Source: a virus
Direction: 5' to 3' (one strand)
IMG/VR virus record: IMGVR_UViG_3300042892_002114
Span: 27,315-91,314 of that record
Length of the DNA stretch: 64,000 nt
In this document: positions 1 to 64,000 of the stretch, in pieces
Numbering within the stretch: position 1 is the stretch's first letter
Layout of the letters: each line of letters starts with the position of its first letter
Notes under the pieces: model-generated
Databases searched by the model: none
What the model saw: only the letters and a program-made list of their open reading frames with translations
Told to the model about the DNA's origin: nothing
Position numbers and translations under genes: made by a program

Positions 1-2969
1 CCGTTGAACACAAACCCATTTTCAATATATGGATTGTTCTTTTTCCAAAAACCTACCTTACTATTCAGTGCATATATAAGTTCCTTCACATCACCAGATA
101 CAGCAGAACGAATGTCTTTGCCTTGTGGATCAACAATCCTGAGTTTTGTGGTGGCTTGGGCTGGTTGACCATTTACGGTCTTTGACGTTTTGTCATCTAC
201 AGCAGCAACAGATTGACCAGACTCGGTCAATGATGCAATTGCTTCTCTGATTAGTTGCTTGGCTAGTTCTATACCAAGATTTGCGTCGTGTTTTATTTTT
301 TCAATATTTTTCATAGCTTCTGGTGTTTCTGCTTTTTCTAATTTTTTTGCAGTGCTGGCCGATTTCATATTTTTTATGAATGTATCCAGCACATATTTTA
401 CAAATTCTTCTCTGGATTTAAATGTTGTTCCATTCTTTGATACAACAACTCCTTTATCAAATGCTCTGTTATTATCAAGTGCTTTACTCAAAGCAACCAC
501 GGTTTCGCATTTTTTCTTTAATGATGGATCGTTTGCATCCAATCCATAATAACCTTGTAATACTGATGAATTTACTTTTGAAACACCAGCAAGATTGCCA
601 TAGAACTTCAATATATCCAAAAATACTTGATTTGGATTAAAGAACACAGGCTTTGAGTTTGTTTTGATCAGAGATGACGCAACCTTGCCATCTATCGTAT
701 TTATATATGGATTGGTGTTTGATCCCAACACAACATTAAGAGCATCGGATAATGCACTCAATAGATTTCCAGTAACAAATCCTTTTAGTCCTTTTTCCGG
801 AGTTGTTCTAATTTTTGTCCATTCCGATGATACTTTATATGACAAAACCAAATCAACTTGAATTTTTTCACCACCAACGTTGAATATTAAATATCCTGTA
901 CCAAAGTCTTTATCTTGAAAGTTTGGATATATATAACTTGGTTTTTTTTCTTGAATAAACTGGATAATCTTTTCTGAATACTTTTTATTAGATGCTAGTT
1001 GTGATGTTCTATCATTAGTTTCTTCTGGTAATATAATTTGAATATCTATATCACCATATTCTACACCATCTTTTTCTAAATCTTGTTTATAATACATTGC
1101 TGAACCTACCGGTCCATTGGATTCTATTGGAGGAAGATTTGAATATGCATTGAATTCTGAAACAAATTTATCCATTGCACTCAAAATATTTAACACTTTC
1201 TTTGGAGTTATAATAGTTGATTGTGTAGAAGTAGATCTCCAACCGCCTTCACCAAACATTTCTTTTTCTATTTCATTTACAACTTCCTCAGCAAAGTTTA
1301 TATATGGATTAACTTCTGATACCGGCTCTGGCTTGTTTGCTATGAGAGTATTCCAAATTTCTTCTTTGTCTTTGTTGCCGACCGGTGGAAGATTTTTCAA
1401 GAATGATTCTTTATCATTGTTCATCAAAAATTCACGCATTTTTGTGCCACTTACATTCACTGTAGCAGTTCTTTCTACACCAATTTTTTTAATTTTATTA
1501 GCAGCCAACAACTCTGGATACTTTTTTAAATCTTCATCTTTGAAGTTTATTTCAACATCATCTTTGTCAGAATACAAATTTATGGTTGGCATATCTGCGG
1601 CATCTTGAGTCAATCTTTGTTCCAACCACGCAAGTTCATGCATAATGGCCCGAACTGGAGAATCAACAAACTTTACTTTTACATTCTTTGGCAAAGATGG
1701 AATAAACACATCACTCCATAGTTTTACAAAGTCATCTCCCTTTATAGGAAACTCACCCTTCTTTATTCTATCGGAAGATGATGTATAAACAATGACTCGA
1801 TCATTTTCATTGGCTGCTTTTTCAATAAGCTTCCAGTGACCAATGTGCAGTGGCTTGCCAGCAATTGGAATAAGACCAAGAGTTTTGTTGGTTGATCCCA
1901 ACAACCCTTGTTTGGATGTCATCAAACGAATCGTATCATGAATATCATCTTTGATTTGAACAATGTTCTTTTTGTTGCCAGCAATCTGTTGTAGAGCATC
2001 AAAGAACTTCTTTAACTTTGGTTGATTCTTAGCAACATAAAAATTTGAATCTGAAATAACATCTTCTTCGGATTTTCCTTCAGTACCAATTGCGGCAAAA
2101 ATATTTTGTATCAATGCTCTGATTTGTTGAAAGTATGCTGAAGCGGCTTCTGGTTCAAGTTTATATGCGTCCTTCTTTGCACCACGAACTCCAGCATCAT
2201 ATTGATCGGCTTGCACCAACTTGAAGAACTCTCCATTATCAAGCTTCATTACCACACCTTCTGTTGTGCCACCCAATGTAGATGGAACAGCCAAAATAGC
2301 CTCCGAAAATTTTGTTACAACATCAGTCGGATTGGTCCAATCAACATTTGTTAGTTTTGATCCAAACAACGGATTCTTCAGCAGATTTTCCTTGCTGAGT
2401 TTTCCCTGAAAGAAGATAGGAAATGATGATATTTCCAACAAGTCTGCCATCTTGTTCACAGATTTGTAGTCTGTTATTTCTTGTTTCGGAATGGTATGCA
2501 AATCTCCGCCAACCACACGATACTGCACTTCACCATAACTTCTTAAAAACAAGCCACCCTTGTTGACATATGTACGAGTCAAAGTGTCTTTGTTTTGAGC
2601 AAACTCAACGCTAAACTCAGTACTCTTTGGAATGCTGTTAATCTTATTGTTTATCTTAGACAAATGATCAAATATCATGGAATATTGACCAATGCCAACA
2701 GAAGATTGGGATATATCACCCTTTTCTTTATCATTCAAATGAGCAAACTCTTTGGCATACAACACAGTTCCTTTGTATGCCACAACCCAATTCTTGGTAT
2801 AATCTGCTTTATCAACTTGCTGTGTACGCACCAATGTCAGTTTTGTTCCATCCACCTTTTCGGTGATGACCATGTTCTGACTTAGTATTTCATTGGCTCT
2901 TTTTAGACGCAGTGACTCTGTTTTTGGTTCAAAAATATACTTTTTTAGGTTTTTTATAGAAATGTCCAT
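1..2969 (-). CDS. Trimodular nucleotidyltransferase: ligase-like + HIGH-type + pol-beta-like domains (C-terminus off window)
   Basis: The frame opens at ATG 2969 and has no stop to the window edge (about 989 residues seen). Residues 1-290 look like a DNA/RNA ligase-type nucleotidyltransferase: motif I EKVDGTK (Lys38 the likely adenylated residue), motif IV EGVVMK near 237, then FFKLV as motif V. Near residues 365-540 is a HIGH-superfamily nucleotidylyltransferase with PLHIGH (His375) and the later VSGTKMR, as in NMN adenylyltransferases and cytidylyltransferases. Near 625-720 a polymerase-beta-type fold shows GS then GDIDIQI (Asp640, Asp642) and a third acid in VDLVL. Known chemistry: each module transfers a nucleotide. 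Inferred role: RNA repair, NAD-type metabolism or nucleotidylation of a target; the substrate is unknown. Domain calls are firm, the joint function is not. Confidence 0.85.
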   Translation of the reverse strand, partial: MDISIKNLKKYIFEPKTESLRLKRANEILSQNMVITEKVDGTKLTLVRTQQVDKADYTKNWVVAYKGTVLYAKEFAHLNDKEKGDISQSSVGIGQYSMIFDHLSKINNKINSIPKSTEFSVEFAQNKDTLTRTYVNKGGLFLRSYGEVQYRVVGGDLHTIPKQEITDYKSVNKMADLLEISSFPIFFQGKLSKENLLKNPLFGSKLTNVDWTNPTDVVTKFSEAILAVPSTLGGTTEGVVMKLDNGEFFKLVQADQYDAGVRGAKKDAYKLEPEAASAYFQQIRALIQNIFAAIGTEGKSEEDVISDSNFYVAKNQPKLKKFFDALQQIAGNKKNIVQIKDDIHDTIRLMTSKQGLLGSTNKTLGLIPIAGKPLHIGHWKLIEKAANENDRVIVYTSSSDRIKKGEFPIKGDDFVKLWSDVFIPSLPKNVKVKFVDSPVRAIMHELAWLEQRLTQDAADMPTINLYSDKDDVEINFKDEDLKKYPELLAANKIKKIGVERTATVNVSGTKMREFLMNNDKESFLKNLPPVGNKDKEEIWNTLIANKPEPVSEVNPYINFAEEVVNEIEKEMFGEGGWRSTSTQSTIITPKKVLNILSAMDKFVSEFNAYSNLPPIESNGPVGSAMYYKQDLEKDGVEYGDIDIQIILPEETNDRTSQLASNKKYSEKIIQFIQEKKPSYIYPNFQDKDFGTGYLIFNVGGEKIQVDLVLSYKVSSEWTKIRTTPEKGLKGFVTGNLLSALSDALNVVLGSNTNPYINTIDGKVASSLIKTNSKPVFFNPNQVFLDILKFYGNLAGVSKVNSSVLQGYYGLDANDPSLKKKCETVVALSKALDNNRAFDKGVVVSKNGTTFKSREEFVKYVLDTFIKNMKSASTAKKLEKAETPEAMKNIEKIKHDANLGIELAKQLIREAIASLTESGQSVAAVDDKTSKTVNGQPAQATTKLRIVDPQGKDIRSAVSGDVKELIYALNSKVGFWKKNNPYIENGFVFN

Positions 2970-2995
2970 GCTTATAAGTATATATCACCGGTTTA

Positions 2996-5131
2996 TTATA
3001 TCAATTTTTTGACTTGTTTCAATACCATATCTGCTGATATTTCCTTGGAACATTCAAAGTTTTTGTTCCTTGGGCACCAAAACCAATCATTGCGACTAAA
3101 CTTGCAGGACATATCGTTCCAACAACCATTACAGACACTTTCATTGATTACTCTATATTCAGTATGAAACTCGCACAGACTCTTGGTAAATCCACTGATC
3201 AACACCACGGGCTTGCCCACGGCCCATGCCAACCAACTCAAACCAGAGCTTAGTCCAATAAAGAACTGTGCGCCTGCTATTTGAGCCATGCGTTCGTCCA
3301 GTGTAAAGTCGCCAGTTTTATCCACACAACCTTCTGGCATATAATTCATACTTTTGTCTACGCCAAAACTATTGTGTCGGTCAATGCACCATACTTCATA
3401 TCCATTGCTCTTTAGATAATCCACCACGGTCTTCCATCCAGTTTTATTGTTCCAATACTTTGCTTGACAAGTACTTTGAGTAGCAATACACACATATTTC
3501 TTCTTTACATTTTTATACTTATTGGCATCAAAAGTAATCTTTGGTTTGTATTCTATATTGGTCAAACCTAGTATGGTTGTGGCAATTGAACATAGATTGA
3601 GCAACCTTGGGTCGGTTGGAATATGATTCTTGGTATTTTCTCCATCAAAACATCCAATCTTGTATTTAGCATAATATGGATCTGTATACACATCCACTGC
3701 CAAAAATTTTATATTTGGATAATTCTTCTCAAACATTGGACGAAGTACTTTATTAAACACTGCACATTCCATTATACATTGATGTTTCTTCTGAAACTCA
3801 TCAACAGCACCAATCCACGCCAACAAATCTCCTAAACTTTCACTGTCCAATACAACTTTAACTTTTTTATTTTTTGGATCAAATGTGTGTTTTTCTACCA
3901 ATACATCATAACCATCTGATATGTCATATACCTCAACCACCCACTTGTTGAAATACTTTGTGGAAGTTGATGCCCACATATTATTTTTAAGTTTCGTTTC
4001 ATATACAACATGACCTGTATGAAAATCAATAAACTTGATCTTATAACTCTTGTCAACTGGACCGGGTATATCTACCTTAGCACCATCATCAAAAGTTATT
4101 TTAATTTTGTTTTCTGGTTTCTTTGGCTCTTTGTATACCACGTCTGTATTTTTATAACTATCAATCAACTGATTACCAAAAATACATTCACAATATTCGC
4201 TGTATAGTTTGGCTAAGTCATGTACTCTGTTGCTGTACGAATTTTCTTTGGCATTTTCCAATGCGGCATTTCTATATGCTTTATAATTTAATCTCACATC
4301 TTCAATACCATGAATTGCTTCAGATATGTCACGTGAAGTAACAACCATACCTTTGTATTTTTTTTCTTCAAACGTACCAACCACTGGCAACCCACATGCC
4401 ATTGCTTCTAATAATGTGAGGTTTGGATGACCAGCCTCTAGTTCAGAGAAGTGTAAAAATATATCATGACTGTTATATAACTCAATGAGCGACTTTTCAT
4501 CCAAGTCATATAACTTGGTCAACTGTTCATAGTTGTTGAGTTCGGGATCGAGTGTTTTGAAGAAGTTATCGTTGTTACGCGGACCAGCAATTGTCAGCGG
4601 TAGTCCCAACTGTTTGGCTGCTTGAATTGCAATAGCAAACCCTTTACGGTCTTTGCTTTGGTCATTAGCATATCCATTGTTGGCTACGCACAACAACTTT
4701 GGACTGCTGCTCATCTCTCTTGTTTTGTATGTAAAGACATCTGTATTGACGGCGTGAGAAAAGTAACGCAACTTTTTGCTGCCAAAATATGGTATCAAAA
4801 ACTTACATGGTGACAAAGAAAACACACTATTTTCAATTGCTTTAAAATTTTCTTTATACACATGCGATTCTTTGCCATACAAAAATGCGTGATGATCATG
4901 AATGCTAAAGATGTATGGAACACCGCGTTCATGAAGCATATTGGCGAGATTGGCCACGTGTACATGCACAACCATACTTTCATCATATTTAACATCATTG
5001 AGATATTTTATCTCATTACGGATGTTCAGCTTGTTCAATTCAAGATGATAATCCCAGATAATTTTTTCGATTGCACCCCACCCATTTGGTGGAATTGATA
5101 TAAGTCCCGGCGTAATATTGATTATTTTCAT
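2996..5131 (-). CDS. Fused glycosyltransferase: GT4-like domain + autotransporter-type O-heptosyltransferase (TibC/Aah-like) domain
   Basis: 711 residues. Residues 1-345 resemble GT4 glycosyltransferases, with a Gly-rich N-terminus (PPNGWGAIEK) and an acidic acceptor motif (SELEAGHPNLTLLEAMACG). Residues about 345-430 form a predicted beta module (KFIDFHTGHVVYET). Residues 430-711 resemble the TibC/Aah family of bacterial autotransporter heptosyltransferases: SLGDLLAWIGAVDEFQKKH, AKYWNNKTGW and GLSSGLSWLAWAVGKPV. A C-terminal Cys cluster, CxxC-x5-C-x9-C-x7-C, recalls the metal-binding finger of that family. TibC-like enzymes put heptose on Ser/Thr of adhesins. It heads the left glycan cluster and has its own promoter. 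The sugar and acceptor are unknown. Confidence 0.85.
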   Translation of the reverse strand: MKIINITPGLISIPPNGWGAIEKIIWDYHLELNKLNIRNEIKYLNDVKYDESMVVHVHVANLANMLHERGVPYIFSIHDHHAFLYGKESHVYKENFKAIENSVFSLSPCKFLIPYFGSKKLRYFSHAVNTDVFTYKTREMSSSPKLLCVANNGYANDQSKDRKGFAIAIQAAKQLGLPLTIAGPRNNDNFFKTLDPELNNYEQLTKLYDLDEKSLIELYNSHDIFLHFSELEAGHPNLTLLEAMACGLPVVGTFEEKKYKGMVVTSRDISEAIHGIEDVRLNYKAYRNAALENAKENSYSNRVHDLAKLYSEYCECIFGNQLIDSYKNTDVVYKEPKKPENKIKITFDDGAKVDIPGPVDKSYKIKFIDFHTGHVVYETKLKNNMWASTSTKYFNKWVVEVYDISDGYDVLVEKHTFDPKNKKVKVVLDSESLGDLLAWIGAVDEFQKKHQCIMECAVFNKVLRPMFEKNYPNIKFLAVDVYTDPYYAKYKIGCFDGENTKNHIPTDPRLLNLCSIATTILGLTNIEYKPKITFDANKYKNVKKKYVCIATQSTCQAKYWNNKTGWKTVVDYLKSNGYEVWCIDRHNSFGVDKSMNYMPEGCVDKTGDFTLDERMAQIAGAQFFIGLSSGLSWLAWAVGKPVVLISGFTKSLCEFHTEYRVINESVCNGCWNDMSCKFSRNDWFWCPRNKNFECSKEISADMVLKQVKKLI

Positions 5132-5181
5132 TTTAAATTCTTTCTATCCAATTTGGTGTAGTCACCGTATTTGTATCAGTG

Positions 5182-5210
5182 TATATATTTAAAGTTTTGT
5201 TTGATGTCAA
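5182..5210 (-). promoter_or_regulatory. Sigma70-like promoter upstream of the GT4/heptosyltransferase gene
   Basis: On the minus strand TTGACA (5210-5205) is followed by a 17-nt spacer and TATATA (5187-5182). The gene starts at 5131, so a leader of roughly 45 nt is implied, unlike the leaderless design at the right end. Confidence 0.6.
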
Positions 5211-5215
5211 GTATT

Positions 5216-6196
5216 TTATTTCAATCTTACAAAACTTCTATTTTTTGGATCAAGTATGCTATTTTTATTAAATTTAATTAAGCGAGCATCACTGATTCGT
5301 ACAACAAATTCTTGGTTTTTTGGATTTATTTTAAAAACCATGCCCGTGAGCGAATTGGGTATAGTTTCGCATAAAACGTCATCAACATATACCTCCAACT
5401 TATCAGCTCTTGGACTTTTATTTAAATACACAAATGCAATGTCTGTCGTATTTTCTATCTTGAGCACGGTTGAAATACCAACCATGTCAGTCACAATTCC
5501 ATCCTCCGCGAACGCACTCATACCATGCTTACTGGTTGCAAAATATTTTTCAATTCCAATATTTTCAAGCATATGAACGTCTCCAAATAATTTTTTTCTC
5601 TCAACGCTCTTATACAAGAAACTTTCCAGCGTTCCATATGCACCAACTTCTTTGCAGTTAATTATATATTCGTCGGAGGAATTTGAAAACTTAAATGTAT
5701 TCTTAAAAAATTCAATTGATGAATAAAATATCGTTGAAACGAACACATAATCAAATTTTAAAAACATTGCTTTTTTATTGTTAGTTTCAGATATATTTTT
5801 TAAATTTTTTAACTTTATAACATCTTGTTCCGAAAATAGACAGTCACCTTCCACATAAACAAATGAATCATATGAATCTTTCGCAAAATTGACTGCGTTC
5901 ATTATAGAGCGAAACACTGCATAACTATGATTTTTATGATTTGCAAGTTGGTATATTCTAAAGAAAAACTTGGGATAATCCGCGTAAAAATTAACATTTG
6001 GATTTGATGGTATAAAATCGTTGCGACAATCGTATATAAAATATTTAACCATATTTTGTATTTCTTTACTAACCGGACAGTGCGTAACCAACAAAACATC
6101 AAAATCGTTATTAACTCTTTCCAAAACGGATTGTAAAACTTGTTCCGTTTTTTGCTCGGATGGGTATGAGCCAACTATCAATAGTTGTTTTTTCAT
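5216..6196 (-). CDS. Putative glycosyltransferase-like protein with C-terminal beta module
   Basis: 326 residues, family not recognised with confidence. The N-terminus (QLLIVGSYPSE) and the acidic hydrophobic stretch SFVYVEGDCLF near residue 117 fit a GT-A type nucleotide-sugar fold, with EGD as a possible metal-binding motif. The C-terminal ~95 residues are beta-rich and resemble in pattern the accessory module of the neighbouring glycan genes. Its start overlaps the end of the upstream FkbM gene by 4 nt, so the two are probably translated together. Assignment rests on context and weak motifs. Confidence 0.55.
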   Translation of the reverse strand: MKKQLLIVGSYPSEQKTEQVLQSVLERVNNDFDVLLVTHCPVSKEIQNMVKYFIYDCRNDFIPSNPNVNFYADYPKFFFRIYQLANHKNHSYAVFRSIMNAVNFAKDSYDSFVYVEGDCLFSEQDVIKLKNLKNISETNNKKAMFLKFDYVFVSTIFYSSIEFFKNTFKFSNSSDEYIINCKEVGAYGTLESFLYKSVERKKLFGDVHMLENIGIEKYFATSKHGMSAFAEDGIVTDMVGISTVLKIENTTDIAFVYLNKSPRADKLEVYVDDVLCETIPNSLTGMVFKINPKNQEFVVRISDARLIKFNKNSILDPKNRSFVRLK

Positions 6197-7107
6197 TTTG
6201 TCGCGTATATGAATCCAACTGTATCATTTTCTGTACAATGTCTATATTGTACGTTATATCCATTATCTATGAGTTTTTTGGCTATTGGCTTTGGATCAAA
6301 GTGAAACTCAATGAAGAATTGATTTATTCTATCAAAATGTTTTTGGTTTAAATTTTCAATTACTTTAAATTCAGTTCCTTCGATGTCAAGCTTTAGCAAA
6401 TTTATATTGTCTTCCATACTTAATATAGAATCTACGCATGTTGTTGGTACATGTATTTTTACAGAATTTTCTACATTCAAAAACTCACTTGTACCAACCG
6501 ATGCTCCAAGTGATATGTTTATATCCATACCAACATCCGACACATTCATACCTTTGTTGAGCAGCGTTATGCTTGCATCTTGACCAAAGTTTTTTTCCAA
6601 GTAAAAGAACGCCAATGGATCTGGGTCTATACTGTATATCTTTCTTGCACCAAAGTGTTTAGAATATAAAGTAAAAAACCCAACGTTGGCACCAGCATCA
6701 ACAACTGTACCAGAAACGTCTATATCTTTACACAAATCCCCATAGAAGAAGTCTGCGTATGATGGACCGGTGGGATCAAATGGATCTGAATGAAATGTGC
6801 TGGCAAACCGTTTTGCGTTCTTGTTTACAACAATATTTTGATATTGGATCAGTCGAAAATCTTTGTTATATATTTTTACAACAAATCCGGGAAAATTTGG
6901 ATTATTTATAACAAATGAATTTATTTTTTGGGACAATGGTTGCATCCATAAATTTAAACCGGCCTCCACATCTTGTGTACAAGCATAATAAACAGCACCC
7001 GTATACAAGTCACCAACAGTGAATATATACTTTGACGTATATTGCAATTTATAGTTAAAATAAACTGCAAAATTTTCTCGGTCTAAATATAAGTCGAAAA
7101 AAATCAC
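6193..7107 (-). CDS. FkbM-family SAM-dependent methyltransferase with N-terminal beta module
   Basis: 304 residues. The first ~95 residues form a predicted beta domain (FTVGDLYTGAVYY, later GFVVKIYNKDF). The rest is a class I methyltransferase of the FkbM type: SAM-binding VVDAGANVGFFTLY, acidic strand end KIYSIDPDP, and LLKLDIEGTEFKVIENL, the typical FkbM signature. Family members usually O-methylate sugars. It overlaps both neighbours by 4 nt, placing it in one operon with the glycosyltransferases. Inferred role: capping a phage-made glycan. Confidence 0.85.
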   Translation of the reverse strand: MIFFDLYLDRENFAVYFNYKLQYTSKYIFTVGDLYTGAVYYACTQDVEAGLNLWMQPLSQKINSFVINNPNFPGFVVKIYNKDFRLIQYQNIVVNKNAKRFASTFHSDPFDPTGPSYADFFYGDLCKDIDVSGTVVDAGANVGFFTLYSKHFGARKIYSIDPDPLAFFYLEKNFGQDASITLLNKGMNVSDVGMDINISLGASVGTSEFLNVENSVKIHVPTTCVDSILSMEDNINLLKLDIEGTEFKVIENLNQKHFDRINQFFIEFHFDPKPIAKKLIDNGYNVQYRHCTENDTVGFIYATK

Positions 7108-7922
7108 GATAATAGATATTCCAACGTTCTGTTTGTTTCTCCAGCTTCCTTGAAGCCGTGATATAACAAAACTCTATCTGGATCTTCAACCGCCTCCCAA
7201 CTTGAACCAAATGCATCTACGCTGTTCATGAATATTGTATTTTTGGCTTTGCGTTCTTCAACGACCCTCACAGTTTCTAATAGATGTGTATTTACAAATG
7301 CTTGTTTTAGATTTTTATTTGCACCGCGCTTCCATAAGCACACATTGAATGCAGTTTCATCGGCGTATGGAAAATAATCTTTACGACGATCCAACAAATA
7401 TTTGTTCTGGCAGATTGAAGTATATTCTTCAAAGAACTCTTTGCAGTTTGGGTTGAATGCATAAAAACAAGACCAGCAATATCTCATGCTTCTGTTTTCC
7501 AGTCCATGATATTTCATCAATTTTTGTTCGTTGAAAATAATTTTTACTCCATTAACTTCTTGCCAAATGAATGGATATTCATGTGGACCATAACTTGCCA
7601 TAGGATATGACTCGTTATATTTGTGGTCATTAAAGTTGAAGTTTCGCGAGAACAATACGTCTGTATCCGTGAACAAATAATATTCATTTGGAAACATCTG
7701 CATTGTAAGCAAAGAAAGCTCGGCTTTATAGAAGTGGAAGGTTGGATATTGTGGCCGATAATCAACCTTTACTTTTTGCAAGTTCTTGAATTCAAAACTG
7801 CTGTCAAATCCGATTGTATAATAAACAATCTTTATATCGTCTGTGATTTTGTTTGTCAAAGACTTGATACAAGAGATTGCTTGATATTCGCAGTTCTTAT
7901 CGCTGTATAGAAATATAACCAT
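7104..7922 (-). CDS. GT-A-type glycosyltransferase with DTD motif
   Basis: 272 residues. The N-terminus (MVIFLYSDKNCEYQAISCIKS) is typical of retaining GT-A enzymes, and YYLFTDTDVLFSRNF near residue 80 gives the metal and nucleotide-sugar binding DxD. No membrane segment is seen, so it should act in the cytoplasm. Donor and acceptor cannot be predicted. It lies between the large trifunctional gene and the FkbM gene in one transcription unit. Confidence 0.7.
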   Translation of the reverse strand: MVIFLYSDKNCEYQAISCIKSLTNKITDDIKIVYYTIGFDSSFEFKNLQKVKVDYRPQYPTFHFYKAELSLLTMQMFPNEYYLFTDTDVLFSRNFNFNDHKYNESYPMASYGPHEYPFIWQEVNGVKIIFNEQKLMKYHGLENRSMRYCWSCFYAFNPNCKEFFEEYTSICQNKYLLDRRKDYFPYADETAFNVCLWKRGANKNLKQAFVNTHLLETVRVVEERKAKNTIFMNSVDAFGSSWEAVEDPDRVLLYHGFKEAGETNRTLEYLLS

Positions 7923-7934
7923 AGTTGTGTTTTA

Positions 7935-10487
7935 TTAGAAGGGTTTGAATGTGTACCATTGTCTCCAATATGGCTCGCTAGTGGTTGAATAGACCTTTAA
8001 GTCATTCTTGGCCATAAACTCATTGACGGCTTTTCTGACGCCAAATTTTCCAGCATACACAGGTTCTTTTCCGGAACCTGTCAGCCAAATATCACCGTCG
8101 TCCGGAATATAATCATCGCCACAGAACAACCCACCTTTCTTTACCTTTGGCCACCAAGCTTTCATATCACGCACAACTCCTTCATAAGAATGATCGGCGT
8201 CAATATAAACAAAGTCAAAATGTTCATCTGGAAACATATGAGCACTGGCCGCACTGTCCATGCGAATGATATGAGCACGATTTTGCCATGGTTTGATGTT
8301 CTCACAGGTCTTCACCAAGCAATCGTAATGATACTTATCATCTTGACCGTTCATATCAACATAGCTGCTAAGATGACGCCAAGCATCCACTAGATATAGT
8401 TGACCTTCGTGCCAACGTTCCAATATTATCTTTGAATACTCTCCTCTGAGTACTCCAATTTCAATTCCTTTTCCGTGTGGAAACATATCATTGACCAATA
8501 CCGCCAAATCTCGCTTGTCCGGACATCCACGAGCGTCAAGCATTTTTTGCAAATCCGTGTTTCTATCATCAATCTTCACTTCCGATTTGGTTGCAAAAAT
8601 GAACCCACCCTGTGCGTGTAAGCTTTGGACGGTGCAATTGAACCCAGCCGTTTTCAACTGGTTCAATACCAAAGTTGCATCTTTTTCATAAGTTCTTCCG
8701 CCAATGATATGATATTCCATTAGAATATTATCAATCATAGCCAAATCCGAATCATCCATTGAAGCGAACAAATCATATTCAGCGGTTTCTATGTCCACCT
8801 TCATCAAATCAATCTTTTGGATGTTATATTTCGTCACAAACGATTTGAACGATGTTGCATCTACTTTATACGATGTGTCCGAACCATTCACATTTGCCAC
8901 CGATGATACGATGGAATTTTTGCTGTCAACAAAGAATTCAAGTTGACCATCTTTATTGGACATAGCTTTCTCTACAACCACAACTTCATCTCCAAAAGAA
9001 TTCTTCAATATTTTCAATGCATCCCTATTTGGTTCAACCGAGTAAACTTTTTGGCATTTTGCCGTGTGTTTTATATATTCTGTCCACAGCCCGATATTTG
9101 CACCCACGTCAACAACAGTGTTAAATGTCTTTCCGTGTAAATATTTGTCATATATCTTATCAACAAAGAATTCCGTGTAATTCATATATGTCGGCTGTGT
9201 GTCGTTTTTAAGAATAGATTGATATTTGTTGAATGCGGCGGGCTTTATGCGAAAAGTCTTGGAATCTAGCAATACACCGTTTTGATAAAATTCCACCAAC
9301 AATCCACCAAAGTATGGCTCGGTTTCATAATCAATCACGTGCTTCGGGGTAGGAATAATCCACCATTCCAAATTGGCAGGAAGCTGTGGATATTCAACAG
9401 CCCACACCACAGTGCGAGAATCCAGTTCTTTCACGGAGATGAGTAAATTATCTACGGTTTTATTGGCCGAGAATAGTACCTTGTTGTCTGTATTGTCGTA
9501 TTTTACGTTGAAGCGAGTCATAGATTTTTCTGTATATAGGTTTAGGGCTTTTAGTATTTTGTTTAAATTTTCATCCTTGCTATCATAATCAAGATATTTG
9601 ATATTTTCATATTTGTCATACATTCCCATATACACAGGAGAATTATAAATCAACGTTGGTATATTGTATGATATTGCTTCGCGTATAACCAATGGACTTG
9701 TTTCTTTGTCTCCATTTTCATCCTTGGACACAAACAGAAACAAATCGGCTGCTTGATAAAAATTATCCACATCTTTTCTTTCATTCCACCATTTGCAGTT
9801 GGATGGAAAATCTTTCATCAACGGTTCCCAATAGCTTCTAAAATTGTCTGCTTGATTTCCAATAAAATGAAACTGGATAGGTTGGTCTTTGAGTATTCTG
9901 GCATACTCAATAATTTCTTTTTGGTTTTTTCTTGATGTGAACAAACCAACGTGCACCACATGCTTTTTCTTTGGATCAAGACCCAACACTCTCAGTGCTT
10001 CTTCTCTTGGCTTTCTGGGGTTGATGAGAATAGGATATTCACAAACTTCGGACGGTACATCAATATCTTTGAGATTTTCTTTTTGATATTTGCTCACATA
10101 TATCAATCGGTCTGGAAAGAATACTTTACCTTTTGGATCAAAGCTGCTGTCATGCGATGTTTCAATGATTTTATATCGTCTATCTTTGATGTATATCTTT
10201 TTGGCAATATCATGGTCCATGAAATATTCTGGCATTTCTTCCAGATGCACAACGTCGGGGTCCAAATCTTTGATTATGTCAACTATTTTTGAGCGATCAT
10301 AGTTCACAGAAATCAACCTGTCTTTGAGAATTTCTTTTATTTTGTTCTTTTGTACTGTGAAACAGCCGTGGTCTGCATACTCAATACAATATATCTCGTG
10401 GTCTTTGTGCAAGACCTGTATCTTCTTCAACAAAAATTGCGGACAGCCACCCGTCGATAAATGCGGAGTAATATATAAAATTTTCAT
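7935..10487 (-). CDS. Trifunctional protein: GT4-like glycosyltransferase + FkbM methyltransferase + second class I methyltransferase
   Basis: 850 residues. Residues 1-340 are GT4-like: HVVHVGLFTSRKNQKE and ADLFLFVSKDENGDKETSP, with the acidic acceptor region. Residues 345-430 are a beta module related in pattern to those of neighbouring genes. About 440-640 is FkbM-like: VVDVGANIGLW near 457, KVYSVEPN, and LMKVDIETAEYDLF, where the family's usual EGxE reads ETAE. About 655-850 is another methyltransferase: GIEIGVLRGEYSK near 674, FDFVYIDADHSYEG and KGGLFCGDDY, resembling CmcI/TylF-like or Methyltransf_24 enzymes. Probably one chain builds and methylates a sugar. ATG 10487 is supported by the promoter just upstream. 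Confidence 0.85.
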   Translation of the reverse strand: MKILYITPHLSTGGCPQFLLKKIQVLHKDHEIYCIEYADHGCFTVQKNKIKEILKDRLISVNYDRSKIVDIIKDLDPDVVHLEEMPEYFMDHDIAKKIYIKDRRYKIIETSHDSSFDPKGKVFFPDRLIYVSKYQKENLKDIDVPSEVCEYPILINPRKPREEALRVLGLDPKKKHVVHVGLFTSRKNQKEIIEYARILKDQPIQFHFIGNQADNFRSYWEPLMKDFPSNCKWWNERKDVDNFYQAADLFLFVSKDENGDKETSPLVIREAISYNIPTLIYNSPVYMGMYDKYENIKYLDYDSKDENLNKILKALNLYTEKSMTRFNVKYDNTDNKVLFSANKTVDNLLISVKELDSRTVVWAVEYPQLPANLEWWIIPTPKHVIDYETEPYFGGLLVEFYQNGVLLDSKTFRIKPAAFNKYQSILKNDTQPTYMNYTEFFVDKIYDKYLHGKTFNTVVDVGANIGLWTEYIKHTAKCQKVYSVEPNRDALKILKNSFGDEVVVVEKAMSNKDGQLEFFVDSKNSIVSSVANVNGSDTSYKVDATSFKSFVTKYNIQKIDLMKVDIETAEYDLFASMDDSDLAMIDNILMEYHIIGGRTYEKDATLVLNQLKTAGFNCTVQSLHAQGGFIFATKSEVKIDDRNTDLQKMLDARGCPDKRDLAVLVNDMFPHGKGIEIGVLRGEYSKIILERWHEGQLYLVDAWRHLSSYVDMNGQDDKYHYDCLVKTCENIKPWQNRAHIIRMDSAASAHMFPDEHFDFVYIDADHSYEGVVRDMKAWWPKVKKGGLFCGDDYIPDDGDIWLTGSGKEPVYAGKFGVRKAVNEFMAKNDLKVYSTTSEPYWRQWYTFKPF

Positions 10488-10494
10488 CTTTAGT

Positions 10495-10522
10495 AGAGTA
10501 TAACCATTGTTTTATTTGTCAA
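10495..10522 (-). promoter_or_regulatory. Early-type promoter, predicted leaderless, of the trifunctional glycan gene
   Basis: TTGACA (10522-10517), 16-nt spacer, TACTCT (10500-10495), then 7 nt to ATG 10487. The geometry equals that of the right-end early genes, suggesting this glycan operon is expressed early. Bases 10523-10679 hold nothing recognisable. Confidence 0.6.
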
Positions 10523-10679
10523 GCGAAATTTACAAGAATCGCTCGTTCATATATATTGAATACCAAAACAAATTTCAAGTTTTGTATTTATATAATTACT
10601 TCTTTAGTAATAAAAAATTAATAGTTTATACAGTTCAAAAAGAAAAAGCACCGCTCAGGCACCATTATAGAAACCACCG

Positions 10680-12785
10680 CTACCCACCACCGCCAACCAA
10701 CGTGGTTCCGCTTGGATCAACGAATATTTGTTTTTTTAATGGCAAGAACGTTTGATTATATATAAAAGTATAAGAATCTTCACCATATGCAAGTTGATGG
10801 GCACCATCATATAGTTCAGCTTCAATTTCAAACAATTCGTTTCTTAAAGTGGCTTTTATTGGAATCTTTATTTTAAAATTATCCACCGAATAATCCAACG
10901 CCTGATATGAACACAGGTTGAGTTTTGATATACTCCAAGTACCGGACACAGGAACCAACATTATTGTGCCATATCTTTCTATATCAGAAAAGAAAGTTGA
11001 TTTGTATCTTCGACCAGCGCCAAATTTAAATGTACTATCAATTGTGGCAATCTTTATTTTGTCGTCGCCGCTTACAAAATAAACATACAACACCGAAGTG
11101 CTGCTGTTTTCAACCGACGGTTTTACGTTTATAGAAAACTCGTACAATGAATTTTGTTTCAATGTGATTGGATTGCTGTCATATACAGCACCTTGTATCA
11201 AATTTTCTTGAGAATTTGTATATGAAGTCAATTCTGGTGCATTATCAAGTCCCAGATATGATGCAGTTGGATATGATGCAAAATTTATAAAAGCATCCGA
11301 TTTACCATACCAATAAGAATTTGGTAGTAAGGTATAACTTATATACGCCGCAGTTCTACCGACACTTGTATCATCTTTATATATCACATAATCAATTTGA
11401 TTTTCATTTCCTGTGTGAGATACAGTGACACCGTCAATAAACACTTGGTTGGTTTGTGAAAACCCACAACTGCCTTGAACCAGCCAATATTTGGAAACAT
11501 GTGCCGCGTTGTAAAATTCACCGGGATTATTGTACAGTCCATTATCAAATTTGGTTGTTGAAATTAAATTTGTAGGTTTTATTTTTCCTTCACAAATCAA
11601 TGTTTTTGTTTCTGGACTATTTAGGCTGCGACCGTAAACTTTATAGCTATTCAGATCTCCACATAATACTCGCAAATTGTTGAAATAAATATCCAATATG
11701 GATTTTTTGTAGAAAGTGGAACCAGATACAATTGCTCGTGGCAATTCAGTTACAATATTTTTGTGAATAATTTCAAACTCACCATTATCAATACTCAATA
11801 TGTAAAAATTCTTTTTGTGATTAACGGTCTGCTTTGATGGATCATTGCTTGTACCATATCCCTTTATATTTGCCAAGTTATTTTTAGCATATGAAGAATC
11901 TTGATTGGAACGATCTATCAAATCAGACACAGTTGAAAAAGGAATATCTAATAACACCGTTGTGTCATTTACTACGCTGTCAATTTTTGCTATAAAATCG
12001 GTAGAAATCAATCCTTCGTATTGTATTTGGTTGTTTGTATAATTGGTATATGTAAATTTCTTTACGGTTGGACTCTTGATACGAACTTGTTCACCTTCCA
12101 TGGATGAACTGAATTTTGATCCACCTTTCCAATATAATTGATAAATTGGCTTGTCGTATTGATAATCATAATCACCATCCGAGTTATTTTTTGGAAATAC
12201 GGCAATTGATGAAAATGAACCGGACGATATACAATAGGAAGATGTTGGATATATTGGACAATCATATATTTCTGATGAAACTTCAATATATGGAGAATCA
12301 AAGAATCTTACTTCAGTGTCTGTCTTTTTAGTTGGATCAATCAATATATTGCTAGACCATAATATATTTACTTTTGTCAGCGGGGTGGGCGACGGAGCTT
12401 GAATCAGTGGAAGGCGCTGATTTTTATCTATTTTATATCCATTGTTCTTAAAGTAAGCAATTATTCCGGTATAATCTCCAGTATCAAGTCCAATCGAACG
12501 TATTTCCAACCTACCAATGCCAGTTGGTGTGGTTGATGGAATATTAACATAATACAACCTACCAGAATCAGTAACTTCACTGTATTTTGCGTCAGTTGGA
12601 CGTATAATACCAGAAGATAATATATTACCATCCACATCATATGCAGATAATGTAATATCCGAATCTGGAACAACCAAGTTAGTCGGATTTACAATGAATG
12701 AATTTTTTCCAGATTTGAGCGTATCCTTAAAGTCGGATAAAATAAAATATGTATTCTGCGAGTTGCTATCCGGTACTGTGTCCAT
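10680..12785 (-). CDS. Putative virion structural protein (beta-rich)
   Basis: 701 residues, rich in Ser, Thr, Tyr and Asn, with no catalytic motif. It reads as successive beta-sandwich segments (DITLSAYDVDGNIL, GIGRLEIRSIGLDTGDY) and ends in a Gly run. Composition and segment style match the virion proteins at 19-36 kb. The leader carries the ATATTTAT element. The exact role (tail fibre, baseplate decoration) is not recognisable. Confidence 0.6.
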   Translation of the reverse strand: MDTVPDSNSQNTYFILSDFKDTLKSGKNSFIVNPTNLVVPDSDITLSAYDVDGNILSSGIIRPTDAKYSEVTDSGRLYYVNIPSTTPTGIGRLEIRSIGLDTGDYTGIIAYFKNNGYKIDKNQRLPLIQAPSPTPLTKVNILWSSNILIDPTKKTDTEVRFFDSPYIEVSSEIYDCPIYPTSSYCISSGSFSSIAVFPKNNSDGDYDYQYDKPIYQLYWKGGSKFSSSMEGEQVRIKSPTVKKFTYTNYTNNQIQYEGLISTDFIAKIDSVVNDTTVLLDIPFSTVSDLIDRSNQDSSYAKNNLANIKGYGTSNDPSKQTVNHKKNFYILSIDNGEFEIIHKNIVTELPRAIVSGSTFYKKSILDIYFNNLRVLCGDLNSYKVYGRSLNSPETKTLICEGKIKPTNLISTTKFDNGLYNNPGEFYNAAHVSKYWLVQGSCGFSQTNQVFIDGVTVSHTGNENQIDYVIYKDDTSVGRTAAYISYTLLPNSYWYGKSDAFINFASYPTASYLGLDNAPELTSYTNSQENLIQGAVYDSNPITLKQNSLYEFSINVKPSVENSSTSVLYVYFVSGDDKIKIATIDSTFKFGAGRRYKSTFFSDIERYGTIMLVPVSGTWSISKLNLCSYQALDYSVDNFKIKIPIKATLRNELFEIEAELYDGAHQLAYGEDSYTFIYNQTFLPLKKQIFVDPSGTTLVGGGG

Positions 12786-12806
12786 AGGTTGTATATACGC
12801 CTATGG

Positions 12807-12817
12807 ATAAATATGAC
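12807..12817 (-). promoter_or_regulatory. ATATTTAT element, candidate late promoter
   Basis: The coding-strand 8-mer ATATTTAT lies about 22 nt upstream of ATG 12785. Confidence 0.35.
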
Positions 12818-12830
12818 TCAGACGTTGTTA

Positions 12831-15800
12831 TCAAACGTGATTTATATGTGAAAATCCATCAATCTTCCTGATTTCCAGTTGTTTGTCTACCATGTCTCGC
12901 ATTGCGTCAATATGACTTATTATTATAATAAAATCAAAATGGGGCTTCAGATAATTAAATAACGAATGTAACATCGGAAAATTGGATGCATCCAACGCAG
13001 ATACCCCTTCGTCAACTACCAAAAAGTTGGAACGCGGTAGATTGCTGATGTTGATCAAGGATACTCTCAAAGCCAAAGCACTAACAAACTTTTCCATACC
13101 AGAGCATAGTTCCAATGGCCATTTTTTGTCATCATATTTGATATATACATTGACATTCTTGCCATCTGTTTCAATACTCATACTAAACTCAACCATTTGA
13201 GATAATATATTATTTACTTCTTGTTCAATTCTTGGAATGGCATCTGAAATAATTTTATATGGTACGCCATCTTTACCAATTGAAGTTAGATAATATTGAT
13301 AAGCAGCAAGCTCGTTTTCATACTCTTCTACTTTTTTGATTTGTTCTTCGATATTTTTTATTTGGTCTGTCAATGACACTTTGCGGCTATACGCATCCAC
13401 ATATTCTCGCTCAATATTCTTTAGTTTTGATGTTATAGTAGCAACATCATTTTTCAAATCGTAAACAGATGATTCAACCAGTTTGTTGCTTTCTACAATT
13501 TCTTTGGACTTTTCATACAACTCAACCAGATTGTCAATATCAACTATTCTATTAGAGTTTTTAGAAATTAAATTATTGAGATTGGATTTTTCCAGTTCTT
13601 TCTTGGAAATGAATGCTGTGAGTGTATTGATAGTTTCTTTGAGCAGCACACTTTGTTCATATTGAGCCACAAATGGTTCAACTTCTATAATCTGTGTTTT
13701 GATGGTTGATATGGCATCAAACAGTTCTCTTGCATCAGTTTTGTCGGATTCCAAACTATCTTTAGCAGATATAGCATCTTTTACAAACGCATTATCACAG
13801 CAATATTCACAATTTGGATCATATTTGTGGTTGGATAGATGTTCTATTTTCTTGAGTTTTTCTTTGACCACGAGCTTAAATTTTTCCAATTCTTGCTCAA
13901 GACGAGTTTTTTGACGAACAAAACTTGCATGCTTGTCCGATTTTTCTTTTAGATCATCTGGAAATGCAGATAGTTTATTGGAAGCATCCACATATTCTTT
14001 TTTCTTTGACTCTGTGTTTGTGTCAATAACCGAAATAGCATCAACAGATTGACTATTTTTTGTTTCTAAAGTTTCGCGCTCTTTTTTTAGAGCAAATACA
14101 TTTGTTGGCACATTTTCAAGTTTTATAATCTTGGCTTGTTGTTCAACGATTTTATTATCAAGTTCATTCTTCTTTGATGAATATTGATCGCGTTGACCAG
14201 TCAAATCAATAAGTTTGGACTCTGCCAATCCCAAATCATTTTTATTGGACTCAATCTTGACTTGATTGTTTTCTTTGTTGAATGACTTGATGGCACCTGT
14301 TAGTTCTTTTAGTTTGTCATTGCCCTTGGCCACAAGTTTATCAAACACATTTAGACCAATGAACTGACACAACAAATCCTTGCGTTCAGTTTGACCCATT
14401 TCAACAAACGACCCTTGATTGCCTTGTAATGCAAGTGAAGTTAGTACAAAGTCATCATAATCGCCGATATAATCACGAATGATTTCATTTGTGCTTCTGC
14501 GAGCTTCACTGTTGAGGCTAATCTTTTCGTCTTTCTCCATCTTATAGAAGTTTACATCAACTTTTACATTGCCTTTTTTATCTCTGATGCCTTTGCGCTC
14601 AATGATATATTGAATATCATTTATCTCAAATGTGAACTTGCCATGAAAAGACATTTTTTGTGAGTTCATCACATGAGTTGCTTTGAATGCTCTGGCACTT
14701 TTATCAAATGCTGTAAAGCATAATGCGTCCATCAATGATGATTTTCCGCTCGCATTATTTGCGAACAAACCATACACATCTTCCAGTTTAGTAAAGTCAA
14801 TCACATTGTTTTCACCATAACTAAACATATTACTGAACTCAAACTTGATTGGCTTCCAACGAATGTTGCGTGAAGTGTCATCTTTGCTCAAATCAGCATT
14901 GAGGTCTTTGTTGATTTTATGAACAGACTCAAGTGTGCCATCGTCCATAATATCTGGATATTTAGCTTTGAGTGCTTCACTAATAAGTTTATTTTGATAA
15001 TCAACATTGCCAATCTGACTCAAGTTGGCAGCAGCTTGAACACTTACAACTTTAGAAGCATCGTCGCCATCAACTCGCATATAAATAATGTCGCTGATTT
15101 CATGCGTCTTTTTGATTTCATTTACTACCTTTTTTAGTTCAGTAGCAATAGTTTCTTTGCAACGCACACGAAGTTTTGGCTTCTTGGGCATTGTGCTTAT
15201 ATCAGTCATCAACTTGCCGTCATCAATATCAATAGTGAAATAACCATAATCATTTGGTATTTCTACATGCTTGTATGCTCTGTTCTTTATATCCCACAAA
15301 CAAATGCCGTGACCAAGCAATGCTTCGCCATGATTTTGTTGAATAACCGAACCAGCATAACGAATGATTGGTTTTTCTGATACTGGATCGCACATTTGCA
15401 GATTTTGTGCCAAATGAATATCACCCAACAATGCCATATCATGACCATCAAACATATCATTCATGATACTCTTGTTGGTTACGGTATAACCCACATCAGT
15501 CTTGGCGTCAAATACACCACCATGAAATAAAGCAATCTTTGTATCAAACTCCGTCTTGATTTTCTTGGTCACATCTTTCATTTTTATAAATGAAGTATGG
15601 TCGGTGAAAATAGACATGTTATTTATAAGAATATTAGCAAATGAATACAACTTGCTTTCTTTTAGATAATAAAGATTGTCATGAGCCAAATTTTCTACAA
15701 TAGGAGTCAAACTATCCAATCTCGTTGTGTTTGTGAGAAGACAATCATGATTGCCCGCAATAACAATCGTAGGACGCAAATCAGATAAACTCTTTAGAAG

Positions 15801-16034
15801 GTCGCTCATGAGTTGAACACATTCGGGCGAAAGGTCAACTTTGCTGTGTGTGAGGTCTCCCGCTATAACAACCAATGTGTTTACTGGTGTCTTTTTAACC
15901 TCTTCATACACCTTCCCAAACACTTCACGATATTCTTCATGGCGTTTGGTCAAACGAATATGAATGTCCGCCATATGAACAATATAATCCACTCTGGTTA
16001 GATTGGTGTTTAGTTTCTCAAATGTATCTATCAT
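12831..16034 (-). CDS. Single-chain Mre11-Rad50 (SbcD-SbcC, gp47-gp46) recombination nuclease/ATPase
   Basis: 1067 residues. Residues 1-290 are a calcineurin-type phosphoesterase with the Mre11/SbcD motifs in order: ADIH (Asp23, His25), IAGDLTH, IAGNHD, LFHGG and LGDIH. From about 400 the chain becomes Rad50/SbcC: Walker A NNASGKSS near 425, a long coiled coil with zinc-hook CEYC near 743, the second half of the coil, signature LELCSGMEK, and Walker B FLVVDEGVSALD near 1004. T4 encodes these as separate gp47 and gp46, which process DNA ends in recombination-dependent replication. The fused protein should do both jobs. Its start overlaps the endonuclease stop by 4 nt. Confidence 0.93.
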   Translation of the reverse strand: MIDTFEKLNTNLTRVDYIVHMADIHIRLTKRHEEYREVFGKVYEEVKKTPVNTLVVIAGDLTHSKVDLSPECVQLMSDLLKSLSDLRPTIVIAGNHDCLLTNTTRLDSLTPIVENLAHDNLYYLKESKLYSFANILINNMSIFTDHTSFIKMKDVTKKIKTEFDTKIALFHGGVFDAKTDVGYTVTNKSIMNDMFDGHDMALLGDIHLAQNLQMCDPVSEKPIIRYAGSVIQQNHGEALLGHGICLWDIKNRAYKHVEIPNDYGYFTIDIDDGKLMTDISTMPKKPKLRVRCKETIATELKKVVNEIKKTHEISDIIYMRVDGDDASKVVSVQAAANLSQIGNVDYQNKLISEALKAKYPDIMDDGTLESVHKINKDLNADLSKDDTSRNIRWKPIKFEFSNMFSYGENNVIDFTKLEDVYGLFANNASGKSSLMDALCFTAFDKSARAFKATHVMNSQKMSFHGKFTFEINDIQYIIERKGIRDKKGNVKVDVNFYKMEKDEKISLNSEARRSTNEIIRDYIGDYDDFVLTSLALQGNQGSFVEMGQTERKDLLCQFIGLNVFDKLVAKGNDKLKELTGAIKSFNKENNQVKIESNKNDLGLAESKLIDLTGQRDQYSSKKNELDNKIVEQQAKIIKLENVPTNVFALKKERETLETKNSQSVDAISVIDTNTESKKKEYVDASNKLSAFPDDLKEKSDKHASFVRQKTRLEQELEKFKLVVKEKLKKIEHLSNHKYDPNCEYCCDNAFVKDAISAKDSLESDKTDARELFDAISTIKTQIIEVEPFVAQYEQSVLLKETINTLTAFISKKELEKSNLNNLISKNSNRIVDIDNLVELYEKSKEIVESNKLVESSVYDLKNDVATITSKLKNIEREYVDAYSRKVSLTDQIKNIEEQIKKVEEYENELAAYQYYLTSIGKDGVPYKIISDAIPRIEQEVNNILSQMVEFSMSIETDGKNVNVYIKYDDKKWPLELCSGMEKFVSALALRVSLINISNLPRSNFLVVDEGVSALDASNFPMLHSLFNYLKPHFDFIIIISHIDAMRDMVDKQLEIRKIDGFSHINHV

Positions 16035-16966
16035 AAAGTTTTTAGTTCGGCTATAAGCTTTGGCTCGTCAAATGTGGTTTCTTTCACCCGAAAGAACTTA
16101 CATTTTAGGCACTCTTCTATTTGTTGTTGTCTTATTGTATCTTTTTCTTTTAGCGTTCCATCCACATTATAATGATGCGGTTCGTCCCACTCAATCACTA
16201 TATTGCGGGTTGGTTCGTAATAGTCAATCCAATATCCAAGTTTTGCGAGGAAATGTTCTCCGCCATTCATTGCGTGCTTTCCATCCCACCCAAGTGCGGA
16301 GTTTATATTATCAAATACTTTACACGCGGATTTATTATATGATGGGACTATTTGATGGCCATTGTATTTGTCTTCCGCTATTTCTTTTATTCTTTTCAAC
16401 CGAAGCTTTGTTTTGCCTTCTTCCGATATTATTGGACCGGGAATATTTTTTAGTTTTCTTGTTTCGCTTATTTTCTTTCGAGTTTCTAATGTATGATTTT
16501 TTCCATACATTCCGTTATTCTCTCCCGCGTTGATTTCTTTTAGCCGTTCTATGGTTGCCAATGAGTGTTTTTTTCCCAGCATTGGATGTGTATATTTTTT
16601 ATGTCTTTTTACAAGACCGGCGCTGACATTTTTTCTCTGCGCTTCGGTCATTTTTACTCCACCTCTGTATGGAGGTTTATATCCAGCATCCATTCTTTTT
16701 TTGGCATGACAAGAACCGCATAAAGATTTTCTCTTTTTTCCGATTTGGTATCCACGCTTTGACTCGTATATCAACATCTTATTACACTTTGGGCAGTGTC
16801 TTATTCTTTTCTTTTGATCCCCAATAACGACCCATTCGGTTTTCACAGATAAGTGCTCTATGACGACTATAGTATAGTTTTGCTCGCTTCCGATTGTCTT
16901 CTCGGATTGACTCTGCGGTTCTTGTTTTTTTTCTTCCCATGATGATGTTGTGTTTGTATTGTTCAT
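16031..16966 (-). CDS. Free-standing homing endonuclease: zinc-finger/NUMOD3 repeats + Vsr-like nuclease
   Basis: 311 residues. N-terminal Cys pairs (CPKCNK, CGSCHAKK) suggest a zinc-binding region. Two or more NUMOD3-type DNA-binding repeats follow (HPMLGKKHSLATIERLKE; NNGMYGKNHTLETRKKIS). The C-terminal ~90 residues look like a Vsr/EDxHD-type nuclease: YWIDYYEPTRNIVIEWDEPHHY, then KDTIRQQQIEECL and FFRVKE. Such proteins cut an intron-less or HEG-less allele and copy themselves by recombination. It sits between the primase and the nuclease fusion, a typical invasion site in T4-like replication clusters. Confidence 0.8.
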   Translation of the reverse strand: MNNTNTTSSWEEKKQEPQSQSEKTIGSEQNYTIVVIEHLSVKTEWVVIGDQKKRIRHCPKCNKMLIYESKRGYQIGKKRKSLCGSCHAKKRMDAGYKPPYRGGVKMTEAQRKNVSAGLVKRHKKYTHPMLGKKHSLATIERLKEINAGENNGMYGKNHTLETRKKISETRKLKNIPGPIISEEGKTKLRLKRIKEIAEDKYNGHQIVPSYNKSACKVFDNINSALGWDGKHAMNGGEHFLAKLGYWIDYYEPTRNIVIEWDEPHHYNVDGTLKEKDTIRQQQIEECLKCKFFRVKETTFDEPKLIAELKTL

Positions 16967-16971
16967 ATAAA

Positions 16972-16981
16972 CATAAATATA
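16972..16981 (-). promoter_or_regulatory. ATATTTAT element upstream of the homing endonuclease
   Basis: The coding-strand 8-mer ATATTTAT lies about 8 nt before ATG 16966. Bases 16982-17029 are AT-rich and otherwise featureless. Confidence 0.3.
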
Positions 16982-17029
16982 TGTTGTTAGAACAAAAAGT
17001 GTTAGAACATACTTATTATATTATTATTA

Positions 17030-18001
17030 TTATTCCAATCTTAGCATTGTTAGTGCTCTAAAGTCAAGCACATCTGTTTTTCTAATCTGTTCCATTGTTT
17101 CAACAAATCCCAATGTGTTTGGGTCTTTGCCTTGCAGTCGAACCAACTTGGCTATTTTACCAATAGAGTTTATATATTCTGCGATGCGAATTGCATTATT
17201 CAATGCATCATCATCCAACACAATATTCACTTCTGGACATTTGCTTTGTATAATAGATGTCTTGAGTTTTTGACTCATACTTTTTCCAAAAAGTGGAATT
17301 GCATTTCTTTTTAGCGAGATTGCATCCAAAGCACCCTCACATAAATAAATTGGAAAATCAAAATCAACAAGGTTCTCAAATCCTACAATATTTTTACTAA
17401 ACTCGCTGTTCTTGTATTTGTAGCCATCATCATAATAACTGCGGCAACTATAAAAGTTTAAGTTATTGTTTTTATCATATGACGGAAATACAAGACGATT
17501 GGCAAATGGACCTGTTGCACAATATCCAATATTGTATTTTATAATATCACAGAATGATAGTTTGCGTTTTTTTGCATAGTTTAATGCAATACGATATTCT
17601 ATACTATCATCATTTTCAGCTAAACTTTTAAACTCATCTGGTAAACATAATATTTCACCACAATCTTCATATACTTTATTTGAAGTTAGTGAAGCAATCT
17701 TTTTATCAAACTCTGATAAACTATTTTTAGAAACATGTGCTCCTACAAGAGATTCCAACTTGTTGAACTGTTCTTGCGTGGCTTGTGCAAGTTTCAACAA
17801 CCAATATAATCCTCTGCCTTTTATATTACATGTCCAACAATGCCAAGCATTTGGAGCATCAAGACACACTTCCAATTTTCGCTTGCGATGATGACATTTT
17901 GGACAATGATATTGTAAATTATTTCCTTTACGCAGTCGTCCTGTGTCTTTTAGAACATTATTTACTAAAATTGTGAGTTCTGATGTTTTTAGCGACGACA
18001 T
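17030..18001 (-). CDS. DNA primase (DnaG/T4 gp61-like: zinc finger + Toprim)
   Basis: 323 residues, close to T4 gp61 in length. A CHC2-type zinc finger occupies residues ~25-60 (YHCPKCHHRKRK ... AWHCWTCNIKG). A Toprim-type catalytic region follows, with the acid in IYLCEGALDAISL and the acidic cluster in NIVLDDDALNNA. Known role: RNA primer synthesis for lagging-strand replication with a replicative helicase. There is no fused helicase domain. It has its own promoter and lies with the recombination genes. Confidence 0.85.
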   Translation of the reverse strand: MSSLKTSELTILVNNVLKDTGRLRKGNNLQYHCPKCHHRKRKLEVCLDAPNAWHCWTCNIKGRGLYWLLKLAQATQEQFNKLESLVGAHVSKNSLSEFDKKIASLTSNKVYEDCGEILCLPDEFKSLAENDDSIEYRIALNYAKKRKLSFCDIIKYNIGYCATGPFANRLVFPSYDKNNNLNFYSCRSYYDDGYKYKNSEFSKNIVGFENLVDFDFPIYLCEGALDAISLKRNAIPLFGKSMSQKLKTSIIQSKCPEVNIVLDDDALNNAIRIAEYINSIGKIAKLVRLQGKDPNTLGFVETMEQIRKTDVLDFRALTMLRLE

Positions 18002-18011
18002 TTACACCGTC

Positions 18012-18039
18012 ACTATACACAAAAGTGTTATATGGTCAA
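18012..18039 (-). promoter_or_regulatory. Sigma70-like promoter of the primase gene
   Basis: TTGACC (18039-18034), 16-nt spacer, TATAGT (18017-18012), then 10 nt to ATG 18001. The leader would be only a few nucleotides long. Confidence 0.6.
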
Positions 18040-18051
18040 ACTATAAAATCA

Positions 18052-18342
18052 TTAGTATTGCTTATCGCCCTTTTCACTCTCATCTACAATCATAACAATA
18101 TCATTCATATAATCGCGCAAATCACGAAGCGCCTCTGTTGGGTCTTCTCTATTTTCATATGCAGAGATCATTGTGCGTTTTGCAATTTTTCTACATAATA
18201 TGCTATTTTGTTTAAGACGATGTATTTCGTGTATCAATGCCTGTATAAGTTCTTTTTCATCTTTAACAAGTCTTGACTTTATTGGAAAGTCTGGTCCATT
18301 ATTAAATGCTTGCCTTGCTATTGATGCTGGAGAATGGTTCAT
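18052..18342 (-). CDS. Hypothetical protein, 96 residues
   Basis: Charged, mainly helical protein with no recognised domain (QALIHEIHRLKQNSILCRKI in the middle). It lies between the resolvase-like gene and the primase, so a role in DNA metabolism is possible but unproven. The start is fixed by an ATATTTAT element 3 nt upstream. Confidence 0.6.
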   Translation of the reverse strand: MNHSPASIARQAFNNGPDFPIKSRLVKDEKELIQALIHEIHRLKQNSILCRKIAKRTMISAYENREDPTEALRDLRDYMNDIVMIVDESEKGDKQY

Positions 18343-18345
18343 ATG

Positions 18346-18357
18346 TTATAAATATAA
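18346..18357 (-). promoter_or_regulatory. ATATTTAT element upstream of the 96-residue gene
   Basis: Coding-strand TTATATTTATAA lies 3 nt upstream of ATG 18342. Confidence 0.35.
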
Positions 18358-18371
18358 CACCAAGACAGAAA

Positions 18372-18863
18372 TCAACCCGCTAAACTTAATACTATAGCAT
18401 CTCTAACATCTTCCATTCTTTTTTCTTCATTGCCCTTTTTATTAAGAATAGTCCAAGGCTTCATGTCATATAACTTCTCAACTTGCTCTTTTACAAACAC
18501 TTTTGACTTTATTCCTTTGGCACGCGCCATGCCAAATGCTTTCTTTCGTGCTGTTTGAGCATGTATGCTATCTACTTTCAATTTATAATGGTTTTCTAGT
18601 ATATAACCAACAACTGCCTTGTTTTTAACAAGTTTGATTATAACTTGCTGCGAAGTGCCTCCACCAGCAAATCCAAACAAGCTTTCTTCAATCATTATTT
18701 TCTCAAAAGTTTGATCTTTTAAAGCAGTTATAATAAGTTCTGCTTTAGCAGCATACTCAATCGCATCTGAAATATCAACAAACCCAGCACCAAGAATAAT
18801 CTTATCTTCTGCTACAGCCCAACCACAAGTTGTGGTGGATAAATCTAATCCCAATACTTTCAT
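18372..18863 (-). CDS. RuvC-like Holliday junction resolvase
   Basis: 163 residues, the usual length of RuvC. MKVLGLDLSTTTCGWAV gives the first RNase H-fold acid (Asp7) and the family's Gly-rich strand. IMIEESLFGF supplies the second acid, and EEKRMEDVRDAIVLSLAG the C-terminal acidic pair. Known role: cutting four-way junctions before packaging and in recombination. T4 uses the unrelated gp49, so this is a functional replacement. It groups with primase and Mre11-Rad50. Confidence 0.8.
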   Translation of the reverse strand: MKVLGLDLSTTTCGWAVAEDKIILGAGFVDISDAIEYAAKAELIITALKDQTFEKIMIEESLFGFAGGGTSQQVIIKLVKNKAVVGYILENHYKLKVDSIHAQTARKKAFGMARAKGIKSKVFVKEQVEKLYDMKPWTILNKKGNEEKRMEDVRDAIVLSLAG

Positions 18864-18886
18864 ATAACCTTTTTATAAAAATTATA

Positions 18887-19216
18887 TTACAAACGACCAG
18901 ATGGTGCGTACTTTGTGGTATTAATACCTTTGGTATCAATGTAATTCAATCCCGCGTCTGTAAATTGGGTGATTTGAATTGGTTGCTTGATCTTAAAGTT
19001 TGCTTGTGCAAAATCGTTTCCGGCTGCGCCAATTGGAGTTCCGTTGATTGCATTGGTTGCGGTGTTATCCAAGCCCACATCTTTGGCACTGCCGCCACCA
19101 ACGTTGGCAAGATCTTGATATCTTTTATAAATACCTTCAAGACCGCCATCGGTCAATGAATGTCTGTCAATTGGTGCTTTTGGATCTGGTCTTGGACTTG
19201 TTGAACCTGGGTGCAT
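18887..19216 (-). CDS. Small Gly/Ala/Asn-rich protein, probably virion-associated
   Basis: 109 residues, low complexity, Pro-rich start (MHPGSTSPRPDPKAPIDRHS), no cysteine or catalytic motif. It is the last gene of the structural block. A true Shine-Dalgarno, AGGAGA, sits 8 nt before ATG 19216, which is rare in this genome. Confidence 0.55.
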   Translation of the reverse strand: MHPGSTSPRPDPKAPIDRHSLTDGGLEGIYKRYQDLANVGGGSAKDVGLDNTATNAINGTPIGAAGNDFAQANFKIKQPIQITQFTDAGLNYIDTKGINTTKYAPSGRL

Positions 19217-19238
19217 ATATAGTTTCTCCTGTTGTTTA

Positions 19239-19250
19239 TTATAAATATAA
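19239..19250 (-). promoter_or_regulatory. ATATTTAT element followed by an SD sequence
   Basis: Coding-strand TTATATTTATAA lies about 22 nt upstream of ATG 19216, with AGGAGA between them. Confidence 0.4.
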
Positions 19251-19252
19251 TG

Positions 19253-22200
19253 TTATGTATCAAAACGGACAATAATATTGACTGGCCAATCAATTAAATT
19301 TTTTATAGGACGGCCAAGTTTGCCAACTGCCACAAGTTGATTGTCTTGATATAATCCAATCGTAGTAACACATGGTGACAAGAATGAACCAGTTGCGTCA
19401 TATGATGAACTATATTGATAACCAATAAATTCTGGATTTACTCTGAATGGATTGTTGCCGCAATATGGATTTAGATAATCTTCTATATCTTTGACATATC
19501 TACGAGTTGAATCTGATGTGAGATATTGTGCCAAAGTACTTGGATTTAATCTCTTCAACACATATAGTGCCAATATATAACCATCATTCATGTTGATTTT
19601 TCCATCACCATCAATATCCAATAAACCAGTATCATATAAATTATTTGTTATAAACATATATGCAGTGTTGTTGAATGCTGACAAATATGAATATTTGATG
19701 CTGGATGCCGTATCATCTTCTTGTTGTAACACATCTTCGGATTCTGTTTGAAGAATATCATTTGCCCACCAACTAAAATCGGTGTTTGTGTCTTGTTCCA
19801 AAACAATGCCATTATCATCCAACACATAATCTGCATAAAACTTCTTGAGTTTCAAGTATCTCATGATAAGATCTACATCTTTATAATCAAACACACCATC
19901 TTGATTTACATCAAATGTAAGAGGGTTTGGCTGCAATGAAGTTGGGTTGGTACTATAATTAAATTCACCCGGTCTTATTGACACAAGATATTCATGTTCA
20001 TATATTGTATGAGCACCTTGATAATCCAAAGTAAATCCGCGAGAACCAGTTCCTGTCATCACATCATGATACATTGAAGATGTATTGGTGATGGCCAAAT
20101 GTCCATTCTTATAAAACACATTGCCAATCTTTGGATCAACTTCATATTTGTTCATGTCATACACAAACACAGAACCAGAATATGATGATGAAAATGAACC
20201 AGATTGATTTATTGGGTCCAACGCATCATTGCAAACGGAACCAACCACCAAATTCTGCCAGTCTCCACCCGCCATTATGCTTCCGGACCATGCACAGAAT
20301 GAATATGTAAAAGGCGATACACTCTGTGTGACAAAGTGGTTGGTGTTGCCATTACTTCCGCTGTACCAGATATCCATGTAATAATCTCCGTAGTAAAGAA
20401 CGGAATCTACGGTGTATGAATAAGAACGAATGGAAGGAGCTAAATTTACGATTGGTGCTCCGACGCACATAAAATCGGATGCGATAGAAACAGAATATCC
20501 GTAGATATTGTATGGATGATTTTCTTCTTTGTTTCTTCTCAATTCACCGGCTCTATACCAGTTGTCATTTGTAAAATCAAAATTATACAATGTCACTCTA
20601 CCCAACACAGAATCTAAAGAAGCAGAAGATTCATATGCATAATTTTCCAATATATAAGAACCGCTAGAATATACCACAGTTCTACCCAAAGTATCTGGTA
20701 ATGAAGTAACTGCGGCTGTTGTACCGTCAATAGATACGGCATGTCCAAAATTATTATTGGTCAGATATTCTCTGTTTCCAAATGTTTTTGTCAGAAGGTC
20801 ATATTGCCACGCCAAACATGCTTCATCATATCTATATGTGTATAAATATGCCGCGCCCAAAATCATAGCATTTCCTGTATATCCATAGTATGGCTTAAAA
20901 CCTTTATCGGCTTTGCACCCGATAATCAAGTTTTTTCCGCTTATATCCACGCTGTAACCAAACATGTCGGACACAATTGTATCGGACGCATCGACGGAAT
21001 ATTCCGGAGCATCAATATTCAAATCACCATAACCCGAAGTTGCGGTGAATAGTTGATTTTGGCTCCAAGATGCAGTTGGGCATGCGGATAGAGATGCTGA
21101 GTGATAAGAACATGTGAACACAGCCGCGTAGCCTTTACCGGGTTTGTTTGTTCCTACAACCAATCGGTTTGAATCTAAAGATACACACCATCCAAAGTTG
21201 TCACCGACAGACTGATTGCTTGGAGTGATTGTAGTTTCATACACCCACGAATAGTTTCCGGAAACAAATGTTGGTGTATAACTTTGTGACGCAATATATG
21301 AACCGGTTTGCAGTTCTTTGCAAAAATCTTCTTGTGTAACAACCTGCATCCACACGGAACCGGTGTTGATACTTTGACATGGATATTCAGCATCCATGTA
21401 TCTTTTCTTTCTGTACAAATATACTGCACCCTTACTGCCGCTAACACCTGTAGCACCAACCGCTAATATATCATTGTCTATTGCAACCGACGCGCCAAAT
21501 CTGTCTCCGTTGCTTTTTCCTTTTAGAATATTAATTATTCCCCAATTATCTTCGCCACCCTTGTATCTGTCATAAACACACACAAAACCTGGATACATAC
21601 TTGAAGAACATACTGAACCCGTTGGAGAACCAACCGCCAAAAAATTATCTCGCACACACACAGATGTTCCAAAAGAATCTTTAAAATATGACGATGTGTC
21701 TGTCAAACTTTGAGTAAATGGAAAATGAATCTTTGCAATTGGACGATGATGACCCCGAGTTTCATCATACTTGAATAACGCGGCATGACCAATGCGAGCA
21801 TCGGATAAACTATAAGCATCCATAGATGAACCAACCGCAACATATTTGGACCAACAACTCACAGATTCACCAAAGTGTTCATTTTCGGGAAAAAATAAAT
21901 CCTGATGACTTCCTGTGTTTAATACCCACTCAGATCCACTTGATACTGGTGGAACATATGTTACTTGAAGCCCCATCGCCATATATTGTTTGGCATTAAT
22001 ATAATTAACATATTGCGTGGAACCATTACTAAATGTTACATAAAATAAACCACTACCCGTGTCCCATTGTGAAATTGATACGTGAGTGTCTCTTATTGCT
22101 TGTATCTCTGCCGTTGATGGAAAGTGCGAACCGGTTGCATACAAGTTGGTGTAACCATCGTCATGAATTTTTAGAGTCTGGTGAATATCAGAATCATCCA

Positions 22201-22633
22201 CAAGTTTAACCGTATTTGGTATAACTTTTTCACCATATACATTATGTTTCAATGTGGCAGTGATGATGCGATCATGAATTTCACGAACTTCTTCTTTTCC
22301 AGTTTTTGGATCTTGTGTATATTCTTCAACACCAAACAACTTGATTGGTTCGCCGACATTCTTATAAAACATAGCATCGGTCATACTATGTATATTTCTG
22401 GCATATTTACCAGAAGAATTTATTGGCTCATTGGTTGATACATAGTATATGCTACCAGACGGATAAAATGGAGTTGAAAGTTTAAGACCTTCATTCACTT
22501 CCATTCTTCCATTATAATAAGTGCTATCACCATATGTGTTTACGCTCGCAGAATCAATGCTTTGTAATGTCCAATGCTTGAACGTGCTAAATGGTCTTAC
22601 TGTGATGTCTCCCGCAGTGAACTGCTTAATCAT
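19253..22633 (-). CDS. Large virion protein with FG-GAP-like beta-propeller and dockerin-like repeats
   Basis: 1126 residues. The N-terminus (MIKQFTAGDITVRPFSTFK) resembles that of the next gene upstream. From about 250 to 740 there are seven FG-GAP-like repeats (HFGESVSCWSKYVAVGS, FGTSVCVRDNFLAVGS, RFGASVAIDNDILAVGA and others), consistent with a seven-bladed propeller. Two EF-hand-like calcium loops of dockerin type follow: DVNQDGVFDYKD near 905 and DIDGDGKINMND near 1005. The last ~40 residues (TTIGLYQDNQLVAVGKL) match the end of the 22675-23823 product. Probably a baseplate or tail-surface protein, perhaps binding a ligand or partner through calcium-stabilised modules. Confidence 0.75.
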   Translation of the reverse strand: MIKQFTAGDITVRPFSTFKHWTLQSIDSASVNTYGDSTYYNGRMEVNEGLKLSTPFYPSGSIYYVSTNEPINSSGKYARNIHSMTDAMFYKNVGEPIKLFGVEEYTQDPKTGKEEVREIHDRIITATLKHNVYGEKVIPNTVKLVDDSDIHQTLKIHDDGYTNLYATGSHFPSTAEIQAIRDTHVSISQWDTGSGLFYVTFSNGSTQYVNYINAKQYMAMGLQVTYVPPVSSGSEWVLNTGSHQDLFFPENEHFGESVSCWSKYVAVGSSMDAYSLSDARIGHAALFKYDETRGHHRPIAKIHFPFTQSLTDTSSYFKDSFGTSVCVRDNFLAVGSPTGSVCSSSMYPGFVCVYDRYKGGEDNWGIINILKGKSNGDRFGASVAIDNDILAVGATGVSGSKGAVYLYRKKRYMDAEYPCQSINTGSVWMQVVTQEDFCKELQTGSYIASQSYTPTFVSGNYSWVYETTITPSNQSVGDNFGWCVSLDSNRLVVGTNKPGKGYAAVFTCSYHSASLSACPTASWSQNQLFTATSGYGDLNIDAPEYSVDASDTIVSDMFGYSVDISGKNLIIGCKADKGFKPYYGYTGNAMILGAAYLYTYRYDEACLAWQYDLLTKTFGNREYLTNNNFGHAVSIDGTTAAVTSLPDTLGRTVVYSSGSYILENYAYESSASLDSVLGRVTLYNFDFTNDNWYRAGELRRNKEENHPYNIYGYSVSIASDFMCVGAPIVNLAPSIRSYSYTVDSVLYYGDYYMDIWYSGSNGNTNHFVTQSVSPFTYSFCAWSGSIMAGGDWQNLVVGSVCNDALDPINQSGSFSSSYSGSVFVYDMNKYEVDPKIGNVFYKNGHLAITNTSSMYHDVMTGTGSRGFTLDYQGAHTIYEHEYLVSIRPGEFNYSTNPTSLQPNPLTFDVNQDGVFDYKDVDLIMRYLKLKKFYADYVLDDNGIVLEQDTNTDFSWWANDILQTESEDVLQQEDDTASSIKYSYLSAFNNTAYMFITNNLYDTGLLDIDGDGKINMNDGYILALYVLKRLNPSTLAQYLTSDSTRRYVKDIEDYLNPYCGNNPFRVNPEFIGYQYSSSYDATGSFLSPCVTTIGLYQDNQLVAVGKLGRPIKNLIDWPVNIIVRFDT

Positions 22634-22638
22634 ATAGA

Positions 22639-22648
22639 CATAAATATT
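22639..22648 (-). promoter_or_regulatory. ATATTTAT element upstream of the propeller gene
   Basis: The coding-strand 8-mer ATATTTAT ends about 7 nt before ATG 22633. Confidence 0.35.
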
Positions 22649-22674
22649 TGTCTACACTGGGATTTACCCGTTAC

Positions 22675-23823
22675 TCAAACATCAATTTTTATTTTTATCA
22701 AGCACTCGTTGGTAAAGTCTTTTAACAACGGCTGACTCAACTTGGCAACTGCAACAAGGTCGTTGTTGTCATTATATAAACCAACTGTGGTGATATATAC
22801 CTTTGGATTGGTATAAAAATCGCTAAATCTTAGCTTACCAATGTCTTGAGAATTGCTCGGATTATCGTTATCGGATATTACAAATGTTGGATTGTTGCTG
22901 TAGTTGTATTCTTGGTTCTTTACTCGAACAAAGAAGTGACGAGCAGGAACATATTCAGTTACTCTGGCTTTCATACCACTAAATACCGCACCGTTCTTTA
23001 TAGAACTAAACAACAAATTGCTCATGCGAGCAAATTGTGATCCCCATTCGTTTGCAGTATTCCAGTACAAAGAGTATCCATCAACTTTACCAATCAATTC
23101 ATGTACCTTCTTGGCATTTAGAATAATAATACCCAAGTCTGGATACATCAAACCAATTGCTTGATAATTTCTTGTAGAAAGAGAACCGGAAGCCAATGTT
23201 CCTTGTAGCAGGTTGTATCTCTTACCACCAGTTTGAACGCCGGTGTCTGGATTAATTCTAGAGTCATCAATTATTGTGATTATGGTTCCGAAACCACCCA
23301 CACCGGAACCACTCAGTGTCATTTCAAATTGACCGGGATCTAATTTGTCTTTATACTTAGCATTTCTAAAAGAAATTGCGTAGATATCATCCGCGTTTTC
23401 GTATGCATCAGAACCTGAAATAGAAGAAGATATAAACGTGAACTTGTCGTCACCGGGTGACAGCAACAAGTTTCTGTACTGATTATATATTGCCTTGGTT
23501 GGAAACAACAAACTTCCTTGCGAAGAATTTGTGTCGAAAGTAGAAGAACCGGACCCCGCATAATGACCATATGCAATGGAGAAATAAATATCGGAATTTG
23601 ATGATCCGGTTGGAGCATCATACACATTGGTATAGTAAAGACCATTCAATGGTTCAAACAATGAAGAAGATTGTTGGGTTTGACGGCTACTGGTGTAAAA
23701 TGATGAACCCACAGATACGGAACCACTTCCCCATATCGCTTCACCATCACTCCACAATCCGGTGGAAACTGGCTGAGTTCTTCCCGCCACTATGTCTGTC
23801 GAATCAAATTGTTTAAAAATCAT
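22675..23823 (-). CDS. Virion structural protein sharing both termini with the propeller protein
   Basis: 382 residues, Ser/Gly/Tyr-rich. N-terminus MIFKQFDSTDIVAGRTQPVS and C-terminus ITTVGLYNDNNDLVAVAKL parallel those of the 19253-22633 product, so the two probably occupy equivalent attachment sites with different central domains. The centre contains LDPGQFEMTLSGSG and an YQAIGLMYPDLGIIIL segment of unknown function. It lies 10 nt after the next structural gene, in one operon. Confidence 0.65.
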   Translation of the reverse strand: MIFKQFDSTDIVAGRTQPVSTGLWSDGEAIWGSGSVSVGSSFYTSSRQTQQSSSLFEPLNGLYYTNVYDAPTGSSNSDIYFSIAYGHYAGSGSSTFDTNSSQGSLLFPTKAIYNQYRNLLLSPGDDKFTFISSSISGSDAYENADDIYAISFRNAKYKDKLDPGQFEMTLSGSGVGGFGTIITIIDDSRINPDTGVQTGGKRYNLLQGTLASGSLSTRNYQAIGLMYPDLGIIILNAKKVHELIGKVDGYSLYWNTANEWGSQFARMSNLLFSSIKNGAVFSGMKARVTEYVPARHFFVRVKNQEYNYSNNPTFVISDNDNPSNSQDIGKLRFSDFYTNPKVYITTVGLYNDNNDLVAVAKLSQPLLKDFTNECLIKIKIDV

Positions 23824-23833
23824 TGTGGTAAAA

Positions 23834-24475
23834 TTACGAGGTTGTGGTTCCCTTTACATTCACAGTAACTGGTATTGTTACCGATCCGCCACTTTCATTT
23901 CCAACCACCGTGAGAGTTGCACTCAAGGTTTGTGTCAATGCTGAGTTTGGAACAAAACGGAAACGAAGACCAAGGCTAACTTGAGCAGTCGTCGAAGAAA
24001 CATCTCCAATAAAAGTTGGGATAGTTGCGTTTGTAACATTCTGAAGTTGTTCGCCGATTATTGTGCCAGCCGACTTGTTGGACAAAATTGCTGTATAACC
24101 AAGAGTTGTGTTATACACTGGATTGGTAGAAGGAACAATAACCACTTCTCCCTTATAGTCCTTGTCTACATAAATTGCACTTTGTCCAAGAGAAATGACT
24201 GGGATAGACGTGACTCCGGAAGGCAGAGTAACAAGCTTGTATTTTAGCAACTGAGTTTCGTCAGTGAATGCTTCAAATACCGGTGTGTTGCGAATAGCCA
24301 AATCATAGTAGGCTGAACCCTGTGGGTGATTTGGTTGATACAGACGATAATCAATTTCGTCGTCGGCCAAGGCATATGACTTGATATTCAATCCGCCATT
24401 TGCCGCAAGTAGCTCTCTACCCTTCTTTGTCAAGACCGCATCCACTGTTATTATTTCATTATTGATATACGCCAT
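23834..24475 (-). CDS. Virion structural protein (baseplate/tail-associated)
   Basis: 213 residues. The N-terminus (LTKKGRELLAANGG ... YALADDEIDYRLYQP) matches a pattern I associate with tail-region proteins of T4-like environmental phages. The C-terminal ~90 residues look like an immunoglobulin-like beta domain (ATLTVVGNESGGSVTIPVTV). No enzyme motif. ATG 24475 is preceded by an ATATTTAT element about 17 nt away. Confidence 0.65.
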   Translation of the reverse strand: MAYINNEIITVDAVLTKKGRELLAANGGLNIKSYALADDEIDYRLYQPNHPQGSAYYDLAIRNTPVFEAFTDETQLLKYKLVTLPSGVTSIPVISLGQSAIYVDKDYKGEVVIVPSTNPVYNTTLGYTAILSNKSAGTIIGEQLQNVTNATIPTFIGDVSSTTAQVSLGLRFRFVPNSALTQTLSATLTVVGNESGGSVTIPVTVNVKGTTTS

Positions 24476-24491
24476 ATAGTGTTACTTTCTC

Positions 24492-24502
24492 AATAAATAT
24501 AT
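24492..24502 (-). promoter_or_regulatory. ATATTTAT element of the 23834-24475 operon
   Basis: The coding-strand 8-mer ATATTTAT lies in the 51-nt gap between two structural genes, where a new transcript could begin. Confidence 0.35.
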
Positions 24503-24526
24503 ATCTGATTACTTTTTTTACTATTT

Positions 24527-27500
24527 TTACACCGTTTTTGTTTCAATTGGCTCAGAGTTATTCAACAAACCGGTGGTAACATCAACAGTAGTTTTTTTAT
24601 TTTGACTGTGCTTTTTCCACTTAAAACGGACTTTTGAATTGTCGTATGAGTTTATTTCCTTTAAAGAAAACTGTCGTTTACCGTATTTATGGTGATTGTT
24701 GAAATACCCATTCAGCAATTCGGCGTTCTGGGGGTAATATTCCATAGATAGTGTTTTTTTATAATCAATGCCAGAAGACAAAGAACCGAAGAATGTACCC
24801 GATGTTCTATATTTGAAGTCGTCGGTGACAGGACCAGTTCCAGATGACAAAAATGTGGTATTATATTTTGCAAGATTCAATGTAGCCGGAACTCCGCCGA
24901 ATATACTTCCAACAAAATGATATGTTCCACCAGAATATGTAAAAGTTCCGGTGTAAATCATAGGATATGCCGAAACATAATCAGCAGTTATAGAAATGCC
25001 GGGTGATGATATTACACCATTTCCCGTCGATCCCCACACAGAACCGGATAATATTGTGCCATTCAATGAATGTGCTGATGATACAGTGAAAGATGTTGGC
25101 AACCCAATTGACGATGGAACAAAGCTGACGCTTCCGCTGTAGTATATATCTTCATAGGAAATTGTCGTGATATATGAAGTTAATTCTGGCAATTTTGCCA
25201 TATTAATTTTGTAATAAGAAGACGACATTGTTTGAACTGTTCCATTCAAATTGACATTTATCTCACGGTCATTGAACGAAGACGATGGTAAATTGTATTT
25301 GTTGTATACTTGATACTGCTTCTTGACTTTGATTACATCGGCTCTGTAATATTCTCCATTATAGTATGTTACTCCATTGTCTGAATATACTCCAAATCCG
25401 TACTGGTCTTCGTCGGTTGGAAAAAATATTTGATTTACATCACTTAAAATTGATGTTCCTTCATTTTTCGTAACCAAAGTATCTTCAAATTTTGGAACCT
25501 GTGTTCCGGCGATTCCGCGATTAACTTCTATGTGCGATTCTTTTTGTTGAATGGTTTCTTGAACCATTGGCTTCAACTGAATCTTCGGACGCTCCAAAAT
25601 GGACGGTTCAATCAAAATACCATCAACGAGGTTGGCTCTGGCTGGAACAACCGACTTGATATATTTGAACATCGCCTTATCAAAATAGAATCGTACCACG
25701 TTCATAAACAACTGATAGTCTATTGCACCAAATCCTTGGTCATAGAATATTTGCCTAAACTTTTCAAATCGAGTGTATGAGCTTGCATACACATATGAAG
25801 GGTCTCCAATTAATTCAGATAACGGATAATTTCCAAAGAACTTGATTATTTCTGTGTTTTGAATTTCTGAAGGAGAGAAGAATATACCAAGTCTATTAGA
25901 TCCCATGCCAACAAGTTCACTTGATTGTAGGGACGAGCGTTCGGTTGAAGACAAGCTTGATATCAACTCTTGTTCAACATAATTTATTTTATTGCTTCCG
26001 AACTTACCAGCACCATAATCAGGTAATTTTACTGTCTGTCTTGAATCCTTGCGAGTAAACTGCCAAGGAAATCCGGGTCCATTTGTAGGATCACATTCGG
26101 TCACTTGCTTCAGCGGAATATTATTTTCTGGGAAGTTTACTGCATCAAACGTCGGAAAATCACTACGGAAAGACAAATTGTTTAAGGTGGTGGAATTTGA
26201 AGGTGCATGCAATTCCAATGGACGTTCAAACGATATTCTGAGAAGATTATCAGAAATCATATTCACCGGAGAATTCATATCATATGCATTCTGATGCAAT
26301 GTGTGATTTTCAAAAACAGAATCGCTGATGGGAGATTCCCAAATTTTTATTTCATCAATGTTTCCAAAGAATGCTTCTGGATCAATATTTAATGAAGCGG
26401 TATTCTGGTTATAGTTACCAATATAAACATGTGAACCAGAACGGAATTGTGTATTACAACTTCCACTCAAATATTGGCTTGCCGTTGCAAAGAATGTTAT
26501 TCTTGAATCCTCGGCTCGTTGCAGTTGCACATCATACTTAATTGGGTATTGATCTATTTGAGACGGAGTGAAATTGTAAACGGAAAATTCTTGGGATGCA
26601 TCATGGCGGCGAAGCATGGCGTGATAGGTATTGCCATCAAACACCGGTGCCTTGTTGGTCATGATAGTCTTTACGCTACCGGAACCATCGTCCAAGCTAA
26701 AGAACAGTTTTCCCCAATCCAATCCTTTGTCTCTATATACACCCAATAACCAACTACCTGGACATTCAGCTAATCTGAATACATGTCCTTCCTCACTTGT
26801 GTTGGTTTTGTCAAACGCAAAGTTGAATTCTAATGTTTGAGCACTTCCAGTCCAGTTGACCTTGAAATATTCCGAATTTCCACCAAAATATGGTTCGTAT
26901 TTTACTTCGTCGATCACATACTCAGAAGTATCTTGTAGATTATGTATATTATGAATTCCACCATACTCTTTTATTTTTATGATATTCTTTGGTATTCCAA
27001 AGCAGCTCAACAATGATGACAATGAAGCTTCTGTACCTTTGGTCTTGTAGATATAAGGCAGGGTGTTGAGAATACGCTTCCAGATGATTTGATTCCGCTG
27101 TTCTTCGGACAATTGTCTAGTTTGGTTATACAACTCTGTGCCAATATCAAAATCGTTTTGATTAAATGAAGACAATAATAACGGTAGATTCTCTTTAGAA
27201 ATCTCCGCTTCCCATCCAAGCGATGCCAACATGTCTTCAACAATGTCCACAGAAATACCATAATTTGAACTGTTGGAATAATTGTTTTTCTCAGTGATTT
27301 GCTTGATGCTCAAAGAAAGATTGTCAAAGAAATGACCAACCATGCCAACAAACTTTATATAATCAATATTGGCATCCGATTCTTCCACCATGAATTGTGG
27401 AAGATTGTTAATTAAAGAATTTCCATTGCTGCGATCATACAAAGACGACGAACCAATATGCTCCGTATACCATACAGGATTGTTGTACAAGAATTTCTCA

Positions 27501-29206
27501 TACCCATCCATTGAAGTTTCAATGTTGTCTATTTCCGTGTTAGCGTCTGTACGTTCTTTTATATAAAACTGATCGTCTGGATTGCTATCAAGTTTGGTTG
27601 TAAAATATTCTATGTCGCCTTGCAATTTTTCAATTTGAGACTTTTTTGTATCAAATGCGGAAACTCTTAAAGTTGCTGATGAGAAATTTACAAAGTTTTC
27701 AAATTTTCTGTAATTTGTATTATCAACAATGGTATCAAACGGAACACTTATCTTGGAAACCATTTCGCTGTACGCACTGCCGGTTTGGTTTATCAATTGT
27801 TCCATTGATAAAGCTTCTGTAGCATTACCCTGACTCTCAATCCTAACCAAAAAATTTGGACCCTTTAACCGAATCGTTTGTATATTTGGTTTGGTAAAAT
27901 AGTATAAATTCTGAACTATAGGAAGAAATCCAAAGTTGTTCGAGATCCACAGATCATCTCCAACTGATATTGACGATGGTAAAGGATCGCTCAGTTTTAA
28001 TACCAACTTATCGTAAAATCTTGGATCGGCGGTGGAAACCACCTTTTTATTGAGAATGGAATATTTTTTATCTCCGTCAAAATTTACATAATTCTTAAAA
28101 TATCCGGACAAATATATGTTGTGCTTTGCCTCTATAACATAAATTTCCGGATAAAAAATGAGATTATAATAGATATACCCAAGAAATTCTAGTATAGAGT
28201 TATAATCGTCCGGCTTCCTGTTGGTTATTCTGTTGAGTTCTTGATCAACTACAAATCTGAATATGCTATAATAGTAGTCGCGTACATCTTGAAAATTGGT
28301 ACCGGACTCATAATTCTGATATAACCAGTTTTTGAATTGGTCATATATTCCAAGAATATCATTTGTAGAAATTTCTCCACTGTTGCGAATGTTACCCTTC
28401 TTCACGCCATAGAACATGTCGGTCAGAAGATTTATAGCATCAATATCATTACCAGATTCCGATTCTCTGCTGTTCAATCCGTAATTATACTTAAAGCTTG
28501 CGGCGGCATTTAAATATTGATTTTTCGCCGCGTAATATAAATTGTATATTGGTGGAGAAGAAATAGAATCTGTAAGAGACTCTGCGATTTCCTTAATTTG
28601 AAATTGATAATTTAAGAATACATTAAATTCATCAACGGTGTTTGATCGTATTCCTTTTAGAGTCTTGGGAATTATTGCTATTTCAGTTCTTGATGTAGAG
28701 ATTGTATCTATTATCAGCTTTTCGTCCGAACCGGATTCTGTTCCAACCAAATTTCTCAATAATTCTATGGAAACCTTGTAATTTCCATCGGTTATTCCCA
28801 CATTGTTCAACTCTTTGGATACATCCAATAAAATAGAACTTGTTAAAACGGAACCGGATGTATTTGTTGAATCGGTTGTTTCGGAATAATCTGGCGTCGA
28901 ATCTATAATAGGAAGAGTACTATTAAACTTCTCGTATGAATAAGTAACATATTTGTTGGTTACATCATAATATGACTGAGTATTTTTTGTATACGATCCG
29001 GACGACATGATCACGGATGCAGTTACTTGAGACTCATCAAAATTGAATACTGAGATCTTTATTATGTCCTTATCCGACTCCCCAAACGGAAAATTAACAT
29101 AAGTTTGATTCTCGGTATAAAACTTCAAATCTTTTTCAGAAAAAGTAGAACCAACATTCAAAGAAGATGTGGATTGTGTTCTATATTTTATATCTGTAAG
29201 TTTCAT
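24527..29206 (-). CDS. Very large baseplate/tail structural protein with LamG-like domain
   Basis: 1559 residues, the largest product here. The central part (SLGWEAEI ... QIIWKRILNTLPYIYKTKGT, SLLSCFGIPKNIIKIKEYGG) resembles tail-protein-I-like baseplate proteins that carry fibres. Residues ~785-960 form a LamG/concanavalin-like jelly roll ending in FFGNIDEIKIWESPISDSVF. The C-terminal ~300 residues are beta-rich with repeated YYSGSV/GTFTYSGG-type strands. It overlaps the 73-residue gene by 4 nt. Probably a baseplate wedge or fibre-attachment protein with a carbohydrate-binding insert. Confidence 0.7.
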   Translation of the reverse strand: MKLTDIKYRTQSTSSLNVGSTFSEKDLKFYTENQTYVNFPFGESDKDIIKISVFNFDESQVTASVIMSSGSYTKNTQSYYDVTNKYVTYSYEKFNSTLPIIDSTPDYSETTDSTNTSGSVLTSSILLDVSKELNNVGITDGNYKVSIELLRNLVGTESGSDEKLIIDTISTSRTEIAIIPKTLKGIRSNTVDEFNVFLNYQFQIKEIAESLTDSISSPPIYNLYYAAKNQYLNAAASFKYNYGLNSRESESGNDIDAINLLTDMFYGVKKGNIRNSGEISTNDILGIYDQFKNWLYQNYESGTNFQDVRDYYYSIFRFVVDQELNRITNRKPDDYNSILEFLGYIYYNLIFYPEIYVIEAKHNIYLSGYFKNYVNFDGDKKYSILNKKVVSTADPRFYDKLVLKLSDPLPSSISVGDDLWISNNFGFLPIVQNLYYFTKPNIQTIRLKGPNFLVRIESQGNATEALSMEQLINQTGSAYSEMVSKISVPFDTIVDNTNYRKFENFVNFSSATLRVSAFDTKKSQIEKLQGDIEYFTTKLDSNPDDQFYIKERTDANTEIDNIETSMDGYEKFLYNNPVWYTEHIGSSSLYDRSNGNSLINNLPQFMVEESDANIDYIKFVGMVGHFFDNLSLSIKQITEKNNYSNSSNYGISVDIVEDMLASLGWEAEISKENLPLLLSSFNQNDFDIGTELYNQTRQLSEEQRNQIIWKRILNTLPYIYKTKGTEASLSSLLSCFGIPKNIIKIKEYGGIHNIHNLQDTSEYVIDEVKYEPYFGGNSEYFKVNWTGSAQTLEFNFAFDKTNTSEEGHVFRLAECPGSWLLGVYRDKGLDWGKLFFSLDDGSGSVKTIMTNKAPVFDGNTYHAMLRRHDASQEFSVYNFTPSQIDQYPIKYDVQLQRAEDSRITFFATASQYLSGSCNTQFRSGSHVYIGNYNQNTASLNIDPEAFFGNIDEIKIWESPISDSVFENHTLHQNAYDMNSPVNMISDNLLRISFERPLELHAPSNSTTLNNLSFRSDFPTFDAVNFPENNIPLKQVTECDPTNGPGFPWQFTRKDSRQTVKLPDYGAGKFGSNKINYVEQELISSLSSTERSSLQSSELVGMGSNRLGIFFSPSEIQNTEIIKFFGNYPLSELIGDPSYVYASSYTRFEKFRQIFYDQGFGAIDYQLFMNVVRFYFDKAMFKYIKSVVPARANLVDGILIEPSILERPKIQLKPMVQETIQQKESHIEVNRGIAGTQVPKFEDTLVTKNEGTSILSDVNQIFFPTDEDQYGFGVYSDNGVTYYNGEYYRADVIKVKKQYQVYNKYNLPSSSFNDREINVNLNGTVQTMSSSYYKINMAKLPELTSYITTISYEDIYYSGSVSFVPSSIGLPTSFTVSSAHSLNGTILSGSVWGSTGNGVISSPGISITADYVSAYPMIYTGTFTYSGGTYHFVGSIFGGVPATLNLAKYNTTFLSSGTGPVTDDFKYRTSGTFFGSLSSGIDYKKTLSMEYYPQNAELLNGYFNNHHKYGKRQFSLKEINSYDNSKVRFKWKKHSQNKKTTVDVTTGLLNNSEPIETKTV

Positions 29207-29424
29207 AGTTCTTTGAATGTAACATCATATTTTGTTTCTACTTTGATTGGATCATACACAACATTCTGTAAAGGAATGGTTATCGAGGATGAATACAACT
29301 GGCCACTAACATTTTGTATAATCAAATTACCGTATGAATCTATGTTTGGGATTATTGACCCGCTGGAATATAGAGTCTGTATATCATTTTGATTATAACC
29401 TGTCAGATATGGATTTGGTTTCAT
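29203..29424 (-). CDS. Small protein in the structural operon
   Basis: 73 residues, beta-rich (IDSYGNLIIQNVSGQLYSSS), no recognised family. It overlaps both flanking structural genes by 4 nt, so it is translationally coupled to them and is likely a small virion component or assembly factor. Confidence 0.65.
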   Translation of the reverse strand: MKPNPYLTGYNQNDIQTLYSSGSIIPNIDSYGNLIIQNVSGQLYSSSITIPLQNVVYDPIKVETKYDVTFKEL

Positions 29425-30755
29425 CTAGAGATCTTGAATGCGGTTGGAACAGTGAATGTCATTATAGAGCCACTTTGCTCTGAACGAATTTCTACCTTGT
29501 AATATCTTTCTTGAGGAAGACCGGTTGTATCCAACATAAAATAATTTCCATATGAATCAAAACTTAATCTGGTATATTCGTCATATGGCAATACAGAATC
29601 TTCGGTTTCAGCGTCTTTAATAGAATAGAAACTTGAACTTGGTAAATAATACGGAGTCAAATAGTCTGAAAGTTTGTTTGTAAATGTTTTTTGTGGATAA
29701 CGCTTTCTTGAAGTTACATCCATTCTTAAAATAGAACCGTGCTTATATTCTTTAGCAAGGTTCTTCATATTAACAACGGCGTCTCTCAATTGAATTGGGT
29801 CAGCACTACCGGTTTCTATTAACGCATCATTCCAAGCAACATCAATGTATGGAGAATATATTGTATTGGTTTCTTTGGAGAAGAATCTTAATTTCCCATA
29901 ATCAATAGAACTTGATTCATCGCTATGTAATACAATCAATCCGTTATTTTCAATTCCACCTGTTAGCCATGCTTCTACGATTGGGGTTACATCCATACGA
30001 ACATCGCTGGTTTGATAATCAAACGATTGAGTGCAAGCATATCCTCCGGTAACTGGTGCTATATAAGATGAAGTTGCTGGTGGAACATAAGTGTCGTCGC
30101 AATTTGGAAACGGATTATATGGATTGTTGTATGGAAGTTGAGCATATCCAGAACCAGAACCTAGCAAGCTTGCAGAAATCCACCAAACACCACCGCCGCT
30201 ACAATCGGTTAAAGAACCAGTTGTCCATTTTTCAGAGAATCCATCAACAAACTTCCAATTTGCTCCATCCGACGCAGATTGACCATCGTACTTATATCCA
30301 GAACCCATTCCCCAAGATTGAGAAATTGGATATGCAGCAAGTGTGTATTTTACAGGAACTTCTTTAGATTCGCATGTTTTTAGAACAAGATAAAAGCGAG
30401 GATTTACTATCTTGTTACATACTATAGAAGATGATATATCACTCAAATCAAATTGTAATAATGCTCTTGATAATACAGAACCTTGAGTAACTTGACTGGT
30501 TTGGATATATGAACTTGATATAACCTTCGGGTCGGTTGAACCTGAATCAAAGGAAGCGGACATCGAACCGCTTAAAAGTTCAATGCTTGAACTGGTGAAT
30601 GAAATTGGTGTGGAATATGTTCCCTTACTTGAGCAACTAGCATAAGATACCCGTTTTTCCACTTCAATAATTTCGTCCAACCCCATGTTCTTGAACATAT
30701 ATGACGGATCGTTGCTGATGGTGGTGTCTTTGGTTGGATATAAAAAGTAATGCAT
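29421..30755 (-). CDS. Structural protein with DNRLRE-like beta domain
   Basis: 444 residues. The opening (FLYPTKDTTISNDP ... SRALLQFDLSDISSSI) and the later VRMDVTPIVEAWLTGGIENNGLIVL plus YGKLRFFSKETNT follow the DNRLRE/CBM-like pattern seen in surface and tail proteins. The Cys and Trp content is high for a virion protein. The C-terminal ~110 residues form a separate beta domain. Probably a baseplate-periphery or fibre-connector protein. Confidence 0.65.
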   Translation of the reverse strand: MHYFLYPTKDTTISNDPSYMFKNMGLDEIIEVEKRVSYASCSSKGTYSTPISFTSSSIELLSGSMSASFDSGSTDPKVISSSYIQTSQVTQGSVLSRALLQFDLSDISSSIVCNKIVNPRFYLVLKTCESKEVPVKYTLAAYPISQSWGMGSGYKYDGQSASDGANWKFVDGFSEKWTTGSLTDCSGGGVWWISASLLGSGSGYAQLPYNNPYNPFPNCDDTYVPPATSSYIAPVTGGYACTQSFDYQTSDVRMDVTPIVEAWLTGGIENNGLIVLHSDESSSIDYGKLRFFSKETNTIYSPYIDVAWNDALIETGSADPIQLRDAVVNMKNLAKEYKHGSILRMDVTSRKRYPQKTFTNKLSDYLTPYYLPSSSFYSIKDAETEDSVLPYDEYTRLSFDSYGNYFMLDTTGLPQERYYKVEIRSEQSGSIMTFTVPTAFKISR

Positions 30756-30772
30756 ATACTATGTTCTTTACA

Positions 30773-30783
30773 TTATAAATATA
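30773..30783 (-). promoter_or_regulatory. ATATTTAT element upstream of the DNRLRE-like gene
   Basis: Coding-strand TATATTTATAA lies about 18 nt upstream of ATG 30755. Confidence 0.4.
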
Positions 30784-30811
30784 CTCCCCAACCAATAAAT
30801 TGAGCCTATAT

Positions 30812-32767
30812 TTATGCCACTCTGCCTACAATGTCTTTTGTGGGAAATCTTACTTCAAATATCGAAGGATCAATTGATGGATATACCACCTTGTCTAATG
30901 TAGCTTTGACTATATCATATTCATATGGAGAATAATCACCATCTCGCAATGTTAAATTTTTGATTTTCAATGAAGAAACGGATTGCACTCCATCAATCTT
31001 GGCAATCTCCAGCTCAAGGCGACTCAAATTAATTGGTTGGCAAAACTGAATATTGTTGATGTCAAAGAATTGTTGAACCAAAGTCAAACAATTTGCCAAC
31101 ACTTCTCGCTTATTATAATTTTTATAAGCAATGATAGTGAAGTCCACTCCGATATTTATTATATATCCATCCAATAGATTTACACTGTCTGTCAACATAC
31201 GATATTGATTGAGATAGTTCTTGAGATTTTGACGAATGGCTTCGTTTGTATTTATCAAACGTTGGTTCGTATCATAACCAAGCAAATATAGATTGATGGC
31301 CGACTGGTTGTTCTGGTTGATATTCTTACGATTTGTATTTTCAGGACCAAGTGAGCTTGTAGAAAGTTGATTTGGAAATGCCTGTATATTTGGTAAATCC
31401 AAGTTAGTATCTGCAACAGCATACGCCTTGGCAACAGAACCAAACTTTGACGGCATTGAATATGTTCTTACAACATAATCTTTTTGAGTAACTGCTCTAC
31501 CTTGTGCAGAAAAACTTGATAATGCATTGTTGCGAATTTCATCATTGGTTTCCGAACCGCGACCGCCAGAAGCTGGAACCGGGTTATTTACTTTTACAGA
31601 ACGTCTGACCAAATTTGTAAGTCCCTGATCAAACACAGGTAATTCTGTGATATCTCCGAAGAATTCAACGTTGGTAATGTTCTTTATAGTATTGGCATTA
31701 ACATTGCTTTCCAATCCACCACCTGTGATATAACGAATGGTCAATGTTGTGTTGCTCGGAGCTTGTCCAAATGCCCTAGACGACAGAAAATTTGCTGGGT
31801 CGTAGTTTATGCTCTCATTTCTGAATGTGTTTGGTTTTCCAACCGTATATACGTTTGGAACAATGATTTCGTCGTCGGAGATATTTGTACCAGACCCAAA
31901 CTCCAAGAATGTTGTATTGTCGGCTTGTACACCGGTAACAAACCGTTTAGATGTTCTTAAATACTTTAGTAAGAACGGAACGGTGTCTCTGTGTGAAGAA
32001 AGTGACATATCGTTTTTGTATATATTCTCACTTTCAATTGGCACCAAATCTTGTGCAAGATAATCTGTTTCATGCCACCGATTTCCGTCAGAATCATATA
32101 CATCAAAAACTTCAATGATATTTGTTTCAGATAGATATATTTTATAAAATGGAGATGGTGCTGATATGCTCACAGTTTTGCTTATCAATTGACCAGAAAA
32201 TGCTTCAGCGGACTTTTTTAATACATAAAATTCTGGCTGACTAGCAGCGTTGCGTTGATATACAGAAACTTCAAGCGGATCGTTCTGGGTATCTACAGTA
32301 AAGTCTACTGGTACACTAGTCAAAAATGAAACTCCGGAATCGCTAGTAGCGGACATACCGGGTTTTATGATTTGAGCATAACTCATATCCGGAACAATGC
32401 TACCGTCTTCTGAAATTTTTGATGGCACCAATTGATATACATCAAAATTTGTTACGCTTGGAGCGGTTGGTTTTGACTTGTAACTCAAAGAACGAGCAGA
32501 ATCAATAATATTCTGACGCTCTTCTGAATTTACCAACATAGATTCTTTGAATTGATAGTCTATATAATATGATAATACGTCACCAACATAAGCCGCCATT
32601 TCAATATACATCATGCCAGGTGAAGCATCGCTAAAATCCTTGTATGTGTTTGGATAATATGTTTTAGAAAAATCAATCAAAGACTGCTTCAATTGCGAGA
32701 AGTCCTTGCTTAGATACTTAACATCTCTTTTTCCAGGTTGAAAGGATTTTGGTGTGTCTAAAATCAT
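30812..32767 (-). CDS. Baseplate wedge protein, gp6/baseplate-J-like
   Basis: 651 residues, similar in length to T4 gp6 (660). The N-terminus (SLIDFSKTYYPNTYKDFSD, MMYIEMAAYVGDVLSYYIDY) and the central FLEFGSGTNISDDEIIVPN and TNDEIRNNALSSFSAQGRAVT are typical of gp6-like/baseplate J proteins of environmental T4-like phages. gp6 forms the inner ring of the wedge around the hub. Its start overlaps the gp25-like gene by 4 nt, the canonical 25-6 order. Confidence 0.88.
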   Translation of the reverse strand: MILDTPKSFQPGKRDVKYLSKDFSQLKQSLIDFSKTYYPNTYKDFSDASPGMMYIEMAAYVGDVLSYYIDYQFKESMLVNSEERQNIIDSARSLSYKSKPTAPSVTNFDVYQLVPSKISEDGSIVPDMSYAQIIKPGMSATSDSGVSFLTSVPVDFTVDTQNDPLEVSVYQRNAASQPEFYVLKKSAEAFSGQLISKTVSISAPSPFYKIYLSETNIIEVFDVYDSDGNRWHETDYLAQDLVPIESENIYKNDMSLSSHRDTVPFLLKYLRTSKRFVTGVQADNTTFLEFGSGTNISDDEIIVPNVYTVGKPNTFRNESINYDPANFLSSRAFGQAPSNTTLTIRYITGGGLESNVNANTIKNITNVEFFGDITELPVFDQGLTNLVRRSVKVNNPVPASGGRGSETNDEIRNNALSSFSAQGRAVTQKDYVVRTYSMPSKFGSVAKAYAVADTNLDLPNIQAFPNQLSTSSLGPENTNRKNINQNNQSAINLYLLGYDTNQRLINTNEAIRQNLKNYLNQYRMLTDSVNLLDGYIINIGVDFTIIAYKNYNKREVLANCLTLVQQFFDINNIQFCQPINLSRLELEIAKIDGVQSVSSLKIKNLTLRDGDYSPYEYDIVKATLDKVVYPSIDPSIFEVRFPTKDIVGRVA

Positions 32768-33168
32768 ATATTATTTGTGTTCATTCCCACTTGCAATGTT
32801 TGTTGGTCAAAAACTCCAATAGATGGAACGGTGAATACAACAGACACATCCAAGCGATTATAATTGTTATCTTTGTTATTCGCCACTGACACAGACTGCA
32901 CATTCACATAACTCATCCATTTGGCAATGTCTCTCCGAATAGTACTATCAATAATTGGAGTCATATCATCTGACATATTCTCAAATAATACATTCCACAA
33001 CCCAGATCCAAAATCTGGGTTCATTCTGCGTTCTCCCTTTTTTGTTTTTAGCAACAAATTTAAGTTGGATTTTACTTGTTCAATTACACTGTAACTTTGG
33101 TTGAAATATCCATGTTGCCCATGAGTGATGGGAAGAACTATACCATAAGTTTGTGTTGCAGTTGCCAT
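32764..33168 (-). CDS. Baseplate wedge protein gp25-like
   Basis: 134 residues, equal to gp25-family size. GYFNQSYSVIEQVKSNLNLL, KKGERRMNPDFGSGLW and SVVFTVP are the family landmarks. gp25 joins wedge to sheath and starts sheath assembly; the fold is lysozyme-like in name only. It is coupled by overlap to the gp6-like gene. Confidence 0.9.
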   Translation of the reverse strand: MATATQTYGIVLPITHGQHGYFNQSYSVIEQVKSNLNLLLKTKKGERRMNPDFGSGLWNVLFENMSDDMTPIIDSTIRRDIAKWMSYVNVQSVSVANNKDNNYNRLDVSVVFTVPSIGVFDQQTLQVGMNTNNI

Positions 33169-33170
33169 CT

Positions 33171-33620
33171 TTAAGCCGGTCTACCAGATTTTGCTTTGGC
33201 GTCAATCGCCTTCATCAATTTGGAATAGTCTCTGGTCATTGCATTTGCTACGGCGGCAACGTCCTTGTTTTCGGCCAACACTTCTTTTGGTAGATTTTTG
33301 ATAGTGTCTATTGCAGATGGAATAGACACAGAACTTTCGTCCGGTATTCCTCCAACCGTCTCGTTCAATATTTGGTTAAATATTGGGTTTGAAGAAAATG
33401 TTCTTGGTGCTTGTACCGGTGCTTTCTTAATCGGCGTCTCGAAAGAAACCGATGGCTTTTTTCTTGGTGCAGCAGGTATAGTTGGTTCTTTTTCTTCGGT
33501 AATAACCGGTTGGGCGGTGATTCGCTCGGCCAATACTTCCATTAGATATTGAGGAAGAGCATTATTGATCTCTTCTCGCACAACCGTTCTTATAATTTCT
33601 ACCAGTTCTTTCTTGTTCAT
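33171..33620 (-). CDS. Hypothetical protein with helical N-terminus and Pro-rich centre
   Basis: 149 residues. The N-terminus (KKELVEIIRTVVREEINNAL) is a charged amphipathic helix, the centre a Pro/Lys-rich linker (EEKEPTIPAAPRKKPS), the end helical. It stands directly before the gp25-like gene, so it may be a baseplate chaperone or small tail protein. No family recognised. Confidence 0.6.
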   Translation of the reverse strand: MNKKELVEIIRTVVREEINNALPQYLMEVLAERITAQPVITEEKEPTIPAAPRKKPSVSFETPIKKAPVQAPRTFSSNPIFNQILNETVGGIPDESSVSIPSAIDTIKNLPKEVLAENKDVAAVANAMTRDYSKLMKAIDAKAKSGRPA

Positions 33621-33634
33621 ATATATGATTCCTT

Positions 33635-33646
33635 ATATAAATATAA
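33635..33646 (-). promoter_or_regulatory. ATATTTAT element before the gp25/gp6-like operon
   Basis: Coding-strand TTATATTTATAT lies about 15-20 nt upstream of ATG 33620, heading the wedge operon. Confidence 0.4.
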
Positions 33647-33660
33647 TGTGTTTTTGATAA

Positions 33661-34557
33661 TTATCCCGATGGTGGGAAACTGAATGCACTTATTTTATCA
33701 TTCGTGAATGATGTAGCGCCTGAAAGTGTATTGTTTATTGGGGTAGATACCGCCGATAGATTAAGATTTGCGGTTCCACCCGAAGTATTTTCCGACACAA
33801 TACCCGAAACGCCGTCTTGAACATCGATGGTCGCACCAGATGTTGCATTTTGGATATTTCCTTGTATTCCTTGCATTTGATCCTGTAGTTTAGATATACC
33901 AGTCTGGTCCATTGCACCGTTTACCGCATCACCAACCTGGTTTTTCAAATCTCCAACCGCCTGATCTACCATATCCTCAACCAATGACTTTAATATTGCA
34001 CCGGGATTTCCGGAAGATAGTGCGGAAATTATCGCAATCGCCCCACCTACCATTGCCATGTTTATTTTAAGACCCGGTGCAAATGGCGGAACTATAGTTG
34101 TGTATTTTGTAATTTTGTCGGCAATAAACTTTGGTCCGGCACCAAGAAGAATACCGGCTTTATCCAAACCTGGAAAGCTTGGCATGTTTGGCAAATTCAA
34201 ACTTGGAAGCGGTGGCAATGATGCTGCAAAATTTGGAAGAGATGTTGATAATCCCATGGTACCTGCGACACCCGACAGAGAAGTTGGACCCCCGAACGCC
34301 GCCGATATACCACCAATCGTCGTGGGAGCCCCAAAACTTGAAACAGCCCCCGACAATGTTTTTGGAACCCCGCCAATTGTTGAGGAAATTCCCGAAACAG
34401 ATGCAATGGAAGATAAAGAAGAACCCGCTCCAATAGATATTGTGGGAGATTTTAACATCGACAAACCGGTGGATGTCACGCCGTTTGTCATAGCCGATAG
34501 AGACGTTGGTGGACTGGAAGACACAGTCGGTGCAGAAAATAATGGAATGTCTGGCAT
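33661..34557 (-). CDS. Gly/Ser/Ala/Pro-rich structural protein with hydrophobic segment
   Basis: 298 residues. The first ~110 are low-complexity repeats (GGISAAFGGPTSLSGVAGTM and similar). A hydrophobic stretch near 165-180 (MAMVGGAIAIISALSSG) could cross or insert in a membrane. The tail is Asn/Ser-rich. It lies between spike-like and gp25-like genes. The repeats suggest a flexible tail-tip or tape-like part, but no homology is recognised. Confidence 0.55.
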   Translation of the reverse strand: MPDIPLFSAPTVSSSPPTSLSAMTNGVTSTGLSMLKSPTISIGAGSSLSSIASVSGISSTIGGVPKTLSGAVSSFGAPTTIGGISAAFGGPTSLSGVAGTMGLSTSLPNFAASLPPLPSLNLPNMPSFPGLDKAGILLGAGPKFIADKITKYTTIVPPFAPGLKINMAMVGGAIAIISALSSGNPGAILKSLVEDMVDQAVGDLKNQVGDAVNGAMDQTGISKLQDQMQGIQGNIQNATSGATIDVQDGVSGIVSENTSGGTANLNLSAVSTPINNTLSGATSFTNDKISAFSFPPSG

Positions 34558-34560
34558 ATG

Positions 34561-35988
34561 TTAATCTACCCCCCCAGCAACGAACACTCTACCACTCATG
34601 AGTGAACTCAATTGAGAGCGAAGAGCCAGCAAACTGATCTGGGATGCTTGTAGAGACAGCAATTGCTCCGCCCACAATACTGACGCGGGTGGTAATATAG
34701 GAAGTAGGGTTGGGCCAGTTTTGGTCAAATGTAAGTGAGTCTGTAGGGCCATTAGGACTTGAATTTGTGTATTGACATTCAATAACATCCAATCGCACAT
34801 TGAATACATCCAAGCCACCGTACTTCTTCCTAACAAAGCGGGTTCATATGTTTTTCCATGATCTCCCAAATATATCTTAGGAGAATTTATTGTCGCCGTC
34901 TTTAATGCGGTGAGTGTCATTCTATTAACACATGATATAGAAATTGCGTCGTCACTTGTCATTCCAATGTTTTTCTTAGAGAAGAAAAACATTTCATTGG
35001 ATTTGGAAGAAAGCACCAACCTATCGCTGTTTATTACGATCTGATCACCGTCCAGTTTTGGTAAACCCACCGGTTTGTTTCCACGTATTATTGCGTTCGT
35101 TGTCGTGGGTTGAAATTTTGAAACAGTTTTGCCAGAAGTAATGTGTACGGAAGATCCATCTTTATTTATATCTTCTTCTGTATATCCCTTTGCGGTAAAT
35201 CCTTCTGGATTTTTAATTGGTGCTTGACGGTTACGCAGCAGAATCATCGGATTACCACCTCCGTCAGCGTAATCATCTTTTCCATTGTCATTTCCCCTAA
35301 CACCGTCATATGCTCCAAATCTTATAGAAGATCCAAATCTTGATTCTAGTATAGTATCTCCTTCATATCTTTTAATAGAGCGAATCTTTGGATTAAATTT
35401 AAAATAGTTTCCCAATACTCCTGTATAATTTTCCCCACCAAAAAAATTCATAGTAGATTTTGGACCTGTGTATGGTTCTCCGTTGTTGTATTCATCTGTA
35501 TTTTGATCTACCCAACCAGACACACGCTCAGTTATAAAACTTGCATTGCTATTCACAACCGATTTGAAGTTTAATTTACGAGAATAGAAATAGCTTTCCA
35601 TATATCTTCCAACAATCACCATTTCATTCATCAACGGCCACTCGGTTATACCAGTATTTTCAATTGGATATGCCCAACCAAGTTGTTCTTTATCTTTACC
35701 TCTTTCACTGTTCAAGAATCTAAATTTTATTGCACCAATTTGACCATAATCATTTGTACCGGAAACAGGTTCACTGCCATCTATGTTCGGTGGAAAATCG
35801 TTTGTATCCAATTCGTCTGTAAATGCAGGGTGTTTATCGTCCAATATAATATCCAGTACTACCGCTTCTTCCAATTCATAGAAATAACTTGTATCAGGTT
35901 TGCGTTCAATAACAAACCTTTTTGAAGCAAGCATGTCATCTTGCTTTATGTTGAGGTCACTTCTGCGTTCTGTTTCTGTGTATGACAT
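34561..35988 (-). CDS. Putative baseplate central spike/hub protein (gp5-like OB fold, no lysozyme)
   Basis: 475 residues. Residues ~80-130 (IGAIKFRFLNSERGKDKEQ, GWAYPIENTGITEWPLMNEM) look like the N-terminal OB fold of gp5-like spikes. The middle carries beta strands (ILRNRQAPIKN, FQPTTTNAIIRG) before a helical C-terminus. The lysozyme domain of T4 gp5 is absent. A one-base TAATG overlap couples it to the gene upstream. The call rests on fold-like motifs and position in the baseplate block. Confidence 0.6.
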   Translation of the reverse strand: MSYTETERRSDLNIKQDDMLASKRFVIERKPDTSYFYELEEAVVLDIILDDKHPAFTDELDTNDFPPNIDGSEPVSGTNDYGQIGAIKFRFLNSERGKDKEQLGWAYPIENTGITEWPLMNEMVIVGRYMESYFYSRKLNFKSVVNSNASFITERVSGWVDQNTDEYNNGEPYTGPKSTMNFFGGENYTGVLGNYFKFNPKIRSIKRYEGDTILESRFGSSIRFGAYDGVRGNDNGKDDYADGGGNPMILLRNRQAPIKNPEGFTAKGYTEEDINKDGSSVHITSGKTVSKFQPTTTNAIIRGNKPVGLPKLDGDQIVINSDRLVLSSKSNEMFFFSKKNIGMTSDDAISISCVNRMTLTALKTATINSPKIYLGDHGKTYEPALLGRSTVAWMYSMCDWMLLNVNTQIQVLMALQTHLHLTKTGPTLLPILPPASVLWAEQLLSLQASQISLLALRSQLSSLMSGRVFVAGGVD

Positions 35989-36368
35989 TATTTAGGTTCT
36001 GCTTTTGATTTTTCTGGAGACTTCATTGTTTTGGCGGTTTCTTCTATAGCCGACATGAGTTGCTTTTTTTCTTCTTCTGTCAATATTGTACCACCACCTT
36101 CGCCGTCCGGTCCAACCTTACCAGACATCAATCGTTGAATAATTGCGGCAAGTTTGATTAGTTGCTCATCATTGCGCACAGACACATCAAAATATTCTTT
36201 GAGCAACGGAACGATTGTAACAGCGTCATTTACAGTCTTGATCATGTCCTTCAAGTCGGTAATCAATATGTCCAACTGATCTTTCTTTTGTTCCGAGTTA
36301 TTTATAATATCTTTACACAAAGAAGCAAAACTTTTTCCCTTGTAAATCTCAAATTCATACGTTTCCAT
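35988..36368 (-). CDS. Hypothetical helical protein, 126 residues
   Basis: Mostly helical and charged (DQLDILITDLKDMIKTVNDA; LTEEEKKQLMSAIEETAKTM), with a flexible Lys/Pro tail. It directly precedes the spike-like gene. A role as a small baseplate or chaperone factor is conceivable; nothing specific is recognised. Confidence 0.6.
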   Translation of the reverse strand: METYEFEIYKGKSFASLCKDIINNSEQKKDQLDILITDLKDMIKTVNDAVTIVPLLKEYFDVSVRNDEQLIKLAAIIQRLMSGKVGPDGEGGGTILTEEEKKQLMSAIEETAKTMKSPEKSKAEPK

Positions 36369-36370
36369 GC

Positions 36371-36380
36371 CTATAAATAG
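36371..36380 (-). promoter_or_regulatory. Variant late-type element (CTATTTATAG)
   Basis: Coding-strand CTATTTATAG, 7 of 8 matches to ATATTTAT, lies 2-4 nt upstream of ATG 36368. Confidence 0.3.
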
Positions 36381-36409
36381 TTATTGAGTGAGTATTTTAA
36401 CGTTGGTTG

Positions 36410-37312
36410 TCAAGCATCAATACCAGTTATTTTTCCGGTGTTATAATATTCCTCTCGTATTTTACGCTGTGGCTCCATGAGCTTATTTATAACTTTTGTA
36501 ATGTGTTGAGTTTGGCAGTCTGCGATTTCTCGTATATATAGATACAATGCTTTTTTATTGAATATATCAATACGATCAGCATTTCTGAATATTTCAACAA
36601 CTGCATTTGCAATCTTCAAGTCACGATCTTTGGTAAAATACTTGCCCACATTTTGGTCCCAATATTCGACCATGAGTTTGATAAATTCACGTGCTTCACT
36701 TTCTTGTTTTTCGTGTTCTGGTTGAACCACAAACTCACCAGAGTCTCCGGTTTGTTCACAAATCTCAACGTGTTTCTTGAAACGACGATATGTTGTATTA
36801 TTGTCCAAGATAAACCAATGCTTGGCTACAATACTAAAATAGCTGAATGCCTTACCTTTTCCCTTTTCATATTTGCTCATATTTGCTACCATATGTGAAA
36901 TGGCTTGCTTCTGAATATCAAGCGGACTTACATCAGCATAACTAAACTTGAATGTATTATAAATATTCTCGGCTATTTTACCAAATGCACCTTGTATCTT
37001 TTCGTTGTATATTTTATCTTTTTCTCTTGGGTCTTCTGTTTCATTATAAGCAACAATGGCCGATTCTGTATCTGGAGTAAAGTATACATTAGAAACCTTT
37101 TTTTCAACTCCTTCAACTGCCTCTTTTTTGTTCTTTTTTCCTTTTGGTCTACCACGTGGGCGAGAAATCTTTTCATTTACATGAAACTCCGCAGTATGCA
37201 CAGTTTGTTTCTTAATTTTATTTTTAGGCTTTTGAGATTTGACAACTTTTTTTGTTGGCTTGGACTTTTTTACAACTTTCTTTTGCTTGTCGGTTTTTTT
37301 AATTTTCTTCAT
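36410..37312 (-). CDS. Late sigma factor, gp55-like, with basic AT-hook-like N-terminal tail
   Basis: 300 residues; T4 gp55 has 185. The core, roughly 100-300, carries the region-2-like block DVSPLDIQKQAISHMVANM and KGKGKAFSYFSIVAKHWF typical of gp55-like sigmas of environmental T4-like phages. The first ~70 residues are an unusual basic tail with SRPRGRPKGKK, an AT-hook-like motif. Known role: directs host RNA polymerase to late promoters with the sliding clamp. It is transcribed with the 91-residue membrane protein and def, 1 nt apart. Confidence 0.8.
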   Translation of the reverse strand: MKKIKKTDKQKKVVKKSKPTKKVVKSQKPKNKIKKQTVHTAEFHVNEKISRPRGRPKGKKNKKEAVEGVEKKVSNVYFTPDTESAIVAYNETEDPREKDKIYNEKIQGAFGKIAENIYNTFKFSYADVSPLDIQKQAISHMVANMSKYEKGKGKAFSYFSIVAKHWFILDNNTTYRRFKKHVEICEQTGDSGEFVVQPEHEKQESEAREFIKLMVEYWDQNVGKYFTKDRDLKIANAVVEIFRNADRIDIFNKKALYLYIREIADCQTQHITKVINKLMEPQRKIREEYYNTGKITGIDA

Positions 37313-37313
37313 T

Positions 37314-37589
37314 TTATTTTATGCTGTCATTGAACTCTTGTATCACTCTTTGTATTTCGGAAAAAACAAATCCAACATCATCGTCTTTTTCAAACAAGTT
37401 TTTGTCATCGACCATTTTTAAGCGTTTATACACATTTTCTATTTCTGTACGATATTTGTCTATTTCTGTACGATATTCTTCAATCCACTCTTCATGTACT
37501 TCAATCTTTTTTAGCATGTTGTAGCATGCAAATCCCAACGCGCAGGTTGAGATGAAAAACAAAACCATTAATGTTACTATTATCCACAT
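37314..37589 (-). CDS. Small membrane-anchored coiled-coil protein
   Basis: 91 residues. An N-terminal transmembrane helix (MWIIVTLMVLFFISTCALGF) is followed by a coiled coil with tandem EEYRTEIDKYRTEIENVY, where the unit YRTEI is repeated. The acidic end (EKDDDVGFVFSEIQRVI) is cytoplasmic by charge. Genes of this plan next to gp55-like sigmas are familiar from environmental T4-like phages, but the function is unknown. Confidence 0.7.
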   Translation of the reverse strand: MWIIVTLMVLFFISTCALGFACYNMLKKIEVHEEWIEEYRTEIDKYRTEIENVYKRLKMVDDKNLFEKDDDVGFVFSEIQRVIQEFNDSIK

Positions 37590-37592
37590 AAA

Positions 37593-37745
37593 TTATTGCT
37601 CCTCTTCTTCAAGTTCATCGGCGTCATAACCGAGTTCTTCTTTCAGTATTGTTAGAGCATCTTCAACGGCTGGCCAGCTGTGTCGTTCAAGTGCGTGTTC
37701 AAGTAGTTCTTTTATTTCTTCAAGGTTATCAATGTCGATGTTCAT
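37593..37745 (-). CDS. Tiny acidic helical protein, 50 residues
   Basis: ATG 37745 to TAA 37593. It fits exactly between def (1 nt apart) and the membrane-protein gene. About 40% of residues are Asp or Glu, ending in DADELEEEEQ; the middle (HSWPAVEDALTILKEEL) is helical. Tight packing in the operon supports a real gene. Function unknown. Confidence 0.65.
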   Translation of the reverse strand: MNIDIDNLEEIKELLEHALERHSWPAVEDALTILKEELGYDADELEEEEQ

Positions 37746-37746
37746 A

Positions 37747-38361
37747 TTATAGAATTGCCCAGCCTTGCTCCACGAGTTCCAAGGCTTTCTTGTATTTTAT
37801 ATATTGAGTTTCTCCAGCTTTTTCTACCATAACTTTATCATTTCTTCCATATTTGACCTTTTTCTCTACTACAGGAACAAAACGAACACCTTCATCAATC
37901 ATCAACACACCATTGGTATGGTCAGTTTCATGTTGAATGCAGATGCTTTCAAGCAAACCCAAGTCCTTGCCCACAGATTCTTGGGTGGTTGGGTCTGTAT
38001 CTGGACCAAATGAAAGAGGATTGGCGTGATTGAGAGTTGATACAGTAACTTTCAATGAACGAATTGTGTTGGTAAGCTTGCCTGGCAAACTCAAACAACC
38101 TTCAGTAAAGATAAGCTTTTCTTTACTTGATTCTACAATGGTAGGATTCATGAGAATAATCGGAGGATTATCTTTACGAACTCTTACAATTGATACCGCC
38201 TTGGGTATTCCTATTTGTATAGCAGAAAGGCCAATACCATGTGAAAGTGTATCCAAAGCCTCTATCAATTTTTTGGCTATTTCTTCACCTTCTTGTATTG
38301 TTGATACTGGTTCGGTTTTCTTGTGTAGAATATCTTTATTTTTGACAATTTTGTAACTCAT
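37747..38361 (-). CDS. def: Peptide deformylase
   Basis: 204 residues with all three family motifs intact: GIGLSAIQIG (motif I), EGCLSLPG (motif II, metal-binding Cys) and QHETDHTNG (motif III, HExxH). The enzyme removes the formyl group from N-terminal Met of new proteins. Phage copies are known from marine cyanophages and vibriophages and are thought to favour host or phage protein turnover. The ~40-residue Lys-rich C-terminal extension is family-typical. Own promoter at 38392-38419. Confidence 0.95.
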   Translation of the reverse strand: MSYKIVKNKDILHKKTEPVSTIQEGEEIAKKLIEALDTLSHGIGLSAIQIGIPKAVSIVRVRKDNPPIILMNPTIVESSKEKLIFTEGCLSLPGKLTNTIRSLKVTVSTLNHANPLSFGPDTDPTTQESVGKDLGLLESICIQHETDHTNGVLMIDEGVRFVPVVEKKVKYGRNDKVMVEKAGETQYIKYKKALELVEQGWAIL

Positions 38362-38391
38362 ATTTTGTGAATGGTCGTATGCACATTCACA

Positions 38392-38419
38392 TGTATATGC
38401 TAAATGTTTATATTGTCAA
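38392..38419 (-). promoter_or_regulatory. Sigma70-like promoter of def operon
   Basis: TTGACA (38419-38414), 16-nt spacer, TATACA (38397-38392), then about 30 nt to ATG 38361. It would drive def, the 50- and 91-residue genes and the late sigma factor. Confidence 0.6.
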
Positions 38420-38444
38420 TATATAAAAAATAAAATTTAAAGAA

Positions 38445-39995
38445 TTATCTTGGAGACACTTTACCGCTTGTTATTCCGTGCGGAGCGGTTGGTGCTTTGG
38501 GTGGCAATGCTATGTGTGGTGTTTCTTCATCAACTGATTCTGATGATATAACAACATCATCAACCACAATAGATTCATTGACCAAAACATCTTCAGCGAC
38601 TGCGTCGGGAGTTGGCGTTGGTTCTGGTGTGGATGTTGGTTCGGATGATGCAGTTGGGGTTGGATCTGATACTGATGTCGTCGGAGTTGGTGTTGGAGTT
38701 GATGTTGGTTCTGGCTCTATCACATTCTTTGGTTGTTGTTTATTTTCAGATTTTTCATCTTTTTTAATCAATGCATTAAACGCCAAAATTAAACATATTG
38801 CCAATGGATCAAACACTCCAATAATTGCCCAAATAAAATAATTAACCGCATCGTCCAATGGAATGTTTAGACTTTTAGCAATAAACTTAAATGTACCAAC
38901 ATCTGTATGAACAATCTTTTCTTGTGTTTCGGTATTTTGTGCTCGCAACGCTTGTATATTATTTTGATATTCAGTTATTTTCTGTTTACTTTGTTCAGTC
39001 ATTTCACCTTTTTTAGTATTTAATGCAACAATCTTTTCATCTGTTTCTTTGTTGTATGCTGCTATAGACGCGGCAATTTCGGCACTTTCTTTCTCAACAT
39101 TCTTTATATTGGTGTCAATTTCACTTCTTTGAGATTTGCTGCGAGATTCAATTGCTGCTACACGATCATTATATTCTTTTACTTGACCGGCATATTGCTG
39201 ACGAAGTTTTTCCATTCTGTCTTGTGAAGATTTTATTTGAGCATCAATATCATCACGTTCTTTTTGTTGTGATTGTTTGATTTCTCGGGCTTTATCCAAG
39301 CCACCTTTTTTGAACATGTTTCCACTTCCTTGGTCTATCCATTTTTGTACTTCTTTGTCCAATATCTCAAGTCGTGAATTATACAGTTTGATTTGTTCAA
39401 GTTCTCTGCCAATATCAGAATCAGTAGATGACTTGGATAATTCCAATGCTTGTTTTGCCGACATTATATCAGACGAAGCATCTTTGTTTGTATCAGTTGA
39501 CTTTCTTATAGTTTCTGCTTGCTGATTCTTTTGATTTATAAGCAAAGTGCGCTGTTCAATTATTTTCTTTCTATTGTCCTCGATAGACCGCGTTTCCGCT
39601 TCATTATAAGTTGATGTCTTCAAAGATACTATTTCCTTCTCAATGTCTTTTATATTGGTTATATTTGCTTCTATTTGATGTTCATAGCCTTGTACAGCGA
39701 TAGAAGTAGCAGTATATCCCGCACTCAAATATCCATATATACCTATTGAGGTTATGAGCATAAGTATCATTGTTGCCGAAACCATATAAGCCTTCATCCA
39801 CAAAGTTATATCATTCCATTTTTGTTTTAAAAACGTAGCAGTAATAAATTTTCCAACTTCAAGAGCAATTCCCATTATTATAATGGATATGCCGCCGCCA
39901 ACAAACAACAACTTTAATCCAACGATACTAAAATACGCACCGCACACAGATATTGCTATTGCACTCAATAATACTAAAAATGCTAAAAAGTTCAT
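38445..39995 (-). CDS. Multi-pass membrane protein with long coiled coil and Pro-Thr tail
   Basis: 516 residues from ATG 39995; a TTG start at 40031 would add 12 residues but ATG MNFLAFLVLL begins the first membrane helix. Three or four hydrophobic helices lie in residues ~1-110, a long Glu/Lys/Gln coiled coil in ~120-370 (ELEQIKLYNSRLEILDKEV), then another hydrophobic helix near 385-410 (FIWAIIGVFDPLAICLILAF). The tail holds [20 protein letters not shown]-type repeats. Unknown function; the plan would suit a spanin-independent membrane organiser or an inner-membrane anchor made late in infection. Confidence 0.65.
   Translation of the reverse strand: MNFLAFLVLLSAIAISVCGAYFSIVGLKLLFVGGGISIIIMGIALEVGKFITATFLKQKWNDITLWMKAYMVSATMILMLITSIGIYGYLSAGYTATSIAVQGYEHQIEANITNIKDIEKEIVSLKTSTYNEAETRSIEDNRKKIIEQRTLLINQKNQQAETIRKSTDTNKDASSDIMSAKQALELSKSSTDSDIGRELEQIKLYNSRLEILDKEVQKWIDQGSGNMFKKGGLDKAREIKQSQQKERDDIDAQIKSSQDRMEKLRQQYAGQVKEYNDRVAAIESRSKSQRSEIDTNIKNVEKESAEIAASIAAYNKETDEKIVALNTKKGEMTEQSKQKITEYQNNIQALRAQNTETQEKIVHTDVGTFKFIAKSLNIPLDDAVNYFIWAIIGVFDPLAICLILAFNALIKKDEKSENKQQPKNVIEPEPTSTPTPTPTTSVSDPTPTASSEPTSTPEPTPTPDAVAEDVLVNESIVVDDVVISSESVDEETPHIALPPKAPTAPHGITSGKVSPR
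38606..38715. repeat. Pro-Thr-coding low-complexity tract
   Basis: GTTGG-based degenerate repeat coding PTPTPTT-like sequence near the C-terminus of the membrane protein. The same base composition recurs in three fibre genes. Confidence 0.6.
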
Positions 39996-40018
39996 ATGTA
40001 TATATAATTTGTCTGAAC

Positions 40019-40029
40019 ATATAAATATC
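40019..40029 (-). promoter_or_regulatory. ATATTTAT element of the coiled-coil membrane gene
   Basis: The coding-strand 8-mer ATATTTAT is about 24 nt upstream of ATG 39995, which supports that start over the TTG inside the element. Confidence 0.35.
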
Positions 40030-40040
40030 AATGTGTATTA

Positions 40041-40070
40041 TAAAAACAACCCCGCATTTCTGCGGGGTTG
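40041..40070 (-). terminator. Rho-independent terminator after hsp20
   Basis: Perfect 10-bp stem (40047-40056 with 40061-40070), 4-nt loop, and TTTTTATAA on the minus strand beyond it. A second weaker hairpin lies just upstream (40077-40097). Confidence 0.85.
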
Positions 40071-40186
40071 AATTAGGGGTGACTGAATCAATCACCCTCC
40101 ACCAGTCTCATATAATAGGAGAGACGCCTATATAACCTTTAACACTGATATAATGTATGAAGATATATCAATTGTCAACACTTATC

Positions 40187-40633
40187 TTATAGCAACTTGA
40201 TTTTTTGTGGCTTTTGTTCTTCAATTTTAATTCTGGGCAATATAATCTTGATTGCTCCATTTTGATAATCAACCTTTATTTTACTTTTATCAATACCTTC
40301 GCCAACAGCAAAAGAGCGAACAAAACTTGAACGCTTTATTTCTCTATAAACATAACGAGCATTATTGTCTGTTTCAGTTGATGCTGGCTTCTTTCCACCA
40401 CGAATAGTGAGAGTATCGCCTTCTAGTTCAACGCTTACATCTTCTTTGTCTAGTCCAGCAACATCTGCTTCTAGCACAAGTTTATCTATATATTCAACCA
40501 CATCCACTTTGGGAAAACTGGTTTTTGTATATGAACCTACATATGGTGTTACTCCGAAGTTATTGAAAACTTCATCAAACAATCTATCAAAAGGGGTGAG
40601 AAACTCATCCCGTGTGTATTTAGTTAGTGACAT
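40187..40633 (-). CDS. Small heat-shock protein Hsp20 (IbpA-like)
   Basis: 148 residues with the alpha-crystallin domain in ~35-130: FPKVDVVEYIDKLVLEADV, GLDKEDVSVELEGDTLTIRG and the C-terminal GAIKIILP. It holds unfolded proteins for later refolding. Hsp20 genes are common in marine T4-like phages and may aid virion protein assembly. A weak SD (AAAGGA) precedes ATG 40633, and a strong terminator follows, so it is a monocistronic unit. Confidence 0.92.
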   Translation of the reverse strand: MSLTKYTRDEFLTPFDRLFDEVFNNFGVTPYVGSYTKTSFPKVDVVEYIDKLVLEADVAGLDKEDVSVELEGDTLTIRGGKKPASTETDNNARYVYREIKRSSFVRSFAVGEGIDKSKIKVDYQNGAIKIILPRIKIEEQKPQKIKLL

Positions 40634-40811
40634 ATTTATTGTATCCTTTATTTATATCGGCTTCATTATGAACACCGACATATACACATTATCATGTTTC
40701 GTGCCAAATATTGTGTCACACTATCTACCTCGTAATTAATAAAAAATACATATTTTATGTGTATCATTTTGTCACACACATGAGACTATATGTATCAAGA
40801 AATTGTCTCGA

Positions 40812-41930
40812 TTACAACAAACGAACTGGTTTGTTTACATATTTCAAAAAGCCTTTTGATTTTGATACCGGCCATATAACAAAGTTTGTGGGTTTTCTAT
40901 CGGATACAATCTTATATGTTTTTTTATAATTTTTAAATTTTTCGTATGATTCCAATGAATCTACTTGTAAGTCTTCTCTGTATATAGATTCATGCTTATC
41001 ATCCTCTATACAAAAAAATAAAAATTTAAAATCGTGGCATACTTCTATATCAAATTCAGTCCATTCAACTTCCACGGCATATTCTGTTTTACTTGTGTTT
41101 TTTAAACCCGCTTCTGTTGTCTTATTATACTCATATGAAAAAAGTTTTAATTCTTCTCGCCAATTGCATTTATATAAATCAAACCAATCGGGATTGTTGA
41201 GACAACACAAATCAAAAATTTTTTCATCGCTACCAATATACCCTTGACTCAAAACATACTCAACGTGTCGGCAAAATTCGTCTTGCAACGGTGAAATTAA
41301 ATTTCTATGTAAAAAGAATATTGTTCCTTTCAATAATCTCATTTGGGACATAACATGCAGCTTTATATCTCTCGTGTAATTTTTTATATTGTCATTTATA
41401 CAAAAGAATTTTATTTTGTTTTCTATAAGCAATAATTTGGATGGGTCTGGCCATTTCTTAATATTCTCAATTTCATTTGCTCCTCGAATAAAACCGGCGT
41501 CAACCCAACCAAAATATTCGGTATTGAATGGATTTATTTCCGACACTTGTTGTAAATAATTGACTTTATTGAACATCAGCACATTATATAATGGCTTTGT
41601 CATCTCGGGAACATGTTTATGATGAACCGTCATTTGAAATTCTTCGGAATACATCAATTTTTCCAATTTATCATTAAACATTTTATATGATGGTAATTGG
41701 TCTATTGTAGTCTCTTTTATTATGGTTTTGCTGAGATCTGGGTCTATTTTTAATCTCGTTTTCAGTATCCTCTCAACAAATTTTCTCTCGGTCAGAATGT
41801 ATAACTTTATATCAAGAGATAGTAAATTATCAAACCAATGCATATACATTTCATTAGACACAGTAAAAGCGTCCCAATTTTTTCTGTCTATATCAAAATA
41901 AAATGTACAAAATGTTATATCCATGACCAA
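40812..41930 (-). CDS. HtrL/YibB-family protein with extra C-terminal module
   Basis: 372 residues. The first ~275 match the HtrL_YibB family: FCTFYFDIDRKNWDAF, KPLYNVLMFNKVNYLQQVS and NPFNTEYFGWVDAGFIRG. The family occurs in lipopolysaccharide gene clusters and is thought to be a glycosyltransferase-like enzyme. The last ~95 residues (DFKFLFFCIEDDKHESIYRED, NFVIWPVSKSKGFL) are a separate module also found at the end of the 44076-45359 product. It overlaps the upstream gene by 16 nt. Confidence 0.8.
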   Translation of the reverse strand: MVMDITFCTFYFDIDRKNWDAFTVSNEMYMHWFDNLLSLDIKLYILTERKFVERILKTRLKIDPDLSKTIIKETTIDQLPSYKMFNDKLEKLMYSEEFQMTVHHKHVPEMTKPLYNVLMFNKVNYLQQVSEINPFNTEYFGWVDAGFIRGANEIENIKKWPDPSKLLLIENKIKFFCINDNIKNYTRDIKLHVMSQMRLLKGTIFFLHRNLISPLQDEFCRHVEYVLSQGYIGSDEKIFDLCCLNNPDWFDLYKCNWREELKLFSYEYNKTTEAGLKNTSKTEYAVEVEWTEFDIEVCHDFKFLFFCIEDDKHESIYREDLQVDSLESYEKFKNYKKTYKIVSDRKPTNFVIWPVSKSKGFLKYVNKPVRLL

Positions 41931-42697
41931 GTAAATAATGCTCGTTTATGTTTTAAAATACAATTTGTGTTTGTTTTTATAAAATATTTATCGTGTTCCG
42001 ACAGCACACTGGATACGCTAAACCCAGCACTTGCCAGAGAAGTGGGAACAAATCCTTCCGAGTATCCAAAGAATCCCTGCTTATTTAATTCAAGTAAATA
42101 TGCCAAGGATTTATTTGAATATCTTACGATTGGGAAGAAAGATCCCATATGCTTATCTGTTGATTTGTAATTATCACCGGGTCCCGGCGCAAATCCCAAC
42201 CAATTGCCAGCAGAACCCATTCTATTGTTGGAAACACTTACTCTATCAAATCCAATATACTGTTCTTTTTGGAATACTTGTATTGCAGTAAAATCATCAT
42301 CGTATGCTTCATAGTCACCGAGAAGCTGCTTTAGGTTTCCATCGAAGCTTACATCGTCATCAAAAAACCAATAGTATTTATAGTTTGGATTTTTTATATA
42401 ATATGCAAGCATTCTAAAATGTGCATAGAAATATTTTGGATTTTGATGATTACCCCATCTATGCATATGGCTTATAGGTCTGTTGAAATTGTGCTCTGCA
42501 AAAAATGCATCATCAAAGAGTGTGACAGGAATTCCTTGGTATTTTGCACTTACTTCATTGGAAGTCATTGCAGTCTGGTTATCAAACGCCAATTCAAAAA
42601 TGGGAAATTTTTGATCACGAAATGTAAAGATATTATTGTACCAGTCTCCCGAAAAAGTCTTTGGGTATGTGCAAAGCACTACGGCAGTATCATTCAT
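41915..42697 (-). CDS. GT-A-type glycosyltransferase
   Basis: 260 residues from ATG 42697, chosen because this ATG overlaps the upstream stop as ATGA; an upstream start at 42730 would add 11 residues inside that gene. YYWFFDDDVSFDG gives the metal-binding acids. GNWLGFAPGPGDNY and YSEGFVPTSL look like acceptor-site loops. No membrane segment. Specific sugar unknown; its neighbours are all glycosyltransferase-like. Confidence 0.7.
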   Translation of the reverse strand: MNDTAVVLCTYPKTFSGDWYNNIFTFRDQKFPIFELAFDNQTAMTSNEVSAKYQGIPVTLFDDAFFAEHNFNRPISHMHRWGNHQNPKYFYAHFRMLAYYIKNPNYKYYWFFDDDVSFDGNLKQLLGDYEAYDDDFTAIQVFQKEQYIGFDRVSVSNNRMGSAGNWLGFAPGPGDNYKSTDKHMGSFFPIVRYSNKSLAYLLELNKQGFFGYSEGFVPTSLASAGFSVSSVLSEHDKYFIKTNTNCILKHKRALFTWSWI

Positions 42698-43509
42698 AGG
42701 TTGTTTACTTTCTTTATAATCTCGTGCCATTCTGGTACTCTGTTGAATTGATGAACCATATCATACTTTTTTCCGAACTTGTTTACCACATAACCGTCCA
42801 TCATTGCCGGAATTCCATATTTTATTTTGTGTTTAAATCCCCAAGATTCAAAGAATTGAGTTGGACCCGAAACTGCGCAGTGCATTGCCCAGCCGTCGTC
42901 CAAATTGAAAATTTTCAATTTGTCTATTTGATTCTTTGTCACCATAACAATAAGGGCAGCTTGGTCTTTGATGTTATGCGCACTGGAACCAGTTTCACAC
43001 AGTTGATACATTCTTGACAGAAGGTTACACAATGCCTCTCTTTTTCCGGCAATGATACCGGAGTTTATTACTTCCGTTTTTTTGCATTCCTGGAAACTCT
43101 CTGGAAAAATTTTGTTGATGTTGTCGGAGTTCCACGGTTCTTCTCCAACATTCACCCCCTCTCCGCTAACAAACAGATCATAATTCGAAGTATCAAGATT
43201 ATCAAATGGATTTCCCTGAAACACTACATCAAATACATCAGTTGCAATAAACAAATCGGTATTAGACGCTGTCAAATAATCAGCGGTGTGCTTTAGTCTT
43301 TCATGGTTTATAAACCAAGTATCTTTTACAACAACCTCAACGGGCTTTATTCCCAAATTTTCACAAGATTTCAAGTCTTGCGTGGTTGAATTTGCACACA
43401 AAAGAACAACTTCACCATCACAGTATCTCCTAAAACTGTTTGACCAAAGTTTTATTTTTTCAATGTTATTTGTTACGTTGTTTGATAGTCCTATCAAAGA
43501 AGTCTTCAT
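42694..43509 (-). CDS. Putative nucleotide-sugar glycosyltransferase
   Basis: 271 residues. DLFIATDVFDVVFQGNPF near residue 95 is the DxxD-type acidic motif of GT-A enzymes, and INSGIIAGKREAL plus IKDQAALIVMV follow in the order seen in PLOD/glycogenin-like folds. It overlaps both neighbours by 4 nt (ATGA), so the four genes from 45359 to 41915 should be translated as a set. Confidence 0.7.
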   Translation of the reverse strand: MKTSLIGLSNNVTNNIEKIKLWSNSFRRYCDGEVVLLCANSTTQDLKSCENLGIKPVEVVVKDTWFINHERLKHTADYLTASNTDLFIATDVFDVVFQGNPFDNLDTSNYDLFVSGEGVNVGEEPWNSDNINKIFPESFQECKKTEVINSGIIAGKREALCNLLSRMYQLCETGSSAHNIKDQAALIVMVTKNQIDKLKIFNLDDGWAMHCAVSGPTQFFESWGFKHKIKYGIPAMMDGYVVNKFGKKYDMVHQFNRVPEWHEIIKKVNNL

Positions 43510-44072
43510 TTGTATGTAGTTTTTAAATCGGAGTTAAAGTGAAATATTGTTGGAAACAGATATTCCAATGTATAATTTACATGAGTTATAACATTTCCCA
43601 ACATTACGGTTTTCAAAATTTTTTCATAAAATTCACACGGGTTTTTCAATATCATAGTTTTTGACACTATGTATTGACATCCACTTGTAAATTTTATTGG
43701 AATATTATATTGTATTCCATTTTCTTCTGCGTATTTTATTGTAGACGATAATATTTGATCACTGTCTCTGATATATGTGGTTCCTAAAGGCAAAAACTCA
43801 GTTTCAAAATCAAAACCATTGACCAAATCCAAAAAATTGCTGCAATGAGCAAATGGATTGTCTTGAGAAAAACATACAAAATCCGGAAGATTGTTGTAAT
43901 TGTTTATTATGTAATTCAAATATGCTCCTGTATCATATCCTTCATTTGGCATATTGAACTCAAATTTGTCATTTTGTTTAGGATTCTTGTTATACACAAG
44001 ATATGGGTGTTTGATATCTTTCACCCAATCCAAGTTCTCTTTGAAATGACATATAACCACCACCAATTTCAT
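43506..44072 (-). CDS. DUF3431-like protein, putative glycosyltransferase-related
   Basis: 188 residues. NMPNEGYDTGAYLNYIINNY and LPDFVCFSQDNPFAHC follow the DUF3431 pattern, where a G-E-x-x-x-Y block precedes LPD...F.Q...H. DUF3431 proteins occur in fungi and in bacterial and phage glycan clusters, with no defined reaction. Position suggests a transferase or acceptor-recognition part. Confidence 0.7.
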   Translation of the reverse strand: MKLVVVICHFKENLDWVKDIKHPYLVYNKNPKQNDKFEFNMPNEGYDTGAYLNYIINNYNNLPDFVCFSQDNPFAHCSNFLDLVNGFDFETEFLPLGTTYIRDSDQILSSTIKYAEENGIQYNIPIKFTSGCQYIVSKTMILKNPCEFYEKILKTVMLGNVITHVNYTLEYLFPTIFHFNSDLKTTYK

Positions 44073-44075
44073 AAG

Positions 44076-45359
44076 TTACAATTTTCCCGTTATTTTATCG
44101 CACCAACCTTTTGACTTACTATATGGCCATACAACCCATTTATCTGGTTTTTTTTCACAATCAAATTCTCGCCAAATCTTGATGTAAGAATTTTCGCCAG
44201 CATTTTTTAGTTGTTTGACTTCTCTTTCATCACAATCTTTGCGATATATAGTTTCTTCGTTTTTTTCAAATGCTACGCACCAAAAATCGTAATCATCCAA
44301 TGGAACTTGTGATGTTTGAATGTCGATGCAATGTTTGAATATACTAGAAAATGATTTTTCCCATTCTTCTTCGGTTTCAAAAATTTGTTGATTGGGCGGA
44401 TATTTTTTATCCAATGTATATTGTTGAACGGCTCTGTTTGAAAATTTAAGACCTGAATATTTTTCATATTCTCTCAAAGTTCTTGCTTTACCAAATCCGT
44501 ATATTCCCCAATCAATGGTATTATGATTTTCACCATCCATGGAAAATAATACTCTATTTCTTTTATGGCATTCGGAATTTCTTTGCCCCCAATCTTTTTT
44601 ATCAACAATTTCTTCTATTTTTGCACCAGAATGATCGTCCCAATGCTTGGTTCTTCCTTTGCGTGTATATTCGTGCCACGCAATTATCTTGTGGGGATGG
44701 AATAAATCATATCCATGTGTGTATGCACGAACTGCAATACTTATTTCTTCTCCATGAAAATAATACTCTGGATCGTGTTGAACCTCTTTGCAAAACTGAC
44801 CGGTAGTAAAAGCAAAGTGTGCAGAATAAAATCTAGATGGAACTGGTTCTGTTTTGTCTTTCCAATCTGGAATAGATGCGGGGAGAAAAAACACTGCACC
44901 TTCTGGGATAAATCTATCGAAATCCATTCTCCAAGGAACTTGAGTTCTGCCAGCCGGATCATTGTCTGGATCAAATGCCGGAATGTATGAAGTCAATAAT
45001 GGCTTTTTATGCCCCTTTTCTTTCAGTTGTTTATACATTCCAATAACAATATCATCCCAATATTTTACAAACCTATGGTGTGAATCAAGTTGTAGGGTAT
45101 ATTCTTCATCATTGTATCTTTGTTGAATTTGATTTCTTGCCCAACAAGCTCCTTTGCTTTGTTTGTAATCAATATCAATTATTTTTACATTTGACAAAGA
45201 CTTTATTTCATCAATATTTTCTTCAGGAGCGTGTTGCCATGCAATGCAAAATACTAAATTTTCTGGATGTTTTGCATTTGCTATGCAGTCTTTTATTGTT
45301 GCGACAAGTTGCGGATCGCGATATGATGCAATTTGAATGAATATTTTATCTTTGAGCAT
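44076..45359 (-). CDS. GlcNAc-transferase-like glycosyltransferase (PF11397 type) with extra C-terminal module
   Basis: 427 residues. IFIQIASYRDPQLVATIKDC opens the domain, QLDSHHRFVKYWDD supplies a DxxH/D metal site, and EYYFHGEEISIAVRAYTHGYD follows, as in bacterial and protist GlcNAc-transferases of the Skp1-modifying type. Known relatives add GlcNAc to hydroxyproline or sugars. The last ~85 residues (DFWCVAFEKNEETIYRKD, WVVWPYSKSKGW) recur in the 40812-41930 product. It heads this four-gene cluster. Confidence 0.8.
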   Translation of the reverse strand: MLKDKIFIQIASYRDPQLVATIKDCIANAKHPENLVFCIAWQHAPEENIDEIKSLSNVKIIDIDYKQSKGACWARNQIQQRYNDEEYTLQLDSHHRFVKYWDDIVIGMYKQLKEKGHKKPLLTSYIPAFDPDNDPAGRTQVPWRMDFDRFIPEGAVFFLPASIPDWKDKTEPVPSRFYSAHFAFTTGQFCKEVQHDPEYYFHGEEISIAVRAYTHGYDLFHPHKIIAWHEYTRKGRTKHWDDHSGAKIEEIVDKKDWGQRNSECHKRNRVLFSMDGENHNTIDWGIYGFGKARTLREYEKYSGLKFSNRAVQQYTLDKKYPPNQQIFETEEEWEKSFSSIFKHCIDIQTSQVPLDDYDFWCVAFEKNEETIYRKDCDEREVKQLKNAGENSYIKIWREFDCEKKPDKWVVWPYSKSKGWCDKITGKL

Positions 45360-45377
45360 ATAACATTTATAACATTT

Positions 45378-45395
45378 ACTTGTATATATACAAGT
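45378..45395. repeat. Perfect 18-bp palindrome in the leader of the second glycan cluster
   Basis: The inverted repeat centred at 45386/45387 (ACTTGTATA and its complement) lies 19-36 nt upstream of ATG 45359, beside a TATTTATAA-like element. Candidate operator, or a chance AT-rich palindrome. Confidence 0.4.
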
Positions 45396-45405
45396 TATAA
45401 ATAAT
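45395..45405 (-). promoter_or_regulatory. Variant late-type element of the second glycan cluster
   Basis: Coding-strand ATTATTTATAA, one mismatch from the ATATTTAT core, next to the palindrome. Confidence 0.3.
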
Positions 45406-45434
45406 ATTAAACAATTGCCAATTGGAAAAATTGC

Positions 45435-45644
45435 TCAATAATATTCTATAATATCTGTGTCGCAGACAATCAGATATGGTGATTTAACGGAAGTCAGTAG
45501 GCGTATTTCGGAAATTCCTGTACATAAGCCTCCGCATATTTTGTATCGAATACCATCTCTGATGAGGTCCATTTTTGCATTTTTAGTTGAGAGCGATATT
45601 AAAGCCGGTCTAATCACTTCGGATGTATGTTCCAGTGTTTTCAT
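45435..45644 (-). CDS. Small protein downstream of the fibre gene
   Basis: 69 residues from ATG 45644, two bases after the fibre stop; longer frames would start inside the fibre gene. The sequence (MKTLEHTSEVIRPALISLST, SPYLIVCDTDIIEYY) has three Cys and no recognised family. Being coupled to a fibre gene, it may be a folding chaperone, but no evidence beyond position. Confidence 0.5.
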   Translation of the reverse strand: MKTLEHTSEVIRPALISLSTKNAKMDLIRDGIRYKICGGLCTGISEIRLLTSVKSPYLIVCDTDIIEYY

Positions 45645-45646
45645 AA

Positions 45647-48076
45647 TTATCCTACGCAAGATGGCGAGCCAGCGCCCCGTACACATGCGGTGTGGGCATT
45701 TGCTCCGCCCGTTGTCAAATAACTCGTATCGTCTTCAGTACCAACAACGGGTCCGACAACATAACTTTCGGATGCTCCATCGCACCTAGTATATACTCCA
45801 GTATTGATACTATAATTACTATACGAGTATACAGGATTTTCCGGGTCGCTGTCGTCATACACCTTTGTTTGCGACCAAACCCAAGTTTGTTCGTGACACG
45901 GTATTGCTGTTGGCGTTGGTTCTGGTTCAGTTGGCGTCGGTTCTGGTTCAGTTGGCGTTGGCGCTGGTTCAGTTGGCGTTGGCGCTGGTTCAGTTGCCGT
46001 TGGCGTTGGCGCTGGTTCAGTTGCCGTTGGCGTTGGCGCTGGTTCAGTTGCCGTTGGCGTTGGCGCTGGTTCAGTTGCCGTTGGAGTTGGTGTCGGCTGC
46101 GGTGTTGCCGTTGGCGTTGGTGTCGGCTGCGGTGTTGCCGTTGGAGTCGGCGTCGGTGTCGGTGTCGGCGTTGGCGTTGGTGCACCGGTCCCAAAATTGT
46201 AAGTTTGTTCTGCACTTAGATAAGTTCCAGTATTAGTTGTAACGCTTGCTCTGGCTCTGATCCAATACGGAGGAGTTGCTACTATTCCAGATTGAGCATT
46301 TGTAACAAGCAAGTAATCGCTGTTTGCGCCTTCATTACTTGGAGGAGCGCCATTTGTTCCAATTGTAACATATCCCGCACCGGCAAGACCGGCTTCCGAT
46401 GCGGCGGACTTCAATTGTATTGTATGTGAACTAAATGTTTGTGAGTATGCATATGCCGAAGAATGTACGTCAAATCTGCCAGGAGAGGATTCTATTATAA
46501 ATCCAACATCTACGAATGGTGTCAGTGATGTAGCCGTTGGGGTAGGAATTGGCGTTGCCGTTGGCGTTGGCATCGGTGTTGCTGTTGGTCCAACGCTGGT
46601 TGCCGTCGGCGCTGGCATCGGTGTTGCTGTTGGTCCAACGCTGGTTGCCGTTGGCGTTGGTGTCGGTGTTGCTGTTGGTCCAACGCCGGTTGCCGTTGGC
46701 GTTGGTGTCGGTGTTGCTGTTGGTCCAACGCCGGTTGCCGTTGGCGTTGGTGTCGGTGTTGCCGTTGCCGTTGGTGTTGGCGTGGGTGTTGGAGTCGGTG
46801 TTGCTGTTGCCGTCGGTGTTGGCGTAGGCGGTACATACAACACCGCACCATATTCACTCACATATCCTTCAAAACTAAATGTGCATGGTGCCGCACTTGA
46901 ACTATAAAACACATAAATTGATTTATCTGTGTGTGCTACACCCAATTCCAATAATTGCAGATTGTTTCTGCTGTATTTTGCATCTGTCAATGGAACTCTA
47001 TTATTGTTCCATGAATGTATTCCACTTGCGCCAACTGGTGCAACAGATGATGTTGATCCAATTGACAACAATGGAGAACCAGTTGAATAAACAAATGCAT
47101 CTGTCAAAACATAATTATCTGGAAGAATATCTCTTTTGTTTCCATTACCAAGATAACTAGATGTTCCATCACTCTTGAATCTCAAACTAAATTCTTTATC
47201 TGGATTGCTTGCTCTTGCGCCAGACACTGGTAATAAAATATGATTTGTTCCTTTTGAATCCAACCATTGAGTTGGTCCCGGATTTAAATTTGGAGAAGTA
47301 TAAGAAGCAATCAATGTTGTATCTGAATTATTTACACCACTATAAAACATGCTTTTAATTTTGTTGGCGGTCAATTCTGTGTTGAATACATGAGCTTCAT
47401 AAATTGTACAATCAATATTGAATGCAGTAGAATGTCCATTGCCCATAACCACATATGATGATGAAATTGGTGTAGCAGAACTATATTGTGTACCAATCAA
47501 TGTGCTGTTCAAATACAACTTCAAAGTGCCAGAAGAATCTCTGGTTAGAACTGCTTCAAAAACTTTGTCTTCGTAATCACACATAAAATTCGTCACTGGG
47601 ATTTTCCCCTCAGTAATTCCATCGTATGTATAACCAATCAAATCATTATTTTCCATTCCAATATATGCAGTTTGGCTACCGGACACAAGTGTTTCTTTAG
47701 ATTCTCCTATACCGAAAATTGCACGAAATACTGGTGGATCGGGGTACATGGAAGAAGGAATAAATGCACGAACCATCAAACTAAATTCTGTTCCAACTTC
47801 TGGAAATTCTCCATAACAACGCAAATTCAAATCTGATATTGGTGCAATGTTTTGGTCAAACACAAGTCCATTGGCCGATTGATAGCCATGCATTGGCGTG
47901 AACACTTCCAAGAATCCACCAGATACAACATATTTGGCCAAATCACCGGCAGAAATTGCTTTGGTTTCTCCGGTCGGAGATGTGTTTTCAGACACATCCA
48001 CTATAGGAATCAAATCGCCATAAACAAGCTGGCTACCACTTACTCTGCGAAGTTGAGATGTTTTCTGATTAGACAT
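45647..48076 (-). CDS. Tail fibre/adhesin with LamG-like domain and Pro-Thr repeat linkers
   Basis: 809 residues. N-terminus [20 protein letters not shown] is a typical virion-attachment segment (SQLR...[11 protein letters not shown]). Residues ~75-260 form a LamG/concanavalin-like fold ([32 protein letters not shown]). Then come two Pro-Thr-rich linkers flanking a small beta domain ([20 protein letters not shown]). The C-terminal ~80 residues contain paired Cys ([19 protein letters not shown]) and probably form the distal receptor-binding tip. Likely host-recognition protein. The linkers are attractive O-glycosylation sites. Confidence 0.75.
45906..46186. repeat. 27-bp tandem repeat tract coding EPAPTPTAT units
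   Basis: About four near-identical 27-bp units followed by degenerate ones code for EPAPTPTAT and shorter [14 protein letters not shown] units in the fibre's distal linker. Slippage could change the linker length. Confidence 0.75.
46532..46830. repeat. 45-bp tandem repeat tract coding [15 protein letters not shown] units
   Basis: Roughly four 45-bp units, differing at a few codons (TGVG or TSVG, TPTP or MPAP), then simple PT repeats, code for the proximal linker of the same fibre. Confidence 0.75.
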
Positions 48077-48088
48077 AGTATCTTTTCA

Positions 48089-48098
48089 TTATAAATAT
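48089..48098 (-). promoter_or_regulatory. ATATTTAT element upstream of the fibre gene
   Basis: Coding-strand ATATTTATAA lies 12 nt upstream of ATG 48076; a purine-rich stretch (GAAAAGA) sits between. Confidence 0.4.
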
Positions 48099-48155
48099 CA
48101 ATCTATTTGAAAAATATATATCAATCTGCCCCTTTTATAACAAGAACTTTTTATA

Positions 48156-48938
48156 TTACCCAAGTCTTTTTATCTTTTTTACAATAAACTTAGTCAATGC
48201 ACTGCGAAGAATGTCATCATCTGTAAATTCAAATGTATATATGCCATTTTCTTTGCTGTCATCATCATTGAACAGATTGAATATATCTCTGAAACCAGAC
48301 CTTGTTCCAATGTCAGATTGCTGCGGATCTCCGCACATAAATACTTTACAAAATTCTCCAGTTCTTGTCATCATGGTGATCAATTCTTTCTGTGTGCAAT
48401 TCTGCAATTCATCTCCCACCACAGCTTTTGCATTCCAGTTTAATCCTCTCAAATATCCAATTGGCAATCCTTCTACTCTGTTTTCTTTTATCAAATATTG
48501 AATATCTTCTTTTGGCAGAAGTTCATCCATTTTGTCTATCAGTGGTCGTTTGAACGGAGATAATTTGTCGTCGGCTTCACCTGGCAATGTTCCCATTTTA
48601 ACATCCGCACTTTCAACAATACTTCTTACATAAAGTATGTCGCTAACTTTTTTCTCATTCATGAGCATCAATGATGCTAGTACAGACAAATATGTTTTTG
48701 TAGAACCTGCTGGACCAGATATGAGCAACAGTTTTACTTTACGATCCATTGCCAACTCAATGAAAGCTTTCTGCTTCGGAGTAAGTTCTCTGTGCAATAT
48801 GGTTAAATAATGATCTATTTTATTTCTTTGATGAACAACTGGACTTTTATCTTTTGCGGGTTGTTGAGACAAAGATAATGTTTGGCTTGGTGCATTATTT
48901 TTCTTTTTGTTGTTGTTCAGTCGTTTTTGTTTTGACAT
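48156..48938 (-). CDS. phoH: PhoH-like ATPase
   Basis: 260 residues. Walker A ISGPAGSTKT near 75, the PhoH block VRSIVESADVKMGTLPGEADD, Walker B AVVGDELQN and sensor CGDPQQSD. A basic low-complexity N-terminus (RLNNNKKKNN) precedes the domain. PhoH-like genes are widespread in T4-like marine phages; the function may concern RNA or ribosome metabolism. It ends just before the gene at 48940, which is probably co-transcribed. Confidence 0.92.
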   Translation of the reverse strand: MSKQKRLNNNKKKNNAPSQTLSLSQQPAKDKSPVVHQRNKIDHYLTILHRELTPKQKAFIELAMDRKVKLLLISGPAGSTKTYLSVLASLMLMNEKKVSDILYVRSIVESADVKMGTLPGEADDKLSPFKRPLIDKMDELLPKEDIQYLIKENRVEGLPIGYLRGLNWNAKAVVGDELQNCTQKELITMMTRTGEFCKVFMCGDPQQSDIGTRSGFRDIFNLFNDDDSKENGIYTFEFTDDDILRSALTKFIVKKIKRLG

Positions 48939-48939
48939 A

Positions 48940-49311
48940 TTATTTTTTTATTTTTTTGTATGTGAATATAGTACTCAATTTATCCAATTTACTTATAATT
49001 TTTTTAATTCTTGCACAAATTTGAAACTGTTGATGGTCCATACTGAACTCAAAGACAGTTTCTAAACTTTCCTTGAAATCTTTTCTTTGCAAGACCACCA
49101 CAAAACTTGAATTTTTAAAACAGAATAATTCTATTCCGCCAAGTTTGTTTGATATAGCATACTCTATTGTATTTACAATATTGATATTTATTTCTTTTCT
49201 GTTTTCCAGAACATACTTTTCCATTTCGGAATTATCACAGGGAAGTTCAACAACTTCATATTTTGAATTTAAAACTTTATTAGACTTCTTTTTACGCGGA
49301 GTCTTTTTCAT
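48940..49311 (-). CDS. Hypothetical protein, 123 residues
   Basis: Basic N-terminus (KKTPRKKKSNKVLNSKYEVV) and a compact alpha/beta body (IELFCFKNSSFVVVLQRKDF). The N-terminal end overlaps the metallopeptidase gene by 20 nt. No family recognised; co-expression with phoH is likely. Confidence 0.6.
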   Translation of the reverse strand: MKKTPRKKKSNKVLNSKYEVVELPCDNSEMEKYVLENRKEININIVNTIEYAISNKLGGIELFCFKNSSFVVVLQRKDFKESLETVFEFSMDHQQFQICARIKKIISKLDKLSTIFTYKKIKK

Positions 49312-49669
49312 ATACTGAAGATAAATATATCTCTAGCCATGCTTTACCCATCATATTCACAAATTTTTCGTTCTGAGAAAGTTTTAGTTCTCCTGTAGAA
49401 TCTAATATAATATGCACAACTTCGTGAAAGAATGTTTCTATCATTGTTTCTTCTGTAATGATTAACTTTCGTTCCACCATTTTGCCGTCTTCTTTATATC
49501 GTTTTGTTACTTCTCCCAAATCTTGAATTTGAATCAACTTCAAATCTTCGTCCGCGTTTCCATAACAATCCTCGGTTTCAAACAAATCTTTTTTTATAAC
49601 AACGGTATATTTGTGTCCAAGTAGTGTAAATTCTTTCGGAATATTGATTTTTTTAATTGGATTCAGCAC
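49292..49669 (-). CDS. Small zinc metallopeptidase-like protein (HExxH)
   Basis: 125 residues. ETFFHEVVHIILD contains HExxH near residue 82, and NEKFVNMMGKAW holds the downstream acid that could be the third ligand. Small phage metallopeptidases of this plan exist, with unknown substrates. No signal peptide, so it acts in the cytoplasm. Confidence 0.65.
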   Translation of the reverse strand: MLNPIKKINIPKEFTLLGHKYTVVIKKDLFETEDCYGNADEDLKLIQIQDLGEVTKRYKEDGKMVERKLIITEETMIETFFHEVVHIILDSTGELKLSQNEKFVNMMGKAWLEIYLSSVYEKDSA

Positions 49670-49683
49670 TACATATAAGTATC

Positions 49684-49803
49684 ATGGAAAATAGAAAAGA
49701 ACCTAATTTAGTTGATAAAGCAAGAAGTTTAGGAACTGCTGTAACCATTATATACACTTCATCAAAAGTTTATAATAATAAGTATAATCCATTCTGCGCT
49801 TAA
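49684..49803 (+). CDS. Possible plus-strand mini-gene, 40 residues
   Basis: ATG 49684 to TAA 49801-49803 opposes the flanking minus-strand genes and overlaps the end of one. The product (MENRKEPNLVDKARSLGTAV...) looks protein-like but has no family, SD or convincing promoter. It may be a chance frame. Confidence 0.25.
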   Translation: MENRKEPNLVDKARSLGTAVTIIYTSSKVYNNKYNPFCA

Positions 49804-50203
49804 CACTGCCAGATTTGTGCTTGAATACACTTTTTATAGTAACAAAATCGTCTCCAATTTTTTCTGTATCAAACATAGTTGACAGATATTCATTCACCGC
49901 AATATCTTGTGATATGTTTGACCATTCTCTGTCATGCTTTGGATTAATTAGCCAATGACCAAACATAACATGACACATTTCATGGCAGATAATAAATACT
50001 TTTTTTGTATCATCACATTTCTTCCAAAAATTTGGATTGGCAACAATTCTAAAATTATTGTTGTGTATTTCTAACTCAACACTTTCAGCATCTTTGTTAA
50101 ATACCATATGCTCAAATGTTCTCCACATACCATCAAACAATGGATTGACGCACAAAAGTTGCATTGACAACCAACCAAAATCTTTCTTGTTCAATTTTTT
50201 CAT
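49748..50203 (-). CDS. Metallopeptidase-like protein of the DUF2201 N-terminal type
   Basis: 151 residues. VFIICHEMCHVMFGH supplies HExxH, and NISQDIAVNEYL is the following helix typical of the DUF2201 metallopeptidase-like domain. The C-terminal von Willebrand-type half of DUF2201 proteins is missing, so this is a short phage version. It starts directly after a terminator, so it needs its own initiation signal, which is not obvious. Confidence 0.7.
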   Translation of the reverse strand: MKKLNKKDFGWLSMQLLCVNPLFDGMWRTFEHMVFNKDAESVELEIHNNNFRIVANPNFWKKCDDTKKVFIICHEMCHVMFGHWLINPKHDREWSNISQDIAVNEYLSTMFDTEKIGDDFVTIKSVFKHKSGSVKRRMDYTYYYKLLMKCI

Positions 50204-50204
50204 A

Positions 50205-50232
50205 AATAAAAAAGGGGAGCATATGCTCCCCT
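50205..50232 (-). terminator. Rho-independent terminator of the 50.2-50.8 kb small-gene operon
   Basis: 8-bp stem (50213-50220 with 50225-50232), ATAT loop, then a run of seven T on the minus strand. Confidence 0.85.
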
Positions 50233-50237
50233 ATATT

Positions 50238-50441
50238 TTATCGGCTACGGCGAGCCTTTTTCTTGGGCCTCTCGGTCTTGGTGGCAACATACTTCTCACC
50301 AGCAGACTTTCTGCGTGCTGCATTTACCCACGAGTTGCGCGTCTTGCGACTAGCAAACTCGTATGTTTTACCTTCTGCCAGCAGACTTTTCACCTCTTCC
50401 TCGGAGGTTGCCAGCAGGATTTTTTGCTTTAGTCCAGTCAT
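50238..50441 (-). CDS. Small basic protein, 67 residues
   Basis: Helical N-terminus (KILLATSEEEVKSLLAEGKT) and a strongly basic tail (KTERPKKKARRSR) that could bind nucleic acid. Last gene before the terminator of an early-type operon. No family recognised. Confidence 0.6.
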   Translation of the reverse strand: MTGLKQKILLATSEEEVKSLLAEGKTYEFASRKTRNSWVNAARRKSAGEKYVATKTERPKKKARRSR

Positions 50442-50444
50442 AAA

Positions 50445-50639
50445 TTAACGACGATAGTTGAGTTGACGAACATCAAGCTTGCTACCATCTGGATTGCGCT
50501 TGATAATACCCGCCCAATACTCATATTCCCTTTGGGCATCTAGCTTGGAGTCATACTCCGAATCGCTTACGCGGATGCCGTTCCGAAAAATGGCATACAT
50601 TGCTGGTTCAGTTTGATTGTCAACTGTGTTATTTTGCAT
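50445..50639 (-). CDS. Small protein, 64 residues
   Basis: Contains AMYAIFRNGIRVSDSEYDSK then a charged helix (LDAQREYEYWAGIIKRNPDG). Compact alpha/beta, unknown family. It lies 3 nt upstream of the basic 67-residue gene. Confidence 0.6.
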   Translation of the reverse strand: MQNNTVDNQTEPAMYAIFRNGIRVSDSEYDSKLDAQREYEYWAGIIKRNPDGSKLDVRQLNYRR

Positions 50640-50651
50640 ACTTTTTGTTTT

Positions 50652-50840
50652 TTAGTCGTTATACTGAGAATAGGCATAACTGTCGAGCATAGACAGTTCG
50701 TCTGTAATATCATGAATTGTGGGCTCAATCATGGCTGGTAGCCCAACCATCTTAACAGGTTGTTCAGTGTCCACAGAAACATTGTTTTTGGGACGACCAA
50801 CGCCGCGAGTTTGTTTAGTTGTATTGGATGTTTTATTCAT
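50652..50840 (-). CDS. Small protein with AT-hook-like motif, 62 residues
   Basis: Start at ATG 50840 is fixed by the promoter 7 nt upstream; a longer frame would translate the promoter. TRGVGRPK is an AT-hook-like minor-groove motif. The rest is acidic (PTIHDITDELSMLDSY). Possibly a DNA-binding takeover protein. Confidence 0.6.
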   Translation of the reverse strand: MNKTSNTTKQTRGVGRPKNNVSVDTEQPVKMVGLPAMIEPTIHDITDELSMLDSYAYSQYND

Positions 50841-50847
50841 CTTGTAT

Positions 50848-50876
50848 ATACTGGCTGCACATTTAATAAAAGTCAA
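50848..50876 (-). promoter_or_regulatory. Leaderless-type early promoter of the 50.2-50.8 kb operon
   Basis: TTGACT (50876-50871), 17-nt spacer, CAGTAT (50853-50848), 7 nt to ATG 50840. An isolated copy of the right-end module. Bases 50877-51058 hold nothing recognisable. Confidence 0.75.
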
Positions 50877-51058
50877 CCACTTTTTTCGTAAATATACTAT
50901 TTATAATAACCCCTCATGAAAAATAGCATATACACATTTTTTGATAGAATGAGGCACGCTGGTATGCATTGTTTGTGCATAATAAAATGTATAAGATTGA
51001 GAAGAAATCCTGTGTTTTATATCAAAGGATTGTGTCGTACATTATTTACTATAAAGTA

Positions 51059-52456
51059 TTAACAAGCGCGAGATGACGTGGCGGCGGTTCCTGTATACTG
51101 GGTTGTTATCGCAACTCCGCATGCAACAGAATACACTTTTCCATTTGGAGTTCCGGACGTGCTACTTGCGTTTCTGGTTACACCATATGGGTCGGTATAA
51201 TCAAAATTGTAATTACCCTGCTGATTACAAGTTGCATCAATCTGACGCGAATCCAATCTTGGGTCCGATGTTGATGAACACGCGGAAGTTCTCAAATTTG
51301 TTCCATACACAAGACGAAGTGAATTTTGAACAATACAAACTCCGTTAACAGCGGTGGTGTATGGAGTTCCAGTTGAAGAAACAATCGTCGGTCCTCCTCC
51401 GGAATTCTCCCACGATGCAGATACTCGACCAACCGAATCATAGTCCATCCATATTCGTTGACTTGGAACCGGAGTGGCCGTTGGCGTCGGTGTAGGCGTT
51501 GCTGTTGGTGTCGGCGTAGGAGTTGCCGTTGGTGTGGGAGTCGGCGTTGGGGTTGGTCCGGTTGGTGTTGGCGTTGGTGTTGGCGTTGGACCGGTTGCTG
51601 TTGGAGTTGGTGTCGGCGTTGCTGTTGGCGTTGGTGTTGGTGTCGGAGTGGACGTTGGCGTTGCTGTTGGCGTCGGAGTTGGTGCGGCAACACAATCAAC
51701 AACATTTTCTGGATCAAATGAAAATACATCATTATAACTCACAACTTCCAACAAATCAACACATGGAAATGCTCCAGACCCCGTTAAAGATTGAGTTGTA
51801 ACTCCGTTGATAATTTCACTGATATTATCAGATCCACCCGTACTAAGATTTCTGGTGTGATATTGATAATACCCGGATGCATTAAAAACTTTTAAATTTG
51901 TTGAGTATGAACCAGAACGGTATGAAAATAATTGTGCTTTTTTCAAACCATTTCCAGTTACTTTTGTCACTCTCATACGCACAGTATCCGGTATATTAGT
52001 TGTACGCATATATGAAAGAATATATGTTCCGGATTGGAAGTTTGATGTGATATTATAAGATTGTCCAGTTGTCAATGTTGCTGCTACTACATTTCCATTA
52101 AAAACCACAGGATCGAGTGTTGTTGCAGCACGATCCCAATCAAGTGTATATGCTGTTTGTGATTGCGAGTCTATTCGCCAAACCAACTTTACTTCATTAC
52201 CATAGCATTTTGTTGAACCAGTGATTTGTATTTCATTGCAAGAAAACGATGCGGACATGTTTGCATCAACTGTTGGTGTTGGTGTTGGCGTTGGTGTTGG
52301 TGTTACATCTGAAACATACGGATCTCCCCAGCCAATATTGCGAGAATCAAATTCTTGTTTTAGATAAGCAAGTCCTTCGTCGGTGCCAATAATTTCTCCA
52401 AGTTTTCCAAATACGCTTCCCGATGGTGTCCCGTGTGATGCAATTGTGTTAGACAT
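51059..52456 (-). CDS. Fibre/adhesin-like protein with Pro-Thr linkers
   Basis: 465 residues from ATG 52456, because from there the N-terminus ([20 protein letters not shown]) aligns with the start of the 52449-53438 product; the 60 extra upstream codons overlap that gene. Layout: attachment module (1-55), short PT linker, beta domain (~70-245; [20 protein letters not shown]), long PT linker (~255-325), C-terminal Cys-containing domain ([18 protein letters not shown]). Probably a receptor-binding or decoration protein. Confidence 0.65.
51475..51690. repeat. Pro-Thr-coding repeat tract
   Basis: Degenerate GTTGGYGTTGG-type repeats code [10 protein letters not shown] and GPTPTPTPT units of the linker in the 51059-52456 gene. 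Confidence 0.7.
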
Positions 52457-53438
52457 AAATTGTGATATAACCATTGCCGGTTGCCAAACTTTCTTGGTTT
52501 CCTGTCTCATATACCCCACCGCCGCTGCTTCCGCCTCGTATGAAGGAAATTCCCACGTCACCACCTCCCGCACCACCACCACCTTGGCCGGGACCATATG
52601 TGTTGGTATTATGATTCTGAGGACCGGAAGGACCATCTATTGCAATAAACAATATATCTTGCCACTCACCGTATGACGGCCCGACTGGACCGGCGTTACT
52701 AGAGCCACCACCTCCACCGCCACCACCCACACCGATTTGTAATTCATCAGACCCATTTAAAATCACCGAAGCTCCACCTCCACCACCCCCGCCAGTTGAA
52801 AATGCCTCTCCCATAGCAGCAACTCCACCACGCCCACCGCTGTAATACCCAGCACCGGGCTCTCCGCCCTCCCATGCAAAATACCCAACACTACCACCCA
52901 CGTTTCCTGGAATTAATTTATATGTTCCATCCAAACCGAAACCTCCTGAGAATCGCGACCCTTTTCCTCCAACTCCACCGGAATATGTCGAATCTCCACC
53001 AGCGCCCCCCGCAGCGCCGTTGATATCAATATACACGTTAAACGCACCCACCGCCGGAGAAATTGTCCACGTGTTATAACCAGATACAGTCAAAGGTCCA
53101 TCCACATCCAAGTTCCATGTTGTTTTTGATCCTATTGCGGGTGATATATTCAACACTCTTTGTCCTGATGTCGGAGTAGGGGTTGGTGTCGGACCTCCTC
53201 CAGTTGGAGTTGGTGTCGGCGTAGCCGTTGGTGTCGGCGTAGCCGTTGGAGTTGGTGTTGATGTCGGAGTTGGCGTAGGCGTCGGAGTTGGTGCAACATT
53301 ATACGCTCTCCATCCAATATTTGAAGAATCGCCAGATATTTTCACATATTTTAATCCATCGTTCATTTCTATCAATGATCCTATGGTGCCAAAAACTTGA
53401 CCATTTGGATTTCCATGCAGTGGTATTGTTCTTACCAT
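52449..53438 (-). CDS. Glycine-rich adhesin-like tip protein with Pro-Thr linker
   Basis: 329 residues. Residues 1-50 ([29 protein letters not shown]) are the shared attachment module. A PT linker follows, then a ~210-residue Gly-rich domain: [40 protein letters not shown] and [14 protein letters not shown]. Such domains resemble the polyglycine sandwich of phage tail-tip adhesins. It directly precedes the PT-linker gene downstream (8-nt overlap). Likely receptor recognition. Confidence 0.7.
53170..53296. repeat. Pro-Thr-coding repeat tract
   Basis: GTTGGYGT-type repeats code the linker between attachment module and glycine-rich domain of the tip protein. Confidence 0.7.
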
Positions 53439-53441
53439 AAA

Positions 53442-55181
53442 TTATATATCTCCTTCATTCACATTCATTATGTTATTAAACTCTGCCACAGTTATGCCAA
53501 GTGCATCTGCGATTTCAATTGCTTTTATATTTTTGTATCCCATTGCCAACAATGCTTCACGCTTTTTTGCTGGTGGCAACAAATGAATCTTTTTATTCAA
53601 TTTTTCAATTTCTTCTGGTGGCAATGATTTGATTTTTTTCACATCACCAAACAGTGTAGAAATAAAATCTTTTTGATTTGCATCTGGCTTGCCGGTGTTG
53701 GCATCAACATTACTTGCTTTGGTGAGTGGAGTTGTTGATCCATTGCCGTAACTTCTTTCCAACCAATCAACTTCATAATCATTCAAGTCGCCAGTTTCTT
53801 TATGCATGTTTTTGAAAAAGTTTTTTACCCAATTCCAATTTTTCACAACTTTTTGTGTATTATTCCAAAAACTCATCAGTTTCTTTCTATACCACAAACG
53901 ACCAAAAATTGTTCCTTGTATGTTTCTGAAATTAATACCTTGGTTTCCGGTTCTGCCGCCGTTTTTTAAATATTCATGAAATGCACTTGGTTGCGTCAAC
54001 AGTTCTCTTAACGCAACTATATTGTCGGTATTTATGCCATTCTTTTCAAGTCTTCTTTGCAAACTTGCGTCGTTGGCATCTGGGCGGTCCAGTAAATATA
54101 TATACAAAGTTTCCATTGTATCCATGATGTCAGCGTGTATTCCACCCACATTGACTATGCTGCATTTTTGTGTGATAATAAAAGCAACAGCATCTGCATC
54201 TGTCCATTCAGAAATTTCTTTTCCCGACAAACCAACCACAGCGTCAGGATCTTCATTTATCAAATCTTTTAGTTTGATATGACCTTCCAGTGCTGGTACA
54301 GCAGCATCTGCTCTAGCAGCATAATCAAACCCTTTGGCAGCTTTTTTCAAGTGATCTGCTTTATATGTTGATCCAGCTAATTTTTTCTTTGCTTTTGAAT
54401 CCAGATGTTGAACCGCCAATAGTTTTTTTATTTCTTCTGGACTCAATTTTTCTTTGTTTGAATTGCCCACAAGTTCTGAATATGCAAACAAACCTCGCGT
54501 GTCCACAAATTCATAAGCAAACTTTGTTTTATCAAGTTTCATTGCACTCATCAACTTTTCAACAAGTTGGAAATTTTCATTTACAATTTCATCCTTGCTG
54601 TTCCAAAAACTGATTGCATTTTTCTTGATCCAAATTCTACCAGCCGGAACAGTGGCTGAATCGTCCGCGTTTCCTCGAATATTCAATTGACGAAAACGCA
54701 GTCTATTGTTGTGTAAATAATTTCTGATTGTTTCAACATCATCACCTTGTTGCTGCAAACCAACAAAACCCACAGTTGCTGCATCATCACCATCATCTTC
54801 TTTTTCTGCGTATGAATATGCAGATATATTACCAAACACATCACGCTTGATTTTATACATGTTTTTGAACGTGGCGGCATATAAGGTGGCTTTATGTGAA
54901 GCTGTTTGCAACATTTCTTCCATGCTGCCATGGGTGTTTTTTTCAGAATACATTATTACACCAGTTTCAACATCAAAGAAAAAAGCATAAGCATCATTAG
55001 ATAAATATTTGAATGTTGCACCAGTTTTTGGCACAGCTGCACCAAGACTGTTTAGTCTTTCTGCATCAGATTTTTTTGTTTTATCATTTGAATTTCCCGA
55101 CAAATCAATTCTGTCAGGAGATTCATCCAATATACTTTCCAACAAAAATTCTATATCAAATGGCAATCTGGGCTTGTTCAT
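53442..55181 (-). CDS. Large hypothetical protein with internally duplicated segment
   Basis: 579 residues, no recognised family. Two segments resemble each other: AGRIWIKKNAISFWNSKDEI with FQLVEKLMSAM, and FGRLWYRKKLMSFWNNTQKV with WVKNFFKNM. The rest is charged and helical with several small motifs (EEIEKLNKKIHLL, IEIADALGITVAEFNNI; the last resembles a helix-turn-helix). ATG 55181 has an ATATTTAT element 6 nt upstream. Its size and position between fibre genes suggest a virion or ejected protein. Confidence 0.6.
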   Translation of the reverse strand: MNKPRLPFDIEFLLESILDESPDRIDLSGNSNDKTKKSDAERLNSLGAAVPKTGATFKYLSNDAYAFFFDVETGVIMYSEKNTHGSMEEMLQTASHKATLYAATFKNMYKIKRDVFGNISAYSYAEKEDDGDDAATVGFVGLQQQGDDVETIRNYLHNNRLRFRQLNIRGNADDSATVPAGRIWIKKNAISFWNSKDEIVNENFQLVEKLMSAMKLDKTKFAYEFVDTRGLFAYSELVGNSNKEKLSPEEIKKLLAVQHLDSKAKKKLAGSTYKADHLKKAAKGFDYAARADAAVPALEGHIKLKDLINEDPDAVVGLSGKEISEWTDADAVAFIITQKCSIVNVGGIHADIMDTMETLYIYLLDRPDANDASLQRRLEKNGINTDNIVALRELLTQPSAFHEYLKNGGRTGNQGINFRNIQGTIFGRLWYRKKLMSFWNNTQKVVKNWNWVKNFFKNMHKETGDLNDYEVDWLERSYGNGSTTPLTKASNVDANTGKPDANQKDFISTLFGDVKKIKSLPPEEIEKLNKKIHLLPPAKKREALLAMGYKNIKAIEIADALGITVAEFNNIMNVNEGDI

Positions 55182-55186
55182 ATATT

Positions 55187-55197
55187 TTATAAATATA
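55187..55197 (-). promoter_or_regulatory. ATATTTAT element of the 53442-55181 gene
   Basis: Coding-strand TATATTTATAA, 6 nt upstream of ATG 55181. Confidence 0.4.
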
Positions 55198-55217
55198 AAT
55201 ATACGAAACTACTGACA

Positions 55218-55412
55218 TTATAGCGGTTTTGGTGGTGTTACTCTACCCAGTGGCTTGGTCAAAACTGTTTCATAACCCATACGAGCATTGGTCTTGTCAA
55301 CAATACCCTGTTTCACAATCTCAGCAGCAGCTGCATTATAGTTTGGTGCAGAAGTGACATCTTTGGTCATGTCTTTTACAATTTTTCCAATTTCGGAGAT
55401 ATTTGGTTTCAT
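55218..55412 (-). CDS. Small hypothetical protein, 64 residues
   Basis: The start MKPNISEIGKIVKDMTKDVT at ATG 55412 is preferred to the longer frame, which would begin inside the plus-strand gene. The rest (TSAPNYNAAAAEIVKQGIVD, LGRVTPPKPL) has no recognised family. It diverges from the plus-strand pair and lies upstream of the large gene. Confidence 0.55.
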   Translation of the reverse strand: MKPNISEIGKIVKDMTKDVTSAPNYNAAAAEIVKQGIVDKTNARMGYETVLTKPLGRVTPPKPL

Positions 55413-55483
55413 ATATATCAATAAGTATATGCTCAAGACATTTATGTTGATATATACAAAAACTATATAACAAAAAATCAATC

Positions 55484-55511
55484 TTGACTTATTATGAAAC
55501 ATGTTCATGAT
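55484..55511 (+). promoter_or_regulatory. Plus-strand promoter of the divergent gene pair
   Basis: TTGACT (55484-55489), 16-nt spacer, CATGAT (55506-55511). A transcript beginning about 7 nt later would reach ATG 55534 first in frame, which helps choose that start. Confidence 0.5.
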
Positions 55512-55533
55512 ATATGCCACAACTAAAAAAGAT

Positions 55534-55875
55534 ATGCTATTTAATTTAGAAACAATCAAACGTAGACTTGATATGCTAAAATTGCCGCCAACGACAGGGC
55601 AAATTATATTAAACAAGTGGCATGCTAGAAAATTTAAAAAGAAATTCAAAATTTCATATCAAGCGTGGATAAATGATGACGCAAGTATTATATCCGAGGA
55701 TGAAGTAGTCGAATGGGAAGCATCCTTTGGATGGAACGATGAATGTTTCGAAGAACTATTTTGTCATATAAAATATGCTAAATGGCGGGGAAATAGATGG
55801 AAATTTACATATAGACCAGAAACCAAAGAATTTCGAAAAGAAATGTTCCAGCGTTGGAGAAATGCCACATATTAA
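55534..55875 (+). CDS. Plus-strand hypothetical protein, basic and Trp-rich
   Basis: 113 residues from ATG 55534. Rich in Lys, Arg and Trp (ILNKWHARKFKKKFKISYQA; IKYAKWRGNRWKFTYRPE), with an acidic middle. No recognised domain. One of two genes on the plus strand. The codon pattern looks real and the protein-like frame is long, yet family and function are unknown. Confidence 0.6.
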   Translation: MLFNLETIKRRLDMLKLPPTTGQIILNKWHARKFKKKFKISYQAWINDDASIISEDEVVEWEASFGWNDECFEELFCHIKYAKWRGNRWKFTYRPETKEFRKEMFQRWRNATY

Positions 55876-55890
55876 AATACACAATATATT

Positions 55891-56187
55891 ATGCCAATAA
55901 ACATGGATATAATCGAAAATAGGCTATATCAGCTTAGATATGAAGAGTATATGTCAAAGCCTAAAAAGAAAACCAAACCTGAAGTATATACTCAATCTCG
56001 GATACAAGAAGAAATATTCTTTAATGACGCATTGTATTTTGATATACACAGAGAACACTCACACGAGTTTTCTGATCTTATGAGAAATGGTTGGCCAGAA
56101 AATCTGTCAAAGGAAAATTTAAAATTACAAAAAATCTATATAAGAAGAAGAGTATATGATATGGGTAGATATGTTATCAAGAACTAA
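55891..56187 (+). CDS. Plus-strand hypothetical protein, 98 residues
   Basis: Charged, helical (IIENRLYQLRYEEYMSKPKK; NLKLQKIYIRRRVYDMGRY). It follows the previous plus gene by 15 nt, so the two form an operon. No family recognised. Ends before the noncoding island. Confidence 0.55.
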   Translation: MPINMDIIENRLYQLRYEEYMSKPKKKTKPEVYTQSRIQEEIFFNDALYFDIHREHSHEFSDLMRNGWPENLSKENLKLQKIYIRRRVYDMGRYVIKN

Positions 56188-56526
56188 CATATAGAATATC
56201 ATATATACAAAAATCCTATAAACAAAAATTAGAAAAATTCTAAATTCAAAAAATAGGGTATAATATCATAAAAGTGTGTATAGGATATATGAAATTTTAA
56301 CTATATGAAAAATACATGCACAACATATGCTTTTCGTATATACGAAAAGTGTATAAGAAAAATTGACCTCGAATAGAGAATGAATATGGACCCCCGTGGG
56401 GGGTGGGGGTTTACCCCACCTAGAAGGCACCAAACACCCCACCTAGAGGGGGGAGGGGTGGGGGGTTAAAGCCACCGTCCCCCCATCCCCCCGTGCGGGG
56501 GTGGCGTGATCCACGCCACCCTCTCG
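56188..56526. other. Noncoding island: AT-rich arm, 20-bp palindrome, then GC-rich hairpin/G-run block
   Basis: About 340 bp with no convincing gene. The first part is AT-rich; 56330-56349 is a perfect palindrome. From about 56390 composition jumps to C/G-rich with G runs of 4-6 (56396-56410, 56446-56467), repeated CCCCACCTAGA, and a perfect 10-bp hairpin (56499-56508 with 56512-56521). It divides the plus-strand pair from the early-gene array. Possible boundary element, terminator complex or origin-like site. Confidence 0.6.
56330..56349. repeat. Perfect 20-bp palindrome
   Basis: CTTTTCGTATATACGAAAAG equals its own reverse complement. There is no T run after it on the plus strand, so a protein-binding site is more likely than a terminator. 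Confidence 0.6.
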
Positions 56527-56799
56527 TCAGACCGTCGGCTCTTGCCAGTAAACCTTGCTGAAGGTCGTGCCCCAAGTGTCGGGACGAACGGCGATGGCCT
56601 TGAAGACCAAGGAGTTGTCGTGGCTCGGGTCAAAGACCTGATAGCCATATACCGGCCCCTTGTTCATGTCGCTGTCGCGCAGTATGTTGACGGCATAGCC
56701 CACCCGCTTGGCCTCCTTGACCAGATTCTTGATGAAGCTGGTGGAGCAGACGCGGGTGAAGGTTGACCGAACAGGAGCAGTGTTGATGGTGGAGTTCAT
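56527..56799 (-). CDS. Early small protein, 90 residues, GC-rich gene
   Basis: Product MNSTINTAPVRSTFTRVCST...; FIKNLVKEAKRVGYAVNIL suggests a small alpha/beta fold. Base composition is clearly more GC-rich than the next genes. Downstream lies the GC-rich hairpin (56499-56521), which may end transcription. No family recognised. Confidence 0.6.
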   Translation of the reverse strand: MNSTINTAPVRSTFTRVCSTSFIKNLVKEAKRVGYAVNILRDSDMNKGPVYGYQVFDPSHDNSLVFKAIAVRPDTWGTTFSKVYWQEPTV

Positions 56800-56806
56800 G
56801 TTCTAA

Positions 56807-56834
56807 ACAATGACGATTATTTATAAAAAGTAAA
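56807..56834 (-). promoter_or_regulatory. Early promoter, TTTACT/CATTGT
   Basis: Spacer 16, -10 CATTGT, 7 nt to ATG 56799. The -35 is poorer than in other copies. Confidence 0.65.
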
Positions 56835-56845
56835 GCACAAAGCAC

Positions 56846-56869
56846 AAAAAAGGGGCTTTTTATTGCCCC
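56846..56869 (-). terminator. Terminator of the 56879-57202 gene
   Basis: Stem GGGGC/GCCCC (56865-56869 with 56852-56856), 8-nt loop, six T on the minus strand. Confidence 0.7.
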
Positions 56870-56878
56870 CTGTTTTAT

Positions 56879-57202
56879 TTAAATGATGCCCGCAACAAGC
56901 ATCCAACTTGGACTACCTTCGCTGTCATAGCCGTCTGGCTCAACTACCTGACCAAGCATTGACTTGGCAACACCATCGTCGCTCCACTTTTCCATGGTCT
57001 TGAGCGAAGGAGCCTTGAACTTAGTGAAGTAGCGTGGCAGACTAGAGCAACGCAGCTTCACTGTCACAGGAACGCCGCCAGCACTGCCACCAGCCAGTGC
57101 GCAAACAGTGCCACCATCCTTGAAGATTACATTTAATTTTGTGCCAACAGGAATAACCAGACCGTTCTTGAACTTGATTTCTTTGTTATTAACGAGGTTC
57201 AT
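56879..57202 (-). CDS. Early small protein, 107 residues
   Basis: N-terminal beta strands (FKNGLVIPVGTKLNVIFKDG) and a Gly-rich turn (ALAGGSAGGVPVTVKL), then KAPSLKTMEKWSDDGVAKS. The alternating strands suggest a small beta-barrel of the kind seen in other phage early proteins. Followed by a terminator, so monocistronic. Confidence 0.6.
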   Translation of the reverse strand: MNLVNNKEIKFKNGLVIPVGTKLNVIFKDGGTVCALAGGSAGGVPVTVKLRCSSLPRYFTKFKAPSLKTMEKWSDDGVAKSMLGQVVEPDGYDSEGSPSWMLVAGII

Positions 57203-57209
57203 GTTATAG

Positions 57210-57237
57210 ATAGTGTCTTACTTTTTATAAATGTCAA
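57210..57237 (-). promoter_or_regulatory. Early promoter, TTGACA/CACTAT
   Basis: Spacer 16, -10 CACTAT, 7 nt to ATG 57202; near-perfect -35. Confidence 0.8.
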
Positions 57238-57500
57238 CCAATTATTTTATCCAACGCGCTGATTGCAAGCAAATGACTTTCTTTACATTGCTTTGCACGC
57301 AGTTGCAAGTGCTCAACACTAACATTCTTATAAAAATTATCTATAATATATTTGTTTTTGTCGCTCACATCTCCGTTGCTAATGTCATGAATGCATTCAG
57401 CACGACTATATTCATAACTGTCATAATCCAAAGTGTCCATTTCCGAAAGTAAAATGTCTTGCAAAGCCCAAGGCAAATCAAAGAATGATGTTGGTTTCAT
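57234..57500 (-). CDS. Early small protein, 88 residues
   Basis: Acidic, helical (FFDLPWALQDILLSEMDTLD; YIIDNFYKNVSVEHLQLRA). AT-rich, unlike the gene downstream. The stop overlaps the next -35 box, showing how tightly the promoters are packed. Function unknown. Confidence 0.6.
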   Translation of the reverse strand: MKPTSFFDLPWALQDILLSEMDTLDYDSYEYSRAECIHDISNGDVSDKNKYIIDNFYKNVSVEHLQLRAKQCKESHLLAISALDKIIG

Positions 57501-57507
57501 GTTCTAA

Positions 57508-57536
57508 ACTATGAGTTAGATTTTATAAAATGTCAA
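57508..57536 (-). promoter_or_regulatory. Early promoter, TTGACA/CATAGT
   Basis: Spacer 17, -10 CATAGT, 7 nt to ATG 57500. Confidence 0.75.
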
Positions 57537-57739
57537 GGATTTTTATGGTCGCCAACCCAGATTCCAATGGGCGACTTGGAACGATCATATGCGCCATTCG
57601 CGCCGATAGGATAAATAAGATCAAGCGCATTTATGCCAGAAAATCGACCAGTTACACCGTTCATAACATCACAGCTAATGTCTCCACCGTGAACTTTCTT
57701 GATGTCGTTGAGTTGCTTGATAAGGTCTTTAAGTTTCAT
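57533..57739 (-). CDS. Early small protein, 68 residues
   Basis: Start at MKLKDLIKQLNDIKKVHGGD, not the longer frame whose first codons are the promoter. The pattern LKDLI-x2-L ... GD ... DVMNGVTG resembles small phage proteins that start with an amphipathic helix followed by strands. Unknown role. Confidence 0.6.
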   Translation of the reverse strand: MKLKDLIKQLNDIKKVHGGDISCDVMNGVTGRFSGINALDLIYPIGANGAYDRSKSPIGIWVGDHKNP

Positions 57740-57746
57740 GTTATAA

Positions 57747-57774
57747 ATACTGACAGAGTTTTTATAAATGTCAA
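57747..57774 (-). promoter_or_regulatory. Early promoter, TTGACA/CAGTAT
   Basis: Model copy: spacer 16 containing TTTATAAAAA, -10 CAGTAT, 7 nt to ATG 57739. Confidence 0.85.
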
Positions 57775-57786
57775 ACCAAATTTCAA

Positions 57787-57993
57787 TCAATCCATACGCT
57801 TAACAATTACTTTAGTTTGTTTCATTATGGATGAAAAAACGACCTGACTCAGTCTTTCGTTCCTCTGAATTTCGCCCAGTGTATTTGGGTTAACAACTCG
57901 TTGTGCTCCCTCTTGGCTAATACCATAACCGTTTGCGGCATAAAATGAACCAAGCAAAATATAGTTTAGAGAATAGACGTAAATTAAGTTCAT
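57787..57993 (-). CDS. Early small protein, 68 residues
   Basis: Start MNLIYVYSLNYILLGSFYAA at ATG 57993. The first 20 residues are hydrophobic and could be a signal peptide or membrane helix. The remainder is polar (GEIQRNERLSQVVFSS). Its -10 (TAGTAT, 58001-58006) overlaps the upstream stop and lacks a good -35, so it may be co-transcribed. Confidence 0.55.
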   Translation of the reverse strand: MNLIYVYSLNYILLGSFYAANGYGISQEGAQRVVNPNTLGEIQRNERLSQVVFSSIMKQTKVIVKRMD

Positions 57994-58003
57994 GTTATAA
58001 ATA

Positions 58004-58159
58004 CTAAAATAGGGTGCTGCCAATGTATGAGAGAATCAATCCAATAGAGCACAACAGTAATGCCAATTTACGGTATTTACCTTGCCCAATAGAATGGTTG
58101 TAAATAAAAAAGCCAGCGATAGAGAGCAAGCAGCCGAATAAGAGCAGGAATGATTTCAT
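58004..58159 (-). CDS. Early small membrane protein, 51 residues
   Basis: MKSFLLLFGCLLSIAGFFIY and a second hydrophobic stretch (LALLLCSIGLILSYIGSTLF) predict two membrane helices joined by a short basic loop (GQGKYRK). Candidate inner-membrane takeover or superinfection-exclusion protein by plan only. Confidence 0.6.
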   Translation of the reverse strand: MKSFLLLFGCLLSIAGFFIYNHSIGQGKYRKLALLLCSIGLILSYIGSTLF

Positions 58160-58166
58160 GTTATAA

Positions 58167-58194
58167 ATACTGACAGAGTTTTTATAAAAGTCAA
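58167..58194 (-). promoter_or_regulatory. Early promoter, TTGACT/CAGTAT
   Basis: Spacer 16, -10 CAGTAT, 7 nt to ATG 58159. Confidence 0.8.
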
Positions 58195-58394
58195 GCCTTT
58201 GGAACAAGCACACCTTCTTTATTTCGTGAACGCTTTAAAGCATACCACGTCCAAGCGAATGGAAGAGCGAACGAAAGTAGAATTACAATTAACTTAAGAG
58301 TGATGGTTTCTTTCTTGAACGCTCTGATTGAGTAGTTTACATTCGATTTAAAATGCGCTTTGAAAGAGGTGTCTGTGGTTCGCGTGTAAATCAT
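58191..58394 (-). CDS. Early small membrane protein, 67 residues
   Basis: One hydrophobic helix (LKLIVILLSFALPFAWTWYAL) follows a polar N-terminus of about 30 residues; the tail is basic (KRSRNKEG). Single-pass topology likely, with the basic end in the cytoplasm. It begins ATGATT, one of the few without Asn/Lys at position 2. Confidence 0.6.
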   Translation of the reverse strand: MIYTRTTDTSFKAHFKSNVNYSIRAFKKETITLKLIVILLSFALPFAWTWYALKRSRNKEGVLVPKA

Positions 58395-58401
58395 AAGAGA
58401 G

Positions 58402-58429
58402 ATAATGACTTACTTTTTATAAATGTCAA
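58402..58429 (-). promoter_or_regulatory. Early promoter, TTGACA/CATTAT
   Basis: Spacer 16, -10 CATTAT, 7 nt to ATG 58394. Confidence 0.8.
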
Positions 58430-58641
58430 GCAGCCTTTTCACCTTTGATAAACAGCAATTCTTTGACCTGCTTGATCTTGACAGTTTGACCCTCCTCGGC
58501 CAGAATTTTTGCTTCTTTCATAGCAGATTTGAGTGTTTTGAGTGTGGTGTCCAAGGTTTCATCGTCATATTCTCCCCAACCACTTGTGGCACCAATCGTG
58601 TAGAGTTCAAAGTATGTCTTGGTAAGTTTCTTGGATTTCAT
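58426..58641 (-). CDS. Early small protein, 71 residues
   Basis: Begins with a beta segment (YFELYTIGATSGWGEYDDE) and continues as a charged helix (LKTLKSAMKEAKILAEEGQT), ending in strands. This layout suggests a small ferredoxin-like or DUF-type fold. No recognised family. Confidence 0.6.
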   Translation of the reverse strand: MKSKKLTKTYFELYTIGATSGWGEYDDETLDTTLKTLKSAMKEAKILAEEGQTVKIKQVKELLFIKGEKAA

Positions 58642-58648
58642 GTTATAA

Positions 58649-58677
58649 ATACTGACTTACTTATTATAAAATGTCAA
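58649..58677 (-). promoter_or_regulatory. Early promoter, TTGACA/CAGTAT
   Basis: Spacer 17, -10 CAGTAT, 7 nt to ATG 58641. Confidence 0.8.
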
Positions 58678-58892
58678 GCACTCAATGCAAAATTGCTGCC
58701 AAATTTTCCAGTAACATTGCTGCGTTCAAAAGCAACAATGTCATTGTTCACAGAAAAAACAATTGAACGTATGATACCATATTCATCAAATTGAATGTTC
58801 AACAGTTTATATGATGTATTGGGTGCTACAACAATCCAAGTGTTGTTGTAGGTTTTCAAATTGGCGACATTGTTGAAGATAACAAATTTCAT
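58674..58892 (-). CDS. Early small protein, 72 residues
   Basis: Strongly beta-patterned (MKFVIFNNVANLKTYNNTWI; IIRSIVFSVNNDIVAFERSN), Asn-rich, without Cys or charge clusters. No family recognised. Confidence 0.6.
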   Translation of the reverse strand: MKFVIFNNVANLKTYNNTWIVVAPNTSYKLLNIQFDEYGIIRSIVFSVNNDIVAFERSNVTGKFGSNFALSA

Positions 58893-58898
58893 ACACTT

Positions 58899-58927
58899 AG
58901 ATTGATCTATTATTTATAATAAGTCAA
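58899..58927 (-). promoter_or_regulatory. Early promoter, TTGACT/CAATCT
   Basis: Spacer 17, -10 CAATCT, 6 nt to ATG 58892, the one gap that differs by a base. Confidence 0.65.
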
Positions 58928-58931
58928 GAAA

Positions 58932-59096
58932 TTACTTCTTTTGATTTTCTAGAATCTCCTTTAGTTCCTTGGCGAAATCAACGACCCAGTATTCATCCAA
59001 TCCAAGATCGCCCTTGGCCCAATGATCGCCGCCGAGACGCTTTGCGTGCTTAATGAAAAGCTTATCTACCAGTTCTTGAAAATCGTTGTCGTTCAT
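58932..59096 (-). CDS. Early small protein, 54 residues
   Basis: ATG 59096 to TAA 58932. Helix-rich (DFQELVDKLFIKHAKRLGGD; EYWVVDFAKELKEILENQKK). The codon use is less AT-rich than its neighbours. Supported by a promoter at the standard distance. Function unknown. Confidence 0.65.
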   Translation of the reverse strand: MNDNDFQELVDKLFIKHAKRLGGDHWAKGDLGLDEYWVVDFAKELKEILENQKK

Positions 59097-59103
59097 AAAA
59101 GTA

Positions 59104-59131
59104 ATAGTGAACTAAATTAAAAAAAAGTCCA
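59104..59131 (-). promoter_or_regulatory. Early promoter, TGGACT/CACTAT
   Basis: Spacer 16, -10 CACTAT, 7 nt to ATG 59096. Confidence 0.65.
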
Positions 59132-59142
59132 GACAAAAGTAT

Positions 59143-59178
59143 AAAAAAAAGAGGGAGTCGCCACCACGCGACTCCCTC
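59143..59178 (-). terminator. Strong terminator of the 59205-59558 gene
   Basis: 11-bp perfect stem (59151-59161 with 59168-59178), 6-nt loop, run of eight T on the minus strand. Confidence 0.9.
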
Positions 59179-59204
59179 AACTATGAACACTCTCAACCTA
59201 AATC

Positions 59205-59558
59205 TTAGTGGTGGTTATAACAAGAAATTGGCTTGCCACCCCACACATAAAAGTTGCTGTAGCTGTTGTTCTTGACGCGATAGCCGTCGCCATCAGCAGT
59301 AAACCGCTTGGTTTCAGTATCACCCTTGATGCGATCCGTAGCAGGCGTGCTGATCCATTCCATGCCACCGCCGCCACTGTATTTGTTGTCAGCAGGCAAG
59401 CGCACAATCTTGACGCTTTTGCCAGTTACGGCCACAACCTTGGCCCACGACGCAATGCTGGCTTCATAGCCACTGATGCTGACCAATATGTCGCCAACCT
59501 TGGGACCATTGACAACCGTGGGCTTGTTTACCAGATCAGGAGAAAAGATAGAGTTCAT
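59205..59558 (-). CDS. Early small protein, 117 residues, SH3/KOW-like beta-barrel
   Basis: VGDILVSISGYEASIASWAK and VVAVTGKSVKIVRLPA resemble a small phage family of KOW/SH3-type barrels; DGYRVKNNSYSNFYVWGGKP is the C-terminal hairpin. The gene is GC-richer than its promoter and neighbours. A strong terminator follows. Role unknown; family resemblance is tentative. Confidence 0.65.
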   Translation of the reverse strand: MNSIFSPDLVNKPTVVNGPKVGDILVSISGYEASIASWAKVVAVTGKSVKIVRLPADNKYSGGGGMEWISTPATDRIKGDTETKRFTADGDGYRVKNNSYSNFYVWGGKPISCYNHH

Positions 59559-59565
59559 GTTGTAA

Positions 59566-59593
59566 ACTATGACTGGTTTTTATAAAAAGTCGA
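59566..59593 (-). promoter_or_regulatory. Early promoter, TCGACT/CATAGT
   Basis: Spacer 16, -10 CATAGT, 7 nt to ATG 59558. Confidence 0.75.
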
Positions 59594-59601
59594 GACAATA
59601 A

Positions 59602-60018
59602 TCAAATGTTGTTGAGAATATTTTGACTGTTGACGAATGTCTCATCGCCATTGTCATGCATAATCTTAACGCTAAAATCCTTGGCATCTAGACCATCAAA
59701 CAAAGATGTGTTCAAAAACATATGTGGAAAAGATTCAATCAATTCAACAAATCCACTGTTAAATGATGGCGTATGAATCCAACGACCATTGCTGAGTTTA
59801 TTAAACTCCTCACTATGAGTGCCTTTCACAAGCAAATTGGACCATTCCATAAGTTTTTGTTTATCAACAGATGCATCTCCACAAAATTTGCCAGAATTAT
59901 ATGGAAGATTGAAATACTCAAGCAGCATTTCATGCATGATCTCAGATTGATAGTCAGACAGACTTTGCTTGATCTCGTCGATTGTCAGAGCAATTGTGGT
60001 GTGCTTGGTGATCTTCAT
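59602..60018 (-). CDS. Early protein, 138 residues
   Basis: The largest of the early set. N-terminal helix-turn pattern (ALTIDEIKQSLSDYQSEIMH), then LLEYFNLPYNSG and an acidic end (IMHDNGDETFVNSQN). No recognised domain. Confidence 0.6.
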   Translation of the reverse strand: MKITKHTTIALTIDEIKQSLSDYQSEIMHEMLLEYFNLPYNSGKFCGDASVDKQKLMEWSNLLVKGTHSEEFNKLSNGRWIHTPSFNSGFVELIESFPHMFLNTSLFDGLDAKDFSVKIMHDNGDETFVNSQNILNNI

Positions 60019-60025
60019 GTTTAGA

Positions 60026-60053
60026 ATACTGACAGAGTTTTTATAAAAAGCAA
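60026..60053 (-). promoter_or_regulatory. Early promoter, TTGCTT/CAGTAT
   Basis: Spacer 16, -10 CAGTAT, 7 nt to ATG 60018. Confidence 0.8.
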
Positions 60054-60062
60054 CAGTATTTT

Positions 60063-60350
60063 TTAGTCAAACGCAGGATGACTGGCATTTGCAACATAGA
60101 TATGAAAATGTGCTGTGCTGCGTGGAGCACGATAATCATTCAAATTTACGACATTAACATATTTCATTTCGTTGCGCGACTTGACCCAGCTCAATAGCTT
60201 GTCAACACTAGCATATGATTCCACAGCCCAAGCCACACGGCTGGCTCCACCTCTTGCTCCACCCCAGCCGCTCATGCACTTGTCCTTGGCAACGATTGCC
60301 CACTTGTGAGTGATTTTCTGAGATTCATTGCGATCATCTACGGTTTTCAT
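60063..60350 (-). CDS. Early small protein, 95 residues
   Basis: Start MKTVDDRNESQKITHKWAIV at ATG 60350 (the longer frame includes the promoter). A Gly-rich loop (KCMSGWGGARGGASRVAWAV) is followed by SVDKLLSWVKSRNEMKYVNV, a helix and strand. No family recognised. Confidence 0.6.
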   Translation of the reverse strand: MKTVDDRNESQKITHKWAIVAKDKCMSGWGGARGGASRVAWAVESYASVDKLLSWVKSRNEMKYVNVVNLNDYRAPRSTAHFHIYVANASHPAFD

Positions 60351-60357
60351 GTTATAT

Positions 60358-60385
60358 ATACTGACTATTTTTTTATAAAAAGCAA
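60358..60385 (-). promoter_or_regulatory. Early promoter, TTGCTT/CAGTAT
   Basis: Spacer 16, -10 CAGTAT, 7 nt to ATG 60350. Confidence 0.8.
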
Positions 60386-60393
60386 CTCTATTT

Positions 60394-60525
60394 TTACTGC
60401 CACTTGTTGTTTCTGTTCTTGCGAGTGTAGGCACCTTTGCCTTTTTTGGTTTTGTGAATCTGATTGCCCAGATTCATGCCAGAGCTGAACACGCTGCGAA
60501 GTTTGATTGGCGAGTTGGTCTTCAT
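60394..60525 (-). CDS. Early tiny basic protein, 43 residues
   Basis: ATG 60525 to TAA 60394. About a third of the residues are Lys, Arg or His, concentrated in HKTKKGKGAYTRKNRNNKWQ, so nucleic-acid or ribosome binding is likely. It stands behind a standard promoter. Confidence 0.65.
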   Translation of the reverse strand: MKTNSPIKLRSVFSSGMNLGNQIHKTKKGKGAYTRKNRNNKWQ

Positions 60526-60532
60526 GTTGAAT

Positions 60533-60561
60533 ACACTGACAGAGTTTTTATAAAAGGTCAA
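60533..60561 (-). promoter_or_regulatory. Early promoter, TTGACC/CAGTGT
   Basis: Spacer 17, -10 CAGTGT, 7 nt to ATG 60525. Confidence 0.7.
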
Positions 60562-60743
60562 GAAGCTTCTTCGGTATCTTGATCAACGTAACTGTATGAA
60601 ATACAATCAATTTCGTTCCAAAACTTATTCAAGGCTTTGATCTCGGCCTCAATTTTGGACTCTGCTGAAACGGTATATGTGCGTTCTACCTGTTCACGCG
60701 GGTCATAAACACTTTGAGCGTAGATGGTGGTGATGAAGTTCAT
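60558..60743 (-). CDS. Early small protein, 61 residues
   Basis: Start MNFITTIYAQSVYDPREQVE at ATG 60743. RTYTVSAESKIEAEIKALNK forms a strand-helix unit; the end is acidic (SYVDQDTEEAS). No family recognised. Confidence 0.6.
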   Translation of the reverse strand: MNFITTIYAQSVYDPREQVERTYTVSAESKIEAEIKALNKFWNEIDCISYSYVDQDTEEAS

Positions 60744-60750
60744 GTTTATG

Positions 60751-60778
60751 ACTATGGCAGAGTTTTTATAAATGTCAA
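60751..60778 (-). promoter_or_regulatory. Early promoter, TTGACA/CATAGT
   Basis: Spacer 16, -10 CATAGT, 7 nt to ATG 60743. Confidence 0.75.
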
Positions 60779-60996
60779 ACAGATATTGGTGCTGGACGAC
60801 CAGTGGCGTCATCAAAAATATAATTCACTGCATCTTCTGATTGTGCAGCACGACTTTTGATTGGAACATACCAACGAGAAAGCAGCTCATGCCCAGCTTT
60901 TTCAGCTTCAATTTTGGTGGCAAATCGCAGAGCATTGCTTGCCCAAGATTTTTCGCCTTGATACATTGTGCAAACTTCAGTTTTCCAAGATTTCAT
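60775..60996 (-). CDS. Early small protein, 73 residues
   Basis: Start MKSWKTEVCTMYQGEKSWAS. NALRFATKIEAEKAGHELLS reads as a strand-helix similar in plan to the 61-residue neighbour (both have a T/S-x-I-E-A-E motif), so the two may be distant paralogues. Confidence 0.6.
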   Translation of the reverse strand: MKSWKTEVCTMYQGEKSWASNALRFATKIEAEKAGHELLSRWYVPIKSRAAQSEDAVNYIFDDATGRPAPISV

Positions 60997-61003
60997 ATTT
61001 AAG

Positions 61004-61031
61004 ATAATGTATGAGTTTTTATTAAAAGCGA
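61004..61031 (-). promoter_or_regulatory. Early promoter, TCGCTT/CATTAT
   Basis: Spacer 16 with TTAATAAAAA, -10 CATTAT, 7 nt to ATG 60996. Confidence 0.75.
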
Positions 61032-61034
61032 GAC

Positions 61035-61199
61035 TTATTTTACTTTTTTGGATGATAGTTGAGCTTTCCAAGCAGCAACAACTGCATCAACTGCGAACTT
61101 ATGCTCGTCTTCTGTGATTCTCGTAGCAGCACAAGCTTCGTCCAGCTCAAACACAATGTTGCCAATTTCAACGCCAGTGATAATTGATTTAGAGTTCAT
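61035..61199 (-). CDS. Early small protein, 54 residues
   Basis: Start MNSKSIITGVEIGNIVFELD at ATG 61199; then a helix (EDEHKFAVDAVVAAWKAQLS) with a basic end. No family recognised. Confidence 0.6.
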   Translation of the reverse strand: MNSKSIITGVEIGNIVFELDEACAATRITEDEHKFAVDAVVAAWKAQLSSKKVK

Positions 61200-61206
61200 A
61201 AATAAG

Positions 61207-61234
61207 ATAATGTATGATTTTTTATTAAAAGCGA
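61207..61234 (-). promoter_or_regulatory. Early promoter, TCGCTT/CATTAT
   Basis: Spacer 16, -10 CATTAT, 7 nt to ATG 61199. Almost identical to the copy at 61004-61031, pointing to recent duplication. Confidence 0.75.
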
Positions 61235-61245
61235 GACTTATTTTT

Positions 61246-61443
61246 TCAATCAACAAAGTAAATCACTTTGTCAGAGTGCCCTACGTCATAACTCAGTCTC
61301 ATTTTCATAAGCCGTTCAGAGTTCTTGTCGAGATAGTCGTGGAACTCTTCATATGAGCAATCAGTAAACCGCATCCAAATTCTCAATCGAAGTTGAGTAG
61401 GAAACCGGCCAAGCTCTCTCTCAAAGTTGATGATAATTTTCAT
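61246..61443 (-). CDS. Early small protein, 65 residues
   Basis: MKIIINFERELGRFPTQLRL then RFTDCSYEEFHDYLDKNSER, a charged helix-rich product with one Cys. No family recognised. Confidence 0.6.
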   Translation of the reverse strand: MKIIINFERELGRFPTQLRLRIWMRFTDCSYEEFHDYLDKNSERLMKMRLSYDVGHSDKVIYFVD

Positions 61444-61450
61444 ATTTAAA

Positions 61451-61478
61451 ACAATAGCAGAGTTTTTATAGAAAGCGA
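61451..61478 (-). promoter_or_regulatory. Early promoter, TCGCTT/TATTGT
   Basis: Spacer 16, -10 TATTGT, 7 nt to ATG 61443. Confidence 0.75.
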
Positions 61479-61481
61479 GAC

Positions 61482-61700
61482 TTATTTTAAATTTTCAACG
61501 GTCCAACCACGCTGCCAAGCATCCATGAGCTTCAACAGTTGCTTGGTAAATTTCCAATCAGCTGTGCTGTATTTCTTGATGAAATAACTAAACTCAACAT
61601 CAGATGCACAAGCACACAAGATGCCACGCTGAAAAGCGGCTGCACCCATAACAGTTGCTTTGTTCAAGTCGTTCTGAAAATCTGCTTTGGTGAGGTTCAT
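61482..61700 (-). CDS. Early small protein, 72 residues
   Basis: Helical (LTKADFQNDLNKATVMGAAA; WKFTKQLLKLMDAWQRGWTV), two Cys in ILCACASDVEF. No family recognised. Confidence 0.6.
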   Translation of the reverse strand: MNLTKADFQNDLNKATVMGAAAFQRGILCACASDVEFSYFIKKYSTADWKFTKQLLKLMDAWQRGWTVENLK

Positions 61701-61707
61701 ACTTAAA

Positions 61708-61735
61708 ACAATGTCAGAGTTTTTATAAAAAGCAA
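61708..61735 (-). promoter_or_regulatory. Early promoter, TTGCTT/CATTGT
   Basis: Spacer 16, -10 CATTGT, 7 nt to ATG 61700. Confidence 0.8.
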
Positions 61736-61736
61736 G

Positions 61737-61763
61737 AAAAAAGGGGAGGTTTTTTATGCCTCC
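61737..61763 (-). terminator. Terminator of the 62295-61791 two-gene operon
   Basis: GGAGG/CCTCC stem (61759-61763 with 61745-61749), A-rich loop, T run on the minus strand. Confidence 0.65.
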
Positions 61764-61790
61764 TCTTTTCTTATGAACCCAACGAAAAAA

Positions 61791-61982
61791 TCAAAAGTCA
61801 AGAAATTCTGGTTCAATAAGTGATACATTTATAGCATCATCAAACAGCAGCACATTGTCACCATTGTCTTCATCAACCCAATATGTCAATGACATATTTT
61901 GATTTTCATGAATAACTGCAACAGTGCCTGTGCTTGTTGAACAGTTATGAGGAAATGATAATCTGTCGCCTACAAGATACAT
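61791..61982 (-). CDS. Early small protein, 63 residues
   Basis: ATG 61982 lies one base from the upstream stop; the longer frame overlaps that gene. The product MYLVGDRLSFPHNCSTSTGT has beta-strand character and an acidic loop (YWVDEDNGDN). No promoter of its own, so it is the second gene of an operon. Confidence 0.6.
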   Translation of the reverse strand: MYLVGDRLSFPHNCSTSTGTVAVIHENQNMSLTYWVDEDNGDNVLLFDDAINVSLIEPEFLDF

Positions 61983-61983
61983 T

Positions 61984-62295
61984 TTACTCGTCCTCCCCAC
62001 CAAAGCTGTCAATCGACGGGCAGTAGTTTTCCTCGTCATCATAGCCAGCGGAACGCAGAGCGTCAGCATCAGCCTCGCCGTCGTGGCGAAACTGGTCAGG
62101 CTCGTTGTCATCACCAGAGCTACCGAAATCAACAATGCCTTGCTCATGCAACAAGTCCACGAGATAATCAACATCATCGGTGTTGATTGTCATATTGTCA
62201 TAATCAACGCTATACTGGGGCGTGCTGTCAAGCTCCAGAGCAGTGACGGCGAGCAGAAACAGACCCTTTTCGGTGAAGGTGATTGAGGAGTTCAT
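61984..62295 (-). CDS. Early acidic protein, 103 residues
   Basis: Helical start (TFTEKGLFLLAVTALELDST), then DYLVDLLHEQGIVDFGSSGD and a strongly acidic tail (DDEENYCPSIDSFGGEDE). A DNA-mimic type inhibitor is possible but unproven. The gene is GC-richer than most neighbours. Confidence 0.6.
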   Translation of the reverse strand: MNSSITFTEKGLFLLAVTALELDSTPQYSVDYDNMTINTDDVDYLVDLLHEQGIVDFGSSGDDNEPDQFRHDGEADADALRSAGYDDEENYCPSIDSFGGEDE

Positions 62296-62302
62296 ATTTA
62301 AA

Positions 62303-62330
62303 ACAATGACAGAATTTTTATAAAAAGCAA
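62303..62330 (-). promoter_or_regulatory. Early promoter, TTGCTT/CATTGT
   Basis: Spacer 16, -10 CATTGT, 7 nt to ATG 62295. Confidence 0.8.
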
Positions 62331-62337
62331 GACCTAT

Positions 62338-62529
62338 TTATTCTTCGGAGGTTTTGGACTTACATGGCAAAGGGCGGACAATTTCCAGATCAACACGCCA
62401 CTCATAAGTGGCATCATTTCCATAAGCAATCTTGACCAAATTACTTCCATCTCCGTAGTGGCCAACAACCATACACTGAAAGCCCTTGAACCTGCCCTTA
62501 TGTGGGATGACGATTGAATGAAGTTTCAT
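62338..62529 (-). CDS. Early small protein, 63 residues
   Basis: Start MKLHSIVIPHKGRFKGFQCM at ATG 62529. VVGHYGDGSNLVKIAYGNDA and YEWRVDLEIVRPLP give the strand-turn-strand plan of a small SH3-like barrel. No family named. Confidence 0.6.
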   Translation of the reverse strand: MKLHSIVIPHKGRFKGFQCMVVGHYGDGSNLVKIAYGNDATYEWRVDLEIVRPLPCKSKTSEE

Positions 62530-62536
62530 GAGTAAT

Positions 62537-62564
62537 ACTATGACTATTTTTTTATAAAAAGCAA
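62537..62564 (-). promoter_or_regulatory. Early promoter, TTGCTT/CATAGT
   Basis: Spacer 16, -10 CATAGT, 7 nt to ATG 62529. Confidence 0.75.
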
Positions 62565-62567
62565 CTC

Positions 62568-62795
62568 TTATTTTGCCAATTTGCTGTTCACAACGTGTTT
62601 GATCAGGTCGTTGAGACCCTTGCCCACATACTTGCAACGCTTGAGCAAGTTTTTGCTGTCATAATTCGGAAAGCCACTTTCTTCTTCTATCGAATCGGGT
62701 GAAAGAAAAACCCACTTATTTTCTGCCCTGAGATACAGATAAATAAAACCTTCTTTATTTTCAACGTAATAACCGGGTTTTGGTGATTTGTTCAT
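62568..62795 (-). CDS. Early small protein, 75 residues
   Basis: KPGYYVENKEGFIYLYLRAE forms strands; NLLKRCKYVGKGLNDLIKHV is a basic helix. No family recognised. Confidence 0.6.
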   Translation of the reverse strand: MNKSPKPGYYVENKEGFIYLYLRAENKWVFLSPDSIEEESGFPNYDSKNLLKRCKYVGKGLNDLIKHVVNSKLAK

Positions 62796-62802
62796 ATTTA
62801 GA

Positions 62803-62830
62803 ATAATGTCAGAGTTTTTATAAAAAGCAA
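62803..62830 (-). promoter_or_regulatory. Early promoter, TTGCTT/CATTAT
   Basis: Spacer 16, -10 CATTAT, 7 nt to ATG 62795. Confidence 0.8.
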
Positions 62831-62833
62831 CAC

Positions 62834-63079
62834 TTATTTATCAAAAGTTGCGATTGGCTCAATGCCACCCACCAAGCTGCGAACAAAATGACATTTCAGC
62901 GTGTCGCTGTTCCAAGCAGTAAAAGTGAATTTGCGACCATCATAGCTCAACACTTTTTTGCTGATCTTCTTTACATCATCCCAACCATTTGGAACATCAA
63001 CAGTAAGAAATTCACGCTGAACATCTGGACGATATGAGTAAACAACTGAAATGTCGTTGGGAAGAATGGTTGCTTTCAT
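62834..63079 (-). CDS. Early small protein, 81 residues
   Basis: Beta-rich (MKATILPNDISVVYSYRPDV; KVLSYDGRKFTFTAWNSDTL), one Cys near the end. No family recognised. Confidence 0.6.
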   Translation of the reverse strand: MKATILPNDISVVYSYRPDVQREFLTVDVPNGWDDVKKISKKVLSYDGRKFTFTAWNSDTLKCHFVRSLVGGIEPIATFDK

Positions 63080-63086
63080 ATTTAAA

Positions 63087-63114
63087 ACAATGACAGAATT
63101 TTTATAAAAAGCAA
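63087..63114 (-). promoter_or_regulatory. Early promoter, TTGCTT/CATTGT
   Basis: Spacer 16, -10 CATTGT, 7 nt to ATG 63079. Confidence 0.8.
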
Positions 63115-63117
63115 CTC

Positions 63118-63246
63118 TTATTTTTTCTTCTTTGGCACACTAACAATGTATTTTCCACTGCGTTCAGAGAAAGCATAATTGCTTGTTGCTAAATTTTTCT
63201 TGGCAAATTCAATAACTTGCTGCTTTGTGAATCGTTTGAGTTTCAT
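63118..63246 (-). CDS. Early tiny basic protein, 42 residues
   Basis: ATG 63246 to TAA 63118. MKLKRFTKQQVIEFAKKNLA, then a strand and a Lys-rich end (SVPKKKK). Its upstream region has CACAAT 8 nt from the ATG but no TTTATAAAAA spacer, so its promoter differs from the others. Confidence 0.6.
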   Translation of the reverse strand: MKLKRFTKQQVIEFAKKNLATSNYAFSERSGKYIVSVPKKKK

Positions 63247-63297
63247 GAATAAAAATTGTGCGTGAGTTGATATGCGCACCCCATCATTGAAATTTAT

Positions 63298-63591
63298 TTA
63301 CACAATCTCAACGTCCTTGAAATATCGCTCAGAACGATGCAGAATTTCACTCCAATCATTTTCTACGCTACTTGGAATTTCATCATCAAAGTGCGGAAAC
63401 GCTTCGGCACGACCAAGCGCAATGTTCAACGCCAGTTCTGGGTTGAACTTGTCGCCTCGGTTGGTGGCACACAGGCTGTAGCCAAAGCCAACTGTATTGT
63501 CGTGCCGCTTCACAGCGACGACCACGCCGACTTTTTGCCGTCGCCGGTTGCGAACATACTGAAAGATAGTGTTGTTAGGAGGATTGATCAT
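63298..63591 (-). CDS. Early protein, 97 residues
   Basis: Start MINPPNNTIFQYVRNRRRQK at ATG 63591; the longer frame reads into its promoter. A basic cluster (RNRRRQK) is followed by strands (KVGVVVAVKRHDNTVGFGYS) and a helix (ELALNIALGRAEAFP). No family recognised. It alone has a real leader. Confidence 0.6.
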   Translation of the reverse strand: MINPPNNTIFQYVRNRRRQKVGVVVAVKRHDNTVGFGYSLCATNRGDKFNPELALNIALGRAEAFPHFDDEIPSSVENDWSEILHRSERYFKDVEIV

Positions 63592-63623
63592 AGGTATTGT
63601 GTTGTTGTTTGACTGAAATAATG

Positions 63624-63651
63624 ATAGTAGCAGAGTTTTTATAAAAAGCAA
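63624..63651 (-). promoter_or_regulatory. Early promoter with leader, TTGCTT/TACTAT
   Basis: Spacer 16, -10 TACTAT ending 32 nt before ATG 63591. This copy fixes where the -10 box lies in the other copies. Confidence 0.75.
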
Positions 63652-63660
63652 CTCTATTTT

Positions 63661-64000
63661 TTAGCGAAGATACGCAGGACCATATTCAGTGAATTTGGTC
63701 AGCACGTTGGCATCCTTGACGTTGCCGCGCACGCCCTTGGCAACAGGAGCCTTCCAAGTGCCTTTGAGCAAATCGCCAGTGGCTACGTCATAGAAGCAAT
63801 AAACGCCAACGGCTTTGAGCGGACCAGTGCGATGCGGCACGCGCTCACACTTAGCAAGTTTGGCATAACGCTCGCCCACGCTGTCAACCATGACCACGGG
63901 AGCATCATTGTGCGTGAAGTTGTTGCGTTGCCAATAATCACTGATTTTCTTGTTCACGCCACGAATAAAATCCGTGAGCGGCATATCATTTTTCAGAGCA
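63661..64000 (-). CDS. Early small protein, start probably beyond the window edge
   Basis: The frame is open from the right edge; an internal ATG at 63984 gives 107 residues but lacks the early-promoter sequence, so the true start is likely outside. Product contains DYWQRNNFTHNDAPVVMVDS and VGVYCFYDVATGDLLKGTWK. The gene is GC-rich. No family recognised. Confidence 0.55.
   Translation of the reverse strand, partial: ALKNDMPLTDFIRGVNKKISDYWQRNNFTHNDAPVVMVDSVGERYAKLAKCERVPHRTGPLKAVGVYCFYDVATGDLLKGTWKAPVAKGVRGNVKDANVLTKFTEYGPAYLR

Follow-up and report, generated by a model that had tools for sequence, protein, structure and literature searches.

Mitochondrial conserved sequence block II (CSB II) holds split G runs beside AT-rich DNA and is linked to R-loop priming, and phages of the T4 type use several origins as well as recombination, so that any single site need not be essential. 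In the excerpts of PMC6742236, bacterial origins follow a general plan that combines an AT-rich unwinding part with protein-binding repeats; in those of PMC4412123, T4 origins consist of a middle-mode promoter and a downstream DUE. The open-license literature yielded nothing on iterons or conserved intergenic hairpins in a jumbo phage; among the matches listed for "jumbo phage" together with "replication origin", neither term stood in a title or abstract; and the 13-base core string of the element described below was absent from that literature.

A Two-Part Noncoding Element

The window, by which we mean the whole 64,000-nucleotide stretch of viral DNA analyzed, contains at positions 56196 to 56526 a stand-alone, noncoding element of ~330 bp, in which an AT-rich half is joined to a GC-rich half. 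The GC-rich block reported in the original prediction is the second of these halves; the AT-rich half, paired with it at a fixed spacing, had not been recognized as part of the element. The element and its flanks comprise the following features (window coordinates).

56196 to 56526, plus strand: whole conserved element, AT-rich half then GC-rich half, as delimited by the alignment of relatives and by profile matches
56196 to 56387, plus strand: AT-rich half, with 22% GC over 56188-56387 and very low duplex stability
56202 to 56212, plus strand: R1, the outer copy of the direct repeat TATATAYRAAA, in the same orientation as R2
56330 to 56349, no strand: 20-bp palindrome spanning R2, perfect in the window
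56337 to 56347, plus strand: R2, the inner copy of TATATAYRAAA, 81 bp before the core
56388 to 56526, plus strand: GC-rich half, 70.5% GC
56391 to 56413, plus strand: C run followed by G6-T-G5, ahead of the core
56417 to 56445, plus strand: three YACCWA repeats, at 56417, 56428, and 56440 (spacing 11 and 12 bp)
56418 to 56434, plus strand: core ACCTAGAAGGCACCAAA, containing the ACCTAGAAGnCACC-type string conserved in relatives
56448 to 56492, no strand: imperfect 19-nt G/C inverted repeat
56499 to 56521, no strand: perfect 10-bp stem with a 3-base loop
55501 to 56187, plus strand (flank): two ORFs, variable cargo ending at the AT half, absent or different in relatives
56527 to 56799, minus strand (flank): 90-aa ORF ending at the GC half, 57% GC, third-position GC 0.80

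The perfect stem and the palindrome of the original prediction were both confirmed at these positions, the palindrome likewise being perfect, as was the repeated CCCCACCTAGA, which is present at 56414-56424 and again at 56437-56447. The loop of the 10-bp stem (56,508-56,512) reads ATC in the window and GAT in four relatives (L015, L019, L017, and L016), the one being the reverse complement of the other, as if the stem had been flipped.

The element resembles CSB II in that paired G runs interrupted by a single T or A lie beside AT-rich DNA in 8 of the 12 distinct elements known to us, and differs from it in L016, which has one 13-base run, in L058, which has one 6-base run, and in L042 and L161, where C runs replace the G runs before the core. 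These C runs, which perhaps reflect an inversion of the block, weaken an interpretation as a mitochondrial-type polar G run. With oriC, as far as the excerpts of PMC6742236 describe it, the element shares easily melted AT-rich DNA beside conserved direct repeats, in a fixed geometry and in a noncoding gap, but a block of G/C runs takes the place of the usual flanks. The likeness to the T4 R-loop origins oriF and oriG consists of a DUE-like stretch, an adjoining early region, and T4-type genes in the phage; the AT half of the element shows only weak sigma-70-like sites, and, compared with their description in the excerpts of PMC4412123, the element has in addition a GC half with a conserved core. 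Finally, GC-rich stems directly after a stop codon recall an intrinsic terminator, from which the element departs in that its stems lack a T run.

Conservation among Relatives

Absence from relatives had been named as grounds for doubting the block; the element instead recurs in 13 named IMG/VR contigs, which together with the record of the window give 12 distinct sequences, and one of these contigs is 297 kb long. The carriers appear to be a family of uncultured large viruses, which we take from gene content to be phages with bacterial hosts. Each of the 6 records searched holds one full-length copy.

Two IMG/VR motif scans, one for each half, converged on the element with partly shared sets of members. 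Of the 12 stretches that match the core pattern, 10 carry the whole element; the remaining 2 (L044 and L045), both from one different phage, have a core-like string without an AT half and were set aside as chance; in this phage, the core-like CCCACCTAGAAGGCACCTAA lies directly after a helicase-like ORF. The AT-half pattern also gave 12 stretches, 10 with the core 80 to 82 bp further on and 2 judged to be chance (L157 and L158), where the AT string lacks a GC half; L158 lies inside an ORF, and L157 was judged by its sequence alone. The scan with the AT-half pattern brought in 3300049893 and 3300032293 as new members. Among the 13 contigs, the core pattern missed 3300032282, 3300049893, and 3300032293, and the AT pattern missed 3300042318, 3300023184, and 3300034093. 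The core pattern had 0 matches in 84,980 bacterial and archaeal genomes, and INPHARED phages gave no match for positions 55501-57800, the 90-aa protein, the L043 element, or a 579-aa neighbor protein.

A scan with the stem returned six contigs, namely 3300042318, four further relatives, and one chance match (L020), which was set aside before counting and has the stem inside GC-rich DNA that looks coding. The contig 3300042318_000627 is identical to the window over all 10,270 bp fetched. In the four relatives, 56201-56525 aligns as one block at 94.5, 94.5, 93.5, and 89.4% identity, with both flanks exchanged. The scan with the 579-aa neighbor protein led to 8 contigs, and the element is kept in two of them whose proteins are 39-40% identical; another, L039, has no element, but this contig begins 1.7 kb before the gene. 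A 117-aa early protein led to 75 loci, 10 of which hold the element by profile search, including one new member, 3300032282. It is missing from the remaining 65, largely short contigs or relatives at 25-37%, save for a weak layout match in a more distant phage: positions 6300-6660 of L067 hold an AT-rich and then GC-rich gap at the matching place, which reaches a profile score of only 10.6 bits and was not counted. Judging by this layout, L067 is perhaps a far member of the element family. In L060, a 45% relative by the 117-aa protein, no element was seen in the stretch examined.

What is kept among the 12 distinct elements is a set of short motifs in a fixed arrangement. All 12 contain ACCTAGAAGnCACC, a string that also served as a search handle, so that members without it would be missed, and all 12 contain TATATAYRAAA, with a distance from R2 to the core of 80 to 82 bp even though the intervening DNA varies. 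A second TATATAYRAAA in the same orientation lies 177 to 233 bp ahead of the core in 10 of 10 elements (L159 and L161 being outside this count). The first two YACCWA repeats are 11 bp apart in 12/12, and the third lies at 23 or 24 bp in 10/12, the exceptions being L042 and L049. The 20-bp palindrome is perfect only in the window among the aligned sequences and is lost in distant relatives; we therefore judged it incidental and rejected it as a functional core. A short peptide on the plus strand with the C terminus HLE(D/G)T* was also rejected, because by eye its frame is open in some relatives but closed in L049 and the lineage of the window.

In the very distant L061 of 3300002220, nothing matches the window better at the nucleotide level than the element (118 bits versus 50), whereas coding DNA outscores it in the other six of the seven distant stretches compared (six contigs). 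Between the window and the 297-kb record, the element is 90.8% identical against a gene median of 95.5% (28 of 73 genes aligning over more than 80%), which is not exceptional.

Composition and Melting

The description of the ~130-bp block as exceptional in an AT-rich genome is borne out by its composition. Positions 56388-56526 are 70.5% GC, against 37.0% for the whole window, and the GC peak of the 64-kb sequence at a 130-bp scale, which starts at 56392, has a GC fraction of 0.708 where the maximum of 30 dinucleotide shuffles is 0.577. The G runs of the original prediction hold up as well, with 8 of the window's 17 G/C runs of at least 5 bases falling within the 139 bp of the GC half; since the total of 17 is below the 22 to 34 of 10 shuffles, it is the clustering that is unusual. 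Perfect stems of at least 10 bp with loops of 0 to 8 bases number 7 in the window and 0 to 2 in 10 shuffles. The GC half is the 130-bp GC maximum both in the 297-kb record (G003) and in the window's own 91,314-base virus record (G000), is tied first in G006, and is second in G010. Moreover, the contrast between AT-rich and GC-rich DNA at the element is the largest in the window (0.50, the next being 0.30) and in G003 (0.57, the next being 0.36).

The least stable 150 bp of the window, of G000 (91 kb), and of G003 (297 kb) lie in or overlap the AT half, and the window's minimum starts within the preceding ORF. In relatives, the 150-bp stability minimum overlaps the AT half in 8 of 10 stretches, and the AT half is second in the other 2. 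At 150 bp it is second in G010 and outside the first four in G006, where it is third at 200 bp. An easily melted AT-rich stretch, as an origin would have, is thus present, but its prominence depends on window size: in the window, the AT half ranks first at 100 to 250 bp and fifth at 60 bp, and in G003 it ranks first at 150 and 200 bp, fifth at 100 and 250 bp, and outside the first six at 60 bp, with only a slight lead at 150 bp (−1.032 versus −1.034).

Genomic Position and Flanking Genes

The element sits between a cluster of small early-type genes, which has promoter-like leaders, and the structural genes. All 29 window ORFs of at least 200 aa are on the minus strand, and no tRNA was found in the window. 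The block had been said to divide divergent gene blocks; on the contrary, the plus-strand ORFs 55501-55875 and 55891-56187 and the minus-strand ORF 56527-56799 all end toward it, and the flanking genes are convergent. Genes converge on the element in 5 of the 12 distinct sequences (the window, L017, L042, L053, and L159). In 10 of the 12, a small ORF has its stop at the GC-half boundary; in the other two, L042 and L161, gaps of 167 and 77 bp, respectively, lie between.

The flanks themselves are variable. The AT side in 3300027770 carries a sulfotransferase-like gene (Pfam) and a 354-aa ORF without a Pfam match, and in 3300042895 and 3300042342 the blocks on that side are only 33 bp apart. The 90-aa ORF looks recently acquired, its third-position GC being 0.80 in a genome that is AT-rich; the four relatives have another ORF on this side, and BLASTP gave no alignment between the 90-aa protein and the ORF at that place in L016. 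Its one IMG/VR relative is identical and lies in 3300042318. Several proteins with long Thr-Pro repeats (TPTPTPTA) are encoded at 45,647-53,438 of the window and occur near the element in relatives too.

Between 56,800 and 64,000, a repeated leader (TTTATAAAA ... ATG) precedes many small minus-strand early-type ORFs; its copies are ~88-97% alike and cluster in G003 at 200-210 kb. A separate motif, TAGGTACCCC, has 13 copies in 3 of the 9 records searched, with 13/13 on the gene strand and 0 for the reversed control: in G003 at 184,227-186,297 (L127, L130, L133, and L136), in G006 (L126, L129, L132, and L135), and in G010 (L128, L131, L134, and L137). The three records are those with an SSB-like gene (Pfam SSB), and in each of them one copy lies ~107-135 bp upstream of it. 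This motif may be a phage regulatory sequence related to the ACCTA/TAGGT core of the element.

Strand Skew

The GC-skew analysis proposed in the original prediction had a mixed outcome, with a switch near the element in three records that turned out to follow coding sense. G003, G006, and G010 show a sign reversal of the skew near the element at fourfold-degenerate sites of main-direction genes, and the purine change point falls within ~4 kb of the element (45 kb on either side, repeat-rich genes excluded; permutation p ≤ 0.0004). In G000, which has only 6 upstream genes, the change is not significant (p 0.16-0.24). The GC step that G003 has at the element is unexceptional, as 48 of 258 positions have one as large at 40 kb, and the whole-contig GC skew of G003 (297 kb) shows no switch.

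Read in their own coding sense, upstream minus-strand ORFs, some of which may not be genes, have R-Y skews of −0.01, −0.18, −0.31, and −0.35 (18, 13, 14, and 3 ORFs, respectively), and intergenic DNA has an R-Y skew of −0.02 to 0.05, with a slight G excess downstream (GC skew 0.02-0.13). Because of this minus-strand and intergenic control, the purine-skew switch is seen to follow coding sense and not the physical strand. It mainly follows gene class; the switch, which had first looked positive for an origin, is thereby left equivocal on that point, and it mildly favors an early/late boundary.

A Possible Replication Initiation Site or Transcription Boundary

Our best guess, which we hold tentatively, is that the element is a replication initiation site. 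A phage protein or transcription complex would bind the YACCWA core and the TATATAYRAAA repeats at their fixed geometry, the bound complex would melt the AT half, and phage DNA replication would start there. Several observations point this way: (i) the element is a sequence-specific, two-part module with a fixed 80-82 bp spacing; (ii) it is not tied to a neighbor gene, both flanks being exchanged; (iii) a single full copy per record combines a melting extreme with an adjoining GC maximum and AT repeats in one orientation; and (iv) it has direct repeats that are candidate protein-binding sites, with at least two TATATAYRAAA copies in 10/10 elements and YACCWA in 12/12. Against an origin we count that only 10 of the 75 loci found through the 117-aa early protein hold the element, that skew lends it no clear backing, that the melting rank shifts with window size, and that T4-type phages need not rely on a single site. 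A boundary between early and late transcription comes close behind in likelihood, and the two readings are not mutually exclusive. In this possible alternative, the GC half would end transcription of the small genes, through its stems or a bound protein, and the AT half would carry the regulatory sites of the next block. The small ORFs that stop at the GC-half edge, the convergent genes in 5 of 12 elements, and the coding-sense shift in codon-site composition at the element all agree with a boundary, as do the leader motifs of G003, where 16 of the 48 matches lie on the gene strand at 200-210 kb, in a run ending at the element. The small genes of L042 and L161, however, end at a distance from the GC half, which contains no intrinsic terminator, given that no T run follows its stems; the single terminator-like site in the element is at the palindrome, and 11 such sites in the 16-kb region compare with 12.1 expected. 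Further, the sigma-70-like sites of the AT half are weak, and a plain terminator needs no sequence-conserved core 81 bp from an AT repeat. We rejected a general promoter role for the AT motif: the 297-kb record holds GTATATATGAAA just once, although the looser TATATAYRAAA has 21 matches there.

The origin and the transcription barrier of the original prediction stand as the leading readings; the G-quadruplex element that it also proposed does not. A strict G-quadruplex (four runs of at least 3 G, loops 1-7) is absent from both strands of the window and from 4 others of the 12 distinct elements, and the 7 that have one carry it on the minus strand (6) or the plus strand (1), so that it is common but neither conserved nor strand-consistent, and we rejected it as the conserved feature. 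A noncoding RNA gene or mRNA structure is improbable. The window sequence folds better than its shuffles (z −5.1 on the plus strand and −3.2 on the minus strand), and inspection by eye shows G-U pairs retained in the plus-strand palindrome stem of close relatives; but across 10 elements the z-scores run from −3.4 to +0.2 (plus) and from −3.6 to −0.5 (minus) with differing folds, no Rfam 15 family reaches its gathering score in the whole window, and a relaxed Rfam search with the window element and L047 gave only subthreshold matches. Among 8 aligned sequences (L017, L042, L159, and L161 being outside), both partners differ in 3 of the 31 predicted pairs, with an unfavorable covariation term of +1.58, on which result we rejected a conserved RNA fold. 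We consider it somewhat more doubtful still that the element is a recombination hot spot or an anchor for the exchange of cargo genes, which would account for the differing cargo on both sides among close relatives and for the partial AT-half copies beside the element in several of them, but not for a conserved two-part sequence with fixed spacing, in which no recombinase site was recognized. Single-copy, conserved, stem-rich noncoding DNA could also be a packaging (pac/cos) site, yet this is very unlikely: the terminase large subunit lies ~58-63 kb away in all 3 records that have both, 2 of the 5 records lacking a terminase match, and the element is thus neither in nor beside terminase genes. 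An assembly artifact, named at the outset as a reason for doubt, or a chance composition has a negligible probability, given that 13 named contigs share the element, that its GC content and the stem count exceed those of shuffles, and that 10,270 bp are identical in a second IMG dataset (3300042318), which may share the window's site.

Significance

Taken further, the element might represent a new class of large-phage origin, a proposal that we regard as rather unlikely, in which a dedicated initiator would grip YACCWA sites 11 bp apart together with an AT repeat 80-82 bp away, the GC block would anchor the melting of DNA that is among the genome's least stable, and firing would also separate early from late transcription. 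As a marker, the element allows further members to be found from sequence alone. A compact 330-bp element, in a lineage with a 297-kb member, offers a test object for how replication starts, or how the early/late switch is made, in large phages.

Follow-up and report, generated by a model that had tools for sequence, protein, structure and literature searches.

Candidate promoters at the start codons of small genes suggest leaderless mRNAs in a group of T4-related phages

Leaderless mRNAs in phages tend to be regarded as isolated exceptions. In the window (a 64,000-nucleotide stretch of a viral contig), a promoter-like motif precedes one small gene after another at an almost fixed distance from the ATG, which raises the question of where the RNA of these genes begins. 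Our overall explanation, a small-gene block with one sigma70-type promoter per gene and mRNAs that are leaderless or nearly so, is very probable from the sequence. The arrangement suggests a gene block run on mRNAs without a leader and without the usual ribosome-binding site.

Architecture and setting of the array

The original prediction had credited 22 of 24 starts with a placed -10/-35 pair, and all 22 modules were re-derived with coordinates (Table 1). Each consists of a -35-like hexamer, 16-17 nt, YANNNT, a short gap and the ATG of a minus-strand small gene. The gap is 7 nt in 21 genes and 6 nt in one (ATG 58892), the single case that had been announced. The -35 hexamer is TTGCTT (7 sites), TTGACA (6), TCGCTT (3) or TTGACT (2), with TTGACC, TCGACT, TGGACT and TTTACT seen once each. 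The -10 hexamer starts with CA in 21 of the 22 sites and with TA at 61443; a TGn extension is present in 10. The block TTTATAAAAA, or a near variant, occurs in every site except 59096. Our recount of second codons agrees with the earlier figure, 23 of 25 beginning with AA. The description of the promoters as near-identical holds inside this contig and fails across the phage group.

Table 1. Candidate promoters and other elements of the array in the window
Positions	Strand	Element	Gene
63592..63651	-	promoter TTGCTT-16-TACTAT, 32 nt to ATG 63591	63298-63591 (97 aa)
63118..63246	-	42-aa ORF without promoter, directly after small GTGCG...CGCAC hairpin; exception	
63080..63114	-	promoter TTGCTT-16-CATTGT-7-ATG	62834-63079 (81 aa)
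62796..62830	-	promoter TTGCTT-16-CATTAT-7-ATG	62568-62795 (75 aa)
62530..62564	-	promoter TTGCTT-16-CATAGT-7-ATG	62338-62529 (63 aa)
62296..62330	-	promoter TTGCTT-16-CATTGT-7-ATG	61984-62295 (103 aa)
61701..61735	-	promoter TTGCTT-16-CATTGT-7-ATG	61482-61700 (72 aa)
61444..61478	-	promoter TCGCTT-16-TATTGT-7-ATG	61246-61443 (65 aa)
61200..61234	-	promoter TCGCTT-16-CATTAT-7-ATG	61035-61199 (54 aa)
60997..61031	-	promoter TCGCTT-16-CATTAT-7-ATG	60775-60996 (73 aa)
60744..60778	-	promoter TTGACA-16-CATAGT-7-ATG	60558-60743 (61 aa)
60526..60561	-	promoter TTGACC-17-CAGTGT-7-ATG	60394-60525 (43 aa)
60351..60385	-	promoter TTGCTT-16-CAGTAT-7-ATG	60063-60350 (95 aa; PHROG match, unknown function)
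60019..60053	-	promoter TTGCTT-16-CAGTAT-7-ATG	59602-60018 (138 aa)
59559..59593	-	promoter TCGACT-16-CATAGT-7-ATG	59205-59558 (117 aa)
59151..59178	-	strong intrinsic-terminator-like hairpin within array	
59097..59131	-	promoter TGGACT-16-CACTAT-7-ATG, without TATAAA	58932-59096 (54 aa)
58893..58927	-	promoter TTGACT-17-CAATCT-6-ATG (6-nt case)	58674-58892 (72 aa)
58642..58677	-	promoter TTGACA-17-CAGTAT-7-ATG	58426-58641 (71 aa)
58395..58429	-	promoter TTGACA-16-CATTAT-7-ATG	58191-58394 (67 aa)
58160..58194	-	promoter TTGACT-16-CAGTAT-7-ATG	58004-58159 (51 aa)
57787..57993	-	gene without complete promoter of its own; ATG 10 nt past upstream stop	
57740..57774	-	promoter TTGACA-16-CAGTAT-7-ATG	57533-57739 (68 aa)
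57501..57536	-	promoter TTGACA-17-CATAGT-7-ATG	57234-57500 (88 aa)
57203..57237	-	promoter TTGACA-16-CACTAT-7-ATG	56879-57202 (107 aa)
56850..56871	-	intrinsic-terminator-like hairpin immediately upstream of last promoter	
56800..56834	-	promoter TTTACT-16-CATTGT-7-ATG	56527-56799 (90 aa)

ATG 57993, which is likely coupled to its upstream gene, and ATG 63246 had been correctly named as exceptions. Two more were found: ATG 61982 is a coupled start, 1 nt past the upstream stop (TAA-A-ATG), and at ATG 63591 the motif is present at a distance of 32 nt. The leader of the latter gene is CAA-rich and has no Shine-Dalgarno site, and this leader type is conserved in the related contigs G002 and G005. 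For gene 63984, judged from its orthologue in G005, the promoter falls outside the window.

The phages carrying the array are large and T4-related, and the group is known only from environmental sequence. Relative G002 encodes a T4-type family B DNA polymerase and a tail sheath, and the window itself encodes baseplate wedge and SbcCD-like proteins; no named phage with DNA relatedness was found by megablast. The array continues beyond the contig end, as seen in the sibling contig G004. Ten array proteins tested gave no Pfam match, and the PHROG matches are weak only and all of unknown function. Phage S21, sought as a host clue, was absent. Across 84,980 bacterial and archaeal genomes the strict promoter-ATG pattern gave 0 matches, and a relaxed pattern gave 14 scattered matches in unrelated phyla with no taxon cluster.

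Spacing of the motif and the predicted RNA start

A weight matrix that included neither the 7-nt gap nor the ATG gave, at a threshold of at least 10 bits, 55 plus-strand matches in G002; shuffled sequence gave 5, both strands taken together. In an ATG-blind search, the distance from -10 to ATG (d) was 6 or 7 nt at 22 of 34 sites in contig G000, versus 1.1% for random positions; chance origin of the spacing is excluded. A search with a core blind to ATG and spacer sequence gave a sharp peak at d=6-9 nt, confined to one strand, in ten phage contigs. The peak is missing in T4, a cyanophage, a Flavobacterium phage, RM378 and Microcystis phage Mel-JY01 (flat). At d=7 the exact core has 6, 15, 21 and 7 array-strand matches in four of the ten contigs, compared with 0-1 per strand in T4, a cyanophage, immuto, RM378 and LR756508, and with 0-3 matches at a comparison distance of d=20. 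Altogether, d lies between 6 and 9 at 253 of the 313 unique sites, a count in which sites within one clade are not independent.

This distance is kept between unrelated genes and between contigs, and the pairwise identity of the discriminator is 0.31-0.51 while its length stays constant. Orthologues in G007 and G008 that are 33-67% identical have the same upstream motif. TTGACA and TTTATAAAAA are kept before the orthologues of gene 62834-63079 (50% identity in G007, 67% in G008), and at the G007 orthologue of gene 57234-57500 (57% identical) d is still 7 and the discriminator is another one.

The motif also lies upstream of tRNA-Met and tRNA-Lys in G002 and of a folded RNA (z -3.86). The first base in the closing helix of this RNA is position 8 after the -10, precisely the place that the A of ATG takes at other sites. 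As tRNA and structured-RNA genes carry it, the motif is a transcription signal, and a motif of translation only is ruled out. The usual start of sigma70 polymerase is 7 or 8 bp downstream of the -10, preferably at a purine (PMC5101437). Where the ATG is at +8 (d=7), position 7 is C or T in 145 of 155 sites; where it is at +10 (d=9), position 7 is A in 27 of 33, and the latter transcripts would therefore have a 3-nt leader.

The claim that these promoters start at or near the A of ATG thus draws support from four independent sequence tests: use by RNA genes, fixed d with a free discriminator, the switch at position 7, and the preserved geometry in contig G011, which has no TTTATAAAAA. As a prediction, leaderless transcription (leader of 0-3 nt) has strong support, and we infer that the actual RNA 5' ends lie at the start codons. 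At several sites the same promoter is followed by a leader of 23-32 nt, so leaderlessness is not a strict requirement.

Alternative readings and known systems

The form of the polymerase is uncertain, because position 1 of the -10 is mostly C (at d=7, 135 sites have C and 13 have T; the core search itself demanded the A at position 2 and the T at position 6) and because a plain sigma70 consensus scan found 23 sites versus 17.2 expected, with no clear excess, as CANNNT and TTGCTT depart from the consensus. A polymerase modified by a phage sigma factor or activator, as with T4 MotA/AsiA, may have another start offset and leave leaders of a few nucleotides. We consider this unlikely: the C at position 1, the strongly conserved spacer block and the resemblance of the TTGCTT variants to a MotA box fit it, but the usual 7-8 nt is indicated by where the structured RNA starts and by the switch at position 7. 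A MotA-type middle promoter is rejected on spacing, the TTGCTT box lying 14 bp from the -10 as against 12 +/- 1 for MotA (PMC2988021), and the TTGAC variants lack CTT. Neither MotCF nor single-subunit RNA polymerase (PF00940) was matched, in searches whose positive controls gave no match either.

In the alternative that the original prediction itself had named, the -10 function would belong to TTTATAAAAA and the leader would be 20 nt long. RNA would then start near the CTCTG region, leaders would be about 13-20 nt, and CANTNT would be a translation-initiation context. Such a scheme agrees with TTTATAAAAA being the most conserved block of this contig, and a leader without SD would be unremarkable in SD-less phages. 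Yet G011 replaces TTTATAAAAA and keeps the geometry, so TTTATAAAAA is not the -10; in the G011 orthologue of gene 59205-59558 (92% identical) the geometry is unchanged and the spacer different. Site 59096 likewise keeps the -35/-10/ATG spacing without the block. Moreover, TTGAC directly adjoins TTTATAAAAA, which would therefore have no -35 of its own, the -10-like hexamer also precedes the tRNAs and the structured RNA, and position 7 shifts with the ATG as a start point there predicts. We reject this reading as very improbable.

Equally improbable is a mobile or copied cassette of 40 bp whose fixed distance reflects common descent and not selection for leaderless starts. Sites of one contig are much alike (spacer identity up to 0.87, G005), but across sites the spacer end, discriminator and post-ATG codons are low in identity at fixed length, the spacer alternates between 16 and 17 while d remains near 6-7, the change to d=9 is accompanied by A at position 7, and paralogous gene cassettes are ruled out, since 20 array proteins compared with one another showed no similarity at E<=0.01.

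Promoters predicted to give leaderless or nearly leaderless mRNAs, as here, have counterparts in bacteria. Deinococcus-Thermus and Actinobacteria have leaderless genes in which a TANNNT -10 adjoins the ORF (PMC3160421, PMC12340547, PMC4633059), and a -10 about 6-7 bp ahead of the ORF has been experimentally tested as a leaderless mode in Deinococcus-Thermus (PMC12340547). The array shares this placement, the many genes and the dispensable Shine-Dalgarno site. It differs in lying in phage genomes, in its strong -35, conserved AT spacer and nearly one promoter per small gene, and in hexamers that are mostly CANNNT.

The leaders of T4 transcripts contain Shine-Dalgarno sites, and unlike the array phages T4 has no excess in the geometry search. 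The array does resemble T4 early promoters (PMC2988021) in that small genes are served by numerous strong promoters of sigma70 type, with TGn and additional conserved positions; the -35 and the 16-17 nt spacer conform to that layout, TGn is found in 10 of 22 sites, and -10 position 1 deviates. Cluster O mycobacteriophages have predicted leaderless promoters, three per genome (PMC4351075), whereas the array phages have dozens, with comparative evidence on the start point. The Start-Associated Sequences of Cluster K, 13-bp GGGATAGGAGCCC without -35/-10 geometry (PMC3203893), are likewise a short repeated motif beside many start codons and conserved across relatives. The array element, in contrast, is a promoter whose discriminator is free to vary in sequence, and GGGATAGGAGCCC was not found in the aligned array starts. 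In the phiKZ late promoters, too, a promoter element of a large phage overlaps an ATG-like sequence (TATG, start at the last base) and is read by a phage multisubunit polymerase (PMC4666361). Such a polymerase is rejected here, as PF00562 (Rpb2_6) had no match in six contigs, perhaps incomplete, with all controls positive; the model may miss phiKZ-type subunits if these are too diverged.

Proposed working of the array

Preferring the start at or near the ATG, we propose that the array is a small-gene block of a large T4-related phage, probably expressed early. Almost every gene would have its own sigma70-type promoter, with TTGAC(A/T) or TTGCTT as -35, a spacer of 16-17 nt rich in T/A runs, and a YANNNT -10 that is often TGn-extended. 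RNA polymerase would start at a purine preceded by a pyrimidine, 7-8 nt beyond the -10. In most genes this purine would be the A of ATG, so that the mRNA would begin pppAUG, and in a minority it would lie 1-3 nt upstream. We infer early timing and use of the host polymerase; as a proposal, array genes would be early and ATATTTATA genes late.

The Shine-Dalgarno signal is nearly absent genome-wide in these phages; its absence does not set the array apart, since enrichment is missing from the phage as a whole. A pyrimidine at -1 is also partly general in them (about 74% of G002 genes). The leaderless or almost leaderless array messages would be translated from the 5'-terminal AUG without Shine-Dalgarno pairing, and each gene may have its own promoter because such a message likely uses only its first AUG well.

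We tentatively suggest, as a possibility short of an expectation, a T4-related lineage with a whole leaderless regulon of dozens of genes, each under its own promoter of a phage-specific type (TTGAC, T/A-run spacer, CANNNT), bypassing Shine-Dalgarno recognition and polycistronic translation. Such a regulon would possibly give phage messages an advantage at the host's ribosomes in the early phase of infection. Whole gene blocks of several diverged phages look leaderless-based, with a transcription start point readable from the letters alone. The array offers a reason for per-gene promoters, and its layout can serve as a practical guide when small genes are sought in phages of this kind. If confirmed, it would provide about 250 natural sites on the co-evolution of polymerase start-site choice and start codon, and a phage model of Shine-Dalgarno-independent translation.

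The promoter array and its exceptions

G000, a 91,314-bp IMG/VR virus contig, is a fragment of a large T4-related myovirus; the window covers its right-hand 64 kb, which includes genes for a baseplate wedge-like protein and for a fused SbcD/SbcC-like protein. Its 297-kb relative G002, a phage contig from environmental sequence, shares 72 reciprocal best hits with it (median identity 76.7%) and has genes for a family B DNA polymerase of the T4 type, a tail sheath and a tape measure. The closest relative found among named phages is Microcystis phage Mel-JY01 (polymerase identity 42.5%), with 29 best hits to G000 at 37% median identity.

Between 63.1 and 56.8 kb, the minus strand holds 22 small genes, each preceded by a -35-like hexamer, a spacer of 16-17 nt and YANNNT. 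The gap from this hexamer to the ATG is 7 nt in 21 of them and 6 nt in one (ATG 58892). The promoter-ATG geometry that the original prediction described for the right-end genes was re-derived in these 22; it had correctly set ATGs 57993 and 63246 apart as exceptions, and AA directly after ATG, as it stated, is found at 23 of 25 starts. Two further exceptions, unlisted there, are 61982, where the start lies 1 nt past the upstream stop, and 63591, where a promoter is present with the ATG 32 nt away. The array extends past the end of G000, with more copies on the sibling contig G004.

Several sites depart from this arrangement. At window 63592-63623 and homologous sites in G002, G004 and G005 there are CAA-rich leaders of 24-32 nt without SD; such leaders of a few array-type promoters (e.g., TCAGTCAAACAACAACACAATACCT) are conserved between contigs. 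A 42-aa ORF without promoter (63118-63246) immediately follows a terminator-like hairpin. The related contig G011 shares the stretch CAACTCACGCACAATTTT upstream of this ORF and there continues with a full promoter, so the promoter may have been lost in the window. Two large genes outside the array (850 and 1306 aa) show the 7-nt geometry without the AT-rich spacer block.

Coordinates of promoters, RNA genes and other features in the window and in G002
Feature	Position	Strand	Details
1306-aa ORF	window about 2970-3004	minus	TTGATA-16-TATACT-7-ATG
850-aa glycosyltransferase/methyltransferase gene	window 10488-10522	minus	TTGACA-16-TACTCT-7-ATG
Single 1067-aa protein	window 12831-16034	minus	joins SbcD-like and SbcC-like domains
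tRNA-Met, array motif just upstream	G002: motif 196924-196953, tRNA from 196976		
tRNA-Lys, array motif just upstream	G002: motif 197401-197430, tRNA from 197464		
Conserved structured RNA, ~95 nt	G002:200332-200426 (L029:332-426)		also G004, G005; fold z -3.86
Array-type promoter facing out of divergent region	G002 about 187100-187370	complement	reads into a non-coding RNA that may be structured (GCACGGTGGAAGTAGGAGAGCG...)
tRNA genes (~36); predicted tmRNA gene	G002 85.8-100.3 kb, 196-198 kb, 107.8 kb		tmRNA tag unusually long (AKRNLAKVSFLSVRKNSGAETLVAA)

A fixed distance between variable sequences

Twenty array proteins have no detectable similarity to one another, so one promoter type stands before unrelated genes. 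The 7-nt discriminator between hexamer and ATG has a mean pairwise identity of 0.31-0.51 at fixed length, and codons 2-6 one of 0.32-0.40. Orthologues in G007 and G008 (33-67% identity) keep the motif with differing discriminators. The AT-rich spacer block, TTTATAAAAA, could itself be read as the true -10. Against this, the G011 orthologue of gene 59205-59558 (92% identical) reads TTGACA-AATTAAAAAAAGTAGC-CATAGT-TAGCACC-ATG; the geometry is retained with TTTATAAAAA missing, which disfavors the block as the -10.

A weight matrix made by leaving out the 7-nt gap and the ATG gave 55 matches of at least 10 bits on the G002 plus strand versus 5 in shuffled sequence with both strands counted, and at 69 of 102 unique sites above 15 bits (six related contigs) an ATG lies exactly 7 nt downstream. 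We also searched blindly for TTG(A/C)(C/T)N-16/17-YANNNT, ignoring spacer sequence and ATG, and scored the distance (d) to the next real ATG. Peaks stood out in G000 (19 at d=7; background 0.28 per distance), G007 (21 at d=6 and 19 at d=7; 0.16) and G011 (11 at d=7 and 13 at d=9; 0.25), with none on the opposite strand or in Mel-JY01. With d=7, the exact core occurs 0-1 times per strand in T4, cyanophage ACG-2014i, Flavobacterium phage immuto, Rhodothermus phage RM378 and huge phage LR756508; with d=20, it occurs 0-3 times in every genome searched.

The transcription start point

Initiation by sigma70 polymerase is usually 7 or 8 bp downstream of the -10, with purine strongly preferred (PMC5101437). 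In the pool of ten contigs, d is 6-9 at 253 of the 313 unique sites, sites within a clade being related by descent. Of 155 sites with d=7, 145 have C or T directly before ATG, a -1 pyrimidine being partly general in these phages. Of 33 sites with d=9, which places ATG at +10, many are from G011 and not independent; 27 have A at position 7, then 2 nt and ATG (e.g., C-ACG-ATG or C-ATC-ATG). The start signature is therefore fixed at position 7-8, whether ATG is there or not. On our reading, sites with d=6 or 7 are leaderless, and those with d=8-10 give leaders of 1-3 nt.

The motif also precedes two tRNA genes and, in G002, G004 and G005, the structured RNA; an Rfam scan of the stretches concerned reported no family other than tRNA. 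The 10-bp closing helix of this RNA, GTCAATCAAC...GTTGATTGAC, starts exactly at the 8th nucleotide past the hexamer, the position of the A of ATG in coding cases. Since these RNAs need no ribosome signal, the motif is, judged by its placement, a promoter. The helix and the d=7/d=9 switch give sequence support to the original proposal that the start falls at or near the A of ATG.

Polymerase, translation and comparison with known systems

A search of 84,980 genomes of bacteria and archaea gave no hit for the strict promoter-ATG pattern and 14 scattered hits for a relaxed version; this exact form thus seems to belong to the phages. A multisubunit RNAP gene was not found in six contigs, which are fragments, and our best guess for the polymerase is the host holoenzyme, perhaps modified. 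A MotA-type activator is unlikely, judged by spacing. An internal contrast is provided by ATATTTATA, possibly a late promoter of structural genes and to be compared with TATAAATA of T4: it lies on the coding strand upstream of structural genes in G002 (31 found versus 4.8 expected), with 13 versus 1.3 in G000, and its distance to ATG is variable.

In leaderless genes of Deinococcus-Thermus and Actinobacteria the -10 likewise adjoins the ORF, but their hexamer is TANNNT, whereas position 1 here is mostly C (C in 135, T in 13 at d=7). A few leaderless promoters have been predicted in Cluster O mycobacteriophages; no phage with a comparable array was found in the open-access journal literature searched. 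T4 also places many strong promoters before small genes, and the array would work like a combination of this strategy with the -10-adjacent leaderless mode.

SD frequency at gene starts of G000, G002, G006, G007 and G009 is at or little above that of shuffled sequence, both within the array and elsewhere; G008 has a modest excess outside the array. Upstream regions in G002 are A-rich, and 63% of its genes have T at -1. Translation initiation in the host is probably largely SD-independent. Because SD frequency is near background outside the array too, SD absence in itself is no proof of leaderless mRNAs; the evidence is promoter position. Terminator-like hairpins are few among the 22 array promoters. 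Given this scarcity and the lack of SD, the first AUG of a message would likely be the only one that is well used, which would explain why each gene has its own promoter.
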